From an uncultured Clostridia bacterium (lineage in GTDB: Bacteria > Bacillota > Clostridia > Christensenellales > Borkfalkiaceae), in the NCBI GenBank assembly GCA_947629695.1, contig CANREQ010000005.1:1-38370 (forward strand): 38,370 nt of DNA, in the 5' to 3' direction. Position numbers and translations under genes: made by a program. The notes under the pieces were generated by a model, which ran no database searches, had not been told where the DNA came from, and saw only the letters and a list, made by a program, of their open reading frames with translations. Positions within the stretch are counted from its first letter, which is position 1, and each line of letters starts with the position of its first letter. Below, one piece after another: positions 1-38,370 of this stretch.

Positions 1-2585
1 GAAACGCCCCCGCGGAAAAGAGCGATGAAGAAAAACAGGCCGAAATCAGCAGAAAAATACTCTTCGAGCCGGGCGAGTTCGCCGCGGAGAGCTATCGGCG
101 CAACCTCATTTTCAACGAAGATTCTTATTTCAATCATCCCATTCGCAACGAGGGCGATTATCTGAAAAGTTTTTCGGACGGCAAAACGGCGGAGCGCGAC
201 AATTCCGCCGTGCCCGACCAATCGTATACGGAAAATTATTCCGACGAGGCGGAGCGGAGCGCGTCCGATAATCCCACGCCCTCATATCTGTACGGCGAAA
301 GGCCGGTGGACGATCTCACGGACGTTTCCCCCGACGACGAGCCCGCGGACGGATACGACAGATACACGGTTGGCGGAGACAGAACGGATTACACGGACGA
401 TACTTCGGATGAAAGCGGCCAAACTTACCCAGATCCCGTGCAGGACGAAAGGGAGGACGGCTATGGCGAAAACTCTTTCGGCGGGCGCAATGACGACGTT
501 TCCCGCGGCGAGGATACAATGCGCGGAGACGAGCCCTTGCGCGGAATGGACAACGCGCGCGGAATAGATAATCGGCGCGGCATGGACGATATGCGCGAAA
601 GGGATAACTTATACGGCGATGAAAGCGCTGACGGCGAAGGGCAGGAAAGCTCCTCCATGCCGGAGAGGGCGCGCTCGGAAAGGCAGGCGGAAGATATTTA
701 CAGCCTATTCGGCTCGGCTAACCCGCGCGCACAGGGCGGCCGCGAAGAACCCCCCGCCCGTGAGGACAGGACTACCGGGAGCCGCGAAAATATATTCGAC
801 GACGACGGCGAAGAGGAGGACAATCTGTTCGGCGGAACGGGTTCGCTTTCGGGCGGCAACCGCGAAGCCGGAAGGGGTCAATTTGATACATCCCCCCGCG
901 AGCCCGCCTCACCCGACATCACTGCAAGGTCAAGCGAGAGCGCAAGCGACACAAGAAGGGATATTCTGATGCCCGATGCGGGCGGCAGAACGTCGGGCGA
1001 CAGCGCGCCGATATCTCCCGCAATGGGACGTGCACCCGCAGAAAAGGCCCCCGAACCTGCCGTGCGCGAGCCTGAGAAAGCCGAGGAAAAGCCCAAACAT
1101 GTCTGGAAGAGGTATGTGCGGCCCTCCCTCGAGTTGCTGGACGATTATCCCGAAAATAACAACGTCAACACGGCGGAGATAGAAGAGAGCAAGCGCATAA
1201 TTTGCGAAACGCTTTCAAGTTTCCGCATAGCGAGCGAAGTATCCAACGTCGTCGTCGGCCCCGCGATTACCCGCTACGACGTGGTGATAGAGGACAAAAC
1301 AAATATTAAAAACGCCTTGAAATACAAGGAAGCCATAGCTATGGCGCTGATGAAGGAAAACGTCAACGCATACCTGAATTACTCAAAGGGCGCGATTTCC
1401 ATCGAAGTGCCGAATAACAAACGCTCGGTAGTCGGGCTCAAGAGCATGTTGGCGAGCAGTCAATTTATAAACTGCAAGCCCAACACATTGACATTTGCCC
1501 TCGGCAAAAACGTGGAAGGACAGGTGGTTTGCCCCGATATTACCAAGATGCCGCACCTTCTCGTCGCGGGCACCACGGGAAGCGGTAAAAGTATTTGCCT
1601 GAGCGCGCTGATCGTCAGCTTGCTGTATAAATACGGCCCGGAGGAGCTTCGGTTTATACTCGTCGATCCCAAGCAGGTCGAGTTCATTTCCTACGACAAG
1701 CTCCCGCACTTGATGATAAACGAAATTATTTACGACGTTGACAAGGCCATCAAGGCGCTGAATTGGGCGATAAAGGAGATGGAGGACAGGTACGCCAAAT
1801 TCAAGGAGATGACCGAGCGCGGCATAGCTACCAAAAACCTCACGGAGTACAACGCGCATCTGCCCGAGGGCGAGGAAAAACTTCCGAAGATTGTAATAAT
1901 CCTCGATGAGTTCGGCGACCTGATGTTGCAGGCAAAAAAGGAAATCGAGGGGCGCATAATAAGGCTTGTGCAGAAGGCGCGCGCCTGCGGCATTCACCTT
2001 ATATTGGCTACCCAAAGACCCTCGGTTGACTGCATTACGGGCCTTATAAAATCCAACCTGCCCACGCGTATAGGCTTTAAAGTCAACTCCTTCGACGACG
2101 CGCGCTGTATTTTCGATATAGGCGGCGCGGAAAAATTGTTGGGCAAAGGCGATTTGTACTACCGTTCGGCGGAAAATCCGGAGCTCGCAAGGGTGCAGGG
2201 TTGCTTCATCGATACTCCCGAGGTGCAAAGGGTAACGGATTTCATAAAGGAAAACAACGAAACTTACTTCGACCAAACCGTGTCCGATTTCATAAACACG
2301 GTGGAAGAGCCCGAGGACAGCGGTTCGGACGACAGCTCGGCCGCAAATACCGAGACAAAGATAGACGATTTCTTTATAAAGGCTTTGAAATTCTGCGTCA
2401 CGAGCAACCAGGCTTCCGTTTCTATGATACAGCGGCGCTTCCCCATTGGCTATATGAAGGCCTGCAAGATAATCGATTGGATGGAAAACATGAATTACAT
2501 AACCCAATCGGAAGGCTCTAAACCGAGGAAGGTGCTGTTGTCGCGCGAGGAATTTATCAGGATTTTCGGGGACGTAGATGATTGA
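1..2585 (+). CDS. ftsK: DNA translocase FtsK/SpoIIIE, 5'-truncated
   Basis: The reading frame is open from base 3 to the TGA at 2583-2585, so the gene starts before the window; a GTG at 210 is only an internal codon. This protein is a hexameric ATP-driven motor that pumps chromosomal DNA through the division or sporulation septum. The visible part begins with a long acidic, low-complexity linker (to about base 1090), then the motor: beta-core, Walker A GTTGSGKS near 1569-1592, Walker B VIILDEFGDL near 1894-1923 and the TQRPSVDCITGLIKSNLPTR stretch. A C-terminal winged-helix gamma domain (about 2370-2570, with QRRFPIGYMKACKIIDWME and GSKPRKVL) should read the DNA orienting sequences. The N-terminal membrane segments expected in the family lie outside the window. 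It overlaps rimO by 8 bases. FtsK and SpoIIIE cannot be separated from this part alone. Confidence 0.96.
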   Translation, partial: NAPAEKSDEEKQAEISRKILFEPGEFAAESYRRNLIFNEDSYFNHPIRNEGDYLKSFSDGKTAERDNSAVPDQSYTENYSDEAERSASDNPTPSYLYGERPVDDLTDVSPDDEPADGYDRYTVGGDRTDYTDDTSDESGQTYPDPVQDEREDGYGENSFGGRNDDVSRGEDTMRGDEPLRGMDNARGIDNRRGMDDMRERDNLYGDESADGEGQESSSMPERARSERQAEDIYSLFGSANPRAQGGREEPPAREDRTTGSRENIFDDDGEEEDNLFGGTGSLSGGNREAGRGQFDTSPREPASPDITARSSESASDTRRDILMPDAGGRTSGDSAPISPAMGRAPAEKAPEPAVREPEKAEEKPKHVWKRYVRPSLELLDDYPENNNVNTAEIEESKRIICETLSSFRIASEVSNVVVGPAITRYDVVIEDKTNIKNALKYKEAIAMALMKENVNAYLNYSKGAISIEVPNNKRSVVGLKSMLASSQFINCKPNTLTFALGKNVEGQVVCPDITKMPHLLVAGTTGSGKSICLSALIVSLLYKYGPEELRFILVDPKQVEFISYDKLPHLMINEIIYDVDKAIKALNWAIKEMEDRYAKFKEMTERGIATKNLTEYNAHLPEGEEKLPKIVIILDEFGDLMLQAKKEIEGRIIRLVQKARACGIHLILATQRPSVDCITGLIKSNLPTRIGFKVNSFDDARCIFDIGGAEKLLGKGDLYYRSAENPELARVQGCFIDTPEVQRVTDFIKENNETYFDQTVSDFINTVEEPEDSGSDDSSAANTETKIDDFFIKALKFCVTSNQASVSMIQRRFPIGYMKACKIIDWMENMNYITQSEGSKPRKVLLSREEFIRIFGDVDD
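504..611 (+). repeat. 18-bp tandem repeat coding a hexapeptide in the FtsK linker
   Basis: Six consecutive 18-base units encode RGEDTM, RGDEPL, RGMDNA, RGIDNR, RGMDDM and RERDNL, with a weak seventh (YGDESA) to base 629. The units keep Arg-Gly at positions 1-2 and an acidic residue at position 4. They lie in the disordered linker between the membrane part and the motor of FtsK, so copy number could change linker length without changing the frame. The periodicity is read directly; any function is inference. Confidence 0.75.
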
Positions 2586-3915
2586 TTTTTCTGCTAAAAA
2601 ATTCGGGCTTATATCGCTCGGATGCGATAAAAACCGCGTTGACAGCGAAAAACTCCTCGCGATGATAAAATCCCGCGGGGGGAAGATAGTAAGCCGCGCG
2701 GAAGAAGCGGATATTTTGATTGTAAATACCTGCGCTTTCTTGAATAAATCGCGGAAAGAAGCCATAGAGACGGTCATAAAATACGCAAATTTAAAGGACG
2801 GCGGACTTGAAAAGTTGGTCGTAAGCGGCTGTCTCCCCCAAAAATACGTGGGGGAGCTGTATCCGGAGCTTACCGAGGCCGATGTCTTTCTCGGCACGGG
2901 CGATTACGACAAACTGTTCGACGCTTTGCAGACTTCCTATGAGGGGGAGCGGGTTAATTTCGTCGGTACGGGCGATAATTTGTATGTGAGCGACAGGGTG
3001 ATTACTACGCCTTGTCACTTTGCATATCTGAAAATAGCCGAGGGGTGTGATAATTTCTGCACTTACTGCTTAATACCCAAAATACGCGGCAAGTACGTGA
3101 GCTTCCCCGTTGAAAAATTACTCGCCGAAGCTTCCTCGCTCGGCGACGTGTCGGAGCTTATTTTGGTCGCCCAGGATGTTTCGAGATACGGAATTGACCT
3201 GTACGGAAAAAATTTTCTTGTAAATTTTTTGGAAAAACTGACAACACTTGTCAACATAAATAGTGTAAGATTATTGTACTGTTATCCCGATATGATAGAC
3301 GACGCGCTGATTGCGGAAATAAGGGATAATCCGAAGATAATAAAATACCTCGATATTCCCCTGCAACACAGCGAGGATCGGGTTTTAAAGCTCATGAACA
3401 GGCGGGGAAGCCGTGAGGGGTATTTAAATCTCATTCGTAAACTGCGCGAAGAGATCCCCCAAATCGCCATCCGCTCCACATTTATAAGCGGATTTCCCAC
3501 CGAGACGGAGGAGGAGTGCGACGCACTCTGCGACTTTTTGAAAGAGGCAAAGCTCACCAATTGCGGGTTTTTCGCATACTCGAGGGAGCCGGACACACCC
3601 GCATACAAGCTCAAAGGTCAGATTGCGTACAAAGATAAGCTCAGGCGAGTGAAAAAGCTTTACGCCGTCCAGCGCGAAATATCGCGGGAATTTTTGCAGA
3701 GTTTTGTCGGCAAAAAGATAAAAGTTTTATGCGACGGCATAGATTACGGCAAAAAGCGCTTTTACGGGCGCGCGTACTTCAGCGCGCCGGAGATCGACGG
3801 GCTGGTGTATTTTAAAGCGTCGAACGCCGTGCAGGGACAGTACTACGACGTAATCATAGACAAATACGGGGATTACGATTTATTCGGGCATACGGAGGAT
3901 TACAATGAACGATAA
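2578..3915 (+). CDS. rimO: Ribosomal protein S12 methylthiotransferase RimO
   Basis: RimO is a radical-SAM enzyme that adds a methylthio group to the conserved aspartate of ribosomal protein S12. The N-terminal UPF0004 domain carries GLISLGCDKNRVDSE, the RimO rather than MiaB signature, with cluster cysteines C16, C52 and C85. The radical-SAM CxxxCxxC is EGCDNFCTYC (C157, C161, C164), and a TRAM-like RNA-binding tail follows. At 445 residues it has the usual family length. The ATG at 2578 overlaps the end of ftsK by 8 bases, and the 3' end overlaps pgsA by 11 bases, so translation is probably coupled. The second methylthiotransferase in the window (30122) is MiaB; the two are told apart by their N-terminal motifs. 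Confidence 0.97.
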   Translation: MIDFSAKKFGLISLGCDKNRVDSEKLLAMIKSRGGKIVSRAEEADILIVNTCAFLNKSRKEAIETVIKYANLKDGGLEKLVVSGCLPQKYVGELYPELTEADVFLGTGDYDKLFDALQTSYEGERVNFVGTGDNLYVSDRVITTPCHFAYLKIAEGCDNFCTYCLIPKIRGKYVSFPVEKLLAEASSLGDVSELILVAQDVSRYGIDLYGKNFLVNFLEKLTTLVNINSVRLLYCYPDMIDDALIAEIRDNPKIIKYLDIPLQHSEDRVLKLMNRRGSREGYLNLIRKLREEIPQIAIRSTFISGFPTETEEECDALCDFLKEAKLTNCGFFAYSREPDTPAYKLKGQIAYKDKLRRVKKLYAVQREISREFLQSFVGKKIKVLCDGIDYGKKRFYGRAYFSAPEIDGLVYFKASNAVQGQYYDVIIDKYGDYDLFGHTEDYNER

Positions 3916-4585
3916 TTTGGAAGAAAAAGAAGAAGCCGCAACAGAGCGGCAGAACGGCAAATTTTATAAATTCGTCGCGGGCAGGGGGGTAATGAATTTA
4001 CCCAACAAGCTCACAATTTCCCGCGTGGTGATGATACCCCTTTTTGTGCTGTTCTTTTATCTGAATTTCAAAGGGCATTATTTTTGCGCGCTCGCAGTCT
4101 TTGCGTTGGCGAGCTTCACCGATTTTCTCGATGGGTTTTTGGCGAGAAAGTATAAACTCGTAACCAATTTGGGCAAATTTTTAGACCCTGTGGCGGATAA
4201 AGTCCTCGTCGCGTCGGCTATGATAGTAATGCTCACGGAGCCATATTTCTTTACCGCATATCTCGGCGGTTGGGCTATGATTGCCGCGGGCTGTTGCGTC
4301 GCCCTGATTATGGCGAGGGAGCTCATAGTAAGCGGGTTCAGAATGGTCGCGGCCGACGCGCGTGTGGTTATCGCAGCGGATCATGTAGGCAAGGTAAAGA
4401 CTGTTTTTCAGGATATGAGCATGGTGGTTTTGCTCGTCTTTGCGGGCTTTTCGGAGTTTTTCGGCGGAATCGCTATGAAGATTTTGAATTATACGGGGCT
4501 CGTTTTGCTCGCGTACGCGACAATTTTAACGGTCGTATCGGGCGTAAATTACCTCGTTAAAAACAGACACGTTCTCAAACAATGA
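3905..4585 (+). CDS. pgsA: CDP-diacylglycerol--glycerol-3-phosphate 3-phosphatidyltransferase
   Basis: PgsA makes phosphatidylglycerolphosphate from CDP-diacylglycerol and glycerol 3-phosphate in the membrane, the committed step to phosphatidylglycerol and cardiolipin. The complete CDP-alcohol phosphotransferase motif D-x2-DG-x2-AR-x8-G-x3-D-x3-D is present (D73, D76-G77, A80-R81, G90, D94, D98), and several hydrophobic segments follow. The start is ambiguous: the ATG at 3905 has a perfect GGAGG (3894-3898) 6 bases upstream and adds a charged 29-residue leader, whereas the ATG at 3992 begins MNLPNKLTISR, where most PgsA proteins start, and follows a G-rich stretch. I prefer 3905 for its ribosome binding site. 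It sits between rimO and cinA, as in many Clostridia. Confidence 0.95.
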   Translation: MNDNLEEKEEAATERQNGKFYKFVAGRGVMNLPNKLTISRVVMIPLFVLFFYLNFKGHYFCALAVFALASFTDFLDGFLARKYKLVTNLGKFLDPVADKVLVASAMIVMLTEPYFFTAYLGGWAMIAAGCCVALIMARELIVSGFRMVAADARVVIAADHVGKVKTVFQDMSMVVLLVFAGFSEFFGGIAMKILNYTGLVLLAYATILTVVSGVNYLVKNRHVLKQ

Positions 4586-5700
4586 ACAGGGAAGAAAACA
4601 ACAAAACGCGCGGGAAAAACATCCTGCTTTCATTTTGCAACAAGCGTTCGTCAGATTTTTCTTTTGAGGCAAACGTCTGCGCACGGTGCGCTTCTCTCGG
4701 TTATTATTTCGATAAATCGAGCCGCGTTGCATTCGATAATCCGAAGGAGATCGTGCGCGCGATAAAGGACGGCGCGGCGCATTTCGATAATATTCTGATT
4801 TTATATCCGCATGAAATGGACGGCGCGGTAAAGAAGTTCGTCTCCGAGTTGCTCGGCGCGCAGTTTGACGCGATAGGCGTCCTCGATAGCGGAAACATCA
4901 CGGTTTTTACCATGTTTTCGGATTGCGCCAACAGGATAACTTTCGACGATGTCAAAGCCGCGCTCGACAAAAAATATTCGGTTTGCTTCGACAGGGCTGT
5001 CATAAAGACGGTGGGCGCGCCCCATCCGCTTGCGGAAGAAGCGATTAAGTGCGCAAATTCCGTGCTCCGTGCGGACGGCGGAAACGAAGCGTTTATAAAT
5101 GTAAGCGAAAGCTTCGGCGATTGCCGCATAGAGATTGTCTATACGGATACCACCCCGAAAATGACGGTGGACGGCGCGATTCGCGAGCTCTTGCTCAAAC
5201 TCAATCCCTACGTATACGCCATGGAAGATATTTCCCTTGCCGAACAGGTTTTCAGGCTTTTAAAGCTCAGGCGTATGCGCATATCCGTCGCGGAGTCGTT
5301 TACGGGCGGGGGAGTGGGCAAGAGCCTCGTAGAAGTGCCCGGCGTATCCGAAGTTTTCATAGAGGGTCTGAACACCTATTCCAACCTGTCCAAAAGTCAA
5401 AGGCTGGGCGTCGGTGAGGAAACTTTGCGCCGCTACGGCGCGGTGTCCGCAGAGACGGCGGTTGAAATGGCGGCAGGACTACTATCTACGGGGAATTGCG
5501 ATATAGCCGTATCCACAACGGGCATAGCCGGGCCGAAATCGGATAACACTCAGAAGCCAGTCGGCCTCGCATATATCGGCGTCGGGACGGCGGAGGGCGG
5601 CGTGCAGGCGCACCGCTTCGACTTTTCCGGCGACAGGGAGACGATCACCCGCACGGCCATAAACGAGGCGTTGTTCCTCGTCTATAAAGAGTTAAAATAA
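4582..5700 (+). CDS. cinA: CinA-like protein: degenerate MoCF half plus intact PncC (NMN deamidase) half
   Basis: The C-terminal half (from about residue 215) is a recognisable PncC/CinA domain, which converts nicotinamide mononucleotide to nicotinic acid mononucleotide. It has [11 protein letters not shown] (Ser239; the usual Cys after it is Phe240), [16 protein letters not shown] and STTGIAGP. The N-terminal half occupies the place of the molybdopterin-binding-like COG1058 domain but lacks its GGLGPTxDD signature; the matching position reads [11 protein letters not shown] (about 71-81). Total length is 372 residues against about 410 for full CinA. The ATG overlaps the pgsA stop (ATGA), and recA follows after 17 bases, the classical cinA-recA arrangement. 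Assignment of the C-terminal half is firm; the N-terminal half may be a pseudo-domain. Confidence 0.9.
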
Positions 5701-5717
5701 TCAGGAGATTTACTTAT

Positions 5718-6731
5718 ATGAACGAAGAAAAATTCAAGGCGTTAAACTCAACCATTGCCATGATCGAAAAGCAGTACGGCAAGGGCGCGATAATGAAGCT
5801 CGGCGACGAAAACGTCAATTCAGAGATTGAAGTTATCCCCACCGGTTGCCTTTCGCTTGACCTCGCTCTCGGCGTAGGCGGCGTACCCCGCGGAAGAATT
5901 ATGGAAATTTTCGGACCCGAATCGTCCGGCAAAACCACGGTTGCGCTCCACATCATAGCGCAGGCGCAGAAAGCGGGCGGCGTCGCGGCGTTTATCGACG
6001 CGGAACATGCTCTCGACGCGGTATACGCAAAGGCTTTGGGAGTAAAAACCGACGAGCTGTACATTTCCCAGCCCGACACGGGAGAGCAGGCCCTCGACAT
6101 ATGCGAGTCTTTGGTCCGCTCCAGCGCGGTTGACGTAATAGTTGTCGATTCGGTCGCGGCTTTAACGCCCAAGGCGGAGATCGAGGGGGATATGGGCGAT
6201 ACGCACGTCGGACTTCTCGCCCGCCTCATGTCGCAGGCTTTGAGGAAGCTCACCGCCATAACCAACCGCTCCAAAACATGCGTGATCTTCATCAACCAAT
6301 TGCGCGAAAAAGTGGGCGTTATGTTCGGCAATCCCGAAACTACCCCCGGCGGCAAAGCTTTGAAATATTTCGCATCTATACGCCTCGACATAAGAAAGGC
6401 CGACGCGCTTAAAAACGAGGGCGAGATCATAGGTAACAGGGCGAAGGCGAAGGTCGTAAAGAACAAAGTCGCACCCCCGTTCAAGGTCGCGGAGTTCGAT
6501 ATAATTTACGGCACAGGCATTTCCCAGCAGGGGTGCTTGATAGACCTCGGCCTCGAGTACGGCATATTGACCAAGAGCGGCGCGTGGTTCAACTACAACG
6601 ACGAAAAACTTGCCAACGGCAGGGAGAAAATGCGCGATTATCTCATTTCCAATCCTTCTCTCGCCGCCGAAATAGAAAATAAAATAAGGGAAGCGCATAA
6701 AGCTTCCGTCAAAAAGACGCAGGATGACTGA
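5718..6731 (+). CDS. recA: Recombinase RecA
   Basis: RecA forms ATP-dependent filaments on single-stranded DNA, carries out homologous strand exchange and activates LexA-type self-cleavage. Walker A is GPESSGKTT (66-74). [16 protein letters not shown], the [10 protein letters not shown] region and [20 protein letters not shown] (loop 2) are all present. Its 337 residues are a slightly short version because the acidic C-terminal tail is brief (ending KTQDD). The ATG at 5718 has AGGAG at 5703-5707, 10 bases upstream. The TGA overlaps the ATG of nadE by one base (TGATG), so nadE is probably coupled to recA. No LexA-like box was recognised upstream, and the gene is probably read through from cinA. 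Confidence 0.99.
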
Positions 6732-8650
6732 TGAATTACGGATTTGTTAAAGTTTGCGCGGCGACCGCCGCGATAAGTGTAGCCGACCCAATGACAAACG
6801 CCAAAGCCATTTCCGATTGCATAGCGGAGGCAGACGGAAAGGGTGCGCAGATAATCGTATTTCCGGAGCTTTCCGTAAGCGGCTATACGTGCGGGGATCT
6901 GTTCAACCAGACTACCTTGATACGCGGGGTCGAGGACGCGATTGCGTATATCGCGGAAAGCACGCGGACGGCAAAAGCGCTGTGCTTTGTGGGCGCGCCC
7001 ATTGTCATGCAGGGCAGGCTTTATAACTGTGCCGTCGCCATAAACAAGGGCAAAATCTTAGGCGTTGTTCCCAAAATCAATCTTCCCAATTACGGGGAGT
7101 TTTACGAACGCCGCCATTTCTACCCCGGCGGTGAAGGAGTGGACGAAGTTGTAATTTGCGGCAAAAAAGTTCCTTTCGGTCCGGATATTATCTTCCGCGC
7201 GGAGGGATACGAGGATATTTGCGTCGCGTGTGAGATTTGCGAGGACCTTTGGGTTGCCGAAAGCCCCGCCGTCCGCCACGCAAAAGCAGGCGCGGACATC
7301 ATAGTAAACCTCTCTTGCAGCGACGAGGTGGTGGGCAAGGCCGAATACCGCAGAGATCTGGTCAAAATTCAGTCGGCAAAGCTTTTGTGCGGCTATGTCT
7401 ATTGCGACGCGGGCGACGGAGAAAGCACTACCGACATGGTTTTTGCCGGCCATAACCTCATTTGCGAAAACGGCTCTGTGATCGCCGAGAGCAAACTGTT
7501 TGAAAACGGGCTTTTATACGGCGAAATAGACGTGGACAGGTTGGCCGCGGAAAGGCGCAGGACGGCCGATAATTTCTTCGCGGACAGCCGAAAATACCCG
7601 CACACATGCGTATCCTTTACGCTTAACGATAAAAAATTTGCGCTCAGCCGCAAAATTCCCCGCTATCCATTTGTACCCGACGGCGGCGACGAGATAAACG
7701 CGCGCGCAAAGCTCATTCTTACCATGCAGGCCAAGGGGCTGGCAAAGAGAATTGCCCACGCAAAGGCCAAAACCGCAGTGCTGGGCATATCGGGCGGGCT
7801 CGATTCCGCGCTTGCGCTGTTGGTCGTAAGGCGCGCCTTTATTCTGCTCGGCAAGCCGCTTGAGGATATAATCGCCGTCACGATGCCCGGCTTCGGCACA
7901 ACGTCGCGCACGCGCGACAATTCGGTTAAACTCATCGCGCTTACGGGTGCGACGTGCAGGACGGTGGACATCACCCAAAGCGTCAAAATGCACTTTAATG
8001 ATATCGGTCAGGACGAAAACGCGCACGACGTGACTTACGAAAACGCCCAGGCGAGAATGCGCACGATGATTTTGATGGATATAGCCAACAAGACGGGCGG
8101 CCTCGTCGTGGGCACGGGAGATTTGAGCGAACTCGCCCTCGGCTGGGCAACTTATAACGGCGACCATATGTCAATGTACGGGGTCAATTGCTCGGTGCCC
8201 AAGACGCTTGTTAAATACCTCATAAATTACGAGGCGGAAAGCATAGGCGGGGAGTGCGGCGAAGTCTTGAAGGATATTCTCGGCACGGAGATAAGTCCCG
8301 AGCTGTTGCCGCCCGACAAGAGCGGTAAAATCGCGCAGAAAACGGAAGATATAATAGGGCCTTACGCCTTGCACGATTTCTTCCTGTATTATTGCACGCG
8401 TTGGGGATTTTCACCCGATAAAATCAGATATCTTGCGGGCGTCGCCTTTAAGGGCGTGTACGACGACGGGGAAATACTCAAGTGGATGAAGAAGTTCTAT
8501 TCGCGCTTTTTCTCCCAGCAATTCAAGCGTTCCTGCATACCGGACGGCGTAAAAGTGGGCACGATAACCCTTTCGCCGCGCGGCGATTGGCGCATGCCTT
8601 CGGACGCAGTCGCCGCCCTTTGGCTGAGCGAGCTGGGCATAGAGCAGTAG
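6731..8650 (+). CDS. nadE: Glutamine-dependent NAD+ synthetase
   Basis: NadE amidates nicotinic acid adenine dinucleotide to NAD+ using ATP and ammonia from glutamine. The N-terminal nitrilase/glutaminase domain has the expected triad: Glu46 in FPELSVSGY, Lys115 in VPKINLPNYGEFYE and Cys170 in CEICEDLW. The C-terminal synthetase domain has the PP-loop GISGGLDSAL (about 352-361), GTGDLSELALGW and a carboxy-terminal half typical of the 640-residue two-domain form. The ATG overlaps the recA stop by one base. Placement between recA and rny is not the usual Clostridia order, where rny follows recA more directly; the nearby PncC domain in cinA belongs to the same NAD route. A terminator candidate follows at 8735-8770. 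Confidence 0.97.
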   Translation: MNYGFVKVCAATAAISVADPMTNAKAISDCIAEADGKGAQIIVFPELSVSGYTCGDLFNQTTLIRGVEDAIAYIAESTRTAKALCFVGAPIVMQGRLYNCAVAINKGKILGVVPKINLPNYGEFYERRHFYPGGEGVDEVVICGKKVPFGPDIIFRAEGYEDICVACEICEDLWVAESPAVRHAKAGADIIVNLSCSDEVVGKAEYRRDLVKIQSAKLLCGYVYCDAGDGESTTDMVFAGHNLICENGSVIAESKLFENGLLYGEIDVDRLAAERRRTADNFFADSRKYPHTCVSFTLNDKKFALSRKIPRYPFVPDGGDEINARAKLILTMQAKGLAKRIAHAKAKTAVLGISGGLDSALALLVVRRAFILLGKPLEDIIAVTMPGFGTTSRTRDNSVKLIALTGATCRTVDITQSVKMHFNDIGQDENAHDVTYENAQARMRTMILMDIANKTGGLVVGTGDLSELALGWATYNGDHMSMYGVNCSVPKTLVKYLINYEAESIGGECGEVLKDILGTEISPELLPPDKSGKIAQKTEDIIGPYALHDFFLYYCTRWGFSPDKIRYLAGVAFKGVYDDGEILKWMKKFYSRFFSQQFKRSCIPDGVKVGTITLSPRGDWRMPSDAVAALWLSELGIEQ

Positions 8651-8734
8651 AAAATAATAGCCTTTAATTGTGCGTTTGTTTGCGATTAAAGCAAAAAAAT
8701 TTAACAAAGAATACAAAAATTTTTGGGATTTTAT

Positions 8735-8770
8735 ACCCGCGTATTGTCTTTACGGCTTGCGCGGGTTTTT
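8735..8770 (+). terminator. Candidate rho-independent terminator after nadE
   Basis: A 7-bp perfect stem ACCCGCG (8735-8741) / CGCGGGT (8760-8766) runs straight into five T residues (8766-8770). The 18-base loop is longer than ideal. It lies 85 bases after the nadE stop and before the rny promoter, within a 278-base gap (8651-8928) that otherwise holds only that promoter and AT-rich sequence. Confidence 0.5.
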
Positions 8771-8829
8771 GTCTGTATATCTTAAAAGTTAATATTTACA
8801 GTATATTTGACTGTTTATCTGTAAATAAA

Positions 8830-8858
8830 TTGACTTTTGCGCTTGGTTAGTGTAAAAT
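8830..8858 (+). promoter_or_regulatory. Sigma-A promoter of rny
   Basis: TTGACT (8830-8835), a 17-base spacer and TAAAAT (8853-8858) match the vegetative consensus at 10 of 12 positions. Transcription should begin near 8865, giving a leader of about 64 bases to the rny ATG at 8929, which has a full AGGAGG at 8915-8920. Confidence 0.75.
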
Positions 8859-8928
8859 AAACTCAGGATATAACTTAGGTTTCAAAAACTTTCGATTATA
8901 TTTAAAATTAAATCAGGAGGCTTAAAGT

Positions 8929-10551
8929 ATGTTTAACGCAAAAATGAGCTCCCTGTTTCTTGCCGCCGACGCATGGCTTGTCGGATTTATCGTTGTTTTG
9001 GTTGTCGCAGTAGTAGCTGTAATTGCGGCAATCTTATGTTGGTTTTTGGGTCGCAAGCTGTACAAAAAGCAAATTGACGCACAGCTTGGCGATGTTAAGG
9101 CTCGCGCCGACAAAATGATAGAAGAAGCTACGGCTGAAAGTAAATCGCTCAAAAAAGAGGCGATTTTGGAAGCAAAGGAACAGGAACTCAAGTTAAAGAA
9201 CGAGTTTGAGAGGGAAAGCAGAGAAAAGAAATCGGAACTGAACAAGCTCGAGCAGAGGTTGATGCAAAAGGAAGATAACCTCGATAAAAAGGAAGAGGCG
9301 CTCCAGAAGCGCAACGAGGAAATCGACAGACAGAAAAAGGATTTGCTCGCCAAAGAACAGGACATAAAGAAAACGCAGGAAAAGGTAAACCACCAACACG
9401 AGTTGATGGTGCAGGAGTTGGAGAAAGTCGCCCAGCTCACCAAAGAGGAGGCAAAGAGACTCCTTTCCGACGAGATCCTCGAAGAAACGCGCCACGACGT
9501 CGCGTTGCAGGTGCGCAATATAGAGCAGACGGCAAAGGACGAGGCCAATAACGAGGCCAAAAAGATAATTTCCCTCGCGATACAGCGTTGCGCAAGCGAC
9601 CACGCGTCGGAAATAACCGTTTCCGTCGTTCCCCTTCCCGGCGACGATATGAAGGCGAGGATAATAGGAAGAGAGGGCAGAAATATCCGCGCCCTCGAAA
9701 ATGCTACGGGCATAGAGCTCATAGTTGACGATACGCCCGAAGTCGTTATAGTATCCGGCTTCGACCCCGTAAGGCGCGAAGTCGCGCGCATAACTTTGGA
9801 GAGGCTCATCCAGGACGGCAGAATACATCCCGCGAGAATCGAAGAGACAGTCGCCAAGGTTAAAAAAGAGCTCGACCAAGAGATCAAAGCGGCCGGCGAA
9901 AGCGCGATGTTCGAGGTCGGCATTTACGGGCTTCATCCGGAACTTATCAAACTTATCGGCAGGTTGAAGTACAGGACAAGCTACGGGCAGAACGTATACA
10001 AGCATTCGTTGGAAGTCGCCCAGCTTGCCGGCCTTATGGCGCAAGAGCTCGGTTTGGACGTAAATTTGGCAAAGCGCGCGGGTCTGTTGCACGATATAGG
10101 CAAGGCAGTTGACAAAGAGCAGGAGGGCACGCACGTACAGCTCGGCGCGGATCTTGCGAAAAAGTACAACGAAAAGGCAAACGTCATCAACGCCATTGCG
10201 GCGCACCACGGCGATTGCGAGCCCAAGACGGTTGAGGCCGTTCTCGTTGCGGCGGCGGACGCGATTTCGGGTGCCCGTCCCGGTGCAAGGCGCGAGACAG
10301 GCACAAACTATATCAAGAGGCTTGAAAAGCTCGAAGAGATCGCGGGTAGCTTTAACGGCGTTGACAAAACTTACGCCATCCAGGCGGGCCGCGAAGTGCG
10401 CGTCATAGTCAAGCCGGAGCAGGTTGACGACGCCCAGGCGATGTTCCTCGCAAAGGATATAGCCAAAAAGATAGAGGCGGAGCTCGAGTATCCCGGTCAG
10501 ATAAAGGTAAACGTAATACGCGAATCGAGAAGCGTCGAATACGCGAAATAA
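8929..10551 (+). CDS. rny: Ribonuclease Y
   Basis: RNase Y is the membrane-anchored endoribonuclease that starts mRNA decay in many Firmicutes. Domains in order: an N-terminal membrane helix (about 17-40), a long charged coiled coil (about 45-215), a KH RNA-binding domain (about 225-290, with [13 protein letters not shown] near 245-257), and an HD phosphohydrolase domain with [10 protein letters not shown] (His388-Asp389) and AAHHGD downstream. At 540 residues it is full length for the family (about 510-540). The ATG has an ideal AGGAGG 8 bases upstream. It appears to be transcribed alone, from the promoter at 8830-8858 to the strong hairpin at 10574-10602. Confidence 0.98.
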
Positions 10552-10565
10552 TCTAAAACCTAATA

Positions 10566-10608
10566 AAAATTACGGCCCCGAAAGCGCATGGCTTTCGGGG
10601 CCCGTTTT
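10566..10608. terminator. Bidirectional rho-independent terminator between rny and the PadR gene
   Basis: A 12-bp perfect stem, GGCCCCGAAAGC (10574-10585) / GCTTTCGGGGCC (10591-10602) with a 5-base loop, is followed on the + strand by TTTT (10605-10608). On the - strand it is followed by the T-rich complement of 10566-10570 (AAAAA on +). It separates two convergent genes, rny (+) and the PadR gene (-). Confidence 0.9.
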
Positions 10609-10636
10609 ATGAAATTTTTAAGTTTGTCAGCTTGGT

Positions 10637-12166
10637 TTATTTCACCTGCAAATAGAAAACTATCGCAAATACTACGATGTTGAGCGCCGTTATAATGGGG
10701 ATAACGAGAAGTTTCATTATGTCGCTCACTACGGTGAAGTTGATGTTGAACAAAAACGAGCAAACGCAAATGATAAGTATTAAAATTATCGTTATCACGA
10801 CGCATTTAGATATGTAAGCGTTCGACATCGGCTTGGTGCAGTTGGCTCCGTAACCCTTGAGGAACAGCCCGCCGAATATCGCAAATTGCACCAGCCCGAT
10901 AATCAGAAGCGTCACCGGATAGATGACGGGCACGCCGAGCTTCGACCTGAAGATCATGCAGAACATAAACTCTACAAGCAGGATAAACAGCACCGCGGCG
11001 GAGCTTATCGCAAACGTCAAACCCTTGTTATAGGTGGTTTTTGTCGCGTAAGTCGTGCGAGTGTCGTACTCCGTGGAGGGAGTTACGCGCACGCCGTCCG
11101 TTTTCCCGCGGTCGATAATAACCGTCTGGGCGGCCGGCTTTTTGGGTTGCGAAGTCCTTTGTTGCTTTTCGCTTCCGTAGTCGGCCTCTACGCGGCCGTT
11201 TACAAGCGCCTTTTGGTAAATGCCGTTAATGAGGTTTTTATAATCCCTTTCGGCCTCAGATTTTACGTTGTAAAGTATTCTGTCGGTGTTAATGTTGTCG
11301 CTGTTGGGAACGACGTCAACCTCGCTCGTTGCCGGCTTGCTCTGGGCGATGGGCTCCGAGATAAGCTTTAAATAATTTTCGTGCGCACGCCTGCGCGCCT
11401 CGAGGTCCTCGGCGGAAATCCTCTCGTAGCCCGCCGTCTGGTCAGCCGCCTGACTTTGAGGCTGGGGCGGTTGCTGTTGAACGGGTTGCGGCATGGGCTG
11501 TTGGGGAGGTTGAACGGGTTGCGGCTGAGCCTGTTGTACGGGGGGCGCCTGATAAGGCTCGGCGTAAATCTCCTGAGGGGCGGGGGGAGTGTAAGCCGCG
11601 CTTTCGGGAGCGTCCGCGGCCTTGTCCTCGTCTTTTACAACGGGTACGCGCGACACCGAGTTGCGCAGTATGGAAAAATCGACGGGAGTGGGAGCGGGCT
11701 GGGTGAAATCAAAGGAGCGGTCGGAAATCAGACTGTCAATGATAGTCCTCGAGTATTCCCATTCCGCAAGATTTTTTTCGGTTATTTCCCTGCCGCTGTC
11801 GGTAAGCGTGAAGTACTTCCTTCTTCCGCCCGAAGAAACTTCGTCGCTTTTCCAATACGCCAAAATGTATCCCTGGCTTTCAAGCCTTTTAAGCGCGCTG
11901 TAAAGGGTGGGCTGTTTGAGCGAATATTGGTTGTGGCTCTTGCGCTCTATATCGCTGATGATTTCATACCCGTACTTGTCCCGCTCGTAAAGGGAGCGGA
12001 GAATTATGGTATTTATATGCCCGCGAATAAGGTCGGAGCTTATGCTGCTTTTATCTTCTTTGTCGGTAGAATCGCCCGCATCAACGTTTTGCGCGTCCCC
12101 GTCGGAGGTAGCCGCATTTACTTTGTCACGGTCGTCGCCGTCGTTTTTATCAATGAAATCGTCCAT
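10637..12166 (-). CDS. PadR-family winged-helix regulator with C-terminal membrane domain
   Basis: Residues about 44-150 are a PadR-type winged helix: ILRSLYERDKYGYEIISDIE, the recognition region QPTLYSALKRLESQGY, and the wing with SGGRRKYFTLTDSGR. PadR proteins usually repress genes in response to small molecules. A roughly 230-residue linker follows; about 155-240 is rich in Pro and Gln. The C-terminus holds four predicted membrane helices (about 383-405, 413-436, 454-475, 484-507). PadR proteins are normally soluble and 100-200 residues, so a 509-residue membrane-tethered form is odd. A short acidic leader precedes the DNA-binding domain. A perfect consensus promoter lies upstream, but the ribosome binding site is weak. 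It is divergent from the thioesterase gene, a likely target. Fold assignment is firm; the signal sensed is unknown. Confidence 0.9.
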   Translation of the reverse strand: MDDFIDKNDGDDRDKVNAATSDGDAQNVDAGDSTDKEDKSSISSDLIRGHINTIILRSLYERDKYGYEIISDIERKSHNQYSLKQPTLYSALKRLESQGYILAYWKSDEVSSGGRRKYFTLTDSGREITEKNLAEWEYSRTIIDSLISDRSFDFTQPAPTPVDFSILRNSVSRVPVVKDEDKAADAPESAAYTPPAPQEIYAEPYQAPPVQQAQPQPVQPPQQPMPQPVQQQPPQPQSQAADQTAGYERISAEDLEARRRAHENYLKLISEPIAQSKPATSEVDVVPNSDNINTDRILYNVKSEAERDYKNLINGIYQKALVNGRVEADYGSEKQQRTSQPKKPAAQTVIIDRGKTDGVRVTPSTEYDTRTTYATKTTYNKGLTFAISSAAVLFILLVEFMFCMIFRSKLGVPVIYPVTLLIIGLVQFAIFGGLFLKGYGANCTKPMSNAYISKCVVITIILILIICVCSFLFNINFTVVSDIMKLLVIPIITALNIVVFAIVFYLQVK

Positions 12167-12193
12167 CTTTCGTTTACCCCGAATTTTGTATGT

Positions 12194-12222
12194 ATTATAC
12201 CATAAAGTGCAAATTATGTCAA
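12194..12222 (-). promoter_or_regulatory. Perfect consensus sigma-A promoter of the PadR gene
   Basis: Read on the - strand: TTGACA (complement of 12217-12222), a 17-base spacer and TATAAT (complement of 12194-12199), 12 of 12 consensus positions. The start point should lie near 12187, about 20 bases before the ATG at 12166. The -35 is embedded in ATGTTGACAT, an ATGT/ACAT inverted repeat resembling PadR half-sites, which hints at autoregulation. Confidence 0.85.
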
Positions 12223-12279
12223 CATTTTGAAAAAATAAAAAGTACTATGTCAGGCATAAATTATTAAATTTGCGCAAAT

Positions 12280-12309
12280 TTGTGGACATTTTGCCCCAAT
12301 AGGTATATA
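12280..12309 (+). promoter_or_regulatory. Candidate promoter of the thioesterase gene
   Basis: TTGTGG (12280-12285), an 18-base spacer and TATATA (12304-12309) give a plausible but weaker promoter pointing at the gene that starts at 12348. It is divergent from, and about 60 bases away from, the PadR promoter, so one bound regulator could affect both. Confidence 0.4.
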
Positions 12310-12347
12310 TTTATAGGTGTGAAAAAATACAGGTGGTAAAAATAAAA

Positions 12348-13082
12348 ATGTATCTGCATAAAAAGGATTACGAGATCCGCTATACCGATGTGGATTTCAA
12401 CGATAATTTAAAGCTTTCTTCGCTGTTGTCCCTGCTTGAGGAGTCGGCCTGCCTTTCCGCCGACGAGCTGGGCTTCGGTTATGCCGAACTTCAGCCGAAA
12501 AATATAGGCTTTATCCTCGTCAATTGGTATATAGAGCTGTTCAGGCCGATTGCTCTCGGGGATAAACTCAGCGTGCACACCTGGCCTATCGAGCCGCGTT
12601 TTTGCACCGTTTTCAGGGATTTCGAGCTGTACGTCGGCGGGGAAAAAGTGGGGGTCGCAACTTCGAGGTGGTGCACCGTGGACCTTGCGTCATTTAACAT
12701 GGTCCCCGCAAAAAATGCAATCGGCCGAGAGATCGTATACAACGATTTCCGTTCCGTGCAATTCAACGCGTGGAAGATCCCGCAGTTATCACCTTCCGGC
12801 GAGACAGATTACGTAAAATATGTTTCTTATTCCGATTACGACCACTACAACCACGTAAACAACACCAAGTACGGCGATTTCCTCATGGACGTTTTCTCTC
12901 CCGAAGAGCTTAAAAATATGTCGCTTTCTTCCGTGCAGATCACATATGTAAAGCAGTGCAAATACGGCGAAAAGCTGGAATTTTTCAAGCGAAAAACGGA
13001 CGACGGATATTATCTCGTAGAGGGCAAGGCGGAGGGCGAGACTCGTATACAGATGAAGGCCGGATTTTCCCAAACCGTTTAA
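12348..13082 (+). CDS. Acyl-ACP thioesterase (FatA/FatB-like)
   Basis: The 244 residues form two tandem hot-dog domains of the bacterial acyl-ACP thioesterase family (Pfam PF01643), which release free fatty acids from acyl carrier protein. The first hot-dog begins with IRYTDVDFNDNLKLSSLLSLLEE, and the second contains SDYDHYNHVNNTKY (about 162-175), whose Asn-His-Val-Asn-Asn matches the conserved active-site stretch. I chose the ATG at 12348 because AGGTGG (12331-12336) lies 11 bases upstream; an in-frame GTG at 12333 overlaps that site. The gene is divergent from the membrane PadR gene and 6 bases before the YgjP-type gene. Acyl chain length cannot be predicted from sequence here. Confidence 0.9.
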   Translation: MYLHKKDYEIRYTDVDFNDNLKLSSLLSLLEESACLSADELGFGYAELQPKNIGFILVNWYIELFRPIALGDKLSVHTWPIEPRFCTVFRDFELYVGGEKVGVATSRWCTVDLASFNMVPAKNAIGREIVYNDFRSVQFNAWKIPQLSPSGETDYVKYVSYSDYDHYNHVNNTKYGDFLMDVFSPEELKNMSLSSVQITYVKQCKYGEKLEFFKRKTDDGYYLVEGKAEGETRIQMKAGFSQTV

Positions 13083-13088
13083 CCCTTT

Positions 13089-13730
13089 ATGAAGTACGAA
13101 TACGTTTTAAAGCGCTCGGCAAGGCGGAAAAGCATCGGCATTTCGCTTCTTACCGACAACACTATCGTCGTCTCCGCGCCGCTGAAAACGGCTGTGGCGG
13201 ACATAGAAAAATTCATAACCGAAAAAAGCGCGTGGCTGGATAAGCATATCGCGATAAACGACGGCATAGATAACCGCTTTTCCGCAGTCAAAGAGGGCAA
13301 AGCCGTGCTCGTAAAGGGCAATCCGGTTGACTTAATAAAGGGAAATAAAAACAGCTTTTCCTCCGGATTGATAGTTTTCACGTCTCCCGAAGGACTTAAA
13401 AAAATGCTCGTTAAAAATGTCGGCGGGGAATTTTTCTCGATGCTCGATGAAATAAGCAAGGCGACGGGGTTGCGGTTTTCAAAAGCCGCTTTCCGTTCTT
13501 ATAAATCGCGTTGGGGCTGTTGCAACAGGAAAAAGGAGCTGTATTTCAACTATAAACTTTTAATGCTCCCCCAAGATATCTGGGTTTACCTCATCGTGCA
13601 CGAGCTTTCGCATACCTTACATATGAACCACTCCGCGTCCTTCTGGAATTGCGTCGCTTCATATCTTCCCGATTATAAAGCGCGCCGCAAAAAGCTGAGG
13701 GAATACTCCTTTGTCTGCTCTATGTACTGA
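13089..13730 (+). CDS. YgjP-like metallopeptidase-domain protein
   Basis: A 213-residue protein of the DUF45/YgjP family (PF01863). The zinc site is clear: HELSH (His171, Glu172, His175) with a third ligand His181 in MNHSASFW. The preceding KSRWGCCNRKKELYFN and the N-terminal RSARRKSIGISL are also family signatures. The family has a zincin-like fold; the physiological reaction in this organism is not known. It starts 6 bases after the thioesterase stop with no obvious ribosome binding site, so translation is probably coupled. No convincing terminator follows in the AT-rich gap 13731-13856. Confidence 0.9.
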   Translation: MKYEYVLKRSARRKSIGISLLTDNTIVVSAPLKTAVADIEKFITEKSAWLDKHIAINDGIDNRFSAVKEGKAVLVKGNPVDLIKGNKNSFSSGLIVFTSPEGLKKMLVKNVGGEFFSMLDEISKATGLRFSKAAFRSYKSRWGCCNRKKELYFNYKLLMLPQDIWVYLIVHELSHTLHMNHSASFWNCVASYLPDYKARRKKLREYSFVCSMY

Positions 13731-13770
13731 CTTTCGGCTTATTTTTAAATATACAAATATTCTTAAATTT

Positions 13771-13881
13771 TTGCATAAATATAAATTATTGGCAAAAATT
13801 AGTGAAATTTTATGCGTTTTTGTCCAAAAGATTTTTAAAAAATCCCGTTATTTTACTTGACTTGCATAAACTATATATTAT
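13771..13881 (+). promoter_or_regulatory. Imperfect direct repeat, likely arginine-repressor operator pair
   Basis: TTGCATAAATATAAATTAT (13771-13789) and TTGCATAAACTATATATTAT (13862-13881) match at 18 of 20 aligned positions with one gap, 91 bases apart. The downstream copy fills the spacer between -35 and -10 of the argG promoter. An inverted GCATAAA core also occurs at 13809-13815. The TGCATAAA half resembles the TGAATAAA half of ArgR/AhrC boxes. The repeat is seen directly; assignment to ArgR rests on context. Confidence 0.5.
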
Positions 13882-13886
13882 ATAAT
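13857..13886 (+). promoter_or_regulatory. Sigma-A promoter of the arginine operon
   Basis: TTGACT (13857-13862), an 18-base spacer and TATAAT (13881-13886). The predicted start lies near 13893, at the left edge of a 20-base dyad (13892-13911), leaving a leader of about 45 bases before the argG ATG at 13938. Confidence 0.75.
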
Positions 13887-13891
13887 TGATA

Positions 13892-13911
13892 AGGTTACCG
13901 AGCGGTAGCCT
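13892..13911 (+). promoter_or_regulatory. Dyad/hairpin at the 5' end of the arginine operon mRNA
   Basis: AGGTTACCGAGCGGTAGCCT folds into an 8-bp stem (one G-T pair) with a GAGC loop, right at the expected transcription start. It has no T-tract, so it is not a terminator. It may be a DNA operator or an mRNA-stabilising 5' hairpin. Confidence 0.5.
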
Positions 13912-13937
13912 AAAATTATGTTATCAGAGAGCGTTTT

Positions 13938-15158
13938 ATGGAGAAAAAAATCAAAAAAGTAGTTTTGGCTTATTCCGGCGGGCTTGATACGTCTATAATC
14001 ATTCCCTGGCTTAAAGAAAATTACGATAACTGCGAAGTTATTGCGGTATCCGGCGACGTCGGGCAGACGACGGAGCTGGACGGCCTTCAGGAAAAGGCGA
14101 TCAAAACGGGCGCGTCAAAGCTCTATATAGAGGATTTGAAGAAGGAATTTATAGAGGATTATATTTATCCCACGATGAAAGCGGGGGCGGTGTACGAGAA
14201 TAAATATTTGCTCGGCACGTCTTTTGCCCGCCCGATCATCGCGAAAAGGATAGTGGAAATCGCCAAAAAAGAGGGCGCGGACGCGATCTGCCACGGTTGC
14301 ACGGGCAAGGGAAACGACCAGGTCCGCTTCGAGCTTACAATCAAGGCGTTTGCCCCCGAGATGAAGATAATCGCACCTTGGCGCATTTGGAGCATCAAGA
14401 GCCGCGACGAGGAAATAGATTATGCTGAAAAGCACAATATTCCCCTCAAAATAAACAGAGAGACAAACTATTCCAAGGATAAAAATCTTTGGCACCTCTC
14501 TCACGAGGGTCTAGATCTGGAAAATCCCGCAAACGAGCCCGATTACGACAAGATATTGGAGCTCGGAGTGTCTCCCTGGAAGGCTCCCGATAAGCCTACA
14601 TATGTAACCATACACTTCGAAAAGGGTATACCCACGGCGATCGACGGGAAGCAACTCGGCGCGGTGGAGATCATAGAAAAGCTCAACAAAATCGGCGGAG
14701 AAAACGGCGTGGGACTCGTCGATATGGTGGAAAACCGCCTTGTGGGAATGAAATCACGCGGCGTTTACGAAACCCCCGGCGGCACGATTTTGTATGCCGC
14801 GCACGAATTGTTGGAGTCCATTTGCCTCGACAAAGCCACTCAGCATTACAAGCAGATGATCGCCATAAAGTACGGCGAGATAGTATACGACGGCCAGTGG
14901 TTTACGCCCCTCCGCGAGGCCCTCGACGCGTTCGTCGATAAGACTCAGGAAACCGTAACGGGCGACGTAAAGCTCAAAATTTACAAGGGCAATGTGCTCA
15001 ATGCGGGGATAACGTCTCCTTATTCGCTGTACAGCGAGGATATAGCTACTTTCGGCGAGGACGACTGCTACAATCAGATGGATTCGCAGGGTTTCATCAA
15101 CCTTTTCGGCCTGCCCATAAAGGTGAAGGCGTTGCTCGACAGCAAAAAACTCAAGTAA
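13938..15158 (+). CDS. argG: Argininosuccinate synthase
   Basis: ArgG joins citrulline and aspartate with ATP to make argininosuccinate. The N-terminal PP-loop is [10 protein letters not shown] (about 10-19). [14 protein letters not shown], the [26 protein letters not shown] region (read in parts) and a C-terminal tail at 406 residues are standard. It is the first gene of the arginine operon; the ribosome binding site is weak (AGAGAG about 8-13 bases upstream of the ATG). The stop overlaps the argC start by one base (TAATG). The partner argH, often next to argG, is not in this window. Confidence 0.98.
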
Positions 15159-16090
15159 TGATAAACGTTTTTATTGACGGCAAAGAGGGCACGACGGGTC
15201 TGCAGATATACGACAGGCTTCAAAAGCGCGGGGATGTGAATATCATTGCGCTTTCCGAAGAGCTGAGAAAAAACCCCGAAGCGAGAAGGGAGTGTTTAAA
15301 CGAAGCGGACGTCAGCTTTTTGTGTTTGCCCGACGCGGCCGCAAAGGAAGCCGCGGAGATGGTCGTAAATCCCAAGGCCAAGATAATCGACGCGTCTACG
15401 GCACACCGCACAACCCCCGGTTGGATCTACGGATTTCCCGAAATTTCGGCAAAGAGAAGGGATGAGATCGCCCATTGCTCGCGTTTGGCAAACCCGGGCT
15501 GTCACGCGACGGGATTTATTTCAATCGTGGCACCCCTTGTAAAGGGCGGGATCGTGCCGGCGGATTATCCTTTTGTCGCCCATTCGGTGACGGGCTACTC
15601 CGGCGCGGGTAAAAAGACCATAGCCGTGTACGAGAGCGAGGGCAGGGATAAGGAATTGGATTCCCCCAGGCAGTACGCTATCACGCTGGAACATAAGCAT
15701 TTGCCCGAAATGCAGAGGGAATGCGGCCTGAAGTACAAGCCCATATTCAACCCGATAATCTGTGATTTTTACAGCGGAATGTGCGTGACGGTGCCTCTTT
15801 ATACCCGCCTCATGAATAAAAAATGCGGCGTTGACTCCATAAGAGAGTTTTTTAAAGAGTACTATGCCGGGCGGAATTTTTTGAAAGTTGCCTCGGCAGA
15901 AGATACCCCGTCTTTTATTCCCGCAAACAAAAACACGGATACGAATTATTTAACCATCTATGTGAGCGGAAACGACGACAGGATATTTATAGCGAGCGTA
16001 TTCGATAACCTCGGCAAAGGCGCTTCGGGCGCGGCCGTGCAGAATATGAATATAATGTTCGGGCTTGACGAGCGCACTTCGCTCATTTGA
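15158..16090 (+). CDS. argC: N-acetyl-gamma-glutamyl-phosphate reductase, type 2
   Basis: ArgC reduces N-acetylglutamyl phosphate to the semialdehyde with NADPH. The protein begins [20 protein letters not shown], the signature of the short, second ArgC type (about 310 residues) rather than the common 340-350-residue type. The catalytic cysteine is Cys115 in RLANPGCHATGF. The start overlaps the argG stop by one base. A 60-base gap with no clear promoter or terminator separates it from argJ. The type-2 form is the only arginine enzyme here that departs from the commoner Firmicutes type. Confidence 0.95.
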   Translation: MINVFIDGKEGTTGLQIYDRLQKRGDVNIIALSEELRKNPEARRECLNEADVSFLCLPDAAAKEAAEMVVNPKAKIIDASTAHRTTPGWIYGFPEISAKRRDEIAHCSRLANPGCHATGFISIVAPLVKGGIVPADYPFVAHSVTGYSGAGKKTIAVYESEGRDKELDSPRQYAITLEHKHLPEMQRECGLKYKPIFNPIICDFYSGMCVTVPLYTRLMNKKCGVDSIREFFKEYYAGRNFLKVASAEDTPSFIPANKNTDTNYLTIYVSGNDDRIFIASVFDNLGKGASGAAVQNMNIMFGLDERTSLI

Positions 16091-16150
16091 AGCGGCAAAG
16101 TTGAAACTAAATAAATACGGTTATTCAATTCAGACATTTTGACATTTAAG

Positions 16151-17368
16151 ATGAAGATAAAGGAAATAAAAGGCGGCGTATGCGCGCCCTTGGGCTTTAA
16201 GGCCAACGGCATACACTGCGGAATACGCAAAAACAAAATAAAGAAGGATTTCGCACTAATAGTAAGCGACGTGCGCGCGTCGGCGGCCGGGGTGTATACA
16301 AGCAATCTCGTGAAGGGCGCGCCCGTTCTGGTCACGAAGAAAAACCTTTCGGACGGCTATGCCCGCGCGATAATCTGTAACAGCGGCAACGCCAATACCT
16401 GCAACGCGGACGGCGTAGAGGTAGCGGAAAATATGTGCGAGTTGGTAACTTCCGTGGGCGGGATCGACGCAAAGGACGTGATAGTAGCTTCCACGGGCGT
16501 TATCGGGCAAAAGCTCGATATAACTCCCATGCGCGAGGGTATTGCTTCCCTCTGGGAGGGGCTCGGCGACAACAGCGACGGCGCGGCCGAAGCAATAATG
16601 ACGACCGACACGGTTAAAAAATCGGTTGCGGTTGAGTTCGCCGTCGGCGGAAAAAAGTGCAGAATAGGCGCAATTGCCAAGGGCGTGGGTATGGTTTGCC
16701 CCAATATGGCGACAAATCTTATATTTTTGACCAGCGACGCGGACATAACGCCGGCAATGCTTCAAAAAGCGCTCTCGGAGGACGTTAAAAGCTCTTTCAA
16801 TATGATAAGCGTGGACGGAGATCAATCCACCAACGATACATGTTGCATTATGGCAAACGGCCTTGCGGGGAATAAGCCGATAGACTGTGCGGGAAAGGAT
16901 TTCAATGCGTTTAAAAAGGCTTTGAATTACTGCACCGTAAAGCTTTCCAAAATGATAGCCAAAGACGGAGAGGGCGCGACAAAGCTCATAGAGTGCAACG
17001 TCATGGGCGCGAAGAGCGCAAAAAACGCAAAGATAATCGCGCGCACCGTCATAAAATCCTCGCTCGTAAAGGCGGCGATGTTCGGCTCCGACGCAAATTG
17101 GGGCAGGGTGCTGTGCGCAATAGGCTACGCCGGCGTGGACGTTGACGTGGATAAAATCGACGTGAGTTTTGCCTCCCGCGCGGGCGAAGTGGAAGTCTGC
17201 AAGGGCGGGCACGGCGTGGATTTCAGCGAGGAGCTGGCAAAGACCGTTCTTTCCGAGGATGAAATTTGTATAAACGTGCAACTCAATTCGGGCAGCGCTA
17301 AGGCCACCGCGTGGGGTTGCGATCTCACATACGATTACGTAAAAATAAACGGCGATTACAGGACTTAA
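16151..17368 (+). CDS. argJ: Bifunctional ornithine acetyltransferase / N-acetylglutamate synthase
   Basis: ArgJ moves the acetyl group from N-acetylornithine to glutamate and, in bifunctional forms, can also use acetyl-CoA. The autoprocessing site is in KGVGMVCPNMATNL, with Thr188 the nucleophile released at the N-terminus of the beta chain. GVIGQKLD and the GSDANWGRVLCAIGYAG region are conserved. I chose the ATG at 16151 (405 residues, MKIKEIKGGVCAPLGFKANG); an in-frame TTG at 16139 would add four residues, and neither has a good ribosome binding site. With argJ present no separate argA or argE is needed. argB begins 2 bases after the stop. Confidence 0.97.
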   Translation: MKIKEIKGGVCAPLGFKANGIHCGIRKNKIKKDFALIVSDVRASAAGVYTSNLVKGAPVLVTKKNLSDGYARAIICNSGNANTCNADGVEVAENMCELVTSVGGIDAKDVIVASTGVIGQKLDITPMREGIASLWEGLGDNSDGAAEAIMTTDTVKKSVAVEFAVGGKKCRIGAIAKGVGMVCPNMATNLIFLTSDADITPAMLQKALSEDVKSSFNMISVDGDQSTNDTCCIMANGLAGNKPIDCAGKDFNAFKKALNYCTVKLSKMIAKDGEGATKLIECNVMGAKSAKNAKIIARTVIKSSLVKAAMFGSDANWGRVLCAIGYAGVDVDVDKIDVSFASRAGEVEVCKGGHGVDFSEELAKTVLSEDEICINVQLNSGSAKATAWGCDLTYDYVKINGDYRT

Positions 17369-17370
17369 GT

Positions 17371-18216
17371 ATGGACAAGCAGGAACAGGCGGAGTTTTTG
17401 ATAGAGGCAATGCCCTATATCCGTAAATATTTGAATAAAGTGCTCGTCGTGAAATACGGCGGCAACGCGATGACGGACGAAGCTCTTAAATCCTCGGTCA
17501 TGCGCGATTTGGTCGTTTTGAATTTGTTGGGGATAAAAGTCGTATTGGTTCACGGCGGCGGCCCGGAAATATCCGAAACCATCAAGGCGATGGGCAAGGA
17601 GACGAAATTCATCGACGGATTGCGTTATACCGATAAGGAAACAGCCGAAATCGTGCGCATGGTTCTCGCGGGCAAGGTGAATAAATCGCTTGCCGACCTT
17701 ATAGGAAAGCACGGCGGTAAAGCCGTCGGCATTTGCGGACAGGACGGGCACATCATTAAATGCGAAGTGCAGGATGAAAAGCTCGGTTACGTCGGAAAAA
17801 TAACGGAGATCAATACGGGGCTTATCACCGATTTGCTCGATTTGGGCTACGTGCCCGTGATTGCGACGGTGGGTTATGACGACGACGGCAACGTCTATAA
17901 CGTCAATGCGGACACGGCCGCCGCCGCTATAGCCGGCGCGCTCGACGCGGAAAATCTGATACTCATGACGGATATACGCGGGTTGCTTGAAAATAAAGAC
18001 GATCCGTCAAGCCTTATAAAAAAAGTTTATGTATCCGACATACCCGCGTACGTAAAGCAGGGGATAATTTCAGGCGGAATGATACCGAAAATAGAATGTG
18101 CGAAAGAGGCAATACGCCGCGGCGTAAAAAAAGCCGTCATAATTGACGGCCGCGTTTGTCATTCTATTTTAATAGAAATTTTATCCGACGAAGGTAGCGG
18201 AACGATGTTTATCTGA
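17371..18216 (+). CDS. argB: Acetylglutamate kinase
   Basis: ArgB phosphorylates N-acetylglutamate, usually the step inhibited by arginine in ArgJ-cycle organisms. Family motifs are VVKYGGNAM (Lys28), VLVHGGGPEI (about 58-67), the NVNADTAAAAIAGAL region and SGGMIPKIECA near the C-terminus. Its 281 residues are slightly short of the usual 290-300. I chose the ATG at 17371, two bases after the argJ stop; an in-frame upstream start lies within argJ and would add a non-conserved 20-residue leader. A short hairpin separates it from argD. Confidence 0.98.
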   Translation: MDKQEQAEFLIEAMPYIRKYLNKVLVVKYGGNAMTDEALKSSVMRDLVVLNLLGIKVVLVHGGGPEISETIKAMGKETKFIDGLRYTDKETAEIVRMVLAGKVNKSLADLIGKHGGKAVGICGQDGHIIKCEVQDEKLGYVGKITEINTGLITDLLDLGYVPVIATVGYDDDGNVYNVNADTAAAAIAGALDAENLILMTDIRGLLENKDDPSSLIKKVYVSDIPAYVKQGIISGGMIPKIECAKEAIRRGVKKAVIIDGRVCHSILIEILSDEGSGTMFI

Positions 18217-18217
18217 C

Positions 18218-18250
18218 GACTGATTTAAATTATAAATCAGTCTTTATTTT
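18218..18250 (+). terminator. AT-rich hairpin between argB and argD, possible weak terminator
   Basis: GACTGATTTA (18218-18227) pairs perfectly with TAAATCAGTC (18233-18242) around a 5-base loop and is followed by TTTATTTT. The low G+C of the stem suggests partial termination or an mRNA processing/stability element inside the operon rather than a hard stop. Confidence 0.4.
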
Positions 18251-18261
18251 AGTGGTGGGTT

Positions 18262-19422
18262 ATGGACAAGAACGAAATTCTCCGTGAGGACAAACAATTT
18301 ATTGCAAATACATACGCGCGTTTTCCCGTAGTTATTGCCTCGGGCGAGGGCGCATGTCTGAAAGATTGCGACGGGAAGGAGTACATCGATTGCGCTTCTG
18401 GTATAGGTGTGAACATTTTCGGCATAAACGACGAAGAGTGGAAAGAGGCGGTCAAGGCCCAGATAGATAATATCCAGCACGTCTGCAATCTTTATTATTC
18501 CGCGCCGCAGGTGGAACTTGCAAAAGCGCTTTGCACCCGCACGGGTTGCAGAAAGGTGTTTTTCGGCAACAGCGGTGCGGAGGCAAACGAGTGCGCCATA
18601 AAAGCCGCCCGCAAGTACGGAAATACTCGCTACGGCAGATATGAGATAATAACGCTCAAAAATTCCTTCCACGGAAGGACAATAGCCACTCTCACGGCGA
18701 CGGGGCAGGAGGAATTTCACAAATATTACGATCCCTTTTTGAAAGGATTCAGATATGCAGAGCCCACAATGGACGGCATCTTCTCCTGCTACACGGATAA
18801 AACTTGCGCCGTGATGATCGAGGTCATACAGGGCGAGAGCGGCGTAAACGTACTCGACAAAAAATTCTTGAAAGAGCTGGAAAAATTCTGCAGGGAACGG
18901 GATATTCTGTTGATTTGCGACGAGGTGCAGTGCGGCAACGGGCGCACGGGATACATGTACGCCTATGAATGGGCGGGGATACAGCCCGACATTGTTACGA
19001 CGGCCAAGGGATTGGGCGGCGGACTTCCCATAGGCGCGTGTATGCTCTTCGATAAGTGCGAAAACGTTTTCGGCGCGGGCGACCACGGAACGACGTTCGG
19101 CGGAAATCCCGTGGCGTGCGCAGGCGCGGTCAGCATAGTAAACAGGATCACGCCCGAACTTTTGCTGGAAGTACAGGGCAAGGGCGCGTATCTCATTAAA
19201 AATATAGAGCATATCAAAAACGTATCTGCGGTGAGCGGGCTGGGGCTTATGATTGGAATAAGCACAGACAAACCGCCCAGGTATGTGGCCGAAAAATGCC
19301 TAGAAAAAGGGCTAATAGTGCTTACAGCACACAACAAAGTACGGCTTTTGCCGCCGCTTAACATAACTAAGGGACAAATGGACACAGCTTTGAAAATATT
19401 AAACGAGGTGATTTCGCAATGA
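18262..19422 (+). CDS. argD: Acetylornithine aminotransferase
   Basis: ArgD is a class III PLP transaminase that converts N-acetylglutamate semialdehyde to N-acetylornithine. Markers: FGNSGAEANECAIKAAR (PLP phosphate region), SFHGRT, ICDEVQCGNGRTG (Asp220) and TTAKGLGGGLPIG with PLP lysine Lys249. At 386 residues it is full length. GGTGG-like sequence just upstream of the ATG at 18262 can serve as a ribosome binding site. The stop overlaps the argF start (ATGA). Related transaminases are hard to separate by motif, but the operon context makes ArgD the best call. Confidence 0.96.
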   Translation: MDKNEILREDKQFIANTYARFPVVIASGEGACLKDCDGKEYIDCASGIGVNIFGINDEEWKEAVKAQIDNIQHVCNLYYSAPQVELAKALCTRTGCRKVFFGNSGAEANECAIKAARKYGNTRYGRYEIITLKNSFHGRTIATLTATGQEEFHKYYDPFLKGFRYAEPTMDGIFSCYTDKTCAVMIEVIQGESGVNVLDKKFLKELEKFCRERDILLICDEVQCGNGRTGYMYAYEWAGIQPDIVTTAKGLGGGLPIGACMLFDKCENVFGAGDHGTTFGGNPVACAGAVSIVNRITPELLLEVQGKGAYLIKNIEHIKNVSAVSGLGLMIGISTDKPPRYVAEKCLEKGLIVLTAHNKVRLLPPLNITKGQMDTALKILNEVISQ

Positions 19423-20321
19423 GGCATTTACTAAAATTACAGGATTTGACGAGAGAGGACATTTTATCCATTCTGAACCTTGCCGATCAGCTCAAATTCG
19501 AGCGCAACAACGGCATTAAAAAGGATTATCTCAACGGCAAAAAGCTGGGAATGATATTCCAGAAAGCTTCCACCCGCACAAGGGTATCCTTCGAAGTGGG
19601 AATTTACGAGCTCGGCGGCTACGGATTATTTCTTTCGAGCAACGATCTGCAGATAGGCAGGGGAGAGCCCGTACAGGATACGGCGCGAGTACTTTCCCGC
19701 TATCTCGACGGCATCATGATAAGGACGTTCGAGCAAAAGGAAGTCGAGGATCTGGCAAAATACGGGTCTATCCCCGTAATAAACGGCCTCACGGACTACG
19801 CGCATCCCTGCCAGGTGCTCGCCGATTTAATGACTATACGCGAGTACAAGGGCAGTTTCAAGGGCTTGAAAATGGCGTTTGTTGGCGACGGAAACAACAT
19901 GGCAAACAGCCTCATGGTCGGCGCGGTTAAGACGGGTATGGAATTTTCCATTGCCTGCCCCGTGGGATTCGAGCCGGATAAAGAGCTCATGAAGTGGGCG
20001 GAAGAAAACGGCACGTTTACTTTGACGCGCGACGTCAAAGAGGCGCTGAAAGACGCGGACGTCGTGTACACCGACGTATGGGCTTCCATGGGTCAGGAAG
20101 GTGAAAAGGCCAAGCGCGAAAAGGCGTTCAAGGGCTATCAGGTCAACGAAGAAAATCTCAAAGTTGCCAAGCCCGACGTTATGTGTCTGCATTGCCTGCC
20201 CGCCCACCGCGGAGAGGAGATAACCGAAGAGACGTTTGAAAAGCACGCAAAGGAAATTTTCGACGAGGCCGAAAACAGATTGCACGCGCAAAAAGCGGTA
20301 ATGGTCAAACTTTTAAAATAA
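19419..20321 (+). CDS. argF: Ornithine carbamoyltransferase
   Basis: ArgF condenses ornithine with carbamoyl phosphate to give citrulline. The carbamoyl-phosphate loop is STRTR (51-55) in FQKASTRTRVSFE; HPCQVLADL and the ornithine-side HCLPAHRGEEI are also present. At 300 residues it is a normal anabolic-type OTCase. It overlaps argD by four bases and is followed after 43 bases by carA, so enzyme and carbamoyl-phosphate supply are co-expressed. Nothing suggests the catabolic arginine deiminase form, since arcA and arcC are absent. Confidence 0.98.
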   Translation: MRHLLKLQDLTREDILSILNLADQLKFERNNGIKKDYLNGKKLGMIFQKASTRTRVSFEVGIYELGGYGLFLSSNDLQIGRGEPVQDTARVLSRYLDGIMIRTFEQKEVEDLAKYGSIPVINGLTDYAHPCQVLADLMTIREYKGSFKGLKMAFVGDGNNMANSLMVGAVKTGMEFSIACPVGFEPDKELMKWAEENGTFTLTRDVKEALKDADVVYTDVWASMGQEGEKAKREKAFKGYQVNEENLKVAKPDVMCLHCLPAHRGEEITEETFEKHAKEIFDEAENRLHAQKAVMVKLLK

Positions 20322-20364
20322 AATTTCTTTGGCGGAAACACATTTTTCGGGGACAAAACTGATT

Positions 20365-21435
20365 ATGAAAGAAGAAAAAGTATACTTGACTTTGCAAAAC
20401 GGCAGACAATTCGTAGGGTACAGGTTCGGCGCGAGCGGCGACGTGGTGGGCGAACTTGTATTTACAACGGGCATGACGGGATATATCGAAACGCTCACCG
20501 ACCCGAGCTATTACGGTCAGATAGTCATTCAGACTTTCCCGCTCATCGGCAACTACGGAGTGACCCCCGACATGCAGAGCGACAGACCTTGGGTTTCGGC
20601 GTATATCGTGCGCGAAAAGTGCGATATGCCCTCCAATTTCCGTTGCGAGGGCACGATTGAAAAATACCTCAAGGACAACAACATCGTCGGTATTTACGGC
20701 CTCGACACGAGGGAGCTTACCAAAATAGTGAGGGAGACGGGCGTAATGAACGCGTCCATAACCTCCAAACCGACGGTAAACATGAAAGAAATAGAAAATT
20801 ACCGCATAATAAACGCCGTCAAGAGCGTAACTTGCAAACAGCCCGTCTACCTCGGCGATCCGGACGGAATGAGGATAGTAGTCTGGGATTTCGGCGCGAA
20901 GTACAATATCGCCAACGAATTGGCAAAGCGCGGGTGCTATTGCATAGTCGTTCCCGCAACGTACACGGCGGAGCAGATCCTCGCGCTCGAGCCCCGGGGA
21001 CTCATGCTCAGCAACGGCCCGGGAGATCCAAGCGACAATGCGGATATCATAGAAAATATCAGAAAACTTATCGGGAAGTTGCCCATTTTCGGCATATGCC
21101 TCGGGCATCAGCTTCTCGCGCTGGCTATGGGCGGCAAGACTAAAAAGATGAAATACGGTCACAGGGGCGGCAACCAGCCCGTTAAAAATTTAAAGACGGG
21201 CAGGGTTTATATCTCAAGCCAAAACCACGGCTACGAAGTAATTTCTTCAAGTATTCCCGTAGGCACGCTCAGCTATATTAACGCGAACGACGGCACGTGC
21301 GAGGGCGTGGATTATCCCGAATACAATGCGTTTACCGTGCAATTCCATCCCGAGGCAAGGGGCGGCCCCCGCGACGCTTCCTTCCTCTTCGACAAATTCT
21401 TGAAAAATGTAAGGGAGGGGAAGTACAATGCCTAA
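20365..21435 (+). CDS. carA: Carbamoyl-phosphate synthase small subunit
   Basis: CarA hydrolyses glutamine and channels ammonia to CarB. The class I amidotransferase domain has the nucleophile Cys245 in FGICLGHQLL and the His328/Glu330 pair in FHPEA; the N-terminal half is the CarA-specific domain (LTLQNGRQFVGYRFG to about 150). I chose the ATG at 20365 (356 residues); an in-frame TTG at 20329 would add 12 non-conserved residues. The ribosome binding site is weak (GGGG about 12 bases upstream). The gene overlaps carB by 8 bases, which should keep the subunits at equal levels. Confidence 0.97.
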   Translation: MKEEKVYLTLQNGRQFVGYRFGASGDVVGELVFTTGMTGYIETLTDPSYYGQIVIQTFPLIGNYGVTPDMQSDRPWVSAYIVREKCDMPSNFRCEGTIEKYLKDNNIVGIYGLDTRELTKIVRETGVMNASITSKPTVNMKEIENYRIINAVKSVTCKQPVYLGDPDGMRIVVWDFGAKYNIANELAKRGCYCIVVPATYTAEQILALEPRGLMLSNGPGDPSDNADIIENIRKLIGKLPIFGICLGHQLLALAMGGKTKKMKYGHRGGNQPVKNLKTGRVYISSQNHGYEVISSSIPVGTLSYINANDGTCEGVDYPEYNAFTVQFHPEARGGPRDASFLFDKFLKNVREGKYNA

Positions 21436-24400
21436 GAGAGAAGATATAAAAAAGGTGCTCGTAATAGGTTCGGGCCCCATAATAATCGGACAGGCGGCGG
21501 AGTTCGACTACGCCGGCGCGCAGGCCTGCCGCGTTTTGAAGGACGCCGGCATAAACGTCGTTTTGTGCAACTCCAACCCCGCGACGATAATGACGGATAA
21601 GGCGCTCGCCGATGAAATTTACCTCGAGCCGCTCACTACCGATACTTTAAAGAGAATAATAATAGAAGAACGCCCCGACAGTTTGCTCGCGTCTTTGGGC
21701 GGTCAGACGGGATTGACTCTCGGCTGTCAGCTTGCAAAAGAGGGCTTTTTGGATCAGTACGGCGTTAAACTCATAGGCGTTAAGCTCGATTCCATAGACA
21801 GGGCGGAGGACAGGGAACTGTTCAAGGAGACAATGCAGAAGATCCACCAGCCCGTCGTTCCTTCGGATATAGCATACACGGTGGACGAGTGCGTAGCCGT
21901 TGCCGAAAAAATAGGCGGCTATCCCGTGATCGTGCGCCCGGCGTACACCCTCGGCGGCGCGGGCGGCGGCGTTGCTTACAGCGAGGAAGAGCTTCGCCTT
22001 ATCGCGCATAACGGGCTCATGCTTTCGCCGATTACGCAGGTGCTTATCGAAAAGTATATAGGCGGCTGGAAGGAGATAGAGTTCGAGGTTCTGCGCGACG
22101 GCGCGGGCAACGTCCTGACGGTCTGCTCCATGGAAAACTTCGACCCCGTCGGCGTACACACGGGTGACAGCATAGTCATAGCCCCCGCGGTTACCCTTTC
22201 CGACGAGGAATACCAGATGCTTCGCACTGCGTCGCTGGATATTATAACTGAGCTCGGCATAGAGGGCGGGTGCAACTGCCAGTTTGCGCTCAATCCCGAC
22301 AGCTTCGAGTACGCTGTAATAGAGGTCAATCCGCGTGTTTCGCGTTCCTCCGCGCTCGCTTCCAAGGCAACGGGCTATCCCATAGCCAAAGTAGCGACGA
22401 AAATCGCGCTCGGCTACACCCTCGACGAGATAAAAAACGACGTTACGGGCAAGACCTTTGCATGCTTCGAGCCCACGCTGGATTACGTCGTGATAAAGCT
22501 TCCCAAGTGGCCGTTCGATAAATTCCTTTACGCGAAGAGGACTTTGGGCACGAGGATGAAGGCCACCGGCGAGGTCATGGCCATAGGCACGAGCTTCGAA
22601 CAGGCGATCATGAAAGCCGTGCGGGGCGCGGAAATTTCGTTGAATTCTCTGAATATGCCCAAAATGGCGGCGTTTACGGACGAAGAAATCGCGGCGAAAT
22701 TGCACGAGCTCACCGACGAAAGGCTGTTTGTCGTTTACGAGGCGTTGAAGCGCGGCATTGCGGTTGAGGAAATATATGAAATTACAAAGATAGACGAGTG
22801 GTTTTTGAATAAACTTTTAAACCTCGTCGCATTCGAAAAGTGCATTTGCGGCAGGCAGATCACGCGCGCGGAATATTTGAAAGGCAAAAAGCTGGGCTAT
22901 CCCGATAAGGAATTGGAAAAGATCAGCGGCAATAAAATACCCATGCACGCGCGCGCCACGTTCAAAATGGTCGATACGTGCGGCGCGGAATTCTCCGCAC
23001 AAACGCCCTATTTCTATTCCACATACGACTCCAATGATCACGACGAGGCCGCGCCCTATGTCGTAAAGAGCCGCGCAAGCAAGAAAAAGCGCATAATAGT
23101 TATCGGTTCCGGCCCCATAAGAATAGGTCAGGGCATAGAGTTCGACTATTCTTCCGTCCATTGCGTCTGGGCGTTGAAGAGGCTGGGCTATGAAGTCATA
23201 ATTATAAACAACAACCCTGAAACCGTATCCACCGACTTCGATACTGCGGACAGGCTGTATTTCGAAAGCCTAACGCCCGAGGACGTCCAGAACGTCATCG
23301 ACGTGGAAAAGCCCTACGGCGTCGTAATAACCTTCGGCGGTCAGACGGCTATAAAATTGTGCGGTTATCTCGACAAAAAGGGAATACGCATACTCGGCAC
23401 TCCCGCGGACAGCGTCGATCTTGCCGAGGACAGGGAGAGGTTTGACGAGCTGTTGGAGCAGTTTAATATCGCGCGACCCAAGGGCCTCACCGTAATGACC
23501 AAGGAAGAGGCTGTCGCGGCGGCCGAAAAGCTCGGTTATCCCGTGCTTCTGCGCCCTTCATACGTCATCGGTGGTCAGAATATGACGATCGCCTTTACGC
23601 AGAACGATATAGAGCGCTACATGGACGTAATTTTGGCGCAGAAGATAGAAAACCCCGTGCTCTGCGATAAATATCTGATGGGTTCGGAGCTTGAAGTTGA
23701 CGCGATTTCGGACGGCACCGATGTGCTTATTCCCGGCATAATGCAGCATATCGAGCGCGCGGGCGTGCACAGCGGAGACTCTATAGCCGTCTATCCGCCC
23801 TATAATCTCAGCGACGCGATGCTCAAAAAGATAGTGGAAGTATCCACAAACCTCGCGCTTTCTTTAAAGACCAAGGGCCTTATAAATATTCAGTACCTCA
23901 TCTATCATAACGAGTTGTACGTCATAGAGGTAAACCCGAGGGCTTCGCGCACCGTTCCCTATATTTCCAAGGTCACGGGCGTGCCTATGGTGGACCTCGC
24001 AACCAAAATAATGGTCGGCGCAAAGCTCAGAAAGCTGGGTTACGGCACGGGATTATATCCGAATTCACCCTATGTTGCGGTAAAAGTGCCCGTGTTCTCG
24101 TTTGAAAAGCTTAACGACGTCAACTCCCAGCTCGGACCCGAGATGAAGTCAACGGGCGAGGTGCTCGGCATAGGCAAGACCATAGAGGAAGCTCTGTTCA
24201 AGGGGCTCGTTTCTGCGGGCTTCAACGTAAAACACCCCACAAAACAGCATCCTTCAGGCATTTATTTCACCGTAAACGACCAGGATAAGCTTGAAATCGT
24301 AAACATAGTCAAAAAGTTTGCGGACCTCGGGCTTACGCTGTACGCTACGGCGGGCACGGCAAACGTCATAAGGAGCTTGGGGCTCGAATGTACGGACGTT

Positions 24401-25492
24401 GCAAGGCTTTCCACCAACGACGAAATTTTCAAGCTGATGGACGAGGGCAAGATAGACTATGTGGTTTACACGGGTAAAACTGACATTGAATCCATAACAA
24501 ACTACATTTCTCTTCACCATCACGCCATTTTGCTCGGAATAACCGTGCTGACTTCACTCGATACGACCAACGCGCTTGCGGACGTAATTGCGGGCAGGTA
24601 CAACCAATTCAATACAGAGCTTGTGGATATAAACAGGCTCCGGAAGGAAAAACTCAAGCTCAGCTTCTGTAAGATGCACAGTTGCGGCAATGATTATATC
24701 CTATTCAACAACATGGACGGCGGCATAACCTGCCCGGAGTCTCTCGCGATAAATTTTGCCGACAGGCATTACGGAATAGGCGCGGACGGTATCGTAATGA
24801 TAGAAAAATCGGACGTCGCCGACGCAAAGATACGCGTTTTCAACAGGGACGGAAGCAGCGGAGGCCTTGCGGCCAATCCAATAAGGTGCGTTGCGAAGTA
24901 TCTGTATGATAACCGCATTGTCACACGCGGTGATATGACTGTGGAGTGCGAGGGCAAGGCGCGCAATTTAAGCGTAAACATTTTTAATAATGTCGCAAGC
25001 TCCGTTTCACTCAACCTCGGCAAACTGTCGGCGGAAATTGCGGGCGACGGAATGGACGAAAGCGGCAAAATAATCTGCAAAACAGTCAACTGCGACGGCA
25101 AAGAATACACCGTGTATTGCACTTGCGTGGGCAATCCCCATTGCGTGATCTTCGTCGATAAGGTTGACGATGTGGATATGGACGCGCTCGGTCAGGCGCT
25201 TGTTTATTCGGGCGATTTCCCCGCCGGATTGTATCTCGAATGCGTGAGGGTGGTAAACAACATAACCATTAAAATGCGCGTTTGGGAGATGCTTAACGGC
25301 GAAACATGGGCGTGCGGCACGGCGGCCGCGGCGGCGGCCCTTGCGGCTATCGCAGGAGGAAAGTGTTCTGAAGACGAAATTATAACCGTCAAATTAAAGG
25401 GCGGCGACTTGTTTGTCAAAATAAACGCCGACGGAGAAACGGAGCTTGACGGCACCGTAAAAGAATCGTTCAGAGGAGTTATCGAAATTTAA
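21428..25492 (+). CDS. carB: Carbamoyl-phosphate synthase large subunit fused to a DapF-like domain
   Basis: Residues 1 to about 1073 are a complete CarB: two homologous ATP-grasp halves (the second opens with VIGSGPIRIGQGIEFDYSS near 558) and a C-terminal methylglyoxal-synthase-like allosteric domain from about 944. After VDINRLR and a linker of only a few residues, the frame continues without a stop into a DapF-type domain (about 1076-1354). That domain keeps GNDY (Asn1088), NRDGS (Asn1139), GNPH (Asn1236), E1287 and ACGT (Cys1296). The first catalytic cysteine is Ala1148, and DAP-binding positions are Tyr1269 and Met1288 instead of Asn and Arg. CarB function is firm. The DapF part is probably not a normal epimerase; see findings. 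The stop is followed at once, and in the same frame, by the ATG of the next gene. Confidence 0.95.
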   Translation: MPKREDIKKVLVIGSGPIIIGQAAEFDYAGAQACRVLKDAGINVVLCNSNPATIMTDKALADEIYLEPLTTDTLKRIIIEERPDSLLASLGGQTGLTLGCQLAKEGFLDQYGVKLIGVKLDSIDRAEDRELFKETMQKIHQPVVPSDIAYTVDECVAVAEKIGGYPVIVRPAYTLGGAGGGVAYSEEELRLIAHNGLMLSPITQVLIEKYIGGWKEIEFEVLRDGAGNVLTVCSMENFDPVGVHTGDSIVIAPAVTLSDEEYQMLRTASLDIITELGIEGGCNCQFALNPDSFEYAVIEVNPRVSRSSALASKATGYPIAKVATKIALGYTLDEIKNDVTGKTFACFEPTLDYVVIKLPKWPFDKFLYAKRTLGTRMKATGEVMAIGTSFEQAIMKAVRGAEISLNSLNMPKMAAFTDEEIAAKLHELTDERLFVVYEALKRGIAVEEIYEITKIDEWFLNKLLNLVAFEKCICGRQITRAEYLKGKKLGYPDKELEKISGNKIPMHARATFKMVDTCGAEFSAQTPYFYSTYDSNDHDEAAPYVVKSRASKKKRIIVIGSGPIRIGQGIEFDYSSVHCVWALKRLGYEVIIINNNPETVSTDFDTADRLYFESLTPEDVQNVIDVEKPYGVVITFGGQTAIKLCGYLDKKGIRILGTPADSVDLAEDRERFDELLEQFNIARPKGLTVMTKEEAVAAAEKLGYPVLLRPSYVIGGQNMTIAFTQNDIERYMDVILAQKIENPVLCDKYLMGSELEVDAISDGTDVLIPGIMQHIERAGVHSGDSIAVYPPYNLSDAMLKKIVEVSTNLALSLKTKGLINIQYLIYHNELYVIEVNPRASRTVPYISKVTGVPMVDLATKIMVGAKLRKLGYGTGLYPNSPYVAVKVPVFSFEKLNDVNSQLGPEMKSTGEVLGIGKTIEEALFKGLVSAGFNVKHPTKQHPSGIYFTVNDQDKLEIVNIVKKFADLGLTLYATAGTANVIRSLGLECTDVARLSTNDEIFKLMDEGKIDYVVYTGKTDIESITNYISLHHHAILLGITVLTSLDTTNALADVIAGRYNQFNTELVDINRLRKEKLKLSFCKMHSCGNDYILFNNMDGGITCPESLAINFADRHYGIGADGIVMIEKSDVADAKIRVFNRDGSSGGLAANPIRCVAKYLYDNRIVTRGDMTVECEGKARNLSVNIFNNVASSVSLNLGKLSAEIAGDGMDESGKIICKTVNCDGKEYTVYCTCVGNPHCVIFVDKVDDVDMDALGQALVYSGDFPAGLYLECVRVVNNITIKMRVWEMLNGETWACGTAAAAAALAAIAGGKCSEDEIITVKLKGGDLFVKINADGETELDGTVKESFRGVIEI

Positions 25493-26620
25493 ATGATCTA
25501 TTTCGACAATGCGGCGACGACAAAACCAGACGCACAATGTTTGAAAGCGGCGCAAAAATATCTCGATGATCAATTTTATAATCCTTCCGCATTGTATGCG
25601 GAAGGTTATAATTTGCATAGGGAATTGGCCGAAACCAAGTCGCAAATACTCAATTTTATAGCAAATGACCGCGATTTTGAGGTTATTTTTACATCCGGCG
25701 GCACCGAAGCGGATAACCAGGCGCTGTTTTGCGGCGGAAAGCGGGGAAACATCGTAATAACCGCGGGCGAACACGCGGCGGTTTACATGGCGGCAAACGC
25801 CCTCAAAGAAAGGGGTATAGAGGTGCGCATAGCCCCGCTCAACGGCGACGGTAGCGTAGTTTGCGATAAACTTTTAGGCTTGGTTGACATCAACACGTCG
25901 CTTGTATCCGTTATCCACGTCAACAATGAGACGGGCGCGATAAATGACATAAATTATCTGTCCAAGGCCGTCAAAAGGATAAATCCGAGGGCGCTTTTCC
26001 ATTCCGACGGAGTGCAAGCTTTCGGCAAGATTGACGAAAAGCTCGGCAAAGATATTGATTTATACAGCATTTCGGCGCACAAGATAGGCGCGTTGAAGGG
26101 CACAGGCGCGCTGGTAAAGCGCAAATCGGCCGCAATAAAGCCGTTTATCTTCGGCGGCGGACAGGAAAACGGACTGAGGAGCGGCACGGAAAACGTTTTC
26201 GGAATTAAAATGCTCGCGTTCGCGGCTGATAAAAAATACACTTGCATTGGGGAAAATTATTCAAAAGTCGCCAAATTGAACGCGCTTTTACGCGAAAGGC
26301 TGGATAAATCGCTATTCGAAACGATAAGCGGCGAATGCGCGTCGCCCTATATTTTATCTGTCGGCGCGAGGGGCGTGCGCGGCGAGACCATTCTGCATGA
26401 AGTCAACGACAAAGGATTGATTATCGGGACGGGTTCGGCATGTTCATCAAACGAAAAAAAGAGGTATTCCCGCGTGATTTTGGCGTGCGGCGTGCCCGAA
26501 GAGGCGGCGGACGGCGTCCTGCGCATAAGTTTTTGCGCCGATAATACCGAGGATGAAGTCCTACGCGCGGCGGAGATACTCAATAGCACGGTAAAAAGCA
26601 GACGGGATATAATGGTTTGA
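25493..26620 (+). CDS. Cysteine desulfurase (NifS/IscS class)
   Basis: A PLP enzyme that takes sulfur from cysteine as a protein persulfide. Markers: YFDNAATT at the N-terminus, TSGGTEADNQA, HVNNETGAIN, HSDGVQAFGK, the PLP lysine Lys197 in SAHKIGALKGTG and the persulfide cysteine Cys317 in GTGSACSSNEKK. At 375 residues it is the compact NifS/NifZ-like type. It begins directly after the carB stop (TAAATG) and lies one base before thiI. That pairing resembles the NifZ-ThiI pair of Bacillus, so its main client is probably ThiI rather than general Fe-S assembly; no scaffold gene is nearby. Confidence 0.95.
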   Translation: MIYFDNAATTKPDAQCLKAAQKYLDDQFYNPSALYAEGYNLHRELAETKSQILNFIANDRDFEVIFTSGGTEADNQALFCGGKRGNIVITAGEHAAVYMAANALKERGIEVRIAPLNGDGSVVCDKLLGLVDINTSLVSVIHVNNETGAINDINYLSKAVKRINPRALFHSDGVQAFGKIDEKLGKDIDLYSISAHKIGALKGTGALVKRKSAAIKPFIFGGGQENGLRSGTENVFGIKMLAFAADKKYTCIGENYSKVAKLNALLRERLDKSLFETISGECASPYILSVGARGVRGETILHEVNDKGLIIGTGSACSSNEKKRYSRVILACGVPEEAADGVLRISFCADNTEDEVLRAAEILNSTVKSRRDIMV

Positions 26621-26621
26621 T

Positions 26622-27776
26622 ATGGAAAAAGTTATAATAATTCGCTATTGCGAGATACATCTTAAGGGCGGAAACAGGGGATTTTTCGAAAAAATGTTGG
26701 TTGACAACATGGAAAAGGCCCTGAAAGGCTTTAAGCACGTAATTAAAAAGCACAGCGGGCGCTATTTGATAGAGGGTTTTGCGCCAGACGATGCAGACGA
26801 GATGGTTTTCCGTCTTACAAAGGTTTTCGGGATACATACTCTCAGCGTCGCCGACAAAACGGACAGCAACTTAGATGATATTTTGGCCGCCGCGCTCGAA
26901 GTCGGGCCGGAGTGCGGAACTTTTAAAGTGGAAAGCCATAGGGCAGATAAAAATTTCCCACTCAATTCCATGCAATTAAGCGCGGAAATTGGCGGTAAAA
27001 TGCTTGAAAAAAGGCCGCATTTGAAGGTCGATATACACAATCCGCAATCAGTAATAGGTATAGACGTGCGCGAAAACGGAAAAACGCTTGTGTTCGGCGA
27101 TGTCATCGCGGGTGCGGGCGGCATGCCCGTGGGCACCGCAGGCAAGGGAATGCTCTTAATTTCCGGCGGTATTGACAGCCCTGTGGCAGGTCACATGATG
27201 GCGAGGCGTGGCATGACGCTGGAGTGCGTGCACTTCCACAGCTATCCGTACACAAATATGCAGGCGCGCGAAAAAGTGGAAGAGCTCGCGAAGGTTTTGT
27301 CTACGTATTCTTGCGGAATAAAACTGAATGTGGTTAAGGTCACGCACATACAGGAAGAGATACACAAAAAATGCAACGGCGACTTTATGGTAACCCTTTT
27401 AAGGCGGTTTATGATGAGAATTGCCGAGCGGTTGGCAAAAAGATGCGGCGCGCAGTGCCTGATTACGGGCGAAAGCTTGGGACAGGTGGCAAGCCAGACG
27501 GTGGAGGGCATGACTTCATCGGGAAGCGTTGTGGAAAGTCTGCCGATAATGAGGCCGCTTTGCGGATTCGATAAAAACGAGATTATAGAGCGGAGCAGGT
27601 CGATAGGAACATACGATATATCCATAAGACCATATGAGGATTGCTGTACAGTATTCCTTCCCCGTCATCCCGTAATTCACCCCAAGATTGAGGATGTGCT
27701 GAAAGAGGAAGAAAAGCTTGACGTAGAGGGATTGATAAAAGAAGCCATGAACTCTCTCGAAATAGTTTCGCTTTGA
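26622..27776 (+). CDS. thiI: tRNA 4-thiouridine synthase ThiI
   Basis: ThiI adenylates U8 of tRNA and inserts sulfur to make 4-thiouridine; in some species it also feeds thiamine thiazole synthesis. The order is an N-terminal ferredoxin-like domain, THUMP (about 60-165) and a PP-loop ATPase with LISGGIDSPVAG (about 179-190), ending in the typical EDCCTVFLPRHPV stretch. Its 384 residues lack the C-terminal rhodanese domain of the enterobacterial enzyme, as in Bacillus. It is the last gene of the operon that starts at argG; a GC-rich hairpin follows 22 bases after the stop. Confidence 0.97.
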   Translation: MEKVIIIRYCEIHLKGGNRGFFEKMLVDNMEKALKGFKHVIKKHSGRYLIEGFAPDDADEMVFRLTKVFGIHTLSVADKTDSNLDDILAAALEVGPECGTFKVESHRADKNFPLNSMQLSAEIGGKMLEKRPHLKVDIHNPQSVIGIDVRENGKTLVFGDVIAGAGGMPVGTAGKGMLLISGGIDSPVAGHMMARRGMTLECVHFHSYPYTNMQAREKVEELAKVLSTYSCGIKLNVVKVTHIQEEIHKKCNGDFMVTLLRRFMMRIAERLAKRCGAQCLITGESLGQVASQTVEGMTSSGSVVESLPIMRPLCGFDKNEIIERSRSIGTYDISIRPYEDCCTVFLPRHPVIHPKIEDVLKEEEKLDVEGLIKEAMNSLEIVSL

Positions 27777-27797
27777 TTAAATTAAAGCAATGACAAC

Positions 27798-27828
27798 GCG
27801 GGGCAATAACTTGCCCCGCTGAAATTTT
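27798..27828. terminator. Terminator between convergent thiI and PBP genes
   Basis: GCGGGGCAA (27798-27806) pairs perfectly with TTGCCCCGC (27811-27819) around a TAAC loop; on the + strand TTTT follows at 27825-27828. On the - strand the hairpin lies 8 bases after the PBP stop but is followed by a less T-rich stretch, so it works best for thiI. Confidence 0.7.
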
Positions 27829-30040
27829 ATTGATTGTACCAATCCTTATAGACTATATCCGGAATTTTGTAAGTTTGGCCTTCCGGGTCAAAGCGCACCC
27901 GTGGCAATTCGACGGGCGTTCCCATGTGTATGATTTTGCCGTCGTCGTAGTAGGGGATGACCTCATAAACATAGTTGCCTTTATTCGGCTTATCGGAAAT
28001 TATTTCACGCCATTTACCGTCATATATGCATTTTTTGCCGTTTCCTATCCTATTTATCACGTATTGATAGTACTTTGTCTGACATAATTGTATGGTGATA
28101 TTGTCTTTATTGACAATTATTTGAGGATTTTGTATTTTTGGCGCGCTGAACCTCTCGCTTTCCGCGGAAGGCAGATTATCGGTAAGACATGTAACTTTCA
28201 GCCGGCTTAGCCTTGGGGAGCATGGGTCCGCAAGCAAGATTTTGTCGTTTCTTTCGTATTCGTCCGCGTCTATTTCCACCGATTGCGTTCCTGCGTTTTT
28301 CTCAAGCGGAGCGGGTTTTTGTCCGTCGTAAATTTCTCCGAAGATGTTTCCTGCGTATTCACAACATTGGTTTCCGCCGTAGATCTGAGATTTTTTGTTG
28401 TCTTTGTCGCCTATCCAAACGCCCACAAGATAATCGGAAGTATAGCTTATCGCATACGCGTCGGTGTTTCCCTCTTCCGTGCCGCAGGTGCCCGTTTTGC
28501 ACGCTATATCGAGGCCGCATTTTTTAAGTTTTTTAGCCGTTCCGCTGTTTACAGCTTCGCAAAGCGCCCTGTTTATCAGCGAGCAGGTGCCTTGGGAAAA
28601 AACTTTTTTCCCCGTTTGGCTGTTTTCGTACATTGTTTTTCCGTTTTTATCTGTAATTTTCTTTATAAACCGCGCGTTTTTTATTGTTCCGCCGTTCTGG
28701 AAAATTGAGTAACAATCGCTTAGTTTTACCAAATCCAAGCCGTATTTCATTCCCCCGAGGGCAAGCGCGAGGTTTTTCTCGTCGTTTTCAAGCTCTATAC
28801 CCATTTTATTCGCGTATTTTTCGCTTGTATTTATTCCGATATTGTTCAGCGTTTTTACTGCCGGAACGTTTAAACTTTGCGCTATACAATCTGTTACGCT
28901 CACCTTTCCGCGATATTTTTTGTCGTAATTTTCGGGCGTATATCCGCCGAAGTTCACCGGCTCGTCGCAAATTTTTGTAAATATGTGCAGCTTTTTTTCC
29001 TCGATTGCGGGTGCATAAACGAAAATGGGCTTAGCGGTGGAGCCTATCTGCCTTTTTGCCTGTCCTATCGTAGAGCAAAACGCCGCGACTCCTCCGTCGT
29101 TTCTTCGCACGACAATGCTTTTGTCGCAGTCGGCTTTTATATTTTCAATGCTTTTTTGCAATTTCGTGTCGAGGTAAGTCTCTATTTTGTACTCCGATAG
29201 CGAAATTTCGGGAAGCAGTTCCAGCCCGTCCAACTCATCGAAAATGGCCTCATAATAGTCTGAGTAAGCCGCTTTATCCGTCTTGTTGCAGGTTATTATC
29301 GGCGTTTGCTTTGCCTCGTTGTACTTATTTTCATTAAGATATCCGCACTCAACCATACATTTCAAAACGGTGTTTCGCCTTTGCATGCACTTTTCGCTGT
29401 TTTTATAGGGGGAGTAATTGTTCGGCGAAACCAACAAACCCACAAGCGCCGCGCTTTCTTCAACCGTAAGGCTTTCCGCATTTTTGCCGAAATAGAAATT
29501 CGCCGCGCTTTGAATTCCGTAGCAGTTGTGCCCGAAGTAAATGGTGTTGAGGTACATCTCGAGGATCTCGTCCTTGGAATAGCGTTTTTCAAGCTGTTTT
29601 GTAAGTTTTATTTCCTTTAATTTGCGCGCTATCGTCTTATCGCCCGTAAGGTGCGTATTTTTGATAAGCTGTTGGCTGATCGTGGACGCGCCTTCTTTAA
29701 AGGACATTGTGGAAATATTTTTCATCAACGCCTTAACCATGCGCCTGTAATTCAACCCGCGGTGCCTGTAAAATTCCCTGTCCTCGGAAGCGATAAACGC
29801 ATTTACTGTGTCTTGGCTGAGGTCGCAAAGCCTTACGCTTTTTCTCTTTGCGGTTAAAGACGCGTCCTCGATCTTGTTGCCCTCGTCGTCGTAAATGCTT
29901 ATCGATTTTCCGTAATCTATCAGTTTTTTGGGCTGAAGTCTTGCCCCTGCGGTGACGGCCGAATATGCCGCTATGCCGGTGAGTAACAGGGCGATTACGG
30001 TAATTAAAATAATCAAAGTGATTTTAAGTGCCTTGTTCAT
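27827..30040 (-). CDS. Class A penicillin-binding protein (transglycosylase/transpeptidase)
   Basis: A bifunctional peptidoglycan synthase anchored by one N-terminal helix (about 5-29). The GT51 glycosyltransferase domain has FIASEDREFYRHRG (catalytic Glu86), KEGASTISQQLIKN, the RKLKEIKLTKQLE region and YSKDEILEMYLN. The transpeptidase has all three active-site motifs: STAK (Ser334, Lys337), SLN (389-391) and KTG (515-517). About 150 residues after the KTG region form a C-terminal extension that I could not assign, perhaps a beta-sandwich. The exported part is unusually rich in cysteine, including a CC pair in NQCCEYAG. The gene stands alone on the - strand, and its start has no clear ribosome binding site. 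Lys, Asn and Ile are commoner than in neighbouring proteins. Confidence 0.95.
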   Translation of the reverse strand: MNKALKITLIILITVIALLLTGIAAYSAVTAGARLQPKKLIDYGKSISIYDDEGNKIEDASLTAKRKSVRLCDLSQDTVNAFIASEDREFYRHRGLNYRRMVKALMKNISTMSFKEGASTISQQLIKNTHLTGDKTIARKLKEIKLTKQLEKRYSKDEILEMYLNTIYFGHNCYGIQSAANFYFGKNAESLTVEESAALVGLLVSPNNYSPYKNSEKCMQRRNTVLKCMVECGYLNENKYNEAKQTPIITCNKTDKAAYSDYYEAIFDELDGLELLPEISLSEYKIETYLDTKLQKSIENIKADCDKSIVVRRNDGGVAAFCSTIGQAKRQIGSTAKPIFVYAPAIEEKKLHIFTKICDEPVNFGGYTPENYDKKYRGKVSVTDCIAQSLNVPAVKTLNNIGINTSEKYANKMGIELENDEKNLALALGGMKYGLDLVKLSDCYSIFQNGGTIKNARFIKKITDKNGKTMYENSQTGKKVFSQGTCSLINRALCEAVNSGTAKKLKKCGLDIACKTGTCGTEEGNTDAYAISYTSDYLVGVWIGDKDNKKSQIYGGNQCCEYAGNIFGEIYDGQKPAPLEKNAGTQSVEIDADEYERNDKILLADPCSPRLSRLKVTCLTDNLPSAESERFSAPKIQNPQIIVNKDNITIQLCQTKYYQYVINRIGNGKKCIYDGKWREIISDKPNKGNYVYEVIPYYDDGKIIHMGTPVELPRVRFDPEGQTYKIPDIVYKDWYNQ

Positions 30041-30084
30041 CTTGAATTAGTATTTTTAAAATAAAATATTTTATTGCAAAACAA

Positions 30085-30113
30085 TTGAAAAAATACGCGG
30101 AAAAAGTTATAAT
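30085..30113 (+). promoter_or_regulatory. Sigma-A promoter of the miaB-mutSL-miaA operon
   Basis: TTGAAA (30085-30090), a 17-base spacer and TATAAT (30108-30113). The start point expected 6-8 bases later (30119-30121) is immediately before the miaB ATG at 30122, so the transcript should have almost no 5' leader. Confidence 0.75.
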
Positions 30114-30121
30114 TAAATGGT

Positions 30122-31447
30122 ATGAAACAATATTTTCACATAGTGACCTACGGTTGCCAGATGAACGTGCACGAATCGGAGAAGATCGCCGGTTTGCTCG
30201 CGAGGCTCGGCTATGAAAGTTGCGATAAAATAGAAGAAGCCGACATTGTCGTTTTTAACACATGCTGTATAAGGGAAAATGCGGAAAATCACGCATACGG
30301 CAATATCGGAATGCTCAAAAAACTCAAAGCGGCTAAGCGCAATATGATAATAGCCGTCGGGGGCTGTCTGCCACAGCAGATAAAAAAGGCGGAGGAGCTT
30401 CACGAAAAGTTCCCCTTTGTCGATATTATTTTCGGCACGCACAACCTCGGAAAGTTGGAAGACTACATTCTCGAAAAGCGCGCACGTAAAAAGGCGGTCA
30501 TAAAAATCGAGGAGTGCGACGGCTCGGTTATCGAGGGGGAGCCGAAGCTCAGGACAAGCTATCCCAACGCGTGGGTCAACATCATGTACGGGTGCAATAA
30601 TTTTTGTTCTTACTGCATCGTGCCCTACGTTCGCGGCAGGGAGAGGAGCAGATGTTGCGAAAACGTCATTGAGGAAGTCAAAGGACTTTTAAATGAGGGG
30701 TATAAGGAAATAACCCTGCTCGGCCAGAATGTAAACTCCTATTTAAGCCCGACGGGCGGCATGAAGTTTAACGGGCTTTTGGATAAAATCTCGTCGCTCG
30801 ACGGCGATTTCAGGCTGAGATTTATGACCAGCCACCCCAAGGATTTTTCACGGGAATTGGCCGAAGTTATAGCCGCTCACGATAAAATTTGCAACTGCGT
30901 GCACCTTCCCGTGCAGAGCGGGTCGGACAGAATACTTAAGGCGATGAACAGAAAGTACACCTCATCCGACTATCTGAAAAAGGTGGAAATTTTGAAAAAG
31001 TACGTGCCCGACTGCGCGATAACCACCGATATTATCGTCGGTTTCCCCGGCGAAAGCGAAGAGGATTTCAGGCAGACCGTCAAACTTGTGGAAGAGGTGG
31101 ATTTTGCCTCGGCTTTCACGTTTGTGTATTCCAAGCGGGAGGGCACAAAGGCTGCGACAATGCCGGACGCCGTTCCCGAAGAAGTTTCAAAGCGCAGGAT
31201 AATGGAGCTTATAGAGCTTGTTAACAGCCGCACGCGTGAACATTCCGCGCGCTTTGTCGGCAAAAACACCGTCGTTCTCTGCGAGGGATACGACGAAAAA
31301 AAGGGGCTGTATCTCGGGCGGAACGAGTACGGCAGAATGGGGTATTTCGAAAGCAAAGAGGACGTTTTCGGAAAGTTTGTGGATCTGAAAATAAATAAGG
31401 CGAACGGCATTTCGCTTTACGGCGATATAGTAAACGTCAGGGGTTGA
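30122..31447 (+). CDS. miaB: tRNA-2-methylthio-N6-dimethylallyladenosine synthase MiaB
   Basis: MiaB is a radical-SAM methylthiotransferase acting on i6A37 of tRNA, downstream of MiaA. The N-terminal TYGCQMN signature separates it from RimO; cluster cysteines are C12, C48 and C82, and the radical-SAM motif is YGCNNFCSYC (C158, C162, C165) followed by VPYVRGRERSR. A TRAM domain closes the 441-residue protein. The ATG at 30122 is fixed, because TYGCQMN begins at residue 9 and no start lies upstream in frame before the promoter. No ribosome binding site is visible, which fits a leaderless message. mutS follows with a 2-base gap. Confidence 0.97.
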   Translation: MKQYFHIVTYGCQMNVHESEKIAGLLARLGYESCDKIEEADIVVFNTCCIRENAENHAYGNIGMLKKLKAAKRNMIIAVGGCLPQQIKKAEELHEKFPFVDIIFGTHNLGKLEDYILEKRARKKAVIKIEECDGSVIEGEPKLRTSYPNAWVNIMYGCNNFCSYCIVPYVRGRERSRCCENVIEEVKGLLNEGYKEITLLGQNVNSYLSPTGGMKFNGLLDKISSLDGDFRLRFMTSHPKDFSRELAEVIAAHDKICNCVHLPVQSGSDRILKAMNRKYTSSDYLKKVEILKKYVPDCAITTDIIVGFPGESEEDFRQTVKLVEEVDFASAFTFVYSKREGTKAATMPDAVPEEVSKRRIMELIELVNSRTREHSARFVGKNTVVLCEGYDEKKGLYLGRNEYGRMGYFESKEDVFGKFVDLKINKANGISLYGDIVNVRG

Positions 31448-31449
31448 AC

Positions 31450-34047
31450 ATGGCAAAAGAAAGCAATACGCTATCCGATATGATGAGGCATTACCTCGAT
31501 ATCAAGGAGCAGTACAAAGATTGCATAGTTTTTTATCGTTTGGGCGATTTCTACGAGATGTTTTTCGAGGACGCAAAGGAAGCGTCCCGCCTTCTCGATA
31601 TTACTTTGACGGGCCGCGATTGCGGAATGGAAACGCGCGCGCCCATGTGCGGCGTTCCATATCACGCGGTTGACGAATATATCGCAAAGCTCGTTTCTCT
31701 GGATAAAAAGGTGGCTATATGCGAGCAATTGGAGCAGCCCGTGCCCGGTCAAAGGGGATTGGTCAAGCGCGACGTCGTGCGCGTCGTCACGCCGGGGACT
31801 ACGACTATCAGCGAAAGCCTCGACGAAAAGCGCAACAATTACATATGTTCCGCATACAAAGAGGGCGGAATTTCGGCGTTGGCGTGGGCGGATATAACCA
31901 CGGGAGAACTCTCTTCCATGGAGTTTCACGGCGGGGATACGGTCAAAAAAGCGTTGGCGCAAATGCAGAAATTGGAAGTCAGGGAAATTATCTGCAACGA
32001 CGAAATGCTCTTTGCGGCAAAGGATTGCCCGGAAGTCACCCGCGGCGTTTTGCCCAAATTTTCCTCCTATCTCGCTTGGACCTACAACTATGCAACGGCC
32101 GAAAGAAATCTTTTAAGCCAGCTTAAAGCGCAATCGCTCGCCGCATTTCCCGTGGCCGACAAAAAATACGCCGTTTGTGCTCTCGGCGGACTTCTCGAAT
32201 ATTTAAAGGAGACGCAAAAGCACGCTCTCGTCAACATAGACAGCGTAAAATACGAGGGCGATTTGGACAGAATGCAACTCGACGGGGTGGCGATAAGAAA
32301 CCTCGAAATAGTAAAGAGCCTCGCGGAGGGCAAGAAATTCGGCTCACTTTTGTGGCTTCTCGACAAGACCGAGACAAGTATGGGCGCAAGGCTCCTCGGG
32401 AATATGATAGTATCGCCCTTGAAATCCGCAGAGCAGATAAATTACAGGCTCGACGGCGTGGAGGAGCTGTTCAACGCAACCGTCGTGAGGCTCAATATAA
32501 AGGAAAGCCTCGGGCAGATCAAGGACATCGAAAGGCTGTCGGGCCGCATTTCCAACAACGTAATAACGCCCAAAAATTGCCTCGAGCTTTCGAGGTCATT
32601 ATTCGTCGTGCCCAACCTCAAATTCCAATTAAGCGGCTTTACGTCGCGCGTGTTGACAGACATCGAAAGAGGGCTTAAGGATTTGACGGATATAGCCCAA
32701 AGGATAAATTCCGCTATCAAGGATGAAGAACAATTGCCCGCCAACATAAAGGACGGGGGGTATATCAGGGACGGCTACGACGCGCAGTTGGACGAATACC
32801 GTAAGATGATGAAGGGCGCGGGCGACGTACTCGCGGATCTTGAAAGCAGGGAGCGGGAGGCTACGGGCATACGCACTCTCAAGGTGGGGTATAACCGCGT
32901 TTTCGGATATTATATTGAAGTTTCCAAGTCGTTCAAGGACAAAGTGCCTATGGACTATCACAGAAAGCAGACGCTTGTCAACGCCGAAAGATATGTCACG
33001 GACGAGCTGAAAGTTCTCGAAGAAAAGATTCTTACCGCAAGCGAAAACGCGTTGAAGCTGGAAGAAAATCTGTATGCCGGGCTTAAATCCCTTCTTTTGT
33101 CTAAGATAGACGAAATGAAATCCATTTCCCGCAGTGTGGCGCGCCTCGACGTGTTGGCGGCCTTTGCGGAGATCTCCAAAAAGAATAAATACGTGCGCCC
33201 GAAGATTACCGACAGCGACGGCCCGATGATAATAAAGGACGGGCGGCATCCCGTAGTCGAAGTAATTTCAAAGGAAAAATTCGTGGCTAACGACACGCTT
33301 TTAGATACGCACGACAACCGCACGCTGATAATCACCGGGCCCAATATGGCTGGCAAAAGCACATACATGCGGCAAAACGCGATAATCGCGATAATGGCGC
33401 ATTTGGGCTGTTTTGTGCCCGCAAGGGAGGCGCAAATCCCCATAATCGACAGGATTTTCACCCGAGTCGGCGCGAGCGACAATCTCATATACGACCAATC
33501 GACGTTCATGGTGGAGATGATTGAAGTCGCCTCTATTTTGCAAAACGCGACGGGCAAAAGTCTTTTGATATTGGATGAAGTCGGGCGCGGCACGAGCACT
33601 TACGACGGTCTGAGCATAGCGTGGGCGGTTATCGAATACATAAACCAAAAAATAGGCGCGAAAACGCTTTTCGCAACCCATTATCACGAACTTCTTGCCC
33701 TCGAAAACACTTTGAGCGGAGTTAAAAACTACAAGAGCACGGTAAAGGAATTTGAAGGAAAGATTATGTTCCTGCGCAAAATCATGCGCGGCGGGGCAAA
33801 CAGGAGTTTCGGCATAGAGGTTGCCTCGCTTGCCGGCGTTCCGTCTGTCGTGACCGAGAGGGCCAAGATAATTTTGAAGTCCGTCGAGCATGGCGAAATA
33901 GGCACGGGCGTTGTATCCGACGACGGTGAAGAGGTAAAGCGCGAGAGCGAGGTGGAAAAGATCATAAAGGAAATCGACATGGAAAATTTATCGCCGATGC
34001 AAGCGTTTATGATTCTCGGCGACTTAAAGGATAAGATAAAGGGATAA
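31450..34047 (+). CDS. mutS: DNA mismatch repair protein MutS
   Basis: MutS recognises base mismatches and small loops. The N-terminal mismatch-binding motif is FYRLGDFYEMF (Phe34, Glu36). Connector, lever and clamp domains follow, and the ATPase has Walker A TGPNMAGKSTYM (about 629-640) with LLILDEVGRGTSTYDG (Walker B and signature). The C-terminal end LSPMQAFMILGDL is typical. I chose the ATG at 31450 (865 residues) because AGGGG (31439-31443) lies 6 bases upstream; an in-frame TTG at 31444 would add two residues. It is clustered with mutL, as in Bacillus and Clostridia. Confidence 0.98.
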   Translation: MAKESNTLSDMMRHYLDIKEQYKDCIVFYRLGDFYEMFFEDAKEASRLLDITLTGRDCGMETRAPMCGVPYHAVDEYIAKLVSLDKKVAICEQLEQPVPGQRGLVKRDVVRVVTPGTTTISESLDEKRNNYICSAYKEGGISALAWADITTGELSSMEFHGGDTVKKALAQMQKLEVREIICNDEMLFAAKDCPEVTRGVLPKFSSYLAWTYNYATAERNLLSQLKAQSLAAFPVADKKYAVCALGGLLEYLKETQKHALVNIDSVKYEGDLDRMQLDGVAIRNLEIVKSLAEGKKFGSLLWLLDKTETSMGARLLGNMIVSPLKSAEQINYRLDGVEELFNATVVRLNIKESLGQIKDIERLSGRISNNVITPKNCLELSRSLFVVPNLKFQLSGFTSRVLTDIERGLKDLTDIAQRINSAIKDEEQLPANIKDGGYIRDGYDAQLDEYRKMMKGAGDVLADLESREREATGIRTLKVGYNRVFGYYIEVSKSFKDKVPMDYHRKQTLVNAERYVTDELKVLEEKILTASENALKLEENLYAGLKSLLLSKIDEMKSISRSVARLDVLAAFAEISKKNKYVRPKITDSDGPMIIKDGRHPVVEVISKEKFVANDTLLDTHDNRTLIITGPNMAGKSTYMRQNAIIAIMAHLGCFVPAREAQIPIIDRIFTRVGASDNLIYDQSTFMVEMIEVASILQNATGKSLLILDEVGRGTSTYDGLSIAWAVIEYINQKIGAKTLFATHYHELLALENTLSGVKNYKSTVKEFEGKIMFLRKIMRGGANRSFGIEVASLAGVPSVVTERAKIILKSVEHGEIGTGVVSDDGEEVKRESEVEKIIKEIDMENLSPMQAFMILGDLKDKIKG

Positions 34048-34058
34048 GGTAAAAGGAT

Positions 34059-36035
34059 ATGGGAAAAATCAATATTCTTTCGGGCGATGTATGCAACAGA
34101 ATAGCCGCGGGCGAAGTCATAGACAGGCCCTATTCGGTTGTAAAAGAACTTGTCGAAAACAGCATTGACGCGGGCGCGACGGAGATCGAAATTTATATCG
34201 AGCGCGGCGGCAAACAGCTTATAAAAGTCGTCGATAACGGTTGCGGAATTGCAAAGGACGACATGGCGGCCGCATTTTGTCCGCACGCAACCAGCAAAAT
34301 CACCTGCATAGAGGATATAGAGCATATCAAAACCCTCGGCTTCCGCGGCGAGGCGCTGGCGACGGTTTCCTGCATTGCACAGGTAGAACTTATAAGCGCG
34401 GTCGATGGCGAAGAGGCGAACAAGGTCGAGTGCGACGGCGAATTTATAGGAAAGGTACAACCTGCGGTTGGCGCCAAGGGCACGGCTATTTCCGTGAGAA
34501 ATATATTTTTCAATACCCCCGTGCGCTTTAAATTTATGCGTACGGATAAAAAAGAGGAGGGCGATATAACCAACTTCGTCACGCGCTTTATTTTGGGCAA
34601 TCCGTCGATCGCCTTTAAATATTACATAGACGGCAAATTGACTTTACAATCATACGGCGGAGGCGTCGAGGAAGCTATTGCACAGGTTTACGGCGCGAAT
34701 TACCTCCCCAACTGCTTCAAGATAAACGTCGTGCGCAACGGCTTGCATATAAGCGGCTTTATCGGCAACCAGAACTTTTTCAAGTCTAACAAAACTTATC
34801 AAAGCCTTTTCTTAAACGGCCGTTACATAGTAAATCCGATAATAGCGAGCGCGATAACAAACGCCTACGCGCCATACGCGATGAAGAGGCAATATCCTTT
34901 TTACGTGCTCTTTGTGCAGGTTCCGGACGAAATTGTGGACGTAAACGTGCACCCCAACAAGGCGGACGTCCGTTTTGTCGATAACGCGCTTATCTACGGC
35001 ACCGTGTATAAAGTGATGTCATCCGTGCTCGACGGCACCGCAAAAGCGGCGGAATATGTCGTCGAAAACACGGTCGTGCCCGAGATAAAATCAACTTCGG
35101 GAATAAATTCCCCCAACCACGTCTATTCCGCCGAAAACGCTGTGCAACAGGGCAACGACAAGGATTTTTCCGATGTGGAGGGCATAGAGCAGTATCTCAA
35201 ACCCGCCTTAAAACCCGAAAAGAAGAATAAAAACCAAGAGCCCGAGGTTGATTATTCCTATTTGGAAAATTATGAGGAACCCAAGCAAATAGATCCCGAA
35301 AAGGATTTGCCCCTCTATAGGTATTACGGCAGTTCGGACGATAAAAAGGTGCTGAAAAACCGTGAAATGAACTTTTGCACCGGCAAGGATGACAAGGGGC
35401 TTAGACAGCACCTCGAAGAGCTTAAGGCTGAAAGCGAGGCGCGGCAGGAGAAAATTCTGTACAATTCCTATAAATTACGTGGCACGCTTTTCAATACCTA
35501 CATTTTATATGAAATGCGCGACGACGTTTACATAATAGACCAGCACGCCGCGCACGAAAGGTTGCTCTACGACGAGTTTTGCAAGAAGCTCAACGCGAAG
35601 GAACTTGCAAGGCAGGGTATGCTTTTGCCCTACATAATAGACGTAAACCCAGAGGAGCAGGAGTTCGTCGAAAAAAATATGGATACGATCTGGCGCATGG
35701 GATTTGCCGTGGAGCCGTTCGGGCGCATGTCGTACCGGGTCACGGAAGTGCCCGCAGACTTGCCCGGCCTCGACGCAAAAGCTTTTTTCGACGATTTCCT
35801 CTCGCATGTGGGAGAGCTGAAGAAAATCGAGCTCGTCGATATGATGAAGGAAAAAATCGCGCAGACGGCTTGCAAACACGCGGTTAAGGGCGGGGATAGC
35901 CTGACCGAGAGCGAGATAACCAAATTGTTTGAAATGCTCGACGGAAATCTCGGTTTAAAGTGCCCGCACGGAAGGCCCATTTGCGTAAAGCTCGGCAAAA
36001 AAGAGCTTGAGAAAATGTTCAAGAGGAAGCCGTAA
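34059..36035 (+). CDS. mutL: DNA mismatch repair protein MutL (endonuclease type)
   Basis: MutL couples MutS to strand removal. The N-terminal GHKL ATPase has ELVENSIDAGA (Glu33), DNGCGI (59-64) and GFRGEAL (about 94-100). A charged linker (about 360-460) leads to the C-terminal dimerisation domain, which carries the metal-dependent nicking site DQHAAHERLLYD (494-505), the ACKHAVKGGDSL stretch and CPHGRP. The last acidic position of DQHA-x2-E-x4-E is Asp505 instead of Glu, a conservative change. Ribosome binding site AAGGA lies just before the ATG, 11 bases after mutS. The stop is directly followed by the miaA ATG. Presence of the nicking motif fits an organism without MutH. Confidence 0.97.
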   Translation: MGKINILSGDVCNRIAAGEVIDRPYSVVKELVENSIDAGATEIEIYIERGGKQLIKVVDNGCGIAKDDMAAAFCPHATSKITCIEDIEHIKTLGFRGEALATVSCIAQVELISAVDGEEANKVECDGEFIGKVQPAVGAKGTAISVRNIFFNTPVRFKFMRTDKKEEGDITNFVTRFILGNPSIAFKYYIDGKLTLQSYGGGVEEAIAQVYGANYLPNCFKINVVRNGLHISGFIGNQNFFKSNKTYQSLFLNGRYIVNPIIASAITNAYAPYAMKRQYPFYVLFVQVPDEIVDVNVHPNKADVRFVDNALIYGTVYKVMSSVLDGTAKAAEYVVENTVVPEIKSTSGINSPNHVYSAENAVQQGNDKDFSDVEGIEQYLKPALKPEKKNKNQEPEVDYSYLENYEEPKQIDPEKDLPLYRYYGSSDDKKVLKNREMNFCTGKDDKGLRQHLEELKAESEARQEKILYNSYKLRGTLFNTYILYEMRDDVYIIDQHAAHERLLYDEFCKKLNAKELARQGMLLPYIIDVNPEEQEFVEKNMDTIWRMGFAVEPFGRMSYRVTEVPADLPGLDAKAFFDDFLSHVGELKKIELVDMMKEKIAQTACKHAVKGGDSLTESEITKLFEMLDGNLGLKCPHGRPICVKLGKKELEKMFKRKP

Positions 36036-36944
36036 ATGGGGAAATTGCTCGTAATTTGCGGCGCGACGGCGACCGGTAAATCCAATCTTGCGGTTGATTG
36101 TGCGAAAATGCTCAAAAGCGAGGTGATTTCCGCCGATTCCCAGCTTGTCTACCGCGGGTTGAATATCGGTACGGCAAAGCCGACGGTTGCGGAAAGACAG
36201 GGGATAGCTCACCACCTGATAGATGTTGTGGGCGCGGAGGAAGAATTTTCCGTTTCCGACTACGAGGAGCGGGCAATTCCCATAATCGAAAGACTCATTT
36301 CGGAGGGCAAAACGCCGATAATCTGCGGCGGAACGGGCTTCTACATCAATTCCATATTATATAAATTGGGCTACGGCAATTCCAAGGGCGACAAAAGCGT
36401 GCGGGCAAAATACGAAGCTTTGTTGAGCGAGAGGGGCAAGGAGTATTTGTTTGAGATATTAAAGCAAGTCGATAGCGAGACGGCGCAAAAACTCCACGTC
36501 AACGACACAAAGCGGGTAATCCGCGCGCTTGAAATTTATGAGACGAGCGGCAAGAAGAAGAGCGAGCAAAAGGACGAACTTATCCCACGCTATAATTACC
36601 TCGCCGTTGCGATAGATTACCCCCGCGAGGAGTTGTACAGAAGAATAAATTGCCGCGTGGACGTAATGTTCAACAGCGGGCTTGTGGAAGAGGTCAAAGG
36701 CCTGCTCTCGAAGGGGATTGATGAAAATTGCCGTTGTATGCAGGCAATTGGATATAAAGAAGTGCTTGAAAGTCTCAAAAAAGGCGATAATGAGAGTACT
36801 ATGCGTGACATAATTAAGCAAAATACCCGTAGATATGCCAAAAGACAGTACACTTTTTTCAAGAGGCTTAAAGACATCGTATGGCTTAAGCCGGAGCAAG
36901 CCAAAGCCGAATACGTCGTAAAGCTTCTCGATAATTCAGATTGA
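36036..36944 (+). CDS. miaA: tRNA dimethylallyltransferase MiaA
   Basis: MiaA adds a dimethylallyl group from DMAPP to N6 of A37 in tRNAs reading codons that start with U, making the substrate for MiaB encoded in the same operon. The P-loop is GATATGKS (9-16; family norm GPTAxGKT/S), followed by VISADSQLVYRGLNIGTAKP, GGTGFYINSILY and the C-terminal QAIGYKEVL and RRYAKRQYTFFKR. At 302 residues it is normal. It starts directly after the mutL stop in the same frame (TAAATG), so coupled translation is likely. Confidence 0.97.
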   Translation: MGKLLVICGATATGKSNLAVDCAKMLKSEVISADSQLVYRGLNIGTAKPTVAERQGIAHHLIDVVGAEEEFSVSDYEERAIPIIERLISEGKTPIICGGTGFYINSILYKLGYGNSKGDKSVRAKYEALLSERGKEYLFEILKQVDSETAQKLHVNDTKRVIRALEIYETSGKKKSEQKDELIPRYNYLAVAIDYPREELYRRINCRVDVMFNSGLVEEVKGLLSKGIDENCRCMQAIGYKEVLESLKKGDNESTMRDIIKQNTRRYAKRQYTFFKRLKDIVWLKPEQAKAEYVVKLLDNSD

Positions 36945-36964
36945 AAAGATATAAAGAGGAACAG

Positions 36965-38191
36965 ATGGACAACACACAATTTATAGCCCAATGCGAGGAA
37001 AAGCTCAAGGATAAATTTGCTTACGCAGAGGAGATAGCATATTTTAACCAGAAGAAGGTTCTCGACGCATTTGCGAAAAACCGCATTTCGGTCATGCACT
37101 TCAACGGCACTACGGGTTACGGTTATGGCGACGAGGGGCGCGATACCCTCGGTAAGGTTTATGCTGATGTATTCAAAGCGGAAGGCGGCATAGTTTCACC
37201 TCACTTGCTTTCGGGCACGCACACAATTTCTGTTGCGCTTTTCGGCCTTTTAAAGCGCGGCGACGTCGTTTTGAGCATAAGCGGCAAACCCTACGATACG
37301 ATTTTGCCCGTGTTTTACGGCGAAAATATCGGCTCTTTAAAGGACCTGGGCGTACAGTTCGACAGCATAAACCTTACTCAGGACGGCAATTTCGATACAC
37401 AATCCATAATTTCATATATATCGCGACACGCTGTCACGATGATTTATATTCAGCGTTCGCGCGGATATGAACTCCGCGACGCGCTTTCTTGCGAACAAAT
37501 AGGTGAAATTTGCTTTAATTTGCGCAAAAACGGCTTCAATGGCATAATTTTCGTAGATAATTGTTACGGTGAATTCGTCGAAAAACGGGAGCCGAGCGAG
37601 GTAGGGGCGGATATCACCGTTGGCTCGCTCATCAAAAACGCGGGCGGCGGACTTGCCCCAACGGGCGGCTATATTGTCGGCAAGCAAAATTATATCGAGA
37701 TGATCGGCCGAAGATTCACTGCGCCTTCAATTGGTTTGGAAGTAGGCTCCTACGCGTACGGCTATCAATATTTTTATCAGGGGCTTTTTATGGCTCCGCA
37801 CACGGTGTTGCAGGCGGTAAAGTGTTCGCTTCTCATTGGTCAGGCAATGACGGAGCTCGGCTATATAAATTACCCGTCAATGGACAAGATCCCGCACGAT
37901 ATAACGCGCTGTATCCGTTTTGACGACGAAAGGGCAATGGTTGACTTCATACGCGAGATCCAATTCACCTCGCCCGTGGATAGCTACGTCACGTGCGAGC
38001 CGTGGGATATGCCCGGTTACAGCGACAAAATCATAATGGCGGCGGGCACGTTTGTTGCGGGCGCGTCTATAGAGCTGTCGGCCGACGGTCCCGTCAAGCC
38101 GCCGTACGTCGCGTATTTTCAGGGCGGTCTCACCTACGAACACGGCAAATACGCGCTGGAAAAAATCCTCACAAAGCTAAGAAAGAGTTAA
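36965..38191 (+). CDS. YnbB-family PLP protein (methionine gamma-lyase-like)
   Basis: A 408-residue fold-type I PLP protein of the family named after B. subtilis YnbB (PF06838, 'methionine gamma-lyase family / aluminium resistance'). It has FNGTTGYGYGDEGRD, GIVSPHLLSGTHT and VDNCYGEFVE; the probable PLP lysine is Lys224 in TVGSLIKNAGGGLAPTGGY. I chose the ATG at 36965 because AAGAGGA (36954-36960) lies just upstream; an in-frame TTG at 36941 overlaps the miaA end. The miaA-ynbB adjacency is also known in Bacillus. The reaction is uncertain despite the family name. Confidence 0.93.
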   Translation: MDNTQFIAQCEEKLKDKFAYAEEIAYFNQKKVLDAFAKNRISVMHFNGTTGYGYGDEGRDTLGKVYADVFKAEGGIVSPHLLSGTHTISVALFGLLKRGDVVLSISGKPYDTILPVFYGENIGSLKDLGVQFDSINLTQDGNFDTQSIISYISRHAVTMIYIQRSRGYELRDALSCEQIGEICFNLRKNGFNGIIFVDNCYGEFVEKREPSEVGADITVGSLIKNAGGGLAPTGGYIVGKQNYIEMIGRRFTAPSIGLEVGSYAYGYQYFYQGLFMAPHTVLQAVKCSLLIGQAMTELGYINYPSMDKIPHDITRCIRFDDERAMVDFIREIQFTSPVDSYVTCEPWDMPGYSDKIIMAAGTFVAGASIELSADGPVKPPYVAYFQGGLTYEHGKYALEKILTKLRKS

Positions 38192-38243
38192 AATTTGTTT
38201 TTGGGCGAAATTTGTCAAGCATTTCCGCATATGGTAAACGCCT

Positions 38244-38370
38244 ATGATTAAGACGTCTATTCGATTTTTTGAAGATATTCCCGTAAGAGCCGTCTGGAAT
38301 AACGAAGATTCCAAATGGTGATTTTGCGCTATCGATATAGCCGAGGCGCTCACGAAAAGTAAAAATCCGC
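38244..38370 (+). pseudogene. BRO-N/antirepressor-like gene fragment with in-frame stop
   Basis: The frame from ATG 38244 reads MIKTSIRFFEDIPVRAVWNN, then EDSKW, a TGA at 38319-38321, then FCAIDIAEALTKSKNP to the window edge. On both sides of the stop this matches the N-terminus of BRO-N domain (phage antirepressor/DinD-like) proteins, in which the tract around the stop normally reads like KWYF or KWWF followed by a D(I/V)-rich helix and 'LT-SK-P'. A TGG to TGA change is the simplest explanation. Other genes here end with TGA, so recoding is unlikely. No ribosome binding site is seen. It continues beyond the window, so the fate of the rest is unknown. Confidence 0.6.

Follow-up and report, generated by a model that had tools for sequence, protein, structure and literature searches.

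A DapF-fold domain without the first catalytic cysteine is fused to the large subunit of carbamoyl-phosphate synthase in a clostridial arginine operon

Carbamoyl-phosphate synthase (CPS) is a textbook allosteric branch-point enzyme that starts both arginine and pyrimidine synthesis. The window analysed here, a stretch of 38,370 nucleotides from an uncultured Clostridia bacterium, contains one open frame of 1354 amino acids (positions 21428–25492, forward strand) in which a complete CPS large subunit, CarB, is followed by a complete diaminopimelate (DAP) epimerase fold, DapF. We lean towards the view that the added fold, which lacks one of the two catalytic cysteines of DapF, has no catalytic role and instead binds a ligand or exerts regulation on this arginine-operon, glutamine-dependent CPS large subunit; a sensor role is what we infer from the sequence. 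The CPS of this gut bacterium carries a whole lysine-pathway enzyme fold in one chain, perhaps as a sensor. Because the domain has been kept despite the loss of a catalytic residue, it gives the impression of a former enzyme incorporated as a component of another enzyme. Literature searches, with thin cover of subscription journals, found no paper on a CarB-DapF fusion.

The fused frame and its locus

Profile searches bore out the original prediction of an in-frame fusion, with both parts scoring above profile cut-offs. The frame starts with ATG at 21428, ends with TAA at 25490–25492 and encodes a product with a calculated mass of 148,230 Da (148.2 kDa). The CarB part (residues 1–1072, positions 21428–24643) matched NF003671 with 1438.9 bits (cut-off 599) over residues 1–1055 and TIGR01369 with 1395.8 bits (cut-off 1027), and according to Pfam includes both ATP-grasp halves, the oligomerisation domain and the MGS-like allosteric domain (PF02142; residues 956–1041, positions 24293–24550). 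The DapF-fold domain (residues 1079–1354, positions 24662–25489) matched TIGR00652 with 198.1 bits (cut-off 114.65) over residues 1079–1352, in agreement with the predicted full-length fold of about 280 residues, and PF01678 with 131.7 bits in two stretches; an AlphaFold2 model of the domain had a pLDDT of 89.7. The join also lies where it had been placed, just after the CarB ending VDINRLR: this motif ends at residue 1072 and the first DapF strand starts about five residues on, the last residues of the linker KEKLKL (24644–24661) being within that strand.

The surroundings are those of an arginine operon, as had been stated, with argG, argC, argJ, argB, argD, argF and carA at 13938–21435 on the same strand. 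The six arg genes (13938–20321; NCBIfam) lead into carA (20329–21435), which encodes the small subunit (NF009475 and TIGR01368 above cut-off) and overlaps carB by 8 bases. Directly after the carB~dapF stop follows the ATG of a gene for an IscS/NifS-type cysteine desulfurase, which together with thiI occupies 25493–27776 of the forward strand; the same order after carB~dapF is found in four other genomes (G028, G351, G272 and G413). An Rfam search of the window gave no match at gathering scores. Only one CarB occurs in the window genome, alongside PyrB, and the CPS therefore presumably feeds pyrimidines too.

A second, separate and intact dapF is present in the window genome, in the arrangement purA-dapF-pyrG-dapL with dapL cut by the contig end. 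We considered this gene as a split-off from the fusion and rejected the idea, as a DapF tree places it outside the fused rows. Six other standalone DapFs nest inside the fused rows of that tree, which suggests fission in those cases.

Distribution and two states of the fusion

The fused locus was found in 29 of 36 other genomes of the same genus, one of the 29 being cut by a contig end; two of the remaining genomes had fragments at contig ends and five had no match to the fused domain. The alternative raised with the original prediction, that the two parts are always separate genes in relatives, is contradicted by these genomes, since the relatives are fused. Among 21 genus genomes searched for CarB, 14 had one full fused copy, two had one copy cut by contig ends and five had none; no unfused CarB was seen in these 21. 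Of 392 genomes of the class, at least 54 carry the fusion, as do 17 phylum genomes beyond the class, these 17 being identified solely by the length of the frame and the span of the match. The same frame occurs in genomes of 28 family groups and in records not labelled as MAGs (Oscillibacter ruminantium GH1, O. valericigenes An860 and Gemmiger sp. An120). This wide spread rules out a fusion unique to the window, and conservation of the fused frame across genus, class, phylum and family groups rules out an assembly accident. In a tree, 129 fused CarBs form one clade, and the phylogeny shows a single origin of the fusion among the rows tested. Five fused rows with a short CarB (L248, L195, L197, L216 and L251) were left out of this tree, four of which are still counted, by state alone, among the 77 clade members described below; 22 of 31 genus rows were omitted from one tree to thin it.

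Fused relatives occur in two states. In the first, both catalytic cysteines are kept: all 37 fused domains with an intact Cys73 also have Cys217. The second is a derived clade that includes the window (Cys73 in 0 of 82 rows), and the alignments show Cys73 to be absent throughout this clade, most of whose loci lie in arginine operons. Arginine genes adjoin 12 of 14 loci of the Cys73-lost clade versus 0 of 29 other fused loci. Near the fused loci with both cysteines kept, dapL was found in 10 of 23 and arginine genes in 0 of 23. The original prediction had suggested, as one option, a link of lysine/cell-wall to arginine/pyrimidine metabolism; this was borne out in part, as a link between lysine and carbamoyl phosphate seen, through dapL, in the relatives with an intact fused DapF. 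In a sample of named genomes, 65 of 75 fused domains among the matches listed were without Cys73, a fraction biased upward because the query itself lacks Cys73 and only the matches listed were counted.

Of 32 genomes in which the fused domain keeps Cys73, 29 have no other DapF. A second DapF was present in 20 of 28 Cys73-lost versus 3 of 32 Cys73-kept genomes (n = 60; Fisher p 7.6e-7, ignoring kinship; the fragments in G042, 51% complete, scored as present), and a tree-aware test of Cys73 loss against second DapF, with only three supported independent pairs, was not significant. In the eight Cys73-lost genomes without a second DapF, a PF01678 search found none either; seven of them have the meso-DAP dehydrogenase Ddh, and neither enzyme was found in the eighth (G401, 88% complete). 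Because 26 of 32 Cys73-kept genomes also have a Ddh or Ddh-like match, Ddh is widespread here and does not specifically accompany Cys73 loss.

Residues of the DapF domain and of the CarB effector site

Aligned with E. coli DapF, the window domain has Ala1148 (GCG, 24869–24871) at catalytic Cys73, and Ala again at the Gly74 position in the codon directly after it; the second catalytic cysteine, Cys217, is kept as Cys1296 (TGC, 25313–25315). Among the distal-carboxylate contacts of the DapF substrate, N190 and R209 are replaced, by Tyr1269 (25232–25234) and Met1288 (25289–25291) respectively, and N64 and N157 are kept, as are N11 and N75. All 34 aligned standalone DapFs have both cysteines and the window domain has one; 12 duplicate or fragmentary loci were left out of the alignment with E. 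coli DapF. It is near certain from these residues that the window domain is without DAP epimerase activity. The original prediction had missed the absent first cysteine, the changed substrate pocket, the separate intact dapF and the wide spread of the fusion.

Of the 31 fused domains of the genus, 30 carry Ala and one carries Ser at position 73, and 30 keep Cys217. Their pocket residues vary (E208 in 15/31, N190 and R209 in 1/31 each) and show a new consensus, with F/Y at 190 in 29/31 and K at 209 in 27/31; 6 of 11 pocket positions are above 96% conserved, no more than chance (P 0.12). With the N190 and R209 contacts lost, the rebuilt pocket appears compatible with the type of ligand suggested in the original prediction, an amino acid such as ornithine, arginine or citrulline. 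Outside the genus, the 77 clade members carry only Ala, Gly or Ser at position 73 (Cys73 in 0/77), and keep N64 (77), N157 (76), N190 (76), E208 (76), R209 (75), G218 (77) and C217 (73, the four exceptions having Ser or Asn). N11, which contacts the alpha-amino group, is retained in just 57 and is Asp in 16. Conservation here reaches 96% or more at nine of 11 other pocket positions versus 61 of 281 columns (P 2.5e-5), with N64, G74, N75, N157, N190, E208, R209 and G218 at 96–100% and a mean column of 70%. Not included in the 77 are 11 fused rows from beyond the main clade that also lack Cys73 (L038, L255, L253, L078, L083, L085, L090, L082, L246, L091 and L103). A clade-specific cysteine was also observed, in the motif TCPESL.

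The fused DapF domain shows no decay at the sequence level. In 19 Cys73-lost pairs, of 24 picked by hand in all, dN/dS was 0.02–0.18 with dS near saturation, and the dN of the domain exceeded the dN of the adjoining CarB by a factor of 1.9 to 13. Within the genus, fused domains are 63–88% identical versus 65–78% for standalone DapFs (same 15 pairs, six genomes).

The window CarB largely keeps the ATP-grasp residues when aligned to E. coli CarB: R129, R169, E215, Q285, E299 and N301, and R715, E761, Q829, E841 and N843 are retained, and E208 and H754 are both replaced by Lys. We take these positions to be catalytic residues of both ATP-grasp halves. The UMP/IMP loop of the MGS domain is non-canonical, with Arg at K993, Tyr at 1015 and Gly at 1017, the column assignment of loop 1015–1028 being approximate because loop lengths differ; the T977 equivalent is kept. 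Lys993 is present in 36/36 Cys73-kept fusions and 15/73 clade members, and is Arg in 9/9 of the genus. Thr1042 is kept in 36/36, 71/73 and 9/9, as read from a 150-row alignment (motif LTSLDTTN; a pairwise alignment had placed Ala there), and Thr977 in 72/73 of the clade and 9/9 of the genus. An account of CPS names Thr977 as crucial for UMP inhibition and Thr1042 as the ornithine contact (PMC6245113). With Thr977 kept, the apparent loss of the UMP site in the clade is not complete. Lys993 is also missing from 6 of 20 unfused CarBs. In the 11 further fused rows that lack Cys73, Lys993 is always kept (11/11), and in general, therefore, one loss does not entail the other. The arginine-operon link and the altered UMP loop trace to the same branch and accordingly count as one event.

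Possible roles of the domain and known systems

The reading that we prefer, a non-catalytic binding domain, would begin with the fusion of a functional DAP epimerase to a CPS on the nucleotide side, in the order purF-carA-carB~dapF-(pyrG)-dapL; the Cys73-kept relatives are probably working bifunctional CPS/DAP epimerases. In the derived clade, the fused enzyme would have shifted into the arginine operon and would have lost the canonical UMP/IMP loop of its MGS domain but not Thr977, with the ornithine contact Thr1042 kept, and the DapF domain would have become a non-catalytic domain whose binding of a ligand has a modulating or stabilising effect on CPS. The candidate ligand in most of the clade is DAP, as suggested by the preserved pocket. 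In the window genus an amino acid that lacks the distal carboxylate, namely lysine, ornithine or arginine, would be likelier because Arg209 and Asn190 are replaced, or the site may be in the course of being lost. Binding would reach CPS through the MGS domain next to it, through dimerisation of DapF, or through both. The intact substitute dapF, the arginine-operon setting, the altered UMP loop, the conserved pocket and the lack of decay speak for this reading; against it stand the retention of Cys217 (73/77 and 30/31), which exceeds the needs of a pure sensor, the variable pocket of the genus, N11 loss, fast domain dN, the kept Thr977 and the presumed supply of pyrimidines by the only CarB of the window genome. 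Only tentatively do we offer a bolder version, in which CPS gave up UMP/IMP control and is now governed by the silenced DapF domain, binding DAP in most members and another amino acid in the window genus, so that arginine supply would be coupled to cell-wall and lysine precursors.

A rather unlikely alternative is that the domain binds no ligand and, its chemistry lost, is kept solely for the folding, stability or oligomerisation of CarB. The faster evolution of the domain relative to CarB and the varying pocket of the genus would fit such a role, as would the model of MGS plus DapF, in which the domain is confident and no defined interface is predicted because the pTM is only 0.63. Four genus genomes without CarB (G009, G017, G018 and G035) are also without the domain and thus give no sign of a separate life for it. 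However, outside the genus eight DAP contacts stand well above the mean column, only small residues are found at 73, as though the pocket has to stay open, and in the genus positions 190 and 209 moved to a new consensus and not at random.

Improbable, in our judgement, is a one-cysteine enzyme in which Cys217 alone drives elimination, isomerisation or slow racemisation of an arginine-pathway or related amino acid. The persistence of Cys217 despite Cys73 loss and its presence in every Cys73-intact fused domain favour it; relatives of the fold include trans-3-hydroxyproline dehydratase (6r76), and racemase-fold enzymes with Thr for one catalytic Cys are described in PMC8142540. Yet Ala or Gly at 73 leaves no acid on the opposite face, most of the clade retains the residues for DAP specificity, four of the 77 clade members carry Ser or Asn in place of Cys217, and no pathway gap requiring such a reaction was identified.

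It is very improbable that the window organism has a working bifunctional CPS/DAP epimerase. Automatic annotation would name the domain so because TIGR00652, 'diaminopimelate epimerase', scores above cut-off, and in six Cys73-kept genomes the fused domain is the only DapF found, with no Ddh found. In the window, however, Cys73, Gly74, Asn190 and Arg209 are all replaced and an intact dapF stands next to pyrG and dapL; the fused domain was accordingly rejected as the organism's DAP epimerase. As TIGR00652 names the domain an epimerase and most fused domains among the matches listed lack Cys73, metabolic models may wrongly fill a lysine/peptidoglycan step. An assembly or annotation artefact, for which we found the draft state of the genome (116 contigs) and nothing further, is negligible in probability given the same frame across family groups and in records not labelled as MAGs.

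The window protein has the whole architecture of bacterial CarB (NF003671/TIGR01369), from which it differs in the extra C-terminal domain and the UMP/IMP loop. It shares with DapF (TIGR00652, PDB 2otn and 4ijz) the two-lobe fold (best PDB match 2otn, TM 0.90), Cys217 and N11, N64, N75 and N157, and departs from it in the four replaced residues and in being part of CarB. The DapF-like 2,4-diaminobutyrate racemase PddB is likewise changed at N190 and R209, which its authors read as loss of distal-carboxylate recognition; unlike the window domain, it is described as free-standing, with both cysteines kept and N64 and N157 changed, and Cys to Ser replacement left under 0.1% activity (PMC8225329). 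E. coli DapF with both catalytic cysteines changed to Ala is reported still to bind and activate RppH (PDB 6d13; PMC4227774), a DapF fold acting on a partner enzyme without epimerase chemistry, as proposed for the window domain; that complex is non-covalent and natural DapF is still an enzyme. Human CPS1 also carries a former enzyme domain with its catalytic cysteine lost (Cys to Ser), but there the dead domain is the glutaminase of CPS itself and was not recruited from another pathway (PMC4655335). The present fusion would offer a series of one origin, from an apparently working CPS-DapF through a silenced, pocket-intact DapF to a rebuilt pocket, which would permit stepwise tests of how an enzyme domain turns regulatory.

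The fused gene and its distribution

The gene carB~dapF (21428–25492, forward strand) is a single frame of 1354 codons before the stop, and its product has a calculated mass of 148,230 Da. Profile searches placed CarB (carbamoyl-phosphate synthase (CPS), large subunit) equivalog matches, far above cut-off, over residues 1–1055, and the DapF (diaminopimelate epimerase) model TIGR00652 over residues 1079–1352 (198.1 bits, cut-off 114.65); Pfam matched PF01678 twice in the DapF part. The CarB end VDINRLR reaches residue 1072, with the first DapF strand beginning within about five residues after it. An AlphaFold2 model of the domain (input alignment of 46 fused proteins) had a mean pLDDT of 89.7, and Foldseek matched it to the DapF fold (2otn, TM 0.90). 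The genes argG, argC, argJ, argB, argD, argF and carA precede carB~dapF on the same strand. The original prediction, that CarB runs in one frame through a short join into a full-length DapF fold in an arginine operon, holds in all checkable details.

The fused locus was found in 29 of 36 other genomes of the genus (cut by a contig end in one of the 29), and fragments at contig ends in two more. Among the remaining five, G023 had a CarB fragment only, and no CarB was found in G009, G017, G018 and G035; G018, 96% complete, has a PyrB-type carbamoyltransferase over cut-off, yet no CarB match. A CarB search of 21 genus genomes found no unfused copy. An evenly drawn sample of 392 class genomes, with the window's own among them, contains at least 54 fusion carriers (frames exceeding 1300 aa in 50, and cut by contig ends in four); together with four genomes from the genus search, these carriers cover 28 family groups. 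Among 398 phylum genomes, 17 outside the class matched over the CarB end and DapF domain with frames of 1314–1389 aa, as judged by match span and frame length. In named genomes, 75 of the 80 loci among the matches listed are fused and five standalone; carriers not labelled MAG are Oscillibacter ruminantium GH1, O. valericigenes An860 and Gemmiger sp. An120. An assembly artefact is ruled out by the same fusion across genus, class, phylum and non-MAG records, and the fusion is real and widespread.

In two trees of the last 490 CarB residues, fused CarBs (59 of 80 rows in the first, 129 of 150 in the second) all lie on one side of one branch (SH-aLRT 100), the non-fused rows being 20 unfused clostridial CarBs and that of E. 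coli. Shuffled labels need 19–20 changes, and the fusion has one origin among the rows tested. The DapF domain tree broadly agrees; six standalone DapFs nested among its fused rows (loci L107, L108, L109, L110, L075 and L084) are probably fissions of the fusion.

Two states of the DapF domain

DapF residues were read from alignments against E. coli DapF, whose numbering is used. An excerpt of PMC8225329 assigns N11 to the alpha-amino group, G74, N75, G218 and S219 to the alpha-carboxylate, E208 to the distal amine and N64, N157, N190 and R209 to the distal carboxylate. In the first state, the listed catalytic and pocket residues are intact in 37 of 37 aligned fused domains, bar positions 44 and 219, which are Gly and Thr in all 37. 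Standalone DapFs keep Cys73, Cys217 and the listed contacts (34 of 34 aligned). The second state is that of an 82-row clade (SH-aLRT 100), the window included, in which no member has Cys73. Parsimony over 129 fused rows needs seven kept/lost changes at Cys73, direction not inferred, so several further losses of this residue outside the clade are probable.

The 77 clade members outside the genus have Ala (64), Gly (11) or Ser (2) at position 73. Most of their pocket is kept (N64 77, N75 75, N157 76, N190 76, E208 76, R209 75, G218 77, Cys217 73), N11 in only 57, with Asp in 16. In the genus, all 31 members have Ala (30) or Ser (one) at position 73; Gly74 is Ala in 30, N190 is Phe or Tyr in 29, R209 is Lys in 27, and E208 is kept in 15 and Cys217 in 30. 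A further cysteine, Cys1102 (24731–24733, motif TCPESL), is conserved in 88% of the 77 and in 31 of 31 genus members and is rare in other DapFs; alongside it, the position equivalent to E. coli 18 has Asn in place of Cys, and that equivalent to 49 has Glu.

In 19 pairs without Cys73, domain dN/dS was 0.02–0.18, with dS near saturation in many, and that of the neighbouring CarB 0.005–0.032 (18 pairs, where computable); domain dN was 1.9 to 13 times CarB dN. This ratio was 1.1 to 2.4 in four Cys73-kept pairs, a fifth having zero domain dN. In 15 pairs from six genus genomes, the fused domain shared 63–88% identity, against 65–78% for standalone DapF. The low dN/dS and an identity about equal to that of standalone DapF indicate that the domain is maintained, not decaying.

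Across 60 fusion-bearing genomes, a second DapF was found in 20 of 28 with Cys73 lost (fragments only in G042) and in three of 32 with Cys73 kept (Fisher p = 7.6e-7, ignoring kinship); a tree-aware test gave three supported independent pairs and was not significant. Seven of the eight genomes with neither Cys73 nor a second DapF have the meso-DAP dehydrogenase Ddh (PF16654), and in the eighth, an 88%-complete draft, neither alternative was found. A Ddh or Ddh-like match also occurs in 26 of the 32 Cys73-kept genomes; in six Cys73-kept genomes without either alternative, the fused domain is the sole candidate DAP epimerase seen. Ddh was not found in the five genus genomes searched. The second dapF of the window's genome is free-standing and intact (G000:C78:2799–3641, locus L040) in the order purA-dapF-pyrG-dapL, dapL being cut by the contig end; it shares the pyrG-dapL neighbourhood with some active fused carB~dapF of relatives.

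Gene neighbourhood and the allosteric domain of CarB

Downstream of carB~dapF lie an IscS/NifS-type desulfurase and thiI, an order shared with genomes G028, G351, G272 and G413. No argH was present among the window's scanned genes. ArgC (15158–16090) is of the TIGR01851 'argC_other' type (372 bits), not TIGR01850, and a 509-residue frame at 10637–12166 (reverse strand) has a PadR-like domain as its sole Pfam match (residues 55–128, E 1e-10).

Among clade loci with enough flank, 12 of 14 have arg genes directly upstream, those without arg genes being in G272 and G346; between these genes and carB~dapF, carA is present in 10 of the 12, with no carA match there in G106 and G402. No arg genes were found in the stretches read around 29 other fused loci (Cys73 kept in 23, lacking in six). 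In 10 of these loci, all with Cys73, dapL adjoins or is near the fusion, some also with pyrG, purF or purC; TIGR03542 matched four of the five dapL proteins checked (E 1e-150). In named genomes, among the matches listed and with many fetched stretches short, at least two arg genes accompany 24 of the 65 fused loci that lack Cys73 and none of the 10 that have it. Several clade genomes (G106, G402, G218, G143) have a second, unfused CarB near pyrB. The window's genome has pyrB and a single CarB, so arginine and pyrimidine synthesis presumably both draw on its CPS. This genome also encodes a third carbamoyltransferase besides ArgF and PyrB (G000:C4:16933–17823), with a similar-scoring match in 17 of 17 genus genomes searched.

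In the allosteric (MGS) domain, an excerpt of PMC6245113 names Thr977 and Lys993 (E. coli CarB numbering) for UMP and Thr1042 for ornithine. Cys73-kept fused CarBs have Lys993 and Ser at 1015 and 1017 in 36 of 36. Clade rows outside the genus have Lys993 in 15, Tyr1015 in 63 and Gly1017 in 65 of 73, and genus rows have Arg993, Tyr1015 and Gly1017 (each 9/9). As these positions have changed and Thr1042 is retained (36/36, 71/73 and 9/9, respectively), the clade may retain control by ornithine and no longer have the canonical control by nucleotides. Full loss of UMP control is disfavoured by the retention of Thr977 (35/36, 72/73 and 9/9) and by the absence of Lys993 from six of 20 unfused CarB rows. 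Outside the clade, fused rows without Cys73 keep Lys993 (11 of 11), so DapF silencing alone does not bring the MGS change.

Putative role of the DapF domain

That the fold is maintained, the pocket nearly invariant and one catalytic Cys always exchanged for a small residue suggests that the fused domain is a non-catalytic binding domain. The main rival is a purely structural role, which is strongest in the window's genus. A one-cysteine enzyme is possible given the retained Cys217. For the binding domain, there is a tested precedent of a silent DapF that acts on a different enzyme: according to an excerpt of PMC4227774, replacing both cysteines of E. coli DapF left it able to bind and activate RppH. 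Ligand binding in the fused domain would be passed on to CPS activity. In the window's genus, the loss of the N190 and R209 contacts parallels PddB, whose authors, in an excerpt of PMC8225329, link such changes to rejection of a distal carboxylate, so lysine, ornithine, arginine or a similar amino acid is a reasonable candidate ligand; N64 and N157, kept in the window, are however also lost in PddB.

No paper on a CarB-DapF fusion was found in the open-licence literature searched. Metabolic enzymes joined in single fusions, and the regulatory use of former enzyme domains, are known kinds, among which CarB~DapF is new as a variant.
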